Source: Tritonibacter litoralis
Lineage (GTDB): Bacteria; Pseudomonadota; Alphaproteobacteria; Rhodobacterales; Rhodobacteraceae
Length of the DNA stretch: 37,349 bases
Direction of reading: 5' to 3'
Assembly: GCF_009496005.1 (NCBI RefSeq)
Contig: NZ_WIBF01000021.1
Span: 1 to 37,349 of the forward strand
This document shows, one piece after another, positions 1 through 37,349 of this stretch (position 1 is the stretch's first letter; each line of letters starts with the position of its first letter). Both the position numbers and the translations under genes were made by a program. The notes under the pieces were generated by a model. The model was given only the letters and a program-made list of their open reading frames with translations. It searched no databases and was not told where the DNA came from.

Positions 1-29
1 AAGCTGGTCTCCATAGCAGATACCAGCTT
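1..29. repeat. Inverted repeat at the window edge
   Basis: An 8-base arm AAGCTGGT (1-8) is matched by its exact reverse complement ACCAGCTT (22-29) across a 13-base spacer. It could be a transcript hairpin or a remnant of a mobile element lying further left. Because it abuts the window edge its context is cut off and no role can be assigned. Confidence 0.4.
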
Positions 30-160
30 GAATCACGCATGAGCCTTCGTGTGAATCCCTTTTGTCAACATGACCTAGAGGGTCGGAAGGCGGCGCACTG
101 GGTTGAAGAACCGTTTGATGTCGTCGAATACATCTGTGCTTGTGTTTATTGTGTGCGGTA
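30..160 (-). pseudogene. Possible remnant of an IS3-family transposase (C-terminal end)
   Basis: On the minus strand, 134 down to 75 reads DVFDDIKRFFNPVRRLPTL and then a stop. This resembles the conserved tail of IS3-family OrfB transposases (pattern like DxFDYIERFYNPxRRHSTLGY). The frame is broken by stops on both sides, and I could not recognise the DDE catalytic segments upstream. The rest of 1-493 has no convincing gene on either strand: open frames are short, lack ribosome-binding sites and match nothing I know. The call rests on about 18 residues and may be chance. Confidence 0.25.
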
Positions 161-493
161 GATTCTCGTCTGGCCCGTGTGGTTTACAGCGAAGACTGGC
201 CGCTCTTCATCGCAGCGTTTTGCGCATTTTAAGGACTCCCTTGACCATTCAGCCTGTTGGCCCGGAACGGTGTGGGCCCTTAGCCCTTTAAAGAACGGCT
301 TTTGAGCAGCTAGTTCCACGATTTGCCGTCAACTGAGGTGCCTCCAGCTTCCTAGACATGTTCTTGTTAGCAGGTTGAGCGGTCTCTTTAGCCGTCTTCG
401 AACGATGACCAGCCCCCCTCTTAGAGGTTGCGTTGTTACATTGGCTCTGCTCAGGTTTCGCTCTGATTTTGACCGATAAACAAGTTCATAGGA

Positions 494-521
494 TGCCACG
501 CCTGTTGATACAGGCGTGGCA
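494..521 (-). terminator. Hairpin terminator of the VOC/monooxygenase/DUF2783 operon
   Basis: A perfect 11-base stem (494-504 paired with 511-521, core GCCACGCCTG) with a 6-base loop lies 4 bases beyond the stop codon of the DUF2783 gene in the direction of minus-strand transcription. The sequence after it is U-containing but not a clean U run, so termination may be weak or factor-assisted. Confidence 0.65.
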
Positions 522-525
522 AGCT

Positions 526-708
526 TCATTTGGCAATATCGATAGCCTGTTTGAGATCTTCGAAATTTCCAATTTGGTTTGCCAGAACAAGAACAAGCCG
601 AGCGTTCATGTCGTTTGCCTCGTCATCTGTCATGTCTCTTTGGGCGTCCGTCAGCATCTCATAGAAATCGTCAGGACGCGCAATGTTCGGTTTCAAATTC
701 AAACTCAT
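526..708 (-). CDS. DUF2783 small protein
   Basis: This 60-residue protein has no signal peptide or membrane segment. It is acidic in the middle (DDEANDMNARLVLVLANQIG). It matches my recollection of the DUF2783 family, small proteins found next to FAD-dependent aromatic monooxygenases in alphaproteobacteria and of no established function. Its ATG overlaps the TGA of the monooxygenase (ATGA), so it is translationally coupled and probably made in stoichiometric ratio with it, suggesting an accessory or partner protein. It is the last gene of its operon, followed directly by a hairpin. Family assignment is fairly sure; function unknown. Confidence 0.8.
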   Translation of the reverse strand: MSLNLKPNIARPDDFYEMLTDAQRDMTDDEANDMNARLVLVLANQIGNFEDLKQAIDIAK

Positions 709-2318
709 AGGACCGCGCCTCCTGTGGCTACTGCAATAGCTGCCTTAACGGCGTCTGGATCAAAACTCCGCCAGCGGGCAGCGATGTGTTGATCTGGCCG
801 GATAAGATACAGCGCGCCGCCATTGGCGTCGTATCTTTCGGAAACATGCCCGTCGATGTCTTCGAAGTCCGTGCCCAAGGTCAGAACCTTCGGCGTGAAG
901 GGGCCTGCGTCAACCGGCGTGGCGGCGACTCCGAGTGCCAGCAAAACAAAGCCGCCACCAAGGTTCTCCAATAGCCATGAGCGTTGGGCAGCAACTGAAA
1001 TCGGAGCGTCGGCCGCGCAGGTCCCTGGCAGCATCTTGCCCGTCCAGTCATCAGCGTCAGCTGTGTTAAGCGGGCTTTCCAGATACGGGCTCGGCATCGA
1101 AAGTCGGCCTGAATTCACCAAAGGTCTTGCAAACTCGTTTGACTTGGCAAGACTCAGGACCGCATCGCGCATACGCTTCGAAGCTCTGTTCTTGGGTGTA
1201 ATAAAATCCGTCGAACGGGTGGAGTTGAGCAAATTGTCGTCAGCGGCATAGGCGCGTTCGCTATGATAGGAATCCAGCAACCCCAACGGTGCCTCGCCCC
1301 GAATGACTGCGGCCAATTTCCACGACAGATTGTCGATGTCTTGCACGCCGGTGTTCGCACCTCGCGCACCAAACGGAGAGACCTGATGCGCCGCATCGCC
1401 GGCGAATAACACCCGGCCATAGCGGAACTGGTCCACGCGCCGACAGGCGAACTGATAGACGGAGGCCCATTCCAATTCAAACTCTACGTCATTGCCTATC
1501 ATCGCTTTGACGCGTGTTATGATGTTTTCCGGGCGCTTTTCAATCTCAGGATCTGCCTCCCAGCCCAGTTGAAAATCCAACCGCCAGACGTCGTCACATT
1601 GTTTGTGCAACAACGCCGATTGGCCCCGGTGGAAGTTCGGATCGAACCAGAACCATCGTTCTGTTGGGAAATCCGCCTTCATGACGATATCGGCAATCAA
1701 GAAACGGTCTTGAAAGAACTGGCCAGTAAATTCTGCACCCACCATTCGGCGAATATCCGAGTTCGCACCATCACAGGCCAACAGCCAATTGGCCTCTATC
1801 GTGAAAACGCCGTCCGGTGTCTCGACCACCATTTCCGCATATTCATCGAACTGGTGCAAAGAGACAACCTTGTGTTTCCAGCGCAGGTCGATCAATGGGT
1901 TCTGATCGCAGGCCTCGACCATGTATTCTTCAAGGTAGTATTGCTGAAGGTTGATGAAGGCTGGGGTTTTGTGACCGTCTTCTGGTAGAAGATCAAAGGT
2001 ATAGACCTCCTGGTCGCGCAAAAAAACACGACCAAGCTTCCAATCAATCCCTGTGTCGATCATCCGCTCGCCCACCCCCAAGCGATCCCAGATCTCCAAT
2101 GGGCGTTTGGCATAGCAAACGGCACGTGATCCCACAGAAACAGTGTTGTTGTCATCCAGCACAACGACCTTCAAGCCTCGGGCTGCAAAATCGAGTGCAG
2201 CAGTTAGACCGACAGGTCCGGCACCAACGATAACAACCGTGTGCCGTACGGTTTCTCCGGTTTCTTGCTCCGGCGACTGTACATAGGCGAACTCTGGAAA
2301 ATCGTATGTGTTTAGCAT
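705..2318 (-). CDS. FAD-dependent aromatic monooxygenase (MhpA/PheA-like)
   Basis: This 537-residue class A flavoprotein monooxygenase would hydroxylate an aromatic ring using NAD(P)H and O2. An N-terminal Rossmann motif VGAGPVGL is near residue 32, the DG motif ACDGANSDIRRMVG is in the middle, and the FAD ribityl-binding motif RVLFAGDAAHQVSPFGARG is near residue 310. These are the three hallmarks of the p-hydroxybenzoate hydroxylase fold, with the longer C-terminus typical of MhpA and phenol hydroxylases. Its ATG overlaps the stop of the VOC gene by one base (TAATG) and its stop overlaps DUF2783. Coupling to a VOC protein suggests hydroxylation followed by ring opening or a related step. From memory, related triads in roseobacters sit near homogentisate genes, but none is visible here, so the substrate is undetermined. 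Confidence 0.85.
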   Translation of the reverse strand: MLNTYDFPEFAYVQSPEQETGETVRHTVVIVGAGPVGLTAALDFAARGLKVVVLDDNNTVSVGSRAVCYAKRPLEIWDRLGVGERMIDTGIDWKLGRVFLRDQEVYTFDLLPEDGHKTPAFINLQQYYLEEYMVEACDQNPLIDLRWKHKVVSLHQFDEYAEMVVETPDGVFTIEANWLLACDGANSDIRRMVGAEFTGQFFQDRFLIADIVMKADFPTERWFWFDPNFHRGQSALLHKQCDDVWRLDFQLGWEADPEIEKRPENIITRVKAMIGNDVEFELEWASVYQFACRRVDQFRYGRVLFAGDAAHQVSPFGARGANTGVQDIDNLSWKLAAVIRGEAPLGLLDSYHSERAYAADDNLLNSTRSTDFITPKNRASKRMRDAVLSLAKSNEFARPLVNSGRLSMPSPYLESPLNTADADDWTGKMLPGTCAADAPISVAAQRSWLLENLGGGFVLLALGVAATPVDAGPFTPKVLTLGTDFEDIDGHVSERYDANGGALYLIRPDQHIAARWRSFDPDAVKAAIAVATGGAVL

Positions 2319-2875
2319 TACTTTTTATCCAGTTCTTTTGCATGCAGCCAGGCAGCATGTTGCGGTGCTTTCTTTGTGCGCGTCCACTCGTCCAGCATGT
2401 CCCATTTGACAGCATCCAAACGCTTGATCATCTCCTCCTCTTTTGGATCCGGACAGGCCAGCTCCACACGATGACCGTTTGGGTCAAAGAAATAAATGGA
2501 ATGGAAGATTGAATGGTCAGTTACCCCCAATACTTCGACTCCGTTGGCCTCAAGGTGTTCTTTGAAGCCGATTAGGGTGTCACGATCTTTCACTTTGAAG
2601 GCGATGTGTTGAACCCAAACTGGTGTGTTCGGATCGCGTCCCATTTCGGGTTTGGTCGGCAGCTCAAAAAACGCCAGAACGTTGCCGTTCCCAGCATCTA
2701 GAAAGAGATGCATGTAGGGATCGGGCTCATGGGTCGATGGCACCTTGTCCTCGGCGATCGCGAGAACAAAGTCCATATTGAGCATTGAGGTGTAAAATTC
2801 GACGGTTTCTTTTGCGTCTTTGCATCGATATGCCACATGGTGGATCTGATCGAGCTTTAGGGTCTGAGCGTTCAT
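2318..2875 (-). CDS. VOC-family protein (glyoxalase / extradiol dioxygenase fold)
   Basis: This 185-residue cytosolic protein has the paired beta-alpha-beta-beta-beta modules of the vicinal oxygen chelate superfamily. Likely metal ligands are His12/His13 (QIHHVAY), His90 (VQHIAFKV) and Glu138 (HRVELACP), the His-His-Glu pattern of Fe/Mn extradiol dioxygenases and glyoxalases. The ATG at 2875 is chosen because GGAGGAGG lies just upstream. An in-frame TTG at 2908 would place the start inside a palindrome and is unlikely. It is first in the operon with the monooxygenase, so a dioxygenase or isomerase acting on the hydroxylated product is plausible. Family certain, reaction not. Confidence 0.85.
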   Translation of the reverse strand: MNAQTLKLDQIHHVAYRCKDAKETVEFYTSMLNMDFVLAIAEDKVPSTHEPDPYMHLFLDAGNGNVLAFFELPTKPEMGRDPNTPVWVQHIAFKVKDRDTLIGFKEHLEANGVEVLGVTDHSIFHSIYFFDPNGHRVELACPDPKEEEMIKRLDAVKWDMLDEWTRTKKAPQHAAWLHAKELDKK

Positions 2876-2895
2876 TTTGGCCTCCTCCAAAAAAC

Positions 2896-2909
2896 GTTGC
2901 ATTTGCAAT
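2896..2909. promoter_or_regulatory. Candidate MarR operator 1
   Basis: GTTGCATTTGCAAT is a near-palindrome with exact half sites TTGCA/TGCAA. It lies directly upstream of the ribosome-binding site of the VOC gene and shares the GTTGCA...GCAA layout with a second site at 2954-2967. Binding here would block the minus-strand operon. Operator status is inferred from position and symmetry. Confidence 0.5.
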
Positions 2910-2937
2910 GATTGTCACGAAGCAGCCAGCGTGTATT

Positions 2938-2949
2938 TGATCTAGATCA
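2938..2949. promoter_or_regulatory. 12-base perfect palindrome between divergent genes
   Basis: TGATCTAGATCA is a perfect palindrome midway between the VOC gene and the MarR gene. It lies between the two GTTGCA-type sites and does not share their sequence, so it may be a separate protein site or chance. No function is assigned. Confidence 0.3.
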
Positions 2950-2953
2950 GATT

Positions 2954-2967
2954 GTTGCACGCGCAAC
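2954..2967. promoter_or_regulatory. Candidate MarR operator 2
   Basis: GTTGCACGCGCAAC has exact GTTGC/GCAAC arms, resembling the site at 2896-2909. It lies 32 bases upstream of the GTG start of the MarR gene, where binding would give autoregulation. Centre-to-centre spacing of the two sites is 58 bases. Confidence 0.5.
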
Positions 2968-2999
2968 GACCTATAAAGTGACGTTAGAAAGGACCCAAA

Positions 3000-3446
3000 G
3001 TGGAACTCGAAACCTATTTTCCATACCAGCTTGCATCGACAGCCGAAGCGTTCTCGAGACAGCTGGTCCAAGTCTATGGCAAAACATTCGGCCTTTCCCG
3101 CGAGGAATGGCGGATGATTTTCCTTTTGGCTGAGGCGGGCCAACTCTCCTCGCTCGAACTTGCACGACGCACGACATTGGACAAGGTTCAGGTGAGCCGT
3201 GCAGCAAAGCGACTTGAAGAAAAAGGGTTGATCGCCCGCCACATCGCAGACTCCGACCGAAGACTGCGGATTTACACGTGTACAGACAAAGGACGCTCGC
3301 TGTTTCAACAGGCTTTGCCGGCCGTGCAGCACTGCGCAAATTCGATCCTGAGCAAGATGTCCACCGAAGATAAGGCTAAACTGGTCGATGGCCTTAGCGC
3401 GCTGGCAAAGGCGATCGACGCTTTCACCGACGATCCGGAGGTGTAG
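3000..3446 (+). CDS. MarR-family transcriptional regulator
   Basis: This 148-residue dimeric winged-helix protein begins with GTG preceded by AGAAAGG. The helix-turn-helix lies around residues 50-85 (SSLELARRTTLDKVQVSRAAKRLEEKGL, split here across the recognition helix), followed by the wing with the family-typical DSDRR. It is divergent from the VOC/monooxygenase/DUF2783 operon, the classic layout for a local repressor released by an aromatic ligand. Two related palindromes in the 124-base gap support this. The controlled operon is inferred; the ligand is unknown. Confidence 0.88.
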   Translation: MELETYFPYQLASTAEAFSRQLVQVYGKTFGLSREEWRMIFLLAEAGQLSSLELARRTTLDKVQVSRAAKRLEEKGLIARHIADSDRRLRIYTCTDKGRSLFQQALPAVQHCANSILSKMSTEDKAKLVDGLSALAKAIDAFTDDPEV

Positions 3447-3568
3447 ATACTGCGCGCCTATTCATCACTCTGGCGCCATGGAAACCCATAAGTGTGACCG
3501 AAGGTCGTGCAAAGAGTTCCCAAATCGACCAAGACCAGCACAAAAGACTTCCATCGCAAAGGACCGGT

Positions 3569-5500
3569 TCAGCGCGATTTTATGCTGTCGAGGTAGAGCT
3601 TTGCCTGGCTTTGGGTTTCAAAGATATGAGTGGGTTCTTCGGGGAAAACGGCCTGTAGCTTCATGCGCATAAACGCAGAGCCTGAGTAACGCGAAATATG
3701 CCGATAATACTGTTTTGCCAGCGCATCCACCATCTGCGCCCAGTCCTTTTCCAACGCCTCGTCAATCTTGAACCCGTCGTAATTCACAATCACATCTACC
3801 CGGTCCGCCAAAGGGGCGCAGGTTTTGGCCACCAGCTGCCCAACGGCTTGAACCTCGGACAGGTGACGGACGCGCAGCTTCTCAAAGTTCAGATACAGCT
3901 GGCCATTGTTTGCATCCAAGGCAACCCTGTCCGGCAGATCCAGCTGCAGCAGATCGGTGCGCAGCCCCATGTCGCCGGCTTGGAAAATACGGCTGTCCAT
4001 TGTGACAACTTCGTCGATCTGCGGCGCAACGGCCATTTGCGACAGAATATCCCGCTCCAGATCCACGCCCGGTGCAATTTCAATGAGGTTTAGACCCTTG
4101 GGCCCCAATTCAAACACCGCCCGTTCGGTGACGTAAAGCACAGGCTGCCCCAGACGTGCGGCCCGCCCCCCAGCAAACGTAATCTGCTCGACGCGGTCCA
4201 GAAACTTGCGCGAGCGGCCTTCCTGGCGGATCGACACCGCGTTGTCCTGAATGGCCACATCCAGCCCAATGGCCGTAAACGTGCCGGCAAAGACCACCCG
4301 ACGGGCGTTTTGCGAGATGTTGATAAAACCGCCGGCCCCGGCCAGACGTGTCCCAAAACGAGAGACATTCACATTGCCAAATTGATCGGCCTGCGCCAAT
4401 CCCAGACAGGCTAGATCCAACCCGCCCCCATCATAGAAATCAAACTGGTTGCTTTGGGGGATAACCGCATCCGTGTTGATGGCCGCGCCGAAATCCAACC
4501 CCGAGGCAGGCTGACCGCCAATCACCCCCGGCTCGGCCGTCAGCGTCACGTGATCCAACAACCCTTCTTCGGCGGCCACTGCGGCCACGCCCTCAGGCAT
4601 CCCAATGCCAAGGTTCACAACGCCATTGACCGGCAGTTCAAAAGCGCAGCGCCGGGCAATGACTTTGCGCGCGTCCAAGGACATCGGCGGGATTTCTCCC
4701 TGGGGTGAGCGCATACGATTGCTGAACCCGTGGCTGTAGGCGGTGCGATAGGTCTGCAAATGATTTTCCGGCTGCGCCACAACCACCGCATCCACCAGCA
4801 CCCCTGGAATCTCGACCGACCGCGCCGGCAGGGTACGGGCCTGGGCTATGCGCTCGACCTGAACAATGACCACACCGCCCGCGTTCTTGACCGCCATGGC
4901 CTGAGCTAGATTGTCGATGGTCAGCGCCTCGCGCTCCATGGTGACATTGCCAAATTCATCGGCCGTCGTCCCGCGCAACAGCGCCGCTGACAACGGCTGC
5001 GCTTTGTAAAACAACATCTCTTCGCCGCCAAGCTCGACTCGCTCTACCTGCGGCTCAATGCTGATGTCGTTGATCGCCCCGCCGCCCTGGCGCGGATCGA
5101 CAAAGGTTTCCAGCCCCACTTTGGACAGCATCCCCGGCTTGCCCGCTGCAATGTCCCGGAACAATTGGCTGATACAGCCCTGCGGCAGGTTCCAGGCCTC
5201 GATTTTGCTTTCGGTGGCCAGTTTGGCAACTTTGGGGATCAACCCCCAATGGCCGCCGATCACCCGTTTGATCAGCCCCTCATGGCCCAAGCGGTTCAGC
5301 CCCCGGTCTTTGCCGTCGCCCTGGCCAGCTGCAAACACAAGAGACAGATCGCGCGGATGGCCAGTCTCCAGAAAGCGGGCTTCAACCGCCGCAATCAACT
5401 CATCCGGCACGCCAATGCCGACGAAACCTGAAGTGGTGAGCGTATCGCCGTCCTGAATAAGGGCGGCGGCGTCAGCGGCGGATACAACCTTATGTGTCAT
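3569..5500 (-). CDS. Fused class I acyl-CoA:carboxylate CoA-transferase (YdiF/Pct-like)
   Basis: This protein of about 643 residues carries both halves of a family I CoA-transferase in one chain. The alpha-like half starts with a glycine-rich CoA loop (SGFVGIGVPDELIAAVE). The beta-like half begins near residue 285 (NLGIGMPEGVA) and contains TAEPGVIGG with the probable catalytic glutamate at about residue 323, which forms the glutamyl-CoA thioester. A tail of about 110 residues follows. It would move CoA between short-chain or keto acids such as acetate, propionate or acetoacetate. The ATG at 5500 is preferred over an in-frame GTG at 5509; neither has a strong ribosome-binding site. It is convergent with the MarR gene and apparently monocistronic. 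Specificity cannot be read from sequence alone. Confidence 0.85.
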   Translation of the reverse strand: MTHKVVSAADAAALIQDGDTLTTSGFVGIGVPDELIAAVEARFLETGHPRDLSLVFAAGQGDGKDRGLNRLGHEGLIKRVIGGHWGLIPKVAKLATESKIEAWNLPQGCISQLFRDIAAGKPGMLSKVGLETFVDPRQGGGAINDISIEPQVERVELGGEEMLFYKAQPLSAALLRGTTADEFGNVTMEREALTIDNLAQAMAVKNAGGVVIVQVERIAQARTLPARSVEIPGVLVDAVVVAQPENHLQTYRTAYSHGFSNRMRSPQGEIPPMSLDARKVIARRCAFELPVNGVVNLGIGMPEGVAAVAAEEGLLDHVTLTAEPGVIGGQPASGLDFGAAINTDAVIPQSNQFDFYDGGGLDLACLGLAQADQFGNVNVSRFGTRLAGAGGFINISQNARRVVFAGTFTAIGLDVAIQDNAVSIRQEGRSRKFLDRVEQITFAGGRAARLGQPVLYVTERAVFELGPKGLNLIEIAPGVDLERDILSQMAVAPQIDEVVTMDSRIFQAGDMGLRTDLLQLDLPDRVALDANNGQLYLNFEKLRVRHLSEVQAVGQLVAKTCAPLADRVDVIVNYDGFKIDEALEKDWAQMVDALAKQYYRHISRYSGSAFMRMKLQAVFPEEPTHIFETQSQAKLYLDSIKSR

Positions 5501-5738
5501 GGAACGCACGTTACGCTGGTGTCAGCGCCTCATCAACAGGCGAGCATTCGCAACGTTGTGTCAGATCCCTGTCAGCATCAATTCCAGCGACCCCGTGATC
5601 GCTGCGTCTTGCGGCGCAAGAATTGTATGATCACCACATAAGCGTCTGATTGGATTTCAAAAACCAGGTTCAAACGCTTTGCGGGTGTTGATCCTGCGAT
5701 CGCGTACATCAGCGGCGTGGGCGCATGTTGGGCGCGCG

Positions 5739-7454
5739 CTAACGAGCCTCTATCAATCTGTTCCAAGCGTCAAACTGGGACAAGAAGACATCCCCATTCA
5801 TTTTCTCCAGGAAGTGTGAGCGGCCTAGGCGGTCCATCACGGGCCCTTTCACTTCGGACAGATGCAGCCCCACCCCCATATCGATGAGCCGCGCGTTGAT
5901 GGCTTCCAAGCTTTCAAGCGCGGAATAATCTACTTCGTTGACGGCAGAGAACATCAAAACCACATCTCGGATCGCGCAGCCCTCGGTGACCCTGTTTTGG
6001 ATCAGATCTTCCAGAAACCGGGCATTCACAAAATACAAACTCTCATCCACACGCAGGGTGACCAGACTGGAGACCGTTTCAACGTCGTGGCGATTGATGT
6101 TCCTGAAATGCTGCGTGCCTGGAACCAGTCCAACTTCTGCGACATGTGGTTTGGAGGTTTTATAGAGATGCAGCACGACCGATATTGCCACCCCACTGGC
6201 CACGCCAACTTCGACGCCTGCGCCCAAGGTTAAGAAAATCGTGGTTGCCACAGCCACAAAATCAGCCCGTGAATAGATCCACGTTTTCTTGAGGATCGAC
6301 AGGTCAACCAAGGACAGAACCGCAACGATGATTGTCGCGGCCAGTGTGGCTTTGGGCAAAAAATACACCAGCGGCGTCAGCGCGATCGCCGCAATTGCCA
6401 GGCCCATGGCCGTAAAAATACCTGCGGCAGGGGTCTCGGCTCCGGCGTCGAAATTCACCATCGACCGCGAAAATCCGCCCGTGACCGGAAATCCCCCCGA
6501 AAACGCCGCGCCAAGATTGGCCGCGCCCAGCCCGATCAACTCCTGATCCGGATCAATTCGCTGGCGTTTTTTCGCAGCCAGGGTCTGGGCGACCGAAACG
6601 CTTTCGACAAACCCAATGACCGAGATCAGTATGGCAGGCATCAGCAATGCGCCGACAAGCTCGGTCGACAGGCCGGGCACCGTAAAGGGTGGCAGGCTTT
6701 GCGGCACGTCGCCGACGATGGACACGCCGCGATCCGCCAAATCCCACGCCCAAACGGCCAAAGTCGTTGCAAGAACCGCAAAAACCGGGCCGCCTTTGGC
6801 GACAAGATCCGGCACCAGCGGACCAGCCCTTAATCGTTGCATCAAGGGTTTCAAATTCCCACGCGCCCAAAAGAGAAAAGCGGTTGCAAAGGTTCCAAGG
6901 GCAACCGTGATCCCGTTGATTTGGTCCAGTTGCGAAAAGATCGACATCAGCATTTCAGGCAGGGTGTGCCCCTGCGCATTGACACCCAGGATGTGCTTTA
7001 ACTGGCTGGTGCCGATCAGGATGCCCGATGCGGTGATAAAGCCTGCAATCACCGGATGGCTGAGGAAATTAGCCAGAAATCCAAGGCGCAGCACACCCAG
7101 CAAGACCAGAAACACACCCGACAGGAAGGCCAGCGTCAAAGCTGCCACCGCATAGCCTGCCGTTCCCTGATCGGCGATCTGTGCAATGGAAGATGCCGTC
7201 AAAAGGGAGACCACCGCAACCGGTCCCACCGCCAGCGCGCGGCTGGTTCCAAAGATCGCATAAAGCACAATCGGCGCGATCGAGGCGTAGATCCCCGCCT
7301 CGGGCGGCAGGCCTGCGAGCAGAGCATAGGCCAGCGATTGGGGGATCAGCATGATTGTCACGATAACCGCCGCAACAGTATCATTAAACAGCGCGGCGCG
7401 GCTGTAGGTTCTTCCCCACTGCAAGATCGGCAAAAACTGTGTGAATTTATTCAT
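5739..7454 (-). CDS. SulP-family inorganic anion transporter with STAS domain
   Basis: This 571-residue inner-membrane protein has an N-terminal domain with about a dozen hydrophobic segments. It includes the SulP signature in TM1 (IPQSLAYALLAGLPPEAGIY) and the conserved GGFPVTGGFSRS segment. A cytosolic STAS domain fills roughly residues 440-560 (SAVNEVDYSALESLEAI). SulP proteins move sulfate, bicarbonate and other anions. It is divergent from the Tat-exported hydrolase and lies at the distal end of the sox region, so a link to the sulfate or sulfite produced by Sox is plausible but unproven; bicarbonate uptake is an alternative. The ATG at 7454 has only a weak ribosome-binding site. Confidence 0.88.
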   Translation of the reverse strand: MNKFTQFLPILQWGRTYSRAALFNDTVAAVIVTIMLIPQSLAYALLAGLPPEAGIYASIAPIVLYAIFGTSRALAVGPVAVVSLLTASSIAQIADQGTAGYAVAALTLAFLSGVFLVLLGVLRLGFLANFLSHPVIAGFITASGILIGTSQLKHILGVNAQGHTLPEMLMSIFSQLDQINGITVALGTFATAFLFWARGNLKPLMQRLRAGPLVPDLVAKGGPVFAVLATTLAVWAWDLADRGVSIVGDVPQSLPPFTVPGLSTELVGALLMPAILISVIGFVESVSVAQTLAAKKRQRIDPDQELIGLGAANLGAAFSGGFPVTGGFSRSMVNFDAGAETPAAGIFTAMGLAIAAIALTPLVYFLPKATLAATIIVAVLSLVDLSILKKTWIYSRADFVAVATTIFLTLGAGVEVGVASGVAISVVLHLYKTSKPHVAEVGLVPGTQHFRNINRHDVETVSSLVTLRVDESLYFVNARFLEDLIQNRVTEGCAIRDVVLMFSAVNEVDYSALESLEAINARLIDMGVGLHLSEVKGPVMDRLGRSHFLEKMNGDVFLSQFDAWNRLIEAR

Positions 7455-7666
7455 GTAAAGTCTGACACCCGCACATAGGGAGGAAAGCCAACCTCTTGGA
7501 TTAAATGATGTATCAGGTTGTCACCTGCCTCTTAAAAACACCTAAATGGCCAGCAGCAACACGCCTAGGGTCAATCAAGGACGCCGTCTGTGACACAGTC
7601 ACCCATGTCGCCATTTCCCTGCTTGCCCCCTAACCGCAGACCCAGGGTTCGGTCTTGCATTTTTCG

Positions 7667-7696
7667 GAATATACATACATATTCATATTTATTAAT
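7667..7696. promoter_or_regulatory. Candidate operator in the SulP / hydrolase intergenic region
   Basis: The AT-rich stretch before the hydrolase ATG (7711) contains GAATAT-N6-ATATTC (7667-7684, exact arms) overlapping ATTC-N8-TAAT (7681-7696). The latter differs by one base from the ATTC-N8-GAAT core seen at soxW/soxX and soxB. A second small inverted repeat, GTGAC-N3-GTCAC, is at 7590-7602. Control by SoxR is an inference from this similarity. Confidence 0.35.
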
Positions 7697-7710
7697 TCAA
7701 TGGGTGATCT

Positions 7711-8616
7711 ATGAAACTGTCGCGACGGGCCTTTACACAGTGTTTTGCTGCAACCACTGGGCTGGTGGCCTTGCCGTCTTTTGCACGGTCAGAGCTTTCG
7801 CTGGGTCCCGCAACGTTGACCACAGTCAGTGACGGCCGTTTGGTCCTGCCCGGCCAGCTCATATTCGAGCCCATGCCCCGTGATGCGTTGCCACCAATCC
7901 TGGCGGAGTTTGGCCTGTCCCCGGATCGTTTAACGCCTGAATGCAACCTGGCACTGTTCCGGGATGGAACGCACACGGTTTTGTTTGATGTGGGCTCCGG
8001 CCCGGATTTCATGCCAACAGCTGGAAGCGTTGTCGACAGCCTGAACGCGCTTGGACTGGCCCCCGAGGACGTGACACATGTGATCTTTACCCACGCCCAT
8101 CCGGACCATATCTGGGGCCTGCTGGATGACTTTGACGAGCCCTTGTTTTCAGAGGCAACCTATATGATGGGGCGACGTGAATGGGATTATTGGTGGAATC
8201 CCAATACGGTGAACACCATCGGAGAGGCCCGCGCCGCCTTTGCGGTTGGTGCAAAACGGCGCATGCAGATGATCGAAGACTCGGTTGTCCTGTTTGATGA
8301 TGGCGACGAGGTTCTGCCAGGCATTTCCGCCCTGTTCACACCGGGGCACACGCCCGGCCACATGGGATTTGAAATTCGCCAAGGATCCGAGAGCGCCTTG
8401 GTCGTTGGCGATGCGATTGGCAATCATCACGTGGCTTTCCGCAAACCCAATTGGGAGAGCGGCTCGGACCAGGATGGGCCCCTGGCCGTTCGGTCTCGGA
8501 CCATGTTGTTGGACCGTCTTGCGGCGGAACAGATGACCGTGGTGGGCTTTCACCTGCCAGATGGTGGGATTGGCCGCGTTGAAGCGGTTGATGACGGCTT
8601 TCGGTTTGTGCGGTAA
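7711..8616 (+). CDS. Tat-exported metallo-beta-lactamase-fold hydrolase (SoxH-like)
   Basis: This 301-residue protein begins with a twin-arginine signal (SRRAFTQ, then a hydrophobic stretch ending near PSFARS), so it is probably a folded periplasmic metalloenzyme. Zinc motifs are THAHPDHIWG near residue 128 (HxHxDH), GHTPGHMGFE near residue 212 and VVGDAIGNHH near residue 230, the full dinuclear set. The family includes thiol-ester and persulfide hydrolases. In Paracoccus the SoxH product of the sox operon is of this type, but here the gene is on the opposite strand, convergent with soxF. A role in sulfur oxidation is suggested by position and a SoxR-like box upstream. SoxG is not present. 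Confidence 0.8.
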   Translation: MKLSRRAFTQCFAATTGLVALPSFARSELSLGPATLTTVSDGRLVLPGQLIFEPMPRDALPPILAEFGLSPDRLTPECNLALFRDGTHTVLFDVGSGPDFMPTAGSVVDSLNALGLAPEDVTHVIFTHAHPDHIWGLLDDFDEPLFSEATYMMGRREWDYWWNPNTVNTIGEARAAFAVGAKRRMQMIEDSVVLFDDGDEVLPGISALFTPGHTPGHMGFEIRQGSESALVVGDAIGNHHVAFRKPNWESGSDQDGPLAVRSRTMLLDRLAAEQMTVVGFHLPDGGIGRVEAVDDGFRFVR

Positions 8617-8631
8617 CCGCCGGCCTCAGCA

Positions 8632-8662
8632 CCTTCCCAACCGCGACACACGGCTGGGAAGG
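8632..8662. terminator. Hairpin between convergent hydrolase and soxF
   Basis: CCTTCCCA (8632-8639) pairs with TGGGAAGG (8655-8662), extendable past one mismatch by CCG/CGG. It is the only strong stem in the gap between the two convergent stops and could terminate both transcripts. There is no clear U run, so strength is uncertain. Confidence 0.5.
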
Positions 8663-8673
8663 CCGAAAGGTAT

Positions 8674-9933
8674 TTAACCCAGCATGTCCGAGGTGATGCC
8701 AGTGTACCAGCCCTCGGATTCCTCATACGTCGCCTTGCGAAGGTCTGAGCTTTCGCCGGTTTGTGAGATAAACCCATCCACTTTGGCGATTTTCTCGGGT
8801 GTGGCCTCATAGGTGGCGCCGACCTTGACCCCATCATTTGTGGCAATCAGCGACCAGCAGGTGTTGGAGAATTTAGCCGGGAACACTTTGGACCCCGTCA
8901 GCGCGCCACGCACCGCGTTTGCGCAGACTTTGGCCTGCGAATTGGCCGAAAAGCCTGATTTCGGCATATCCCCCTGGCTGGAGGCATCGCCCAGCACATA
9001 GACATCCGGATCCGCCTTTGTCGACATATCCGCCGCATTCACCGGCGCCCAGTTGCCATCGGTGACACCGGCCATATCCGCAATCCGCCCCGCTTTCATC
9101 GCTGGGATGACATTGGCCACGTCCACCTTGGTCACCTCGCCGTCGATGGTGACGGTCATCGCGCCCGGATCAACCGACACATTGCCGCCGCCAAAGTCCT
9201 CACCAATCCAATCCACCATCCCCTCATAGTGGTCCGCCCAGCCTTCCTGGAACAGGGCCATTTTGGAGAACTTTGGCTTGGGGTCGGCCACGATGATCTT
9301 GGCCGTTGGATTATTCTGCTTCAGGAAATGCGCCACCATGGACACCCGCTCATAGGGTCCGGGCGGGCAACGATAGGGGTTTGGCGGGGCCACCATAGCA
9401 AAGGTGCCACCTTGGGGCATCGCCATCAGCTGGGCTTTTAACAGCTCGGTCTGGGAACCGGCCTTATAGGCATGCGGCATGGCGTTTTGCGCCGACAGAT
9501 CCCAACCCTCCACAGCGCCTTCGACAAAATCGATGCCGGGGCTCAGGATCAGCTTGTCATAGGGCAGCGATCCCCCGCCCGCCAGGGATACGGTTTTTGC
9601 ATCGCGGTCCACACCAACGGCCCAATCATGGACCACATTCACACCCGATGCAGCCAGACCACCATAGCTGTGGCCCAGATCTTCCATCTGTTTGAATCCT
9701 CCCAAATAGAGGTTCGAGAAGAAGCAGGTGTAATACCGGCGTGTGGGCTCAATCAAAGTGACGTCGATCGCCCCTTTGCTGTCTTTTGCAAGGTAACGGG
9801 CCGCCGTGGCACCACCCGCGCCACCGCCCACAACAACAACCCGCGGTTTGCCTTGTCCACGCACCATGGGCGCTGCAAGAGTTGCGGTAAGGGCCACGCT
9901 TGTGCCAAGAAACGCGCGTCTGTTGAAACTCAT
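8674..9933 (-). CDS. soxF: SoxF, flavocytochrome c sulfide dehydrogenase flavoprotein
   Basis: This 419-residue periplasmic FAD protein has a twin-arginine signal (NRRAFLG) and an ADP-binding loop GGGAGGATAA at about 36-45. The two cysteines that form the redox disulfide of FCSD flavoproteins appear to be Cys189 (YRCPPGPYER) and Cys359 (SNTCWSL). A second nucleotide-site motif, DVYVLGDASSQGDMPKSG, lies near 310. In known sox clusters SoxF has sulfide dehydrogenase activity and stimulates or reactivates the thiosulfate-oxidising enzyme system. It is the last gene of the soxV-F operon, 22 bases after soxE, with a GGGAGG ribosome-binding site. Confidence 0.92.
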   Translation of the reverse strand: MSFNRRAFLGTSVALTATLAAPMVRGQGKPRVVVVGGGAGGATAARYLAKDSKGAIDVTLIEPTRRYYTCFFSNLYLGGFKQMEDLGHSYGGLAASGVNVVHDWAVGVDRDAKTVSLAGGGSLPYDKLILSPGIDFVEGAVEGWDLSAQNAMPHAYKAGSQTELLKAQLMAMPQGGTFAMVAPPNPYRCPPGPYERVSMVAHFLKQNNPTAKIIVADPKPKFSKMALFQEGWADHYEGMVDWIGEDFGGGNVSVDPGAMTVTIDGEVTKVDVANVIPAMKAGRIADMAGVTDGNWAPVNAADMSTKADPDVYVLGDASSQGDMPKSGFSANSQAKVCANAVRGALTGSKVFPAKFSNTCWSLIATNDGVKVGATYEATPEKIAKVDGFISQTGESSDLRKATYEESEGWYTGITSDMLG

Positions 9934-9955
9934 GTCTTTTCCTCCCTTGAACGTT

Positions 9956-10663
9956 TTATTCTTCTAGCGTGGCGAAATAGGCCGCCAGCGCTGCAATTTC
10001 TTCTGTGTTCAGGCGTCCTGCCAGCATCTGCATGACCGGATGTGGACGCTTCTTGTTTTTGTAGGCATGCATCGCGATGACAAAGTCCTCCTCGGGCCAG
10101 AACACAATCGAGGGGATGCCATCATCCCCACCGCTGGCTTGGTGGCAGGTCTTGCATTCACTGCTAAGGTATTCGCCGTATTCCGGGTCTCCCTCCAACG
10201 CCAGAATGGCCGGATCCAGATCATGATCGACCGGTGACGCAGTTGGATCGGCTTCGGGAATATCTGCCGGATCATCAGAGAACTGCCGCAGATAGGCGAT
10301 AAGATCCAGGCGGTCTTTTTCCTTTTTGAGCCCAGGAAAGCTCATCCGGGTACCGCTGGCCAGGGACCTTGGGTTTTCCAGAAAATCATCCAGCGTATCC
10401 GCGTGCCATTCCAACCCGCTGTCGCCAACACGGGCCAGCGCTTTGGAATATCTGAACCCTTCGTGGCTGGCCGCAGCGCGGCCAAACAGACCGTTCAGAT
10501 GTGGACCAATCCGATGTTTCGCCCCCTCGCCCACCTGATGGCAGGCTCGGCACTTGCGAAAGACTTTCTCTCCGGCTGCGGGATCCCCAAACTCATCCGC
10601 CGCTACCGCTGTCGCCAAGAAAAAGGCAACAACCGCTATTCCATGTTGTCGGAGCCAAGGCAT
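9956..10663 (-). CDS. soxE: SoxE, diheme c-type cytochrome
   Basis: This 235-residue secreted protein has a signal peptide of about 22 residues and two haem c sites, CRACH (38-42) and CKTCH (170-174). Met106 (TRMSFPG) is the likely distal ligand of the first. The N-terminal haem domain closely resembles the C-terminal domain of SoxD next door. It probably pairs with SoxF as electron acceptor, as the cytochrome subunit does in flavocytochrome c. The ATG at 10663 is chosen over an in-frame TTG three bases earlier; it starts almost directly after the soxD stop (TAATTGATG). Confidence 0.9.
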   Translation of the reverse strand: MPWLRQHGIAVVAFFLATAVAADEFGDPAAGEKVFRKCRACHQVGEGAKHRIGPHLNGLFGRAAASHEGFRYSKALARVGDSGLEWHADTLDDFLENPRSLASGTRMSFPGLKKEKDRLDLIAYLRQFSDDPADIPEADPTASPVDHDLDPAILALEGDPEYGEYLSSECKTCHQASGGDDGIPSIVFWPEEDFVIAMHAYKNKKRPHPVMQMLAGRLNTEEIAALAAYFATLEE

Positions 10664-10666
10664 CAA

Positions 10667-11980
10667 TTACTCACCCACGGATTTCAAATAGGCAGTCAGC
10701 GCCTTCACATCCCCTTCGTTTTTCAACCCCGCAAAGGACATTTTGGTCCCTTTCAAGTAACTCTTTGGCTTGGCAAGGAATTCAGCTAAGGACGCTTCGT
10801 CCCAGATGCGGCCATCTGCCTGGGCTGCGGCAAAGACTTTGGAGTATTTGAACCCCTCAACCGCCCCCATGGTGCGCCCGATCAGATCGTTCAGATGCGG
10901 GCCAGTCCGGTTCTTGGCGCTTGCGCCAACCTGATGGCAGGCCTTGCACTTTTTAAACACCTTTTCACCCGCCGCGATCAGCGCTGCATCGCCTTCAACG
11001 GCGGCCTCTTCAGCAGGCTCTGGCGCGGTTTCGACAACATGCGCAGGCTCGGCCTCTGTGGACACCGGAATGAACGATGGTCCGGCTGCGGTGAAGCTTG
11101 GCAAACCATCAAGCGTGCCGGTGTTCATCACGGATTCTGTGCCGACCTCGGGCGTTTCGACCAAGAACACCGACCGCATTGTGATTTCAACCTCGCCCTT
11201 GCACGCTTCCATGCAGGGTTCGCCGCGCCATTGTGCATATTCCTGCGCTGGCCGGTCATCCACAACAAAGCCCTTGGTATTATACATCTCAAAAGCGGCG
11301 AAATTCTCGTGGCTCAGCACAAAGTCATCCTCAACCAGATCGTTAGAGTAGAGGATGTAAGCCACAATAGCATAAGTCTCATCCGCCGTCAGGGTGCCCG
11401 CCTCGCCAAAGGGCATCGAGCGGTGGATGTAATCCCAAACGGTCGACAGGTAAGGCCAATAGGAGCCCACGGTTTTCACCGGATCCTCATCCGCCAGCGT
11501 ATCAAAGCCACCCGCCAGGACCGGCCAATTGTCGACCCCTTCGGCGAAATCGCCATGGCAGGAAGCGCATTTCTCGGCAAAGACCTCTTCGCCAGAAAAC
11601 GCATCCCCCTGCCCTTCGGGCAAACCGCGCCCATCCGGCAGGACATCCACATCCCATGCGGCGATTTCCTCTGCCAGGGCGACACGGCCCAAGCCATATG
11701 CCGCGCCGGATTGGGGAACGGCAGCCGTTAGATCCATTGGACGTGCGGCTGCGGCCGCCTGAATTTCGGCAATTTCTGTTTCCAGCGCATCCGCCCGCGC
11801 CGCCTCGGATTTCGCCTTTTCCTGCGCCGCTGATGCATGCGCCTCAACCTGAGCGACGCGTGTTTTGTAGCCGTCGATTGTATTGGCTGCATAGTCACGG
11901 GAGGACATCCCATAAGCCACGCCCAACACCAAAGCCGTTCCGCCCAATGCCGGGATGAAAATGTTAGGAGACTTCGACAT
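10667..11980 (-). CDS. soxD: SoxD, diheme cytochrome subunit of sulfane dehydrogenase
   Basis: This 437-residue partner of SoxC receives the electrons released from the sulfane sulfur on SoxYZ. An uncleaved-looking N-terminal hydrophobic segment (about 8-25) is followed by an Ala/Glu-rich probable coiled coil (about 35-80). Then comes a first cytochrome domain with CASCH (138-142), a Pro/Glu/Ala linker (about 305-335), and a class I cytochrome c domain with CKACH (345-349) and Met414 (GTKMSFAGL). A Cys256/Cys260 pair (PCMEAC) lies between the haems. It overlaps the end of soxC by 17 bases. The N-terminus suggests membrane tethering, unlike a simple cleavable signal. Confidence 0.93.
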   Translation of the reverse strand: MSKSPNIFIPALGGTALVLGVAYGMSSRDYAANTIDGYKTRVAQVEAHASAAQEKAKSEAARADALETEIAEIQAAAAARPMDLTAAVPQSGAAYGLGRVALAEEIAAWDVDVLPDGRGLPEGQGDAFSGEEVFAEKCASCHGDFAEGVDNWPVLAGGFDTLADEDPVKTVGSYWPYLSTVWDYIHRSMPFGEAGTLTADETYAIVAYILYSNDLVEDDFVLSHENFAAFEMYNTKGFVVDDRPAQEYAQWRGEPCMEACKGEVEITMRSVFLVETPEVGTESVMNTGTLDGLPSFTAAGPSFIPVSTEAEPAHVVETAPEPAEEAAVEGDAALIAAGEKVFKKCKACHQVGASAKNRTGPHLNDLIGRTMGAVEGFKYSKVFAAAQADGRIWDEASLAEFLAKPKSYLKGTKMSFAGLKNEGDVKALTAYLKSVGE

Positions 11981-13226
11981 TCTCAGCGACCCCTTTCTCG
12001 TTCACGTACCAAGTCTGGATGCAATTGTTGTGGTAAACGGCATTTTCACCGCGCTCTGCGCGCAGCTGATCTTTGCTTGGTTGGACATACCCCGTCTCAT
12101 CCATGGCGCGGGACTGCAGCAACATCGGTGCTCCATCCCACTGAATATCCAGATAAAACCGGGTCAGCGCCTTGGTATCCCCTTGTTTACCCAGGCGCGC
12201 GGTCTCCCAGGTGACACCGCCATCACGAGAGACATCCACGCGGGTGATCTGACCATGGCCAGACCAGGCGAGGCCCGAAATCACCATCGGCCCGGGGCCA
12301 TGCGCAATGGGCATCTGCGGGCTGGGCGCGGTGATCACGGATTTTGCATCCATCACCCAGGTCCATTTGCGCGCTGTGCCATCGGCATAGACATCGGTGT
12401 ATTTCGACGTCTCTTCCCGGCTTTCGACGGCGCGGTCCACGACCTCAATCCGCCGCAGCCATTTGACCCACATATTGCCTTCCCAACCGGGCACCACCAG
12501 CCGCACGGGATAACCATGCTCCATCCGCAGGGCTTCGCCATTGGCCTTAAAGGCCACCAGCACATCATCCAGCGCTTTTTCCATCGGGATGGACCGCCCG
12601 TTGGACGAGGCATCGGCCCCTTCCACGTAAACCCATTTGTCCAGATTCACGTCCGCGCCAGCCTCGGCCAGCAACGTGCGCAGCGGCACGCCGGTGTATT
12701 CCATGTTGTGGATCATGCCATGGGTGAACTGCACGCCATTCAGCTGCGCACCAGCCCATTCCATGCCCGTGTTCGCCGCGCATTCGCAAAAATAGACATG
12801 GTTTTCCCGGGGGAACCGTTCGATATCCGCATAACTGAACACCAGGGGACGATCGACCAGACCATTGATCATCAACCGATAATCTTCCTTGCGCATTTCA
12901 ATCGCGCCGGAATGATGACGCTCAAACGCGCAGCCTTGCGGGGTGATTGTCCCCTCCAGCGCATGGATCGGTGTGAAGTTGATCGACGAGATCGGTGAGG
13001 CCGTCAGCCATTCCACATTGCGCCGGATGACATGGGATTCATAAGAAATCGGCAGACCATAGGGCGTCTCATCCACCCCGGCACCCGTATAGGACGCCCA
13101 GTCCTGTAACTCTGTGATCAGCGGATCAGGAGTTTGTGCGGCGGCACCGCCTGCGACAGAACCCGCCGCCACCGCCGCACTGCCGCGCAGGAACGCGCGG
13201 CGGGAGGGTTTGAACATCTCATCCAT
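11964..13226 (-). CDS. soxC: SoxC, molybdenum-cofactor subunit of sulfane dehydrogenase
   Basis: This 420-residue sulfite-oxidase-fold protein is exported with its cofactor by Tat (SRRAFLRG at 8-15). The molybdenum-binding cysteine is most likely Cys149 in FCECAANTG. The C-terminal dimerisation domain includes SRDGGVTWETA. With SoxD it performs the six-electron oxidation of SoxY-bound sulfane. Presence of soxCD predicts complete oxidation of thiosulfate to sulfate without sulfur-globule storage. It is 20 bases after soxB and overlaps soxD. An alternative start at Met4 would leave the Tat motif intact. Confidence 0.95.
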   Translation of the reverse strand: MDEMFKPSRRAFLRGSAAVAAGSVAGGAAAQTPDPLITELQDWASYTGAGVDETPYGLPISYESHVIRRNVEWLTASPISSINFTPIHALEGTITPQGCAFERHHSGAIEMRKEDYRLMINGLVDRPLVFSYADIERFPRENHVYFCECAANTGMEWAGAQLNGVQFTHGMIHNMEYTGVPLRTLLAEAGADVNLDKWVYVEGADASSNGRSIPMEKALDDVLVAFKANGEALRMEHGYPVRLVVPGWEGNMWVKWLRRIEVVDRAVESREETSKYTDVYADGTARKWTWVMDAKSVITAPSPQMPIAHGPGPMVISGLAWSGHGQITRVDVSRDGGVTWETARLGKQGDTKALTRFYLDIQWDGAPMLLQSRAMDETGYVQPSKDQLRAERGENAVYHNNCIQTWYVNEKGVAENVEVS

Positions 13227-13246
13227 GGGTCAATGCTCCGTTTTGC

Positions 13247-14944
13247 TTATACGCCGATGACGTCGACGCTAGTGTTTTCCTGCACCGTAACTGTGCCCAG
13301 CTTGCGAATGTGATCTTCCACCACATCCCAAATCTGCGGCCCCTCGGTGCCTTCGTTGACACTGGCCCAACCCGCGACGACATAAGATTTGTCGGGCGCG
13401 ATCTGCTCACCCGTTTTCAACAAGGTCATATTGGAGATCCGCTCTCCCTGGGGTTTGGAGACATCGATCCGATAGCCAAGCCCACCGGTGCGCACCATAT
13501 CGCCGCCCTGCTGGTAATAGGGATCGGGGTTAAAGATGTTGTCGGCCACATCTTCCAACACCACCTTCAGAAATTCACCGGTCATTTCGGTGCGATAGGC
13601 CTCTCCATAGGTCATGGAGGTTACGCCAAAGATGTCTTCGCGTGTGATATCCTGGCCGGGGATCATCGACGGCCCCCAACGCACGCCGGGGCTCAATGCG
13701 ATTTCCGCCTCGCGCTCGCTCAGCAAGGCGTCACAGATCACATCGTCCCAGGTGCCATTGAAATTCCCCCGCCGATACAACAGGCTGTCTGTGCGGCCGA
13801 TCACCTCGCTCATCTCTGCCATGTAAGGCGCGCGTTCGGTTTCAATCAGGGCTGCGACCTCCGGATCCGGGGTGATCACGTCCGAGAAGATCGGGATCAG
13901 TTTGGAGCGATAGCCCATCATCTGCCCATCGCGAATGTCCAGATCCACACGAGTGACAAATTTCCCGTTGGACCCGGATGGCAGAATGATCGTGGAGCCA
14001 ACCACAACCGGCTCTGGCAGCGCGTCGTGGGTGTGACCCGACAGGATCACGTCGATGCCCGGCACCACACCGGCCATTTTTTTGTCGACATCAAACCCAT
14101 TGTGGCTGAGGACCACGACACATTCCGCTCCTTGGGCGCGCACCTCTTCGACCATGGCGGCCATGTTTTCATCGCGAATGCCAAAGGAGAACTCAGGGAA
14201 CATCCAACGCGGGTTGGCGATCGGCATATAAGGGAAGGCCTGGCCGATCACCGCGATTTTGGTGCCCCCGCGTTCGAAGATTTTAAAGGGCGGGAACAGA
14301 TCCGTGGGTTCATCCCATTCCGTATCAAAGATGTTCTGGCCCAAGGCGGAAAAAGGCAGGTTTTCCACCAGTTCCGTCACCCGCGCGCTGCCCAGCGTGA
14401 ACTCCCAATGAAAGGTCATCGCATCCGGTTTGAGTGCATTCATGACATTCACCATGTCTTGCCCTTGCGTTTTGTAGCAGGTGTAAGAGCCATGCCAGGT
14501 GTCACCGCCATCCAGCAAAATGGCGTCCGGCCTGTCAGCGCGGATGGCGTTGATCACGGTTGCAACCCGGTCCAAGCCCCCAACGCGCCCATAACCCTGC
14601 GCAAGCGCTGCAAAATCGCCAGAGCTGAGCGCATAATGACTGGGGCTGCCGTCAGCGATCCCATAAAGCTTGCGAAAATCAGCGCCCGTAACATGCGGCA
14701 CCGCGCCTTTGTTGCCTCCAACCCCGATGTTGATCGACGGTTCACGGAAATACAGCGGTGTGAGCTGGCCATGGATGTCTGTGACATGGATCAGTGAGAC
14801 ATTGCCGAAGGTCTCGAACTGTAACAACTGGTCCTGCGTCAGCTTTTGCTGCGCGGCCACCCGCGCCCAGTCGCCAAAGCCGGACACCCCATAAAGGGCG
14901 GATGCCGCCATGCCCACCTGTAAAAAATCGCGTCGCGAGATCAT
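13247..14944 (-). CDS. soxB: SoxB, thiosulfohydrolase
   Basis: This protein of about 565 residues in the 5'-nucleotidase/metallophosphatase family binds two Mn ions and hydrolyses sulfate from the SoxYZ-cysteine-S-sulfonate. Metal motifs visible are DIHGQL (Asp56, His58), DGGDTWHGS (145-153), SHNGFDVDK and SGHTHD. A Tat signal, SRRDFLQVG, begins at residue 3. The ATG at 14944 has GGAG at a 10-base spacing; the in-frame TTG at 14953 is too close to it. Unlike its neighbours, soxB is separated from the upstream gene by 86 bases, which hold a terminator-like hairpin and an ATTC-N8-GAAT box, so it may have its own promoter. Confidence 0.95.
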   Translation of the reverse strand: MISRRDFLQVGMAASALYGVSGFGDWARVAAQQKLTQDQLLQFETFGNVSLIHVTDIHGQLTPLYFREPSINIGVGGNKGAVPHVTGADFRKLYGIADGSPSHYALSSGDFAALAQGYGRVGGLDRVATVINAIRADRPDAILLDGGDTWHGSYTCYKTQGQDMVNVMNALKPDAMTFHWEFTLGSARVTELVENLPFSALGQNIFDTEWDEPTDLFPPFKIFERGGTKIAVIGQAFPYMPIANPRWMFPEFSFGIRDENMAAMVEEVRAQGAECVVVLSHNGFDVDKKMAGVVPGIDVILSGHTHDALPEPVVVGSTIILPSGSNGKFVTRVDLDIRDGQMMGYRSKLIPIFSDVITPDPEVAALIETERAPYMAEMSEVIGRTDSLLYRRGNFNGTWDDVICDALLSEREAEIALSPGVRWGPSMIPGQDITREDIFGVTSMTYGEAYRTEMTGEFLKVVLEDVADNIFNPDPYYQQGGDMVRTGGLGYRIDVSKPQGERISNMTLLKTGEQIAPDKSYVVAGWASVNEGTEGPQIWDVVEDHIRKLGTVTVQENTSVDVIGV

Positions 14945-14962
14945 AGGTTTCAAACTCCATAC

Positions 14963-14982
14963 ACATTCGCATGCGTGAATTT
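14963..14982. promoter_or_regulatory. Candidate SoxR operator upstream of soxB
   Basis: ATTC (14965-14968), an 8-base spacer GCATGCGT and GAAT (14977-14980) form an exact ATTC-N8-GAAT box 20 bases before the soxB ATG. Its right half, CGTGAATTT (14974-14982), is identical to the right half of the soxW/soxX box. The site lies between the soxA hairpin and soxB, where an internal promoter would be expected. Confidence 0.55.
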
Positions 14983-14986
14983 ATTA

Positions 14987-15024
14987 GAGAAAACAAAGGC
15001 CCCACAGCCAAAGCGGGGACCTTT
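14987..15024 (-). terminator. Terminator-like hairpin between soxA and soxB
   Basis: Read on the minus strand just after the soxA stop, AAAGG(T)CCCC (15024-15015) pairs with GGGGCCTTT (15003-14995), giving a 9-base-pair stem with one bulged base. A U-rich run follows (GTTTTCTC, 14994-14987). This has the features of an intrinsic terminator or attenuator inside the sox operon. An mRNA-stabilising 3' stem for soxXYZA is the alternative. Confidence 0.5.
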
Positions 15025-15030
15025 GAGCCG

Positions 15031-15882
15031 TCAGTTCCGGACCGAGGGACCTTCGACGCTCAACCCGTTGCCGCGTGACGCCACATAAAGTTCAAGCGCA
15101 ATGAACTCGGGCGAACCGGGTTTGTAGGTATGCGCGCGGGTGTCACGCACGCAGCCTTTGAACCGCGCATGAACAGAATTCAGCTTGGTGTTTTTCAAAC
15201 GGTAGGTCGGAAAACCGTTGATCTGCCCCTGGCTCAGATGGTCCGCGCGGATCATCAGGCCATAACTGTCTTCATGGCAATTGGCACAAGACAGCTCCAG
15301 CTGACCGGTCCGGGTGTAATACAGGTCTTTGCCCTGCTCCCACGTGGATTGGGCCGGGCCGTTGATTGCAACATTCACCGGCATGCCGCGGGAGACAGAG
15401 GAAATCAGCGCGATCATATCCGTCATGTCGCCGCCGGTGTATTTCCACTTCTCAGCGCCCATGCGGGTCTCGCGGCAATTGTTGACCTCCATCTCCAGCG
15501 TGGTCACGCGGCCCTGCTCTTCATTCCACTTTGGATAAACAGCCCGCACACCTGCCAGTTCTTCTGCCTCTCCATGGCAATCCGCACAGGATTTCCCTTC
15601 GGTGCCATCCGCAGAAGCCCAATCCACCAGGGCATTTTCGACCCCAATCATGCCGGGGTTGTCGAAATCATCCATCTGCACCGCCTGGGTTTCGTCCGAG
15701 CGAAATCTCCAACCGGAATAGATCGTATCGACATTCTCCAAATGCGCCGGTGCTGCTGTTTCTGTGACAATGGCAATCTCACCATTGATCGTCAGGCTGT
15801 CTTCGTCTGGGTCACTTACACCCAGCGTCGGCACCATGGCCAAAGCCAAGGTTGCGCCGATAATCCGTGTCGATGTGTTCAC
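15031..15882 (-). CDS. soxA: SoxA, diheme cytochrome of the SoxAX complex
   Basis: This 283-residue secreted cytochrome joins thiosulfate oxidatively to the SoxY carrier cysteine. The signal peptide covers about residues 1-22. Haem sites are CADCH (99-103) and CANCH (199-203), making it the diheme type. Cys244 in FKGCVRDTRA is the conserved cysteine that carries the persulfide and ligates the active-site haem. A GTG start is used, supported by GGAGGAAGG just upstream. It follows soxZ by 51 bases and is followed by a strong hairpin. Confidence 0.94.
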   Translation of the reverse strand: MNTSTRIIGATLALAMVPTLGVSDPDEDSLTINGEIAIVTETAAPAHLENVDTIYSGWRFRSDETQAVQMDDFDNPGMIGVENALVDWASADGTEGKSCADCHGEAEELAGVRAVYPKWNEEQGRVTTLEMEVNNCRETRMGAEKWKYTGGDMTDMIALISSVSRGMPVNVAINGPAQSTWEQGKDLYYTRTGQLELSCANCHEDSYGLMIRADHLSQGQINGFPTYRLKNTKLNSVHARFKGCVRDTRAHTYKPGSPEFIALELYVASRGNGLSVEGPSVRN

Positions 15883-15933
15883 GCCTTCCTCCCTCTCCTC
15901 AGACGTTTTTGTCGATCTGCGGTGCGCCCTCCC

Positions 15934-16263
15934 TTAGCTCACCGTGATCGATTTGGTCGTGTCATAGACCGAGCCGTCGTCGTCATACCAAGTGAACTTG
16001 AACTCGCCACTTTCCGGCACAAGCGCCTCGAACTGGAAGTAAGGGTTGGTCGAAATCGCCGGTTCCAGCGTCACGTCAATGACGTTCTGACCATTAAAGT
16101 CAGCGGTGAAACGATTGATGATGGACCGCGGAATGATATTGCCGTCGTCATCCTTGCGCTGGCCGCTTTCCATTTTGTGGCTGATCAACGTTTTGATCGT
16201 GATCGCCTCGCCCGCGGCTGCCGTCTTTGGAACTTTGACGCGTGGTTTTACACCAGATGCCAT
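15934..16263 (-). CDS. soxZ: SoxZ, carrier-complex subunit
   Basis: This 109-residue immunoglobulin-like protein lacks its own signal peptide, as is usual for SoxZ, which is exported bound to SoxY. Typical features are the N-terminal VKVPKTAAAGEAITIKTL-type strand and the FKFTWYDDDG segment near the C-terminus. It forms the SoxYZ heterodimer on which all sulfur intermediates are carried. It lies 24 bases after soxY, with GGGAGGAG before the ATG. Confidence 0.95.
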   Translation of the reverse strand: MASGVKPRVKVPKTAAAGEAITIKTLISHKMESGQRKDDDGNIIPRSIINRFTADFNGQNVIDVTLEPAISTNPYFQFEALVPESGEFKFTWYDDDGSVYDTTKSITVS

Positions 16264-16287
16264 AATTTTCTCCTCCCGTAATCCAGA

Positions 16288-16710
16288 TCAGCCGCCGCAG
16301 CCGCCGATGGTGACTTTGACGTTGGCTTTGGTCATCTGGAATGACCCGTCCTCCATCTTGGCAACCGCCACAACATTCTGGGTCTTGGCCAGGCGAATGC
16401 GGGTCGCCGCACTGCGCGACGCGCTCATGGGGCCAAATTTGAACGTCACAACATTTGGAACCGGGTTTCCGTCTGCAAGAATCGTGATTTCAGCCGCGCC
16501 GGGTGCTTCAACCGAGATGGGGACCGTATTGCCGTTCTCTGCGATCTCTGGCGCGGTCAGCGTGATCCCGCCTTCGGTTGTGGCTTCCCCTCCCGTGAAG
16601 GCCGCAACTGCGTCATCTGTCAGGCTGGCAAAGGCCGGAAGCCCCGCAACCATAGCAAAGACACTTGTCCCAGAGCCCAACGCCAGCAGGCTTCGTCGTG
16701 TGAGTTTCAT
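16288..16710 (-). CDS. soxY: SoxY, sulfur carrier protein
   Basis: This 140-residue protein ends in the hallmark swinging arm VTIGGCGG, whose Cys138 carries the covalently bound sulfur intermediates. A Tat signal (TRRSLLALGSG at 4-14) exports it together with SoxZ. The immunoglobulin-like core fills the rest. It lies between soxX (22 bases upstream) and soxZ, in the canonical XYZA order, so the complete carrier cycle is encoded together. Confidence 0.96.
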   Translation of the reverse strand: MKLTRRSLLALGSGTSVFAMVAGLPAFASLTDDAVAAFTGGEATTEGGITLTAPEIAENGNTVPISVEAPGAAEITILADGNPVPNVVTFKFGPMSASRSAATRIRLAKTQNVVAVAKMEDGSFQMTKANVKVTIGGCGG

Positions 16711-16732
16711 CCGTATTCCTCCCTCTGAAAGA

Positions 16733-17209
16733 TCACTCTTCTTTCAGCGTCAAAAGATAGGCGACCACGTCCTCAACCTGCTGAGCGGTCAACAAAGGCT
16801 GGACCTCGCCATCGCCATGCGCGTCGCCGGTATAGGCATCGCCAAGGCGAATAAATCCGTCGGTGCGATAGAACGAAGGCATCATGCTGCCTTCGAACAT
16901 GACCTTGGCGTTGGCAACAATTCCGCGAAGCTCGGCAACCGTCCAGCGATCCGCAACGCCATCCAGCATTGGACCGATTTCGCCGTGAAACGGCAAATGG
17001 CTCAAGGCACTGACTTGGTGACAGGCAATGCAATTGCCCGCCCCCTTGTTCATCACCTCTGCGCCAACGGCTGGATCTCCCGGCTTACCGCTCAATGAGG
17101 CGGCAACGGCCCCGTCAACATATATCACATCCTGAGGTTTGGTGACGTCGCACCATCCGATGCCGGCCGTCAGCACAACGGCGACAGCGGCTCCAAAAGC
17201 GGTTCTCAT
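16733..17209 (-). CDS. soxX: SoxX, monoheme cytochrome of the SoxAX complex
   Basis: This 158-residue class I cytochrome c has a signal peptide of about 20 residues, one haem site CIACH (60-64), and a probable distal Met in GSMMPSFYR (109/110). With SoxA it forms the heterodimeric c-type cytochrome that initiates thiosulfate oxidation. The ATG at 17209 is chosen because GGGAGGG precedes it and the signal peptide starts there; upstream in-frame codons read through the promoter region. It opens the structural part of the operon, after a 153-base gap containing a strong operator-like palindrome. Confidence 0.94.
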   Translation of the reverse strand: MRTAFGAAVAVVLTAGIGWCDVTKPQDVIYVDGAVAASLSGKPGDPAVGAEVMNKGAGNCIACHQVSALSHLPFHGEIGPMLDGVADRWTVAELRGIVANAKVMFEGSMMPSFYRTDGFIRLGDAYTGDAHGDGEVQPLLTAQQVEDVVAYLLTLKEE

Positions 17210-17284
17210 GCGCCCTCCCTGGGTTCGATTCCTCTCCTTGGGTAAAGACCAGTCTAGGGCACATAATTTCGAACACGCAACAAC

Positions 17285-17304
17285 AAATTCATCTACGTGA
17301 ATTT
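17285..17304. promoter_or_regulatory. Candidate SoxR operator in the soxW-soxX gap
   Basis: AAATTCA (17285-17291) and TGAATTT (17298-17304) are exact inverted arms around a 6-base spacer, giving the ATTC-N8-GAAT core. In Pseudaminobacter salicylatoxidans SoxR is known to bind the equivalent wx region, and the related SqrR is reported, as I recall, to use an ATTC-N8-GAAT motif. The site lies 76 bases before the soxX start. Confidence 0.7.
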
Positions 17305-17362
17305 TTTTATATGTTCGCAAGTGCAGCATTCTGCGCACAAGTATTGCGTGAAAACACTGCTT

Positions 17363-17923
17363 TTAGTCCTTTTGCTCCAGAAATTTCCGCGCGTGATACT
17401 TTTGAAAGGGTTCCTGCCCCTCATAGCCTTTCTCAACCACCCACGTGAGCAGGTTCAGCGTTGTCCAACGACCAAAAGCGCCGGGCATGCTAACCACTGC
17501 GGCTTCCTGGGCTGATACCCCATCCCCCACCTCTTCTGGAAAGAAATACAGGCTGGGCGTGAACAAAGCGCCCCACCGCCGGACCATCTCTTTTTCCGGC
17601 AGGACGGTTCCATCAAAATCGGTAACCTCGATATCGCCGAACATATTGATCTGCACGACAAAGAAATGATCCTCGATCATCTGGGCGATGTCCGGTACCA
17701 CAAAGACTTCTTCGTGCATCTTTGTGCAATAGATACACCCGCGCTGTTCCACCAGGACCATCAATCGTTTGCCTTCGGCATTGGCATCCGCAAGGTCTTC
17801 GGCAAGATCCTTGAAAGTGTCGCGCATCCACGGCGCTTTGTGCAGACCGTCATCACCCAGCTCGGCAGCGCTCAGGCCTGTTGCCAAGGCCAAAGCGGCC
17901 AGTCCAAGAATAATCCGTTTCAT
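17363..17923 (-). CDS. soxW: SoxW, periplasmic thioredoxin
   Basis: This 186-residue protein has a signal peptide (about 1-20, ending LSAAELG) and a thioredoxin-fold redox motif CIYC at 63-66. SoxW accepts reductant from SoxV and keeps periplasmic Sox thiols reduced. The ATG at 17923 follows GGGAGGATC. It is 22 bases after soxV and is separated from soxX by an operator-bearing gap, so soxVW and soxX-F may be separately initiated. Confidence 0.92.
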   Translation of the reverse strand: MKRIILGLAALALATGLSAAELGDDGLHKAPWMRDTFKDLAEDLADANAEGKRLMVLVEQRGCIYCTKMHEEVFVVPDIAQMIEDHFFVVQINMFGDIEVTDFDGTVLPEKEMVRRWGALFTPSLYFFPEEVGDGVSAQEAAVVSMPGAFGRWTTLNLLTWVVEKGYEGQEPFQKYHARKFLEQKD

Positions 17924-17945
17924 TGTCGATCCTCCCAAATCAATT

Positions 17946-18686
17946 TCACCCCAACTGGGTAAACCAGGGGATATGCTCCAACATCCACGCCGCAATGAGA
18001 TTGACCGAATTGGTCGCGATCAGCACGCCAAAGAGGATCAACAACAACCCCATCAGCTTTTCGACCAACCCCAGGTATTTTCGAAAACCCGCCATCCAAC
18101 GCATAAACGGCCCGATAAACAAAGCGGCCAGAACAAAGGGAAATGTCATTCCCAACCCATAAAGGAACAGCAGCCAGGCCCCTTGGCCTGCGGTCTCTTG
18201 GCCTGCCGCCGTAAAAAGGATTGCAGCCAAAACCGGTCCGACACAGGGCGTCCAGCCAAAGGCAAAGGCAAGCCCAATCACGTAAGCGCCAAGAAACCCG
18301 ACATTGGACACATCCCCCGCATCTGCGCGCAATTGGCGATACAGAATTCCGATCTTCACAACACCCAGGAAATGCAGCCCCATGGCAATAATGAGCGCCG
18401 CCGCCCCCCAGCGCAGGATGTCAAAATAGTCTCGCAACACCCCACCAAAAAGCGAAGCGCTGGCCCCAAGGCCTACAAAAACCGTGATCACCCCAAGGGA
18501 AAAACAAGTCGCCGAGATCACAGCCCGCAGCCGCACCGCGCGCGAGATATCAGTCCCGGCAGAAATCTGATTCATCCCGATTCCCGCCATGTAGCTCAGA
18601 TAAAATGGCACGATTGGCAGGATGCAGGGTGATAAAAAAGACAGCAATCCCGCGGTTACAGCCCCCAAAATCGTGACATCAAACAT
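17946..18686 (-). CDS. soxV: SoxV, CcdA/DsbD-type membrane thiol transporter
   Basis: This 246-residue protein has six predicted membrane helices. The two redox cysteines sit in the CcdA signature positions: Cys21 (SFLSPCILPIVPFYLSY) and the FGWTPCVGP motif in TM4. It shuttles electrons from cytosolic thioredoxin to SoxW in the periplasm. The start at 18686 (MFDVTILGAV) has the TM1 directly after it; a short upstream in-frame extension lacks support. It is divergent from soxS across 84 bases. Confidence 0.93.
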   Translation of the reverse strand: MFDVTILGAVTAGLLSFLSPCILPIVPFYLSYMAGIGMNQISAGTDISRAVRLRAVISATCFSLGVITVFVGLGASASLFGGVLRDYFDILRWGAAALIIAMGLHFLGVVKIGILYRQLRADAGDVSNVGFLGAYVIGLAFAFGWTPCVGPVLAAILFTAAGQETAGQGAWLLFLYGLGMTFPFVLAALFIGPFMRWMAGFRKYLGLVEKLMGLLLILFGVLIATNSVNLIAAWMLEHIPWFTQLG

Positions 18687-18712
18687 AATACCGCCAAACG
18701 TTGCTTTTAGAC

Positions 18713-18728
18713 ATTCACACATTAGATT
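18713..18728. promoter_or_regulatory. Candidate SoxR operator between soxV and soxS
   Basis: ATTC (18713-18716), 8 bases and GATT (18725-18728) give a one-mismatch version of the ATTC-N8-GAAT box. It overlaps a further AT-rich near-palindrome, ATTATGTATGAT. In Pseudaminobacter the homologous sv region is a known SoxR target, so a site here is expected; the exact bases are my estimate. Confidence 0.45.
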
Positions 18729-18770
18729 ATGTATGATTAAATTGAGACGTCAACAAAAAGGGCAAATCAG

Positions 18771-19133
18771 ATGCTGCGCGCCTCATTGATCATACTGGCC
18801 TGTGCCCTGCCGATCTCAGCTGCGGCTGAGACGGTGCTCCTCATGGCTGAAGAAGATGGCTGTGTTTGGTGTGCAAAATGGGATTCTGAGATTTCGCATA
18901 TCTATCCCAAGACAGCCGAAGGCCGCACAGCGCCGCTGGAACGCTATGATCTGCGCGGAGAGACGCCAGCGTATGAGTTTACCCGCCGAGTCACCTTTAC
19001 ACCGACATTCCTTTTAATAGACGATGGACAAGAGGTTGGACGCATCGAAGGCTATCCAGGAGAAGATTTCTTTTGGCCACTTCTGAACGACCTTTTTGCG
19101 CGTGCAGGTATTTCCTTGGATCAGCGCGGTTGA
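18771..19133 (+). CDS. soxS: SoxS, periplasmic thioredoxin-like protein
   Basis: This 120-residue protein has a signal peptide (about 1-19, ending ISAAAE) and the redox motif CVWC (31-34), followed by the thioredoxin-like TFTPTFLLIDDG with its cis-proline. SoxS is known to maintain or reactivate the SoxYZ carrier thiol. It opens the soxSRT operon, divergent from soxV, and is separated from soxR by 6 bases. Confidence 0.9.
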   Translation: MLRASLIILACALPISAAAETVLLMAEEDGCVWCAKWDSEISHIYPKTAEGRTAPLERYDLRGETPAYEFTRRVTFTPTFLLIDDGQEVGRIEGYPGEDFFWPLLNDLFARAGISLDQRG

Positions 19134-19139
19134 CCCATT

Positions 19140-19523
19140 ATGGAAAAGACTATGAGTACTGACATGCCGACCCCGCCCGAGACATCCTCTCGCCTGCCCG
19201 TCTTTGACGCAAACATGTGCGCTGAGGATATGGACCGGATGATGGAGAACGCACAGCGTGCGTCCAACTTCTTGAAGGCGATCAGCCACGAGGGTCGTTT
19301 GATGATCCTGTGTCATCTGGCGTCGGGCGAAAAATCCGTGACCGAGCTCGAAGAGCTGTTATCCGCGCGCCAGGCTGCGGTGTCGCAGCAACTGTCCCGT
19401 CTCCGCCTCGAAGGGCTGGTGACGCCACGCCGCGATGGTAAGACCATTTACTATCGCTTGACAGACGACCGGCCAAAGCAAATCATGGAAGTTGTCTACG
19501 ACCTGTTCTGTAGGGAGGACTGA
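19140..19523 (+). CDS. soxR: SoxR, ArsR-family repressor with persulfide-sensor cysteines
   Basis: This 127-residue winged-helix repressor has its recognition helix near 78-90 (RQAAVSQQLSRLRLEGL) and the wing RRDGKTIYYRL. Cysteines are at 27, 58 (LMILCHL) and 124 (DLFC). The 66-residue spacing of Cys58 and Cys124 equals that of Cys41 and Cys107 of Rhodobacter SqrR, which form an intramolecular polysulfide link. It should therefore derepress sox genes when sulfane sulfur accumulates. The start is uncertain: ATG at 19140 is taken, but Met5 at 19152 has the better ribosome-binding site (GGAAA). Confidence 0.92.
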   Translation: MEKTMSTDMPTPPETSSRLPVFDANMCAEDMDRMMENAQRASNFLKAISHEGRLMILCHLASGEKSVTELEELLSARQAAVSQQLSRLRLEGLVTPRRDGKTIYYRLTDDRPKQIMEVVYDLFCRED

Positions 19524-19576
19524 CCAGCGCAATTCTTGTTGTCGCCGGTCCAAGGGTGGTGACAGGGAGGATCACA

Positions 19577-20629
19577 GTGCTGGAATGGCTCGGCGAAGCA
19601 AACACCGCCGCGCTGGTGGGTCTATTGGGCGGCATCGCTCTTGGACTGGCTGCGCGCATCGGTCGGTTTTGCACACTTGGTGCGATCGAAGACATGCTCT
19701 ATGGCGGCGACGATCGACGCTTGCGGATGTGGGGGATCGCCATCGGCACCGCCATCGTCGCAACCCATATGGCGGTCGCGTTTGACTTGTTTGATCTCTC
19801 TCACTCTGCCTACCTGGATCGGGCTTGGAACCCCGTTGGCACCCTCATCGGCGGGCTGATGTTTGGCTATGGTATGGCGCTTAGCGGGAATTGCGGATAT
19901 GGCGCGCTTGCCCGGCTGGGCGGCGGGGATCTCAGGGCCTTTGTCATTGTGATTGTGATGGGGCTTTCGGCCTATTTTGTCATGTCCGGTCCGCTGGCCC
20001 ATGGGCGAGTTTGGCTGTTTCCGGTTGAAACGGGAACAACGCAGCCACAGGGGTTTTCTCAACTGGCCGACCAGATGGGCCTCCCGCCAGGGCTGATTGG
20101 CCTGACAGTTGGACTGGGGTTTTTCGCATTGTCCCTGTCGAGTGCGAAAATACGCAGCGCGCCCAAATACATCTTTTGGGGTGTGATCGTCGGACTTGCC
20201 GTGACGTCGGGTTGGGTGGGAACATCCTGGATCGCAACCGCAGGATTTGCCGCAGAACCCATTGAAACCCATACGTTTGCAGCCCCAATTGGGGACACCA
20301 TCTTGTATGGTATGACGGCCTCAGGAAATGCGCTGTCGTTCAGCGTTGGCTCCATTTGCGGCGTGGTTCTGGGGGCTATTCTTGGATCCTGGAGCAAAGG
20401 TCACTTCCGCTGGGAGGCCTGCGACGATCCCCGCGAATTGGGCCGCCAAATACTGGGCGCGGCGCTAATGGGCCCCGGCGCTGTGCTGGCGGTGGGATGC
20501 AGCGTCGGCCAGGGGATCGCGGCCTTCTCCGTCTTGGCCTTCAGCGCGCCAATTGCGCTTTTGGCCATCCTTGTGGGGGCAGCCCTGGGTCTGAAACAGC
20601 TCATTGCAGGCTTTACCACCGCGTCCTAA
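19577..20629 (+). CDS. soxT: SoxT, YeeE/YedE-family sulfur-compound transporter
   Basis: This integral membrane protein of about 350 residues has roughly ten helices. It carries the conserved cysteines of the YeeE/YedE (TsuA, PmpA/B) family: RFCTLGAIED, SGNCGYGALARLGGGDLR, GSICGVVLG and VGCSVGQGI. Family members pass thiosulfate or related sulfur species through relays of these thiols. A GTG at 19577 is preferred because GGGAGG lies 6 bases before it; an earlier in-frame GTG at 19556 has no site. It is third in soxSRT, and in Pseudaminobacter this cluster is required for chemolithotrophic growth on thiosulfate. It could import substrate for sensing by SoxR or export product. Confidence 0.88.
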   Translation: MLEWLGEANTAALVGLLGGIALGLAARIGRFCTLGAIEDMLYGGDDRRLRMWGIAIGTAIVATHMAVAFDLFDLSHSAYLDRAWNPVGTLIGGLMFGYGMALSGNCGYGALARLGGGDLRAFVIVIVMGLSAYFVMSGPLAHGRVWLFPVETGTTQPQGFSQLADQMGLPPGLIGLTVGLGFFALSLSSAKIRSAPKYIFWGVIVGLAVTSGWVGTSWIATAGFAAEPIETHTFAAPIGDTILYGMTASGNALSFSVGSICGVVLGAILGSWSKGHFRWEACDDPRELGRQILGAALMGPGAVLAVGCSVGQGIAAFSVLAFSAPIALLAILVGAALGLKQLIAGFTTAS

Positions 20630-20650
20630 ACCACGCCCTGCCTTTTCCAC

Positions 20651-21433
20651 CTACAAGGTAGCAGGCATATGCGGCGGGGAAATGTCCCGCACCTTGTGCA
20701 ACAGATCGATGAACCCCGCCACCTGATGCTGGGCCGTGGCCGCGCCTTTTTCTGCGGTCGCCAGGCTTGCATCCCCAACGGTGCCATCCGGATTCAGATC
20801 CGAGGCGATCCAACCCCGGCTGACCGGCCCAATGGGCGAGATCGGATCCGTCATTGCAGCGGATTTGAAATTCTGCGCCTGTGTCATGTCCACCGTGTCC
20901 GGAAAAAAGCTACGCATCAGCGAGGTCTCAACATCGCCGCCGTGAATACCGTATCGGCGTTCCTCTTCTGTAAACAGACCCTCGGGATGGCCGAAACTGC
21001 CCCACTGGCATTTCACCGCCAACATCCCCGCCTGGATCCGCAATTCCCGGCTGAGGATCGAGATCAAATCCAGATTGCCGCCGTGGCTGTTGACGATCAC
21101 CAGTTTGCGAAAACCGGCGCGGGCGATGGACAGGCCAATCTCGGTCCAGACCTCCAAGGCAGAGGCCGCCGACAGGGTCAACGTGCCTTTGGCCCACAAA
21201 TGTTCATTGGATTTCCCCACCGCCTGCACCGGCAAGACCCAGGCCTCCAGATCATCGGGGCAAGACCTGCGGAATGTCGCCAGCATGCCTTCCATGATCA
21301 ACGTATCCGTTCCCACCGGCAGATGCGGTCCGTGTTGTTCGATGGCAGCGGTGGGCAAAATGGCGATGCTGCGATCAGGGTCGATGTGGTCGAAATCAGG
21401 GGCGCGGCATTCGGCCCAGTTATAAACGCTCAT
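20651..21433 (-). CDS. Creatininase-family amidohydrolase
   Basis: This 260-residue cytosolic metal-dependent hydrolase of the creatininase/Arf fold carries the family metal motifs EQHGPHLPVGTD (32-43), NSHGGN (115-120) and HGGDVETS (164-171). The family opens cyclic amides (creatinine) or cleaves formamides. Its ATG overlaps the stop of the oxygenase gene (ATGA), so it is the last step of the nine-gene operon. It would fit opening of a ring made by the upstream amidohydrolase and oxygenase. Whether the substrate is creatinine cannot be told. Confidence 0.85.
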   Translation of the reverse strand: MSVYNWAECRAPDFDHIDPDRSIAILPTAAIEQHGPHLPVGTDTLIMEGMLATFRRSCPDDLEAWVLPVQAVGKSNEHLWAKGTLTLSAASALEVWTEIGLSIARAGFRKLVIVNSHGGNLDLISILSRELRIQAGMLAVKCQWGSFGHPEGLFTEEERRYGIHGGDVETSLMRSFFPDTVDMTQAQNFKSAAMTDPISPIGPVSRGWIASDLNPDGTVGDASLATAEKGAATAQHQVAGFIDLLHKVRDISPPHMPATL

Positions 21434-22350
21434 GTGGGGTCCTTGCTGTCATAGGTCGCCGTCAGCCGCATCCGCAGATAGTCGGCGGCCAAAATGGGGG
21501 CAAAGGCGGGGGCACCGGTGCCCGGAAGGGCTGCAATCAGACTGTCTGGATTGGGATCAAGGAAAAACGCAATCGAGCGCCGGGCCCGAGGCGGGGCCAG
21601 AACCCGGTGCGGGGTCGAGACATAGGTGTTATTGCTCCACCGCATCAGGCAATCGCCAATATTGACCACAAAGGCACCCGGCACATGGGGCACATCGGTC
21701 CAATGGCCACCGCGCGGACGCACTTGCAGCCCCGGCGCATCATCCGTCATCAGCAGTGTGATACTGCCATAATCCGTATGAGCGCCCGCGCCGATCTCAT
21801 CCGCGAGGCCTTGCGCGGGTGGATAGGACAGCATGCGCAAGGTAGCCATGGGTGCGGTGAAATGCGGAGCAAAGAACCCCGGATCCAGCCCCAGATCCAC
21901 CTCAAACGCGCGGTGAAGGGCCACGCCAAAGGCCAGCGCCGCGTCATAGTATTGCAAGGCCGTGTCGCGAAACCCCGGCAAATCAGGCCAGACATTGACC
22001 CCGCGAAACGGCTCTCCTGCCAGAACCCGTGGGTCATCCACCGCCAGATCAAACCCCACGTTAAACGCCTGTTTCTGATCCACCTGCCCCGAGGTTTCAT
22101 CCAACCGTTCCGACCCAACCGCCGCCCATCCACGATTGTGCGGGTTATTGGCAATCGACAGCGGTGCCTTGGCCACATCCGGTTGGGCAAAAAACGCATC
22201 CGCCTGGGCAAAGAGCTCTTGTACCAGCGCCATCGGCAGCGGATGGTTCGTGATCAGAAAAAACCCGGTGTCCCGGCAGGCCTGCCCCAAAGCGGCGGCA
22301 AAGCCTGCGGGATCCGCCGCGTTCTGGTGCCAATCCAAAACAGGTATCAT
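21430..22350 (-). CDS. Fe(II)/2-oxoglutarate oxygenase, isopenicillin-N-synthase-like
   Basis: This 306-residue protein has the jelly-roll iron site HTD (His191, Asp193) in GAHTDYGSITLL and His248 in STPHRV. An R-x-S pair at 257/259 (RRSIAFF) is the signature for 2-oxoglutarate binding, making it a dioxygenase rather than a true isopenicillin N synthase. An N-terminal DIOX_N region covers about 2-110. Members hydroxylate or demethylate small molecules, including pyrimidines in fungal thymine 7-hydroxylase. The start at 22350 follows AAGGCGC. It lies 11 bases after the quinone oxidoreductase gene and overlaps the creatininase. Confidence 0.88.
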   Translation of the reverse strand: MIPVLDWHQNAADPAGFAAALGQACRDTGFFLITNHPLPMALVQELFAQADAFFAQPDVAKAPLSIANNPHNRGWAAVGSERLDETSGQVDQKQAFNVGFDLAVDDPRVLAGEPFRGVNVWPDLPGFRDTALQYYDAALAFGVALHRAFEVDLGLDPGFFAPHFTAPMATLRMLSYPPAQGLADEIGAGAHTDYGSITLLMTDDAPGLQVRPRGGHWTDVPHVPGAFVVNIGDCLMRWSNNTYVSTPHRVLAPPRARRSIAFFLDPNPDSLIAALPGTGAPAFAPILAADYLRMRLTATYDSKDPT

Positions 22351-22361
22351 GTCAGCGCCTT

Positions 22362-22964
22362 TCAATAGGGGGTCAGCAGGTAATCCAGCCGCCGATCCAC
22401 CCGCACCAGATGTTTGGCGCGGCTTTCGGTGGTGGAGCCGTCCATCAGGTAATGCGCGGCAAAGGCGGTCTTGCACCCCCGCGCGCACAAGGCCCGCACG
22501 CCCCGCTGCAAAATGCGTCGCCCCGGCGCGCCAATCATCCGTGTCAGCCACCAGCTGGCCCCGCAAGTGGTAAAGACCCCCAAACGTTCGATATGGCGCA
22601 ACCCAGGTTCGATATTGCCCCCTTCAGGCGGCGGCATGTGAAACGCAAGGCCAGGCACCAGGACCCGATCCAACCACCCTTTGAGCATCGCCGGAGGCCC
22701 ATACCACCAGGTTGGATAGACAAAGATAATCGTGTCGCACCATTCCAGCGCTTCGCAGTCTTCCTCGATCCCGGTTCGGTTGAGCGCTTGATCCTCGTAG
22801 AACGAATGCCCCTGCGCAGTGAGAACTGGATTAAACTGACGGTCATACAGATCCAGAACCCGGGTTTGCGCGCCAATCAATTCCAGCCGCTTCACCACGC
22901 GCTCTTTGACCGCATGGGTAAAGCTGCTGGGGCGCGGATGGCAGTAAACAACCAAAGCTTTCAT
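22362..22964 (-). CDS. NAD(P)H dehydrogenase (quinone)-like flavoprotein, copy 1
   Basis: This 200-residue flavodoxin-fold protein is of the NQO1/MdaB/KefF type. The FAD/FMN phosphate loop is near the N-terminus (CHPRPSSFTHAVKERV), the active-site strand has FVYPTWWYGPPAMLKGWLDR, and a glycine-bearing loop TTCGASWW lies near 135. It reduces quinones or a bound substrate with two electrons. Its ATG shares one base with the preceding stop (TAATG). It is clearly paralogous to the neighbouring gene but well diverged. Confidence 0.85.
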   Translation of the reverse strand: MKALVVYCHPRPSSFTHAVKERVVKRLELIGAQTRVLDLYDRQFNPVLTAQGHSFYEDQALNRTGIEEDCEALEWCDTIIFVYPTWWYGPPAMLKGWLDRVLVPGLAFHMPPPEGGNIEPGLRHIERLGVFTTCGASWWLTRMIGAPGRRILQRGVRALCARGCKTAFAAHYLMDGSTTESRAKHLVRVDRRLDYLLTPY

Positions 22965-23542
22965 TACAAACTTCCTATGGTGTGTCGCACCCGCGCCAGA
23001 TGGGCCTGGCGCGTTGCGTCTGTATTTCGGTTCATATCGTACAGCGGCAAATACCGGGTCGGCGGCATGCCACAGGCATAGCGCAGCGACCGGGTCACTG
23101 TTTTGCGCGGCGGATCACCGTTCAGCATGGCCCGCCACCGCGTGCCACCATAGGTCGTGCAGGCCACCAGTTTTTTGACATTTGTCAGCCCCGGGCGGAC
23201 CTTGCCGTTTTCCAGTTTGAAACTGACCCCCGGCAAATTCACCCGATCCAGAAAACCTTTTAAAATGGCCGGATAGCCAAAATTCCACACCGGAAACACC
23301 ATCACCAATGCATCCGCTGCCCGCAGACGCTCCACATAGGCCCGCACGGTTTCGATGTTGGATGGCTCGTCGTGATACCCACGTCGTTCCTCGGTCGTGA
23401 GCACGGGTGAGAACCCTTCGGAGTAAAGATTGCAATCATCAACCTGCCATCCGCTGTCCCCCAAGGCTTCGATGACGGTTTCATGCACCGCCGCGTTAAA
23501 GCTTTCGGGACAAGGATGCGCAAACAGGACCAAGGCACGCAT
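22964..23542 (-). CDS. NAD(P)H dehydrogenase (quinone)-like flavoprotein, copy 2
   Basis: This 192-residue flavodoxin-fold oxidoreductase has the same motifs as its neighbour: AHPCPESFNAAVHETV for flavin phosphate binding, FPVWNFGYPAILKGFLDR, and TTYGGTRWRAM. Its ATG begins 1 base after the oxidase stop. Having two adjacent copies in one operon suggests a heterodimer or two sequential reductions. Reoxidising the FAD oxidase through the quinone pool, or detoxifying a quinoid product, are both possible. Confidence 0.85.
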   Translation of the reverse strand: MRALVLFAHPCPESFNAAVHETVIEALGDSGWQVDDCNLYSEGFSPVLTTEERRGYHDEPSNIETVRAYVERLRAADALVMVFPVWNFGYPAILKGFLDRVNLPGVSFKLENGKVRPGLTNVKKLVACTTYGGTRWRAMLNGDPPRKTVTRSLRYACGMPPTRYLPLYDMNRNTDATRQAHLARVRHTIGSL

Positions 23543-23543
23543 T

Positions 23544-24947
23544 TTAATCGTCCGCTTCCATCATCTCGGGATAGGCATACATGCGGCTGTAATCCCAATC
23601 CGGCGCATCCCATGTGACCATCTTGCCGGGATTTAACAGCCCCTTTGGGTCCGCCTCCCGCTTGAAATCCAGCTGGCGATTGTCCGCATGCTGTCGGCCG
23701 CCTTCCTCTAACGTATAACGGTGCGGGTTAAAGATCAGCGCGCCGGCATCCTCGTGGATCTGGATGATCTCTTCCAGCCGTTCCTCGGTGGTGAATTTCA
23801 CCATCGACAGCCCGGCAAAAGCCACTTTGCCCTCCATCCGGATCGCCTCTAGGTGCTGGATCACCTCGCCATCCGGGAAGGACCCGCGCATTTGCTCCAC
23901 CAGCTCTTTGGAATTGGGATAACCATAACGCACCTGCAGATAGGTGATCGTTGGGTCTACCTTGAGCGCACGCAAGGTCGTGTGGTTCCAGCCATATTCA
24001 AACACCAAACCGGGGCTGCGCGGCCAGTCGTGATCGTCACTGCGGTAAATCATCTCCACCTCGGGGCGACGCGCCAACAGGGTCACCAGCCCCGCCATCG
24101 ACTGCGGAGCCACCATCAGCCCAACCAGATGGTCATCATCCTCCACAAAAGGGGCCACGCGTTGGAAATAGGATTTGGCGGTTGGCGCCTCGTAGACCGA
24201 GGCGATTTTCAACAAAATCCCGTCTGAATTCGCCAGATCCTCGGCCAAGGCCATGGCGGCGGCAAAATCCTTGGTCTTCACAAAGACGCCGGTCCAATCA
24301 TAGGCCGGCGCCAGCGGCAATTCCAATTCGGTGATAATCCCGTTGGTACCATAGGCATGGGAGACCCGCGCCAGCTCTTCGCCGGTAAATTCCAGCACGC
24401 GCGGCTCTTCCTCCATGGTGACAACACGAAGGCGGATGATATTGCCCAGATCCCGCAGCGACCCCCAGGTGACCGATCCAACCCCGCCGGAGCCCCCCGC
24501 GATAAAACCGCCGATGGTGGCCGTTGACCATGTGGAGGACACCATCCGCAGCTCGTGGCCTGCCTGTTCCTTGCAAAAGGCATCGAGGTCCTTCAGCAGG
24601 CAACCGGGTTCCACCACCACCCGACCGGGTTCGCAGGATTTGACCGCTGTCATATGGCGCAAATGCATGACACAGCCGCCGCGCATCGGCATCGCCTGCC
24701 CATAGTTGCCGGTCCCGGCCCCGCGGGTGGTGACGGGCACGTCATGGGCGTAACAGGTTTTCAAAACCTCTATCACCTCGGCCTCGCTGCGCGGACGCAC
24801 GACAAAATCAGCCCGCAGATGGTCCAGACGTTTCTTGAGCACGGGCGAATACCAGAAAAAATCGCGCGAGGCAGCGGTGATCGCGTTTGGGTTTTCTTCG
24901 ATATCCAAATGGGCAAGGGCGGCCTTGGCGGCATCGATATGGGTCAT
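23544..24947 (-). CDS. FAD-binding oxidase/dehydrogenase (VAO/GlcD-type)
   Basis: This 467-residue protein has the PCMH-type FAD-binding fold: VVRPRSEAEVIEVLK (about 50-65), VTTRGAGTGNYGQAMPMRGG (about 72-91), and STATIGGFIAGGSGGVGSVTWG (split around 143-164). The C-terminal segment ends with the usual GLLNPGKMVTWD. Relatives oxidise alpha-hydroxy acids, alcohols or amines. No covalent-FAD histidine is obvious. It sits between the amidohydrolase and the flavodoxin-fold reductases, which suggests an oxidation step on the liberated ring or side chain. Confidence 0.85.
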   Translation of the reverse strand: MTHIDAAKAALAHLDIEENPNAITAASRDFFWYSPVLKKRLDHLRADFVVRPRSEAEVIEVLKTCYAHDVPVTTRGAGTGNYGQAMPMRGGCVMHLRHMTAVKSCEPGRVVVEPGCLLKDLDAFCKEQAGHELRMVSSTWSTATIGGFIAGGSGGVGSVTWGSLRDLGNIIRLRVVTMEEEPRVLEFTGEELARVSHAYGTNGIITELELPLAPAYDWTGVFVKTKDFAAAMALAEDLANSDGILLKIASVYEAPTAKSYFQRVAPFVEDDDHLVGLMVAPQSMAGLVTLLARRPEVEMIYRSDDHDWPRSPGLVFEYGWNHTTLRALKVDPTITYLQVRYGYPNSKELVEQMRGSFPDGEVIQHLEAIRMEGKVAFAGLSMVKFTTEERLEEIIQIHEDAGALIFNPHRYTLEEGGRQHADNRQLDFKREADPKGLLNPGKMVTWDAPDWDYSRMYAYPEMMEADD

Positions 24948-24968
24948 CTCAGGTCCTTGGGTCAGGTC

Positions 24969-26225
24969 TTATTCAAACAAATCATCAAGTTCGGCGTAAT
25001 CCGGCAGGGTCCGGTCAATCACTGCGCCATCGCGCAGCACAATGCGGTTGGACTGCGGGCGCGCCATCAGCTCGGTCCAGTTGCGCGCGGGGCAGATCAC
25101 CAGATCCGCCGGTGCTCCAGCGGCCAGGCTGGTGGGCGCGAACCCACAGGCACGCGCAGGCGTGCTAGAAAAGGCGCGGATCCAATCCGGGTCGGAATGA
25201 TCCAGATGGGCGATCCGGGTGGCCTCGCGCAGGACTTCTATCATGTCCAAGTCGCCATAGGCATAAAACGGATCGCGCGTATTGTCCGAGGCAAAGGAGA
25301 CAGGAATGCCGCGCGCCTTCATCTCATGCACCAGGGTGACGCCCCGCCTGCGGGGGGTGCGGCCCGTGTCGCGGTCCTGCAGATACATGTTGCACATGGG
25401 CAGGCTGACCACATTCAGCCCCGCCTTTGCCACCAGATCCAATGTATCCAGCGCGCGTGTCTCATCCTGAGCAGACAAGGAACACAGGTGGCCCACTTGG
25501 ATCGGTGCATCAAACCCGGTCTCTAACTTAGCTTCACAGATGGTGCGCAGCGTTTCTGACGTGGGGTCCATCGTCTCGTCCACGTGGAAATCCACCGGCA
25601 GATGCCGTTCCGCCGCCAGGGCAAAGAATTTGACCAACAGCGGTTTCAGACCCTCCATCGGATAGGTCACCAGCCCCAAAACGCCACCGTATTGCGCGAC
25701 CAGATCCGCCGTGTGCAGGAACCGCCCGTCAATCTCAACCCTGTCACAACCGCCCAGACAGGCGGCCTGCAAATCGATCCGTCCGGCCCAGGCGTCACGC
25801 AGCTCGGCAAACACCGGCCACGAGATATCATCCTGCCCCGGCGGGCTGTCGAGATGGGTGCGAATGGCGCGGGTGCCATGGGCATAGGCGCAGCGCAGCG
25901 CGAAATCAGCCCGGCGGCGCACATCATCGCTGCTCCAATTGGCGTGATCCTCCTTGACCGTGGTCAAGGCTCCCATAAACGTCCCATCCGGGTTGGCGGC
26001 CCGCGGCATGATATGGCCCTTGTCCAGATGGGTATGAGCATCGACAAAGGCGGGCAGAACCATGACGCCCGCCATGTCCACCGCAGGCCCGGTTGGGGCC
26101 ACGATTTTGCCATCAGCGATGCCCAGATCAACCCGTATCAGATCGCCGGGTTGATCCAGCAGGCTGGCTGGAACGGTCACGTTGTTCAGCGTAAATGCGC
26201 CGGTGGGAAGGGTTTTAAAATCCAT
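24969..26225 (-). CDS. Cytosine-deaminase-like amidohydrolase, copy 1
   Basis: This 418-residue TIM-barrel metal-dependent hydrolase is of the CodA/isopropylammelide hydrolase branch. Metal and catalytic residues visible are HTH (His64, His66 in DAHTHLDKGH), His214 and Glu217 (FHVDETMD), His246 (VGHLCS) and Asp314 (SDNTRDPF). Family members deaminate cytosine, isocytosine and triazines. The ATG at 26225 begins 2 bases after the permease stop, so it is coupled to an ABC importer. The natural substrate is probably an amino-substituted N-heterocycle taken up by that importer. Confidence 0.88.
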   Translation of the reverse strand: MDFKTLPTGAFTLNNVTVPASLLDQPGDLIRVDLGIADGKIVAPTGPAVDMAGVMVLPAFVDAHTHLDKGHIMPRAANPDGTFMGALTTVKEDHANWSSDDVRRRADFALRCAYAHGTRAIRTHLDSPPGQDDISWPVFAELRDAWAGRIDLQAACLGGCDRVEIDGRFLHTADLVAQYGGVLGLVTYPMEGLKPLLVKFFALAAERHLPVDFHVDETMDPTSETLRTICEAKLETGFDAPIQVGHLCSLSAQDETRALDTLDLVAKAGLNVVSLPMCNMYLQDRDTGRTPRRRGVTLVHEMKARGIPVSFASDNTRDPFYAYGDLDMIEVLREATRIAHLDHSDPDWIRAFSSTPARACGFAPTSLAAGAPADLVICPARNWTELMARPQSNRIVLRDGAVIDRTLPDYAELDDLFE

Positions 26226-26227
26226 CG

Positions 26228-27073
26228 TTACTCTCGTTTCAATGCGCTTTCGTGCCAGCGATAAAGGCACAGGTGGCTGATCAGGCTCATGAGCGCGAAC
26301 ACCAGAACACCCATGGCGGAAATCAGGATCAAAGCCGCGTAAAGCCTGCCGAAATTGAACCGGTATGACGCTTCAAGCAGCGTAGACGCCAGCCCCAGCC
26401 CGGTGCCTGCCCGGCCAATGACAAATTCCGCCACCACCGCACCGATCAGCGCCAGTCCACCAGCGATTTTCAACCCACCCAGAAAGAACGGCAGCGCCGA
26501 GGGCGCAGTCAGATACCGCAGCCGTTGCCAGCCTGTCGCGCCGTAAATGGAAAACAGGTCCTGCAGATTGTGATCGGCGGATTTCAGACCAATAGTGGTG
26601 TTCGACAGGATCGGGAAAAACGCCACGATCCAGGCGCACAGCAAAGCCGCCACAAAGGCGCTGTCCACATAGATCTGCAACAAAGGCGCAATCGCCACCA
26701 CCGGCGTCACCTGCAGTACCACCGCATAGGGAAACAGCGACATCTCAACCCATTTGGACTGGGTGAAGGCCACCGCTAGCCCCACGCCACCAATCACCGC
26801 CATCACCAGCGCGATCAGAGTCAGACGCCCGGTGATCACCATGGCGGGCCACAGGATGCCCCAATCCTTGATCATGGTTTCAGCAATCAAGGCAGGCGAC
26901 GGCAGGATGTAATGGGGCACCTCAGCCAGGGTCACATAGGCCTGCCAGGCCCCGATGGCGAGGATCAGAACCAAAGATGGCAAGGTCCAGCGCGCCAGTT
27001 TCAGGATCTGGTCGCGACGCGCGCGGGCCTCTTCTTCGGCGTCCAGAATTGGGCTTGTGTCGACCTGGGTCAT
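26228..27073 (-). CDS. ABC transporter permease (SsuC/TauC/ThiX type)
   Basis: This 281-residue inner-membrane permease has about six helices and the EAA-type cytoplasmic loop (LQDLFSIYGATGWQRLRYL) that contacts the ATPase. It belongs to the nitrate/sulfonate/thiamine-precursor group of binding-protein permeases. A charged N-terminus of about 30 residues precedes TM1. Its ATG overlaps the stop of the ATPase gene (ATGA) and it is followed 2 bases later by the amidohydrolase. Confidence 0.9.
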   Translation of the reverse strand: MTQVDTSPILDAEEEARARRDQILKLARWTLPSLVLILAIGAWQAYVTLAEVPHYILPSPALIAETMIKDWGILWPAMVITGRLTLIALVMAVIGGVGLAVAFTQSKWVEMSLFPYAVVLQVTPVVAIAPLLQIYVDSAFVAALLCAWIVAFFPILSNTTIGLKSADHNLQDLFSIYGATGWQRLRYLTAPSALPFFLGGLKIAGGLALIGAVVAEFVIGRAGTGLGLASTLLEASYRFNFGRLYAALILISAMGVLVFALMSLISHLCLYRWHESALKRE

Positions 27074-27855
27074 GCGGCCACCTCAATCGCTTGGTGCAGG
27101 GCATCGGACGCCAGACGCGCATGTTCGGCGTATTCGGCAGAGGTGCGGAACGCCTCGTCGCGGGGATAGGGCGTGTCGACCTCCAATTCGCGGATCACCC
27201 GGCCAGGGCGCGCAGCCATGACCACAATCCGGTCCGACAAAAAGACCGATTCAAACACCGAATGGGTGACAAAAATCACCGTACAGCCAATGCGTTCGCG
27301 CAATTCCAACAGATCATTGTTCAGCTTGTGCCGGGTGATCTCGTCCAAGGCGGCAAAGGGTTCATCCATCAGGATCAGCCGCGGCTGGGTCACCATGGCC
27401 CGCGCGATAGAGACGCGCATTTTCATGCCACCCGACAATTCGCGGGGATAGGCGTTCTGAAACTTCTCCAACCCCACCAGTTTCAGCGCATAAAGCACCT
27501 CATCCTTGACCGAATTGTAACTCTTGCCCCGCAGGCGATAGGGCAGCCAGACGTTATATTTCACCGTCGCCCAGGGCATCAATGTGGGTTCCTGAAACAC
27601 CACACCCAAATCCCCCTCGCCCTGCCCACCGGACCAGGCAATCTGCCCAGATGTGGGCCGCATCAACCCTGCGATCAATCTGAGGGCCGTGGATTTTCCA
27701 CATCCCGACGGTCCCAAAAGCGAGATAAAATCCCCCTGGTTCACCGTCAGATTCATATTCCTGAGGGCCACAACATCGCCGCGAAATGTCTTTTCCACAT
27801 GGGACATGCGCAACAGCTCGTCCCGCTGCCCCAAGGCTGCGCGTTTAACCGCCAT
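27070..27855 (-). CDS. ABC transporter ATPase (SsuB/TauB/ThiZ type)
   Basis: This 261-residue nucleotide-binding subunit has Walker A GPSGCGKST (48-56), Q-loop FQEP near 88, signature LSGGMKMR (140-147), Walker B LILMDEP (160-166) and switch His198. The ATG at 27855 is chosen because GGGAGG precedes it at 8 bases; upstream in-frame codons lie in the gap after the binding-protein gene. It energises the permease encoded directly downstream. Confidence 0.92.
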   Translation of the reverse strand: MAVKRAALGQRDELLRMSHVEKTFRGDVVALRNMNLTVNQGDFISLLGPSGCGKSTALRLIAGLMRPTSGQIAWSGGQGEGDLGVVFQEPTLMPWATVKYNVWLPYRLRGKSYNSVKDEVLYALKLVGLEKFQNAYPRELSGGMKMRVSIARAMVTQPRLILMDEPFAALDEITRHKLNNDLLELRERIGCTVIFVTHSVFESVFLSDRIVVMAARPGRVIRELEVDTPYPRDEAFRTSAEYAEHARLASDALHQAIEVAA

Positions 27856-27912
27856 GTCTTCTTCCTCCCAAAAGGGTGGTGGGCCGGGATCCCCGGCCCG
27901 TGGTGCCAATGT

Positions 27913-28899
27913 TTACTGAAGCAGATCCAGACCAACGCCTTTGCCGACAAACTCGGTGGTAAAGGCGGCCTGATAATCCAGACCGGCCTCGATCACGCCC
28001 GCCTCAACCATCTTGTTGTAGAAATCAGAGACCTTCTGCTCTTCGATCAGGCCGATGCCCTTGGTCTCAGCCGCGCCCGAGATCACGATGCCATTGTCCT
28101 TCATCTTGGCAATGGCAAAATCGATCTTGTCCTGGGTCATTTCGGGGTTGTCGGACATGATCTGCGCGTTGGCAGCGGCATTGTCCCCATAAAGGTAGTT
28201 GTACCAGCCTTTGATCGACCCTTCGACAAAACAGGTCACCTCATCCGGTTTGCTGGCAATGGTGGGCGCCATCGTCTCGATCGTGGTGGCATAGGTCGAA
28301 TAGCCCGCATCGGCGATCAGGAAAACATCCGGCTCAAACCCGCCTTCTTTGGCCACCAAATAGGGTTCAGACGAAAGGTATCCCTGCATCGCCTTGCCCG
28401 TATCCGCCAGGAAGGGCGCGGGGTTGAACGTATAAGGCTGACGCTGCTCGGCGGTAAAGCCATAGGCCGCGATCATCCATTGGTAAAAGCTCTGATAGCC
28501 ATTGTCGCCGATCAGCAGCTCCAGCTTTTTCAGATCTTCAAAGCTTTCGGCCTGACCCGGATGGGTCACGATCACCTGCGGGTGTTTCTGGAAAATCGCC
28601 GCAACCGAGACCACGGGGATGCCTTCCTTGACCGCGTTAAAGGCCTGCAGCAGGTCGCCGCCCATGTGATAATCGATCTTGCCCGCCAAAAGCAGCGCGC
28701 GGTTGTTCACTTGGGGGCCGCCGGGCAGGATCGAGACCTTCAATCCGCATGCCTCATAGGTGCCATCAGCGGCGGCCTGATAAAAGCCCCCATGCTCGGC
28801 CTGTGCCAGCCAATTGGTGCCAAAGGTGACCTCAGTCGTGCCAGCATGCACTTGCGATGCGCTGATCAACGCCAGGGCGGTAAAGCTCAGTTTTTTCAT
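27913..28899 (-). CDS. ABC substrate-binding protein, NMT1/THI5-like
   Basis: This 328-residue periplasmic protein has a cleavable signal (about 1-19, SASQVHAG) followed by the NMT1/THI5-like fold (TFGTNWLAQAEHGGFYQAA and PGGPQVNN). Members bind pyrimidine-type thiamine precursors, sulfonates or related small heterocycles. With the coupled cytosine-deaminase-like enzyme, a pyrimidine-like ligand is a reasonable inference. It is the first gene of the nine-gene operon and is divergent from the Rid-family gene. The ATG has GGAGTG upstream. Confidence 0.88.
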   Translation of the reverse strand: MKKLSFTALALISASQVHAGTTEVTFGTNWLAQAEHGGFYQAAADGTYEACGLKVSILPGGPQVNNRALLLAGKIDYHMGGDLLQAFNAVKEGIPVVSVAAIFQKHPQVIVTHPGQAESFEDLKKLELLIGDNGYQSFYQWMIAAYGFTAEQRQPYTFNPAPFLADTGKAMQGYLSSEPYLVAKEGGFEPDVFLIADAGYSTYATTIETMAPTIASKPDEVTCFVEGSIKGWYNYLYGDNAAANAQIMSDNPEMTQDKIDFAIAKMKDNGIVISGAAETKGIGLIEEQKVSDFYNKMVEAGVIEAGLDYQAAFTTEFVGKGVGLDLLQ

Positions 28900-29011
28900 G
28901 TTTCACTCCATGTCGGATTGTGGGTCTGTTTGGGGTGGCCACCTGTTCTTGATGCAGGGGTCCGGGCTGCGCGCCTTTGGGTCAAAGGCGGCAAAATGGT
29001 TGAAATTCGGG

Positions 29012-29033
29012 CATGGGCTGCGGCTGGCCCATG
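29012..29033. repeat. Inverted repeat in the divergent promoter region
   Basis: CATGGGC (29012-29018) and GCCCATG (29027-29033) are exact inverted arms around 8 bases. They lie in the 203-base gap between the binding-protein gene and the Rid gene, which otherwise shows no gene. It could be an operator shared by the two divergent operons, or simply a stem. Confidence 0.3.
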
Positions 29034-29102
29034 GGATGGGTGCGCGGGGCTTGTGTTGATCCGGCGCGCCGGGTCATTTGGGAGCAACCAAGGAGCCGCC
29101 CC

Positions 29103-29495
29103 ATGATCAAAAGCCTGACCCCCACCCAGATGGCCGCACCTTTTGCGCGGTATGCCCATGGTGTTCTTGATCCCGCTTCGGGCCTGTTGCTGACCTCCGG
29201 CCAATTGGCGCTGAGCGTTGACGGCACCACACCCATTGGCGCGCAGGCGCAGGCGGATCTGATTTTCCACAATATCGACCTGATCCTGCAGGACGGCGGT
29301 GCCAGCCGCGCGGATGTTCTGCGTATCAATGCCTTTGTCACCGGGCGTGAGCATATGGCGGGATATATGGTGGCGCGCGATGCCTGGCTGGCGGATGTGC
29401 CACATCTGCCCGCATCCACGCTGATGATCGTTTCGGGCTTTACCCGCCCTGAGTTTGTGGTCGAGATCGAGGTGACCGCGCGGTGTCCGGCTTAG
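29103..29495 (+). CDS. Rid-family protein (YjgF/YER057c/UK114) lacking the RidA arginine
   Basis: This 130-residue protein has the chorismate-mutase-like Rid fold (LLTSGQLALSVDG, ASRADVLRINAFVTG, LPASTLMIVSGFTRPEFVVEIE). At the position where imine-hydrolysing RidA has arginine (PARS...), this protein reads PAST, with Ser105. It is therefore probably not a classical 2-aminoacrylate deaminase but one of the other Rid subgroups, which are often found with N-heterocycle catabolism (as RutC is with uracil). A clear AAGGAG lies 8 bases before the ATG. It is divergent from the NMT1-type operon and convergent with the second oxygenase. Confidence 0.85.
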   Translation: MIKSLTPTQMAAPFARYAHGVLDPASGLLLTSGQLALSVDGTTPIGAQAQADLIFHNIDLILQDGGASRADVLRINAFVTGREHMAGYMVARDAWLADVPHLPASTLMIVSGFTRPEFVVEIEVTARCPA

Positions 29496-29515
29496 GCCTG
29501 TCATTCACCCGGCCT
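29494..29515. terminator. Small hairpin at convergent gene ends
   Basis: AGGCC (29494-29498) pairs with GGCCT (29511-29515) over a 12-base loop spanning the 9-base gap between the convergent Rid and oxygenase stops. The stem is short, so a terminator role is tentative. Confidence 0.25.
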
Positions 29516-30497
29516 TTCCCGCGAAATTCGCACCCAAACGCATCTGGATGTAATCATGCGCTGTGATCGGCTCGTATTTCTGCGCCGGGCCTTGCAGGAC
29601 GGTGTCCATATTGGCCTGGGCGAAATAGGCAATGGAATAACGCGCATCCAGGCTTTCGCCTTCTTTGGGCATACGCACCCGATGCAGGTTTGACAGCAGC
29701 TGATCATCGCTCCAGCGCATCAACATATCACCGATATTGCAGGTGATGATCCCATCCTGTGGCGGCACATCGGTCCAGCCCAGCACGCGTCCGTCGGAAT
29801 CTTTGCCCGGACAGACCTGCAAACCGCCCTGCCCGCTGCGCTGATGCAACAACGTCAAACAGTCAAAATCCGTATGCGCCCCAGCCCGCCAGAATTTGAA
29901 ATCCTCGGGCTTGGCGTCTTTCATATCCAGGTAGTGCAACAGCCGCAAAGTGGACTGGTATTGATCCGAAAGCGGGTCGTGACCGTCGATAAAGACCGCA
30001 GGCGACACGCCCAGTTTATCCGCAAAACAGGACAGAACCCGCATGGCCAGCGCCCAGTTATGGCGTTCAAACGCCAACATGCTTGCTTTGAAATCCGGCA
30101 TCTCGGCTGTATCGGGCCATAGGCCCGCCATCCGCGGCAAGGTGATCTGATAGCTTTCTTTTTGATCCGCCGTTCCAGTCGACGGGCGGACCTGCGCCTT
30201 ATACTCCCACCCCGCATTGGTGCCGGGTTTCAGGGGCATCTTGGCCTTGGTCGCCTCGGGCTTGGCAAACAGCTGGGCGGATTGGGCAAAGGCTGTGTCG
30301 ATCAGTTCCTGCGGGATCCCGTGGTTCTTGAGTTGAAAAAACCCAATCTCAGTTGCCGCCTGCCACAGTTCTTCTGTGATGTCGGCCCGCCGGGTGCCAA
30401 AATCGGACATATCAATCACCGGTACATCCCGGTCGATTGTTACACCCGTTGCGCCAATACCAGTTTCCTTGCGCAGTTCCGCGAGGTCATGCGTCAT
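29505..30497 (-). CDS. Fe(II)/2-oxoglutarate oxygenase, isopenicillin-N-synthase-like, copy 2
   Basis: This protein of about 330 residues has the iron-binding triad His208/Asp210 (GAHTDFDCLTLL) and His272 (LHRVRMP), with the 2-oxoglutarate R-x-S at 286/288 (ARYSIAYF). The N-terminal DIOX_N segment begins VPVIDMSDFG. It shares the fold and general length with the oxygenase at 21430-22350 but is clearly diverged. ATG at 30497 is preferred, with AAGG 5 bases before it; ATG at 30506 is also in frame. It follows the BMP-transporter/deaminase operon after about 250 bases, so it may have its own promoter. Confidence 0.87.
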   Translation of the reverse strand: MTHDLAELRKETGIGATGVTIDRDVPVIDMSDFGTRRADITEELWQAATEIGFFQLKNHGIPQELIDTAFAQSAQLFAKPEATKAKMPLKPGTNAGWEYKAQVRPSTGTADQKESYQITLPRMAGLWPDTAEMPDFKASMLAFERHNWALAMRVLSCFADKLGVSPAVFIDGHDPLSDQYQSTLRLLHYLDMKDAKPEDFKFWRAGAHTDFDCLTLLHQRSGQGGLQVCPGKDSDGRVLGWTDVPPQDGIITCNIGDMLMRWSDDQLLSNLHRVRMPKEGESLDARYSIAYFAQANMDTVLQGPAQKYEPITAHDYIQMRLGANFAGKAG

Positions 30498-30701
30498 TGC
30501 ATCCATCCTTATCCAGGGGAGCAATGACCTGCGCCACAATGGCACTGCCTGCTTATACTCCAGTCAAAGATCACCGGTCGTGGGCGGCCGGGATCGGATC
30601 TATTCAATTGTCATCGTGAAAGAGCGTTCGGCTCTATGCGATCATTGAAACGCAGAGCGGTTTTTCAAAACAAGTTAAGCTTAAAGTTTCCGAGCGTTTT
30701 T

Positions 30702-30736
30702 CCACCGGCCTGTCTATTTTTTCGGCAAGCCGGTGG
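30702..30736 (-). terminator. Stem-loop downstream of the second amidohydrolase
   Basis: CCACCGGC (30702-30709) pairs exactly with GCCGGTGG (30729-30736), 14 bases beyond the amidohydrolase stop on the minus strand. The sequence after it on that strand is A-rich, not U-rich, so it is not a standard intrinsic terminator; it may protect the 3' end. The rest of 30498-30750 shows no gene. A TTAAGCTTAA palindrome lies at 30675-30684. Confidence 0.35.
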
Positions 30737-30750
30737 CGCAGATGTATATT

Positions 30751-32025
30751 TTAGACATCCATCCGACGGGCCACCACGTCGGGGCGCCCCGGCAGATCAA
30801 GCTGCGCATCGCCGCGCGCGCCGCGGGCCACAATCCGACCTTTGGAAATCACCGCCAAGCGCGGGGCCCGCAGGCGCAGCGCCTCGGTTGGCGAACCCGC
30901 ATCCAGCACCACCAGCGAGGCCTGCGCGCCCACTTTCAACCCATAATCCTGCAGGCCCAGGATCTGCGCATTGGTCTCGGTCACCATGGTGAAACAGCGC
31001 GCCATCTCGTCGGGATGGGTCATCTGAGCCACGTGTAATCCCATAAAGGCCACGTCCAGCATGTCTGCCGTGCCCAGGCTGTACCAGGGATCCAGCACGC
31101 AATCCTGTCCCCAGCCGACGCGAATACCCATGGCTTGCATTTCCTTGACCCGCGTCAGACCCCGCCGTTTGGGGAATGTGTCATGGCGCCCCTGCAGGAC
31201 GATATTGATCAACGGATTGGGAATGGCGCTGATCTCAGCCTCGGCCATCAGCGGCAGGAGTTTCGAGACATAGTAATTGTCCATCGAATGCATCGAGGTC
31301 AGATGACTGCCTGCCACCCGCCCTTGCAATCCAAGCCGCGTGGTCTCGTAGGCCAGCGTTTCAATATGGCGCGACAGCGGGTCGTCGGTCTCATCACAAT
31401 GGATATCCACCATCAGGCCCCGGTCCGCTGCGATCTGGCAAAGATCGGTGAGCGAGGCCGCGCCATCCGCCATGGTGCGTTCAAAATGCGGGATGCCGCC
31501 CACAACATCCACGCCCATATCCAACGCCCGCAGCAGGTTTTCCCGCCCGTTTGGCGCGCGGTACAGGCCATCCTGCGGGAAGGCGACCAACTGCAGATCC
31601 AGATAGCCTTTGACCTTGTCGCGCAGCTCCAGCATAGCCGTCACCGTGTTCAGGTGATTCGGCGTCGTGTCCACATGGCTGCGGATCGCCAAAAGGCCCA
31701 TGGACACCGCCCAATCGCAGTATTTCAGACCCCGCTCGACCATCTCCTCCACCGTGGCCAGATCCCGCAGCTCGCCCCAAAGGTCGATCCCCTCCAGCAA
31801 GGTTCCAGATGCGTTCACCCGCGGCGTGCCATAGGACAGGGTGGCGTCCATATGGAAATGCGGGTCCACAAAAGGCGGCGACACCAAGTCGCCAGTGGCA
31901 TCGATCACCTCTGCCGCCTCGGCGGTGATCTGCGGTGCAATCTCCACAATCCGGTCTCCGGTGATGGCTATGTCCTGCACCGATCCATCCGGCAATGTGC
32001 CGCCTTTGACCAGAATATCCAACAT
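30751..32025 (-). CDS. Cytosine-deaminase-like amidohydrolase, copy 2
   Basis: This 424-residue protein conserves the CodA active site: PHFHMD (His56, His58), HCDETDDPLSRH (His209, Glu212), GSHLTSMHSMD (His241) and GQDCVLDPW (Asp308). It is closer to true cytosine deaminase than the other copy, judging from the HCDETDD and GQD segments, though its substrate is unproven. The start is ATG at 32025, sharing a base with the permease stop (TGATG) and preceded by GGAGAG. It is thus the enzymatic end of a BMP-type import operon and probably acts on an imported nucleobase. Confidence 0.9.
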   Translation of the reverse strand: MLDILVKGGTLPDGSVQDIAITGDRIVEIAPQITAEAAEVIDATGDLVSPPFVDPHFHMDATLSYGTPRVNASGTLLEGIDLWGELRDLATVEEMVERGLKYCDWAVSMGLLAIRSHVDTTPNHLNTVTAMLELRDKVKGYLDLQLVAFPQDGLYRAPNGRENLLRALDMGVDVVGGIPHFERTMADGAASLTDLCQIAADRGLMVDIHCDETDDPLSRHIETLAYETTRLGLQGRVAGSHLTSMHSMDNYYVSKLLPLMAEAEISAIPNPLINIVLQGRHDTFPKRRGLTRVKEMQAMGIRVGWGQDCVLDPWYSLGTADMLDVAFMGLHVAQMTHPDEMARCFTMVTETNAQILGLQDYGLKVGAQASLVVLDAGSPTEALRLRAPRLAVISKGRIVARGARGDAQLDLPGRPDVVARRMDV

Positions 32026-32969
32026 CACCGCTCTCCTTTATTGAATGGCACCATCAGCGCCGCAGGCACAGACGCCCGGCGCGACATCAGGACAAGGGCC
32101 AGAATGGACAGGATATAGGGCATCATCAAGAAGATCTGATAGGGCACATGCGCGCCAATCCCGGTCTGTTGCAGACGGATCTGAAACGCATCAAATGCCG
32201 CAAAAAGGATCGCGCCCAACAGGGCTTTGCCCGGTCGCCACGCGCCAAAGACCACCAGCGCAATACAGATCCAGCCGCGCCCGTTCACCATGTCGAAAAA
32301 GAAACTGTCAAAGGCTGACATGGTCAGAAAGGCGCCGCCCACCGCCATCAAGCCACTGCCAAAGATCACAGCCCCCATCCGAAGGGCCGCCACCGATAAC
32401 CCCTGGGCCGCGACCGAGGCCGGGCTTTCTCCCACTGCGCGGATCGCCAGCCCCAAGGGTGTGCGATACAGCCCCCAGGCCAAGGCCCCCGCCAGGCCAA
32501 AAGCCAGGTAAGTCAGTGGTGTCTGCGCAAAGAGCGCAGGCCCGATGACCGGGATCTTGGACAGGATCGGGATCTCATAGACTTGGAACGCCTCGATCTT
32601 GGGCGGGGTTGAGACTTCGGGCAGGGCCACGCGATAGGTGTAAAACGTCAGCGAGGTCGCCAGCAGGGTGATGCCAACGCCCACCACATGTTGCGACAAG
32701 CCGAACAGCACCGACAGCACGCCGTGCAGCGCGCCAAAGCCCATGCCCGCCACCATCGCAACACCCACACCACCCCACAGGGGCAGGCCCGCCCAGACTG
32801 CAATCCAACCGGCAAAGGCACCGGCCACCATGATCCCCTCGATCCCGAGGTTCAAAACACCGGCACGTTCACAGACCAGCTCACCCAACGTGGCAAAGAT
32901 CAAGGGCGAGGCGATGCGGATCGCAGCGGCCCAGAAGGAGGCCGACATCAGGATTTCAATGACATCCAT
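32025..32969 (-). CDS. BMP-type ABC transporter permease 2 (YufQ/NupQ-like)
   Basis: This 314-residue polytopic permease of the branched-chain/ribose superfamily begins with the family-typical LRIASPLIFATLGELVCERAG-like segment (here RIASPLIFATLGELVCE) and GVLNLGIEGIMVAGAF. The ATG at 32969 is selected because GGAGGG lies 7 bases before it; the TTG six bases earlier is weaker. It pairs with the adjacent permease to form the membrane channel of a nucleoside or nucleobase importer. Confidence 0.9.
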   Translation of the reverse strand: MDVIEILMSASFWAAAIRIASPLIFATLGELVCERAGVLNLGIEGIMVAGAFAGWIAVWAGLPLWGGVGVAMVAGMGFGALHGVLSVLFGLSQHVVGVGITLLATSLTFYTYRVALPEVSTPPKIEAFQVYEIPILSKIPVIGPALFAQTPLTYLAFGLAGALAWGLYRTPLGLAIRAVGESPASVAAQGLSVAALRMGAVIFGSGLMAVGGAFLTMSAFDSFFFDMVNGRGWICIALVVFGAWRPGKALLGAILFAAFDAFQIRLQQTGIGAHVPYQIFLMMPYILSILALVLMSRRASVPAALMVPFNKGER

Positions 32970-32971
32970 CT

Positions 32972-34021
32972 TCAATCCCTCCGCACGCGAAACTTGGTGA
33001 TCAAAATGGCCAGAACCGTCAGCAACAGCGCGGTGGCCAGCATAATATCCGCCAAATAAGTGGGCACGCCTGCGGCTCGGCTCATACTATCGGCTCCGAC
33101 AAAAATGGCGGCAACAAACAAGGCCGCAACCACCACGCCAAGCGGGTGCAACAGCGCCAGCATCGCCACCACAATCCCGGTATAGCCATAGCCCGGCGAC
33201 AGATCCTGCGTCAGCGAACCCTTGAGCCCCGCGACCTCGGAAAACCCAGCCATGGCGGCAAGGCCGCCGGACAGCAGTGCGGTTTTCAGGATCACCGGGT
33301 TGACCGGAATACCCGCAAACCGCGCAGCCTCAGCATTTTGACCCACGGCGCGCATTTCAAACCCCAGTGTGGTGAACCGGTCAATGACCCAGATCGCAGC
33401 GGCCGCAATCAGCGCGAGGCCAAACCCCCAATGCAACCGCAGCCCATCGACGATCCGGGGCAAGCGGGCCTCACTCACCAACCGGGCGGATTTCGGCCAC
33501 CCCATGCCCATCGGATCTTTCAACGGGCCTTCCAGCAGGTAGGACACAAACAAGAGGAAGATAAAGTTGAACAACAAGGTCGTCACAACCTCATCCACCC
33601 CCAGCCGAGTTTTCAGCACTGCAGGCACCAGCAACAAAATACCGCCCGCCAGAACGGCCACAACCACAATCAGCGGCAGCAACAGACCCGCTGGCCAGGC
33701 AACCGCGCCGGTGCCCAGCACCACGGTGACCACCGCGCCCATGTACAACTGCGCCTCGGCCCCGATGTTCCACAGTTTGGCCCGAAAGGCGACCGCAACC
33801 GCAAGACCGGTAAAGATCAGCGGCGTCGCGCGATTGAGGGTTTCCAGAATGGCAAATTTTGACCCCAGCGCGCCTTGGATAATCAGGCCAAAGACCTGAA
33901 ACGGGTTGCCCCCGGCAATCATCGCCAACAGCGCTGCAATCAGAAAACTGGCGGCAATGGCCACCGCTGGCGGCACCACCCGGCGCGCCAATGTGGGGTT
34001 TGAAATGGGTTCAAGACGCAT
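32972..34021 (-). CDS. BMP-type ABC transporter permease 1 (YufP/NupP-like)
   Basis: This 349-residue permease has about ten hydrophobic segments, with the family motifs ATPLIFTGLAVAVAFRAKLW and NIGAEAQLYMGA. The ATG at 34021 overlaps the end of the ATPase gene by 11 bases; upstream in-frame codons run within the ATPase reading frame and are unlikely to be used. It forms a pair with the following permease. Confidence 0.9.
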   Translation of the reverse strand: MRLEPISNPTLARRVVPPAVAIAASFLIAALLAMIAGGNPFQVFGLIIQGALGSKFAILETLNRATPLIFTGLAVAVAFRAKLWNIGAEAQLYMGAVVTVVLGTGAVAWPAGLLLPLIVVVAVLAGGILLLVPAVLKTRLGVDEVVTTLLFNFIFLLFVSYLLEGPLKDPMGMGWPKSARLVSEARLPRIVDGLRLHWGFGLALIAAAAIWVIDRFTTLGFEMRAVGQNAEAARFAGIPVNPVILKTALLSGGLAAMAGFSEVAGLKGSLTQDLSPGYGYTGIVVAMLALLHPLGVVVAALFVAAIFVGADSMSRAAGVPTYLADIMLATALLLTVLAILITKFRVRRD

Positions 34022-35555
34022 GAGTTGCCTCCGCAAACCCGTCGCCCGCCATCCAGGCTCCCAGACCCGCCGCATCAATGCTGCCGCGCGCGAAACCGGG
34101 GCTCAACCGCCCTTCTGAGATCACATGGATCACGTCGCTTAACTTCATAATTTCATCCAGATCCTCAGAGATCAGCAGCACCGCCGCACCACGATCGCGG
34201 GCTTCGCCCAGACGGGTATGCACATAATTCACCGCACCGATGTCCAACCCCCGCACCGGCTGGTTTGCCAGGATAATTGTCGGGTCTGTTTCCAGCGCGC
34301 GACCCAGGATCAGTTTCTGCATGTTGCCACCTGACAGCAGCCGAATGCGCGTGTCGGGGCCAGGGCAGCGAATATCATAGGTGTCAATCAGCCGCTCGGC
34401 ATGCACGCGCGCTTTGCGCCAGTTGATCCAGCCGCGATGGGCAAATTCGGTGTTATACTGTTCCAGCATCGCGTTTTCGGTCAGATCAAAATCGGCAATG
34501 GTGCCGGTCTTGTGCCGATCTTCGGGAATACGGGCAATGCCATGGGCAAGCGCCTGACGCGGGCTCCAATTGGCGACCTGGACCTCTGCCAATTGCATCT
34601 GGCCTGCCGTTGGTGCCAAAAGCCCCGCAACCAGATCCGACAGCGCCGCCTGACCATTGCCAGACACGCCCGCCAGCCCGGTGATCTGGCCGCCATGCAA
34701 GGTCATGGTCACATCCCGCAGCGGCACACCGCCCATGTCCGTCCCGGTGCCAACACCCGTCAATGTCATCAGCGCAGGCCCCGCCGGGCGGGTGGCAAAT
34801 TCCGGCGACTGGGTCGCGCCGATCACCATCAGGGATGCCAACTCTTCACGGGTGGTTTCGGCAGTCTTTCGGGTCGCCGCAAGCCGCCCATGGCGCAGAA
34901 CCACCACCCGGTCGGCAATCGCCATCACCTCATGCAGCTTGTGCGAGATAAAGACCACCGACAGCCCCTGCTCCACCGCTTTGCGCAGGGTGGCAAACAG
35001 CCCATCGGCCTCTTGTGGGGTTAAAACGGCGGTGGGTTCATCCAGGATCAGGATCCGCGCATCACGATACAGCGCCTTTAGGATCTCCACCCGCTGCCGC
35101 TCCCCCACCGTCAGGTCAGAGACCAGCGCATCCGGATCTACCGCCAGTTTAAAATCCGCCGCCAGATCGCGAATACGCGCCTTGGCCCCGCGCGCGGCCA
35201 GGCTGCGCCCAAACAGCGGCATGGTGCCCAGAGTGATGTTTTCCCAAACCGTCAGGTTTTCGGCCAGGGTGAAGTGCTGATGCACCATCCCAACGCCCGC
35301 TTCCAATGCTGCACGCGGCGATCCCGGCGGCAAACGGTGGCCGAACACCTCAACAAAGCCCTCATCCGCCGCATATTGGCCAAAGAGGATATTCATCAAT
35401 GTGGTCTTGCCTGCCCCGTTTTCACCAAGCAGCGCCACCACTTCACCGCGCGCCAGATCCAGGCTGACGGCATCATTTGCCACCACCTTTCCAAAGCGTT
35501 TGGTAATTTTGGACAGGCGCAGCACCATATGCTGCGCCTCAGTTTGACGTGTCAT
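34011..35555 (-). CDS. BMP-type ABC transporter double ATPase (YufO/NupO-like)
   Basis: This 514-residue protein contains two fused ATP-binding domains. The first has GENGAGKTT, signature LTVGERQRVEI and Walker B LILDEPTAV. The second has VSGNGQ in place of a proper Walker A and LSGGNMQK, with a Walker B reading ILANQPVRGLD. A degenerate second site is normal in sugar/nucleoside transporters of this type. An in-frame ATG at 35528 has a better ribosome-binding site (GAGGCG) than the ATG at 35555, so the true protein may be 9 residues shorter. It begins 1 base after the binding-protein gene. Confidence 0.9.
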   Translation of the reverse strand: MTRQTEAQHMVLRLSKITKRFGKVVANDAVSLDLARGEVVALLGENGAGKTTLMNILFGQYAADEGFVEVFGHRLPPGSPRAALEAGVGMVHQHFTLAENLTVWENITLGTMPLFGRSLAARGAKARIRDLAADFKLAVDPDALVSDLTVGERQRVEILKALYRDARILILDEPTAVLTPQEADGLFATLRKAVEQGLSVVFISHKLHEVMAIADRVVVLRHGRLAATRKTAETTREELASLMVIGATQSPEFATRPAGPALMTLTGVGTGTDMGGVPLRDVTMTLHGGQITGLAGVSGNGQAALSDLVAGLLAPTAGQMQLAEVQVANWSPRQALAHGIARIPEDRHKTGTIADFDLTENAMLEQYNTEFAHRGWINWRKARVHAERLIDTYDIRCPGPDTRIRLLSGGNMQKLILGRALETDPTIILANQPVRGLDIGAVNYVHTRLGEARDRGAAVLLISEDLDEIMKLSDVIHVISEGRLSPGFARGSIDAAGLGAWMAGDGFAEATHAS

Positions 35556-35556
35556 A

Positions 35557-36579
35557 TTACGAGGATTTCGGCTCTTCGTCGTTGATGGTCACCGCAAAGG
35601 AGCCATCCTTGATCGCCGCCGTCTTTGCGGCCACCAGATCCAAGGCCGCTTGGGGGATCTTGCCCTCGAATGTGCCATAAGGTGCCAGGGAACAGCCGCC
35701 CTCCTGCATAAAGGAATAGACACCGTAATCGGCAGCCGCAAACGTGCCCGACTTGACCGCTGCAATCGCCGCATCCAGCGTCGGTTCAAAATGCCACAGC
35801 GCCGAGGCGACAACCGTGTCCGGGTAATCTGATTGCGTATCGATCACATTGCCAATCGCCAGGATCCCCTTTTCCTTGGCCGCATCCGACACGCCAAAGC
35901 GTTCCGCATAAAGCATATCCGCGCCGTTCTCGATCATCGCATAGGCGGTCTCTTTTGCCTTGGGCGGATCAAACCAGGACCCGATAAAGGAGACCTGGAA
36001 TTTGATGTCAGGGTTCATCTCTTGCGCGCCCGCCATAAAGGCATGCATCAACCGGTTCACCTCGGGGATCGGGAAACCGCCAACCATTCCGATATTGCCA
36101 GATGTGGTCATAGCGCCCGCAATAATCCCGGACAGATAGGACGCATCCTGGATGTAATTGTCAAAGACGGACAGGTTCGGCAGGCTTGGATCCTCTTTGA
36201 ACGAAGAGCCCATCAGAAAGGCCACATCCGGATAATCGGCCATCACCTCGCGCGCTTCGGCTTCAACGCCAAAGATCTCACCCACGATCATATCCATGCC
36301 CTGTTCCGCATATTCGCGCAGAACCCGCGGATAATCGGTGTTGGCCGTGTTTTCCGAGAACGTATAAGTAATGTCGCCGCGCTCCTGCGCAGCCAAAGCG
36401 GCCACATGAATGCGGCTGACCCATTGCTGCTCCACCGGCACGGTATAGATCCCCGCAACCTTCAGCGGTTCTGCCGCCCAAACACCTTGCGGCTGTGCCA
36501 CCGCCATCACGCCAGCCGCAGCACTTCCGGCCAAAATGGCTCGGCGGCTCATTTTGAATTCATCTGTTTTCAAAGTCAT
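35557..36579 (-). CDS. BMP-family ABC substrate-binding protein
   Basis: This 340-residue periplasmic protein of the Med/PnrA/BmpA family begins with a Tat-like signal (SRRAILAG at 11-18) and a hydrophobic run ending GVWAAEP. No lipobox is seen. Motifs include YTVPVEQQWVSRIHVAALA, GEIFGVEAEAREV and GNIGMVGGFPIPEVNRLMHAF. The family typically binds nucleosides or purines; with the coupled cytosine-deaminase-like enzyme, a nucleobase or nucleoside is likely. The ATG at 36579 has GGGAG 7 bases before it. It is first in its operon and divergent from acs. Confidence 0.9.
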   Translation of the reverse strand: MTLKTDEFKMSRRAILAGSAAAGVMAVAQPQGVWAAEPLKVAGIYTVPVEQQWVSRIHVAALAAQERGDITYTFSENTANTDYPRVLREYAEQGMDMIVGEIFGVEAEAREVMADYPDVAFLMGSSFKEDPSLPNLSVFDNYIQDASYLSGIIAGAMTTSGNIGMVGGFPIPEVNRLMHAFMAGAQEMNPDIKFQVSFIGSWFDPPKAKETAYAMIENGADMLYAERFGVSDAAKEKGILAIGNVIDTQSDYPDTVVASALWHFEPTLDAAIAAVKSGTFAAADYGVYSFMQEGGCSLAPYGTFEGKIPQAALDLVAAKTAAIKDGSFAVTINDEEPKSS

Positions 36580-36924
36580 CTTCAGGCTCCCTGTCATTAT
36601 TATTGCCGCAGGTTTGCATGTTTTCTTGACCAGTTGGAAAAAATTATTCCTCAGACTCTCAATTTTACAGATCTGATCGCTGGGTTGCCCGACGTTTAAG
36701 CAGCGCATTCCACCCTCGGCTGACCAAGCCGTTGCCGCGAATCGATTCTTTTCCAGAGCACCTTGATCGGCCCTGTTAGCGCTAAGGCGATTCTCCTGCG
36801 ACTTAAGTCTCCCAACCTCACAAGCTTCACTCTCCCCATGATTGCAACGTTCGGCGGTGTGCGGCGGGTCATTTCCCCAGCTGCAGCGCCGTCTGAACCC
36901 CATCTGCTAACCCTAAGAAAACGT

Positions 36925-36937
36925 GTGAGACTCTCAC
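36925..36937. promoter_or_regulatory. Candidate operator palindrome upstream of acs
   Basis: GTGAGA-C-TCTCAC is an exact inverted repeat around one base, at the boundary of the AT-rich acs upstream region. It is 171 bases from the acs start and about 346 from the binding-protein gene. A regulator site is plausible but no family is recognised. Confidence 0.35.
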
Positions 36938-37005
36938 GATTTGAAATTTTCTTTACATCATTCACACAATATTCCGAAAGCTATTTTACATTTTTGCTAC
37001 GTTCT

Positions 37006-37034
37006 TTCAGTTATTTATTCAGTTCTTTTCAGTT
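37006..37034. repeat. Three phased TTCAGTT direct repeats
   Basis: TTCAGTT occurs at 37006, 37018 and 37028, with spacings of 12 and 10 bases, roughly one helical turn. They lie about 75-100 bases before the acs ATG. Phased direct repeats can be activator sites; chance in AT-rich DNA is the alternative. Confidence 0.35.
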
Positions 37035-37107
37035 TCGCCTATCCTTTTGACAAAGCTGCGGCTGGAGGGGCGCGGCACCGAACATAGCTCTTGGGAGGAG
37101 AGACCGC

Positions 37108-37349
37108 ATGTCAGCTGACGTCACCAACGCCACCTATGCACCGTCCACCGAATTTGTCGCGCAGACCAATGTCACCAAAGCGGCCTATGACAGCCTTTAT
37201 TCTGCATCTGTTTCTGATCCTGATGCGTTTTGGGGCGAGCAGGCGAAGCGGGTGGATTGGATCAAACCGTTCACCCAAGTCAAAGATGTGAGCTTTGCGC
37301 CGGGCAATGTGTCGATCAACTGGTTTGCCGATGGCACGCTGAATGTGGC
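37108..37349 (+). CDS. acs: Acetyl-CoA synthetase, N-terminal part (cut by window end)
   Basis: The first 80 residues are present and the gene runs off the window. The N-terminal domain of AMP-forming acetyl-CoA synthetase is readily recognised: YDSLYSASVSDPDAFWGEQA, KRVDWIKPFTQVKD and SINWFADGTLNV. The enzyme activates acetate to acetyl-CoA with ATP. A strong GGGAGGAG lies 8 bases before the ATG. It is divergent from the BMP operon across 528 bases. The catalytic domain is not visible here. Confidence 0.93.
   Translation, partial: MSADVTNATYAPSTEFVAQTNVTKAAYDSLYSASVSDPDAFWGEQAKRVDWIKPFTQVKDVSFAPGNVSINWFADGTLNV

Follow-up and report, generated by a model that had tools for sequence, protein, structure and literature searches.

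The window that we analysed, a stretch of 37,349 nucleotides of Tritonibacter litoralis (contig NZ_WIBF01000021.1), contains a same-strand operon of nine genes that runs from 28899 to 20651 on the - strand (Table 1). The original prediction had described such an operon, and profile matches agree with it in strand, gene order and families. It had also stated that most junctions overlap or span 1-25 bases. We measured overlaps of 1-4 bases (ATPase/permease 4, NQO/NQO 1, 2OGa/creatininase-family 4) and gaps of 1-21 bases (permease to CodA1 2, CodA1 to FAD gene 21, FAD gene to NQO 1, NQO to 2OGa 11), and between the substrate-binding protein and the ATPase a gap of 57 bases if the ATPase begins at the ATG of 27855, or of 3 with an alternative TTG start at 27909. 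The N-terminus of the substrate-binding protein resembles a signal peptide, as judged by eye.

Two neighbours of the operon had not figured in the original prediction. The first is a divergent RidA-family gene, a tenth member of the set, whose product is 48% identical to an R. johnstonii protein annotated as RidA. The second is a predicted xanthine riboswitch, assigned by a covariance-model score above the gathering score and the sole RF03054 match found in the genome. Behind it lies a 2-oxoglutarate oxygenase gene, 2OGb, whose best solved relative is thymine dioxygenase (E 8.6e-25); an alternative ATG is present at 30506.

Table 1. Genes and RNA element of the operon and its surroundings in the T. 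litoralis window.
Feature	Position	Strand	Evidence
NMT1/THI5-type periplasmic substrate-binding protein, 328 aa	27913..28899	-	Pfam NMT1 71.1 bits, cut-off 20.5
ABC importer ATPase, ATG start	27070..27855	-	Pfam ABC_tran 111.8 bits
ABC importer permease	26228..27073	-	Pfam BPD_transp_1 79.8 bits
CodA1, CodA-like amidohydrolase, candidate pterin deaminase	24969..26225	-	NCBIfam PRK07583 585.7 bits, active-site residues, tree
FAD oxygenase/oxidase, VAO/GlcD fold, PDB 6V42 homologue	23544..24947	-	
NQO-type NAD(P)H:flavin/quinone reductase 2	22964..23542	-	Pfam Flavodoxin_2 115.1 bits
NQO-type NAD(P)H:flavin/quinone reductase 1	22362..22964	-	Pfam Flavodoxin_2 112.7 bits
2OGa, Fe(II)/2-oxoglutarate oxygenase, optional member	21430..22350	-	DIOX_N 92.7 bits, 2OG-FeII_Oxy 85.8 bits
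Creatininase-family amidohydrolase, putative hydrolase of ring-opening or later step	20651..21433	-	Pfam Creatininase 226.8 bits
RidA-family protein, divergent tenth member	29103..29495	+	TIGR00004 33.9 bits, below cut-off 106.25
2OGb, 2-oxoglutarate oxygenase behind riboswitch, associated neighbour	29505..30497	-	Pfam DIOX_N 77.9 bits
Predicted xanthine riboswitch (NMT1 RNA, RF03054), neighbour outside operon	30514..30565	-	39.2 bits, gathering score 36

The original prediction would have been refuted had these families not co-occurred in other genomes, but they do co-occur, since they recur around homologous FAD genes. For the comparison, 60 stretches were taken from the matches of a family search of 394 genomes and 20 from a phylum search of 398 genomes, picked for the length of available DNA and for spread of identity; contig ends depress some of the neighbour counts (for example at L064, of 10.8 kb). 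The substrate-binding protein, ATPase and permease of the importer were each present at all 41 FAD loci of close relatives, the CodA-like gene at 40, and the creatininase-family gene and a RidA-type match at 36 each; 2OGa, found at 18 of the 41, is an optional member of the operon. A CodA1-type gene was also present at the other FAD loci of the host family (19/19). As controls, 20 genomes of the same family set each supplied a stretch of 20 kb, and in none of the 20 was an operon family found with the same identity and coverage thresholds. Because the same families recur at homologous FAD genes and are absent from the controls, their clustering exceeds chance. The best 80 of 590 comprise 54 and 26 named loci, and at the 54, which are mostly beta/gamma, we found the importer at 52, the creatininase-family gene at 47, a CodA1-type gene at 35, a PRK12393-type deaminase at 13 and either deaminase at 43. 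At seven beta-type loci the PRK12393-type enzyme, which belongs to a family related to 8-oxoguanine deaminase, replaces CodA1 between the permease and the FAD gene. The gene set is widely conserved, and no paper on the whole of it was found in the literature searched.

The FAD protein is 51% identical over 443 residues to PDB 6V42, which it resembles in full-length sequence and in fold. The link of 6V42 to folate comes from the title of the entry, "flavin oxygenase ... involved in folate catabolism", which gives no substrate; no paper naming 6V42 or 6V43 was found in the literature searched. At loci L141, L142, L144 and L146, whose FAD proteins are 73-75% identical to 6V42, the importer, CodA1-type, FAD, NQO, RidA and creatininase genes are all present, and the nearest relatives of 6V42 therefore sit in the same gene neighbourhood as the FAD gene of the T. 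litoralis operon. Sequence and neighbourhood link the FAD protein to this flavin oxygenase, with which it may share substrate and reaction.

CodA1 scores above the cut-off of NCBIfam PRK07583, 'cytosine deaminase' (585.7 vs 403 bits), and nearly all of the named proteins among the 120 listed are called cytosine deaminase. However, CodA1 has Gly and Asn in place of Gln156 and the second Asp, Asp314, of CodA, which we take to be the substrate-binding residues of that enzyme, whereas its neighbour CodA2 retains the Gln. The metal-binding residues are kept in CodA1, and the Lys of HxHxDK and the Asn of DN are common to pterin-deaminase candidates of Variovorax. This Lys/Asn pattern, with the metal-binding residues and without Gln156, was seen in all 16 rows compared, which were picked from 48 such rows of the tree. 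A similar operon adjoins three of the five Variovorax loci, and none was found within the 20 kb examined at the other two; a RidA gene adjoins the Variovorax candidate gene. From its length, neighbour and identity, we infer that this candidate is probably the cloned gene of the pterin deaminase of Variovorax sp. F1 (PDA), a characterised enzyme (PMC9513972). Compared through the Variovorax candidate genes, CodA1 would belong to the same amidohydrolase group as F1 PDA and Arad3529 of Agrobacterium radiobacter, with Lys and Asn in common and the CodA Gln absent, but it is about 37% identical to the Variovorax candidates and lies elsewhere in the tree. There, the CodA1-type genes stand apart from CodA2 (100/100), and one group unites the Variovorax candidates with the CodA1-type genes found at three further FAD loci (90/83); T. 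litoralis CodA1 falls in another group, of 20 rows, and the branching between the groups is not settled. Given this identity and separate grouping, CodA1 may act on a substrate other than that of the Variovorax candidates. We propose that CodA1 is a pterin deaminase.

We consider it probable that the operon imports and degrades a pterin, either folate-derived or free 2-amino-4-oxopteridine. The pterin would be taken up by the NMT1-type ABC importer, and CodA1 would remove its 2-amino group to yield a lumazine, which the VAO-fold FAD enzyme could oxidise or oxygenate such that the uracil-like ring can open. The two NQO-type reductases perhaps serve the FAD enzyme, the 2-oxoglutarate oxygenase may contribute an optional hydroxylation, and the creatininase-family amidohydrolase and RidA would hydrolyse cyclic amide or ureide and enamine or imine intermediates, freeing ammonia. 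Of this scheme, the analysis shows the gene content, its co-conservation, the relationship of the FAD enzyme to 6V42 and the CodA1 active-site residues, whereas the substrate, the sequence of reactions and each catalytic step are our proposal. In the Rut uracil pathway, a flavin oxygenase, a flavin reductase, a RidA-type protein and a hydrolase act on the uracil ring, and the operon would follow a similar logic with the same kinds of protein; it differs in that its flavoenzyme is of the FAD_binding_4/VAO type and in the addition of a deaminase and a creatininase-family enzyme. The original prediction of N-heterocycle uptake followed by deamination, oxidation and hydrolysis holds as a model. 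To call the heterocycle unidentified was too strong, because the FAD protein has a homologue titled a folate-catabolism flavin oxygenase and CodA1 shares residues with the Variovorax candidates.

Two observations point to purines and against a pterin, namely the PRK12393-type deaminase in the place of CodA1 at the seven beta-type loci and the neighbouring xanthine riboswitch. The operon would then degrade a guanine- or 8-oxoguanine-like purine, or xanthine or urate, without xanthine dehydrogenase and jointly with 2OGb. The riboswitch and 2OGb adjoin the operon in the T. litoralis stretch and at L032, L033 and L036, and the riboswitch lies beside FAD operons at Klebsiella, Rahnella, Raoultella, Buttiauxella, Rouxiella, Ramlibacter and Sphaerotilus loci. 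The FAD gene is enriched among genomes that carry the riboswitch, both in the family draw (10/15 vs 134/394 overall, p 0.009) and in the phylum draw (6/17 vs 26/381 others, p 0.001); R1 matches of 18-21 bits (L073, L183, L198 and a second in L212) were left out of the riboswitch counts. However, among genomes with the riboswitch, its distance to the FAD gene is 6 kb or less in just 4 of 15 in the family draw and in a single one of 17 in the phylum draw, the T. litoralis stretch itself. The link is thus a recurrent minority linkage, and we dropped the riboswitch as proof of a purine pathway. A binomial estimate for adjacency (8e-8) treats the genomes as independent and should not be read as a strict probability. 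In addition, no riboswitch was found in the operon itself, the 6V42 title names folate, and matches to xanthine dehydrogenase and OHCU decarboxylase are present elsewhere in the genome. On balance we regard a purine substrate as rather unlikely.

2OGb also occurs near the FAD operon without a riboswitch match, at L034 and at the Acidovorax-type loci L182, L194 and L197, and is optional near FAD operons. At the positions of the thymine-7-hydroxylase clamp (Arg190, Tyr217 and Phe292, chain numbers that we interpret as two above the published numbering), 2OGb has Arg, Phe and Phe. As proof of a nucleobase-like substrate this clamp is weakened: the same positions are similar by eye in 9ovh, an ethylene-forming-type enzyme, and are therefore not diagnostic. 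The RF03054 clusters of PMC7373994 are like ours in the adjacent riboswitch and DIOX_N/pcbC-type oxygenase, in NMT1-type binding proteins and in the PRK12393 deaminase of relatives; the gene list in section 5 of that paper differs in having no FAD enzyme, creatininase-family hydrolase or NQO-type reductases. Its section 6 reports that thiamine-pathway compounds failed to bind the NMT1 RNA class, a test of the RNA and not of the importer.

Alternatively, a common core may handle a general ureide or cyclic-amide intermediate to which several heterocycles lead, the deaminase and oxygenase changing with the substrate, so that no one substrate name would fit all loci. The variable deaminase beside a constant importer and creatininase-family gene at the 54 mostly beta/gamma loci is consistent with this, as are the optional 2OGa and 2OGb. 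However, nearly every FAD locus of the host family has a CodA1-type gene, which argues for one main substrate class there, and we find such a core distinctly improbable. Slightly less probable still is the modified pyrimidine, thiamine-pyrimidine fragment or creatinine-like cyclic amide of the original prediction: the PRK07583 and Pfam Creatininase matches speak for it, and the binding protein weakly resembles THI5 (E 0.0009), but CodA1 lacks Gln156, the riboswitch-class RNA is unbound by thiamine-pathway compounds, the deaminase is swapped in seven relatives, and the creatininase-family protein reaches the cut-off of none of the four NCBIfam models that it matches (creatininase TIGR04448, 75 bits vs 235; mycofactocin MftE TIGR03964, 92.6 vs 172), and we dropped the thiamine and creatinine readings on these profile cut-offs and the CodA1 residues.

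Returning to pterin breakdown, we raise one further idea, itself unlikely: the xanthine riboswitch beside the operons could serve pteridine and not ordinary purine metabolism, its ligand there being a lumazine, or xanthine or xanthine-8-carboxylate from contraction of the pteridine ring. Such a ring contraction was reportedly described for a tetraoxypteridine isomerase of Alcaligenes in the enzymology of the 1960s; neither term was found among the matches listed in our literature search. The aptamer exposes C8 alone to solvent, according to PMC8266621, and pterins and lumazines are absent from the main texts of that paper and PMC7373994. If the idea is true, the operon would provide the genes still missing for the breakdown of pterins in bacteria, and it would be understandable that the riboswitch class controls dioxygenases and transporters and no xanthine-degrading genes. 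The riboswitch link, if it holds, would also bear on why cells with a xanthine riboswitch monitor xanthine, a question that PMC7373994 leaves open.

In the discussion of PMC9513972, deamination is established as a step by which bacteria break down the pterin ring of folate, and the subsequent steps are left open. The gene set described here is a widely conserved candidate pathway for this ring with a structurally solved key enzyme, and the later steps of pterin breakdown are therefore now directly testable.

The original prediction of a nine-gene operon was borne out, with all nine genes present as described. Their junctions range from -4 to +21 bases (overlaps or gaps), except between the binding protein and ATPase genes, where the gap is 57 bases with an ATG start and 3 with a TTG start. 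The genome measures 4.38 Mb, and the closest named carriers of the window's FAD gene are Roseobacter-group bacteria.

Features of the window and its operon neighborhood
Feature	Position	Strand or orientation	Remarks
Nine-gene operon	28899 to 20651	-	
RidA-family gene	29103-29495	divergent from operon	
2OGb, 2-oxoglutarate oxygenase gene	29505-30497	-	
Xanthine riboswitch RF03054	30514-30565	-	
CodA2 cluster: CodA-type deaminase, two-permease ABC importer, ATPase, BMP-like binding protein	30751-36903	-	by eye except CodA2
Cytochrome-c-like, thioredoxin-like, CcdA-like, ArsR-type regulator and YeeE/YedE-like genes	16733-20629		by eye; reminiscent of a sulfur-oxidation locus

The FAD protein was matched in 134 of 394 family genomes at E 1e-60 or better and in 32 of 398 phylum genomes, and gene content was taken from 60 and 20 of these loci, respectively, each up to 20 kb. 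The importer trio was present in all 41 family loci whose FAD protein was at least 60% identical, together with a CodA1-type deaminase (40), NQO (40), creatininase (36) and RidA (36); the oxygenases were optional, with the operon's own, 2OGa, in 18 and 2OGb in 4. The other 19 family loci held CodA1-type deaminase (19), creatininase (17), RidA (15), NQO (6) and the trio (5), while in the 20 phylum loci creatininase and one or other deaminase type were each present in 18, the importer in 17, and RidA and NQO in 14 each. None of these families was found, at unchanged thresholds, in 20 control stretches taken from other regions of 20 family genomes. Among the best 80 of 590 named matches, 54 mostly beta- and gammaproteobacterial loci (L164-L217) contained importer (52), creatininase (47), either deaminase (43), NQO (32) and RidA (28), and 26 more distant ones (L218-L243) contained creatininase (8), CodA1-type deaminase (4), importer (3) and RidA (2). 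These 26 are mostly cyanobacteria, in which the FAD gene mostly lacks the set's other genes as neighbors. In L189, L195, L198, L208, L209, L210 and L212, a PRK12393-type deaminase lies between the permease and FAD genes, at CodA1's usual place; the deaminase type is thus exchanged within a conserved operon.

RidA proteins are commonly annotated as endoribonucleases. A report on Variovorax sp. F1 describes a pterin deaminase of 399 aa, 37.0% identical to Arad3529 of Agrobacterium radiobacter, that deaminates folate and pteroate and whose orthologues have 'conserved endoribonuclease genes' downstream (PMC9513972). All six Variovorax genomes examined encode an amidohydrolase (matched stretch 375-412 aa; 35-39% identity to Rhizobium CodA1), our pterin-deaminase candidate, with RidA directly after it. 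When five of these loci were compared at 20 kb, a creatininase-ATPase-permease-FAD-SBP-NQO-PDR operon stood beside the pair in three and was absent in two. The three FAD proteins are 40-41% identical to 6V42, the PDB homologue titled "flavin oxygenase ... involved in folate catabolism".

The HxHxDK lysine and the DN asparagine are present, and the CodA residue Gln156 is missing, in CodA1, 13 relatives and two Variovorax candidates (16 of 16 rows). CodA2 differs from them in all three; it retains Gln156, scores 750.6 bits to PRK07572 and belongs to a cluster probably devoted to nucleobase/nucleoside salvage. (The same cluster lies at the opposite end of the operon in L034.) The tree separates CodA1, its relatives and the Variovorax candidates from CodA2 (100/100), clusters the candidates with the deaminases from FAD loci L075, L076 and L163 (90/83), and places the window's CodA1 with an R. 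johnstonii protein in a 20-row group (99/99); it does not settle how the groups branch relative to one another. Of the 120 nearest listed proteins to the R. johnstonii one, one bears the UniRef name 'Pterin deaminase' and nearly all other named ones are called 'cytosine deaminase'.

The xanthine riboswitch sits on 2OGb, next to the operon; its class, according to PMC7373994, binds xanthine and urate and turns expression off. It occurred in 15 of 394 family genomes, 10 of which also carry the FAD gene (p 0.009), the two lying at most 6 kb apart in four of the 15, and in 17 of 398 phylum genomes, six with the FAD gene (p 0.001) and the window alone showing adjacency. Beyond the window's own, 15 of 18 fetched riboswitch loci have a 2OGb homologue (the same gene in two of the 15), and two of the remaining three an NMT1-type protein. 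A model built in this analysis placed the riboswitch in seven of the best 80 of 590 named FAD loci, one at a modest 29.7 bits. In two plasmid-collection records, from Klebsiella and Rahnella, it heads an operon of a binding protein and a PRK12393-type deaminase (plus 2OGb in Klebsiella), divergent from the FAD operon. The link between riboswitch and FAD operon recurs in three classes and is not general. Separately, L036 has two matches about 280 bases apart (15961-16339; 65.5 and 32.8 bits) upstream of a single 2OGb gene, and closely paired, divergent copies occur in several phylum-draw genomes. In the Klebsiella record (L160; 1893-3309 and 5711-7774), several genes of both operons are spread across overlapping frames and absent from the gene table, which suggests frameshifts in the record.

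A pterin deaminase is published and the structure of an FAD-enzyme homologue solved; among the papers listed in literature searches, none dealt with the whole gene set or its riboswitch link. Because of the FAD homologue's title and the deaminase residues, we consider pterins the probable substrate of the operon. The nearby xanthine riboswitch and the replacement of CodA1 by a PRK12393-type deaminase in seven loci instead favor purines. The window's own genome has xanthine dehydrogenase and OHCU decarboxylase matches, so that a second plain purine route would be less needed. The steps after deamination may, by analogy, resemble those of the Rut pathway. Pterin and guanine, like lumazine and xanthine, have identical pyrimidine halves, and therefore the machinery for one member of a pair may lie close to that for the other.
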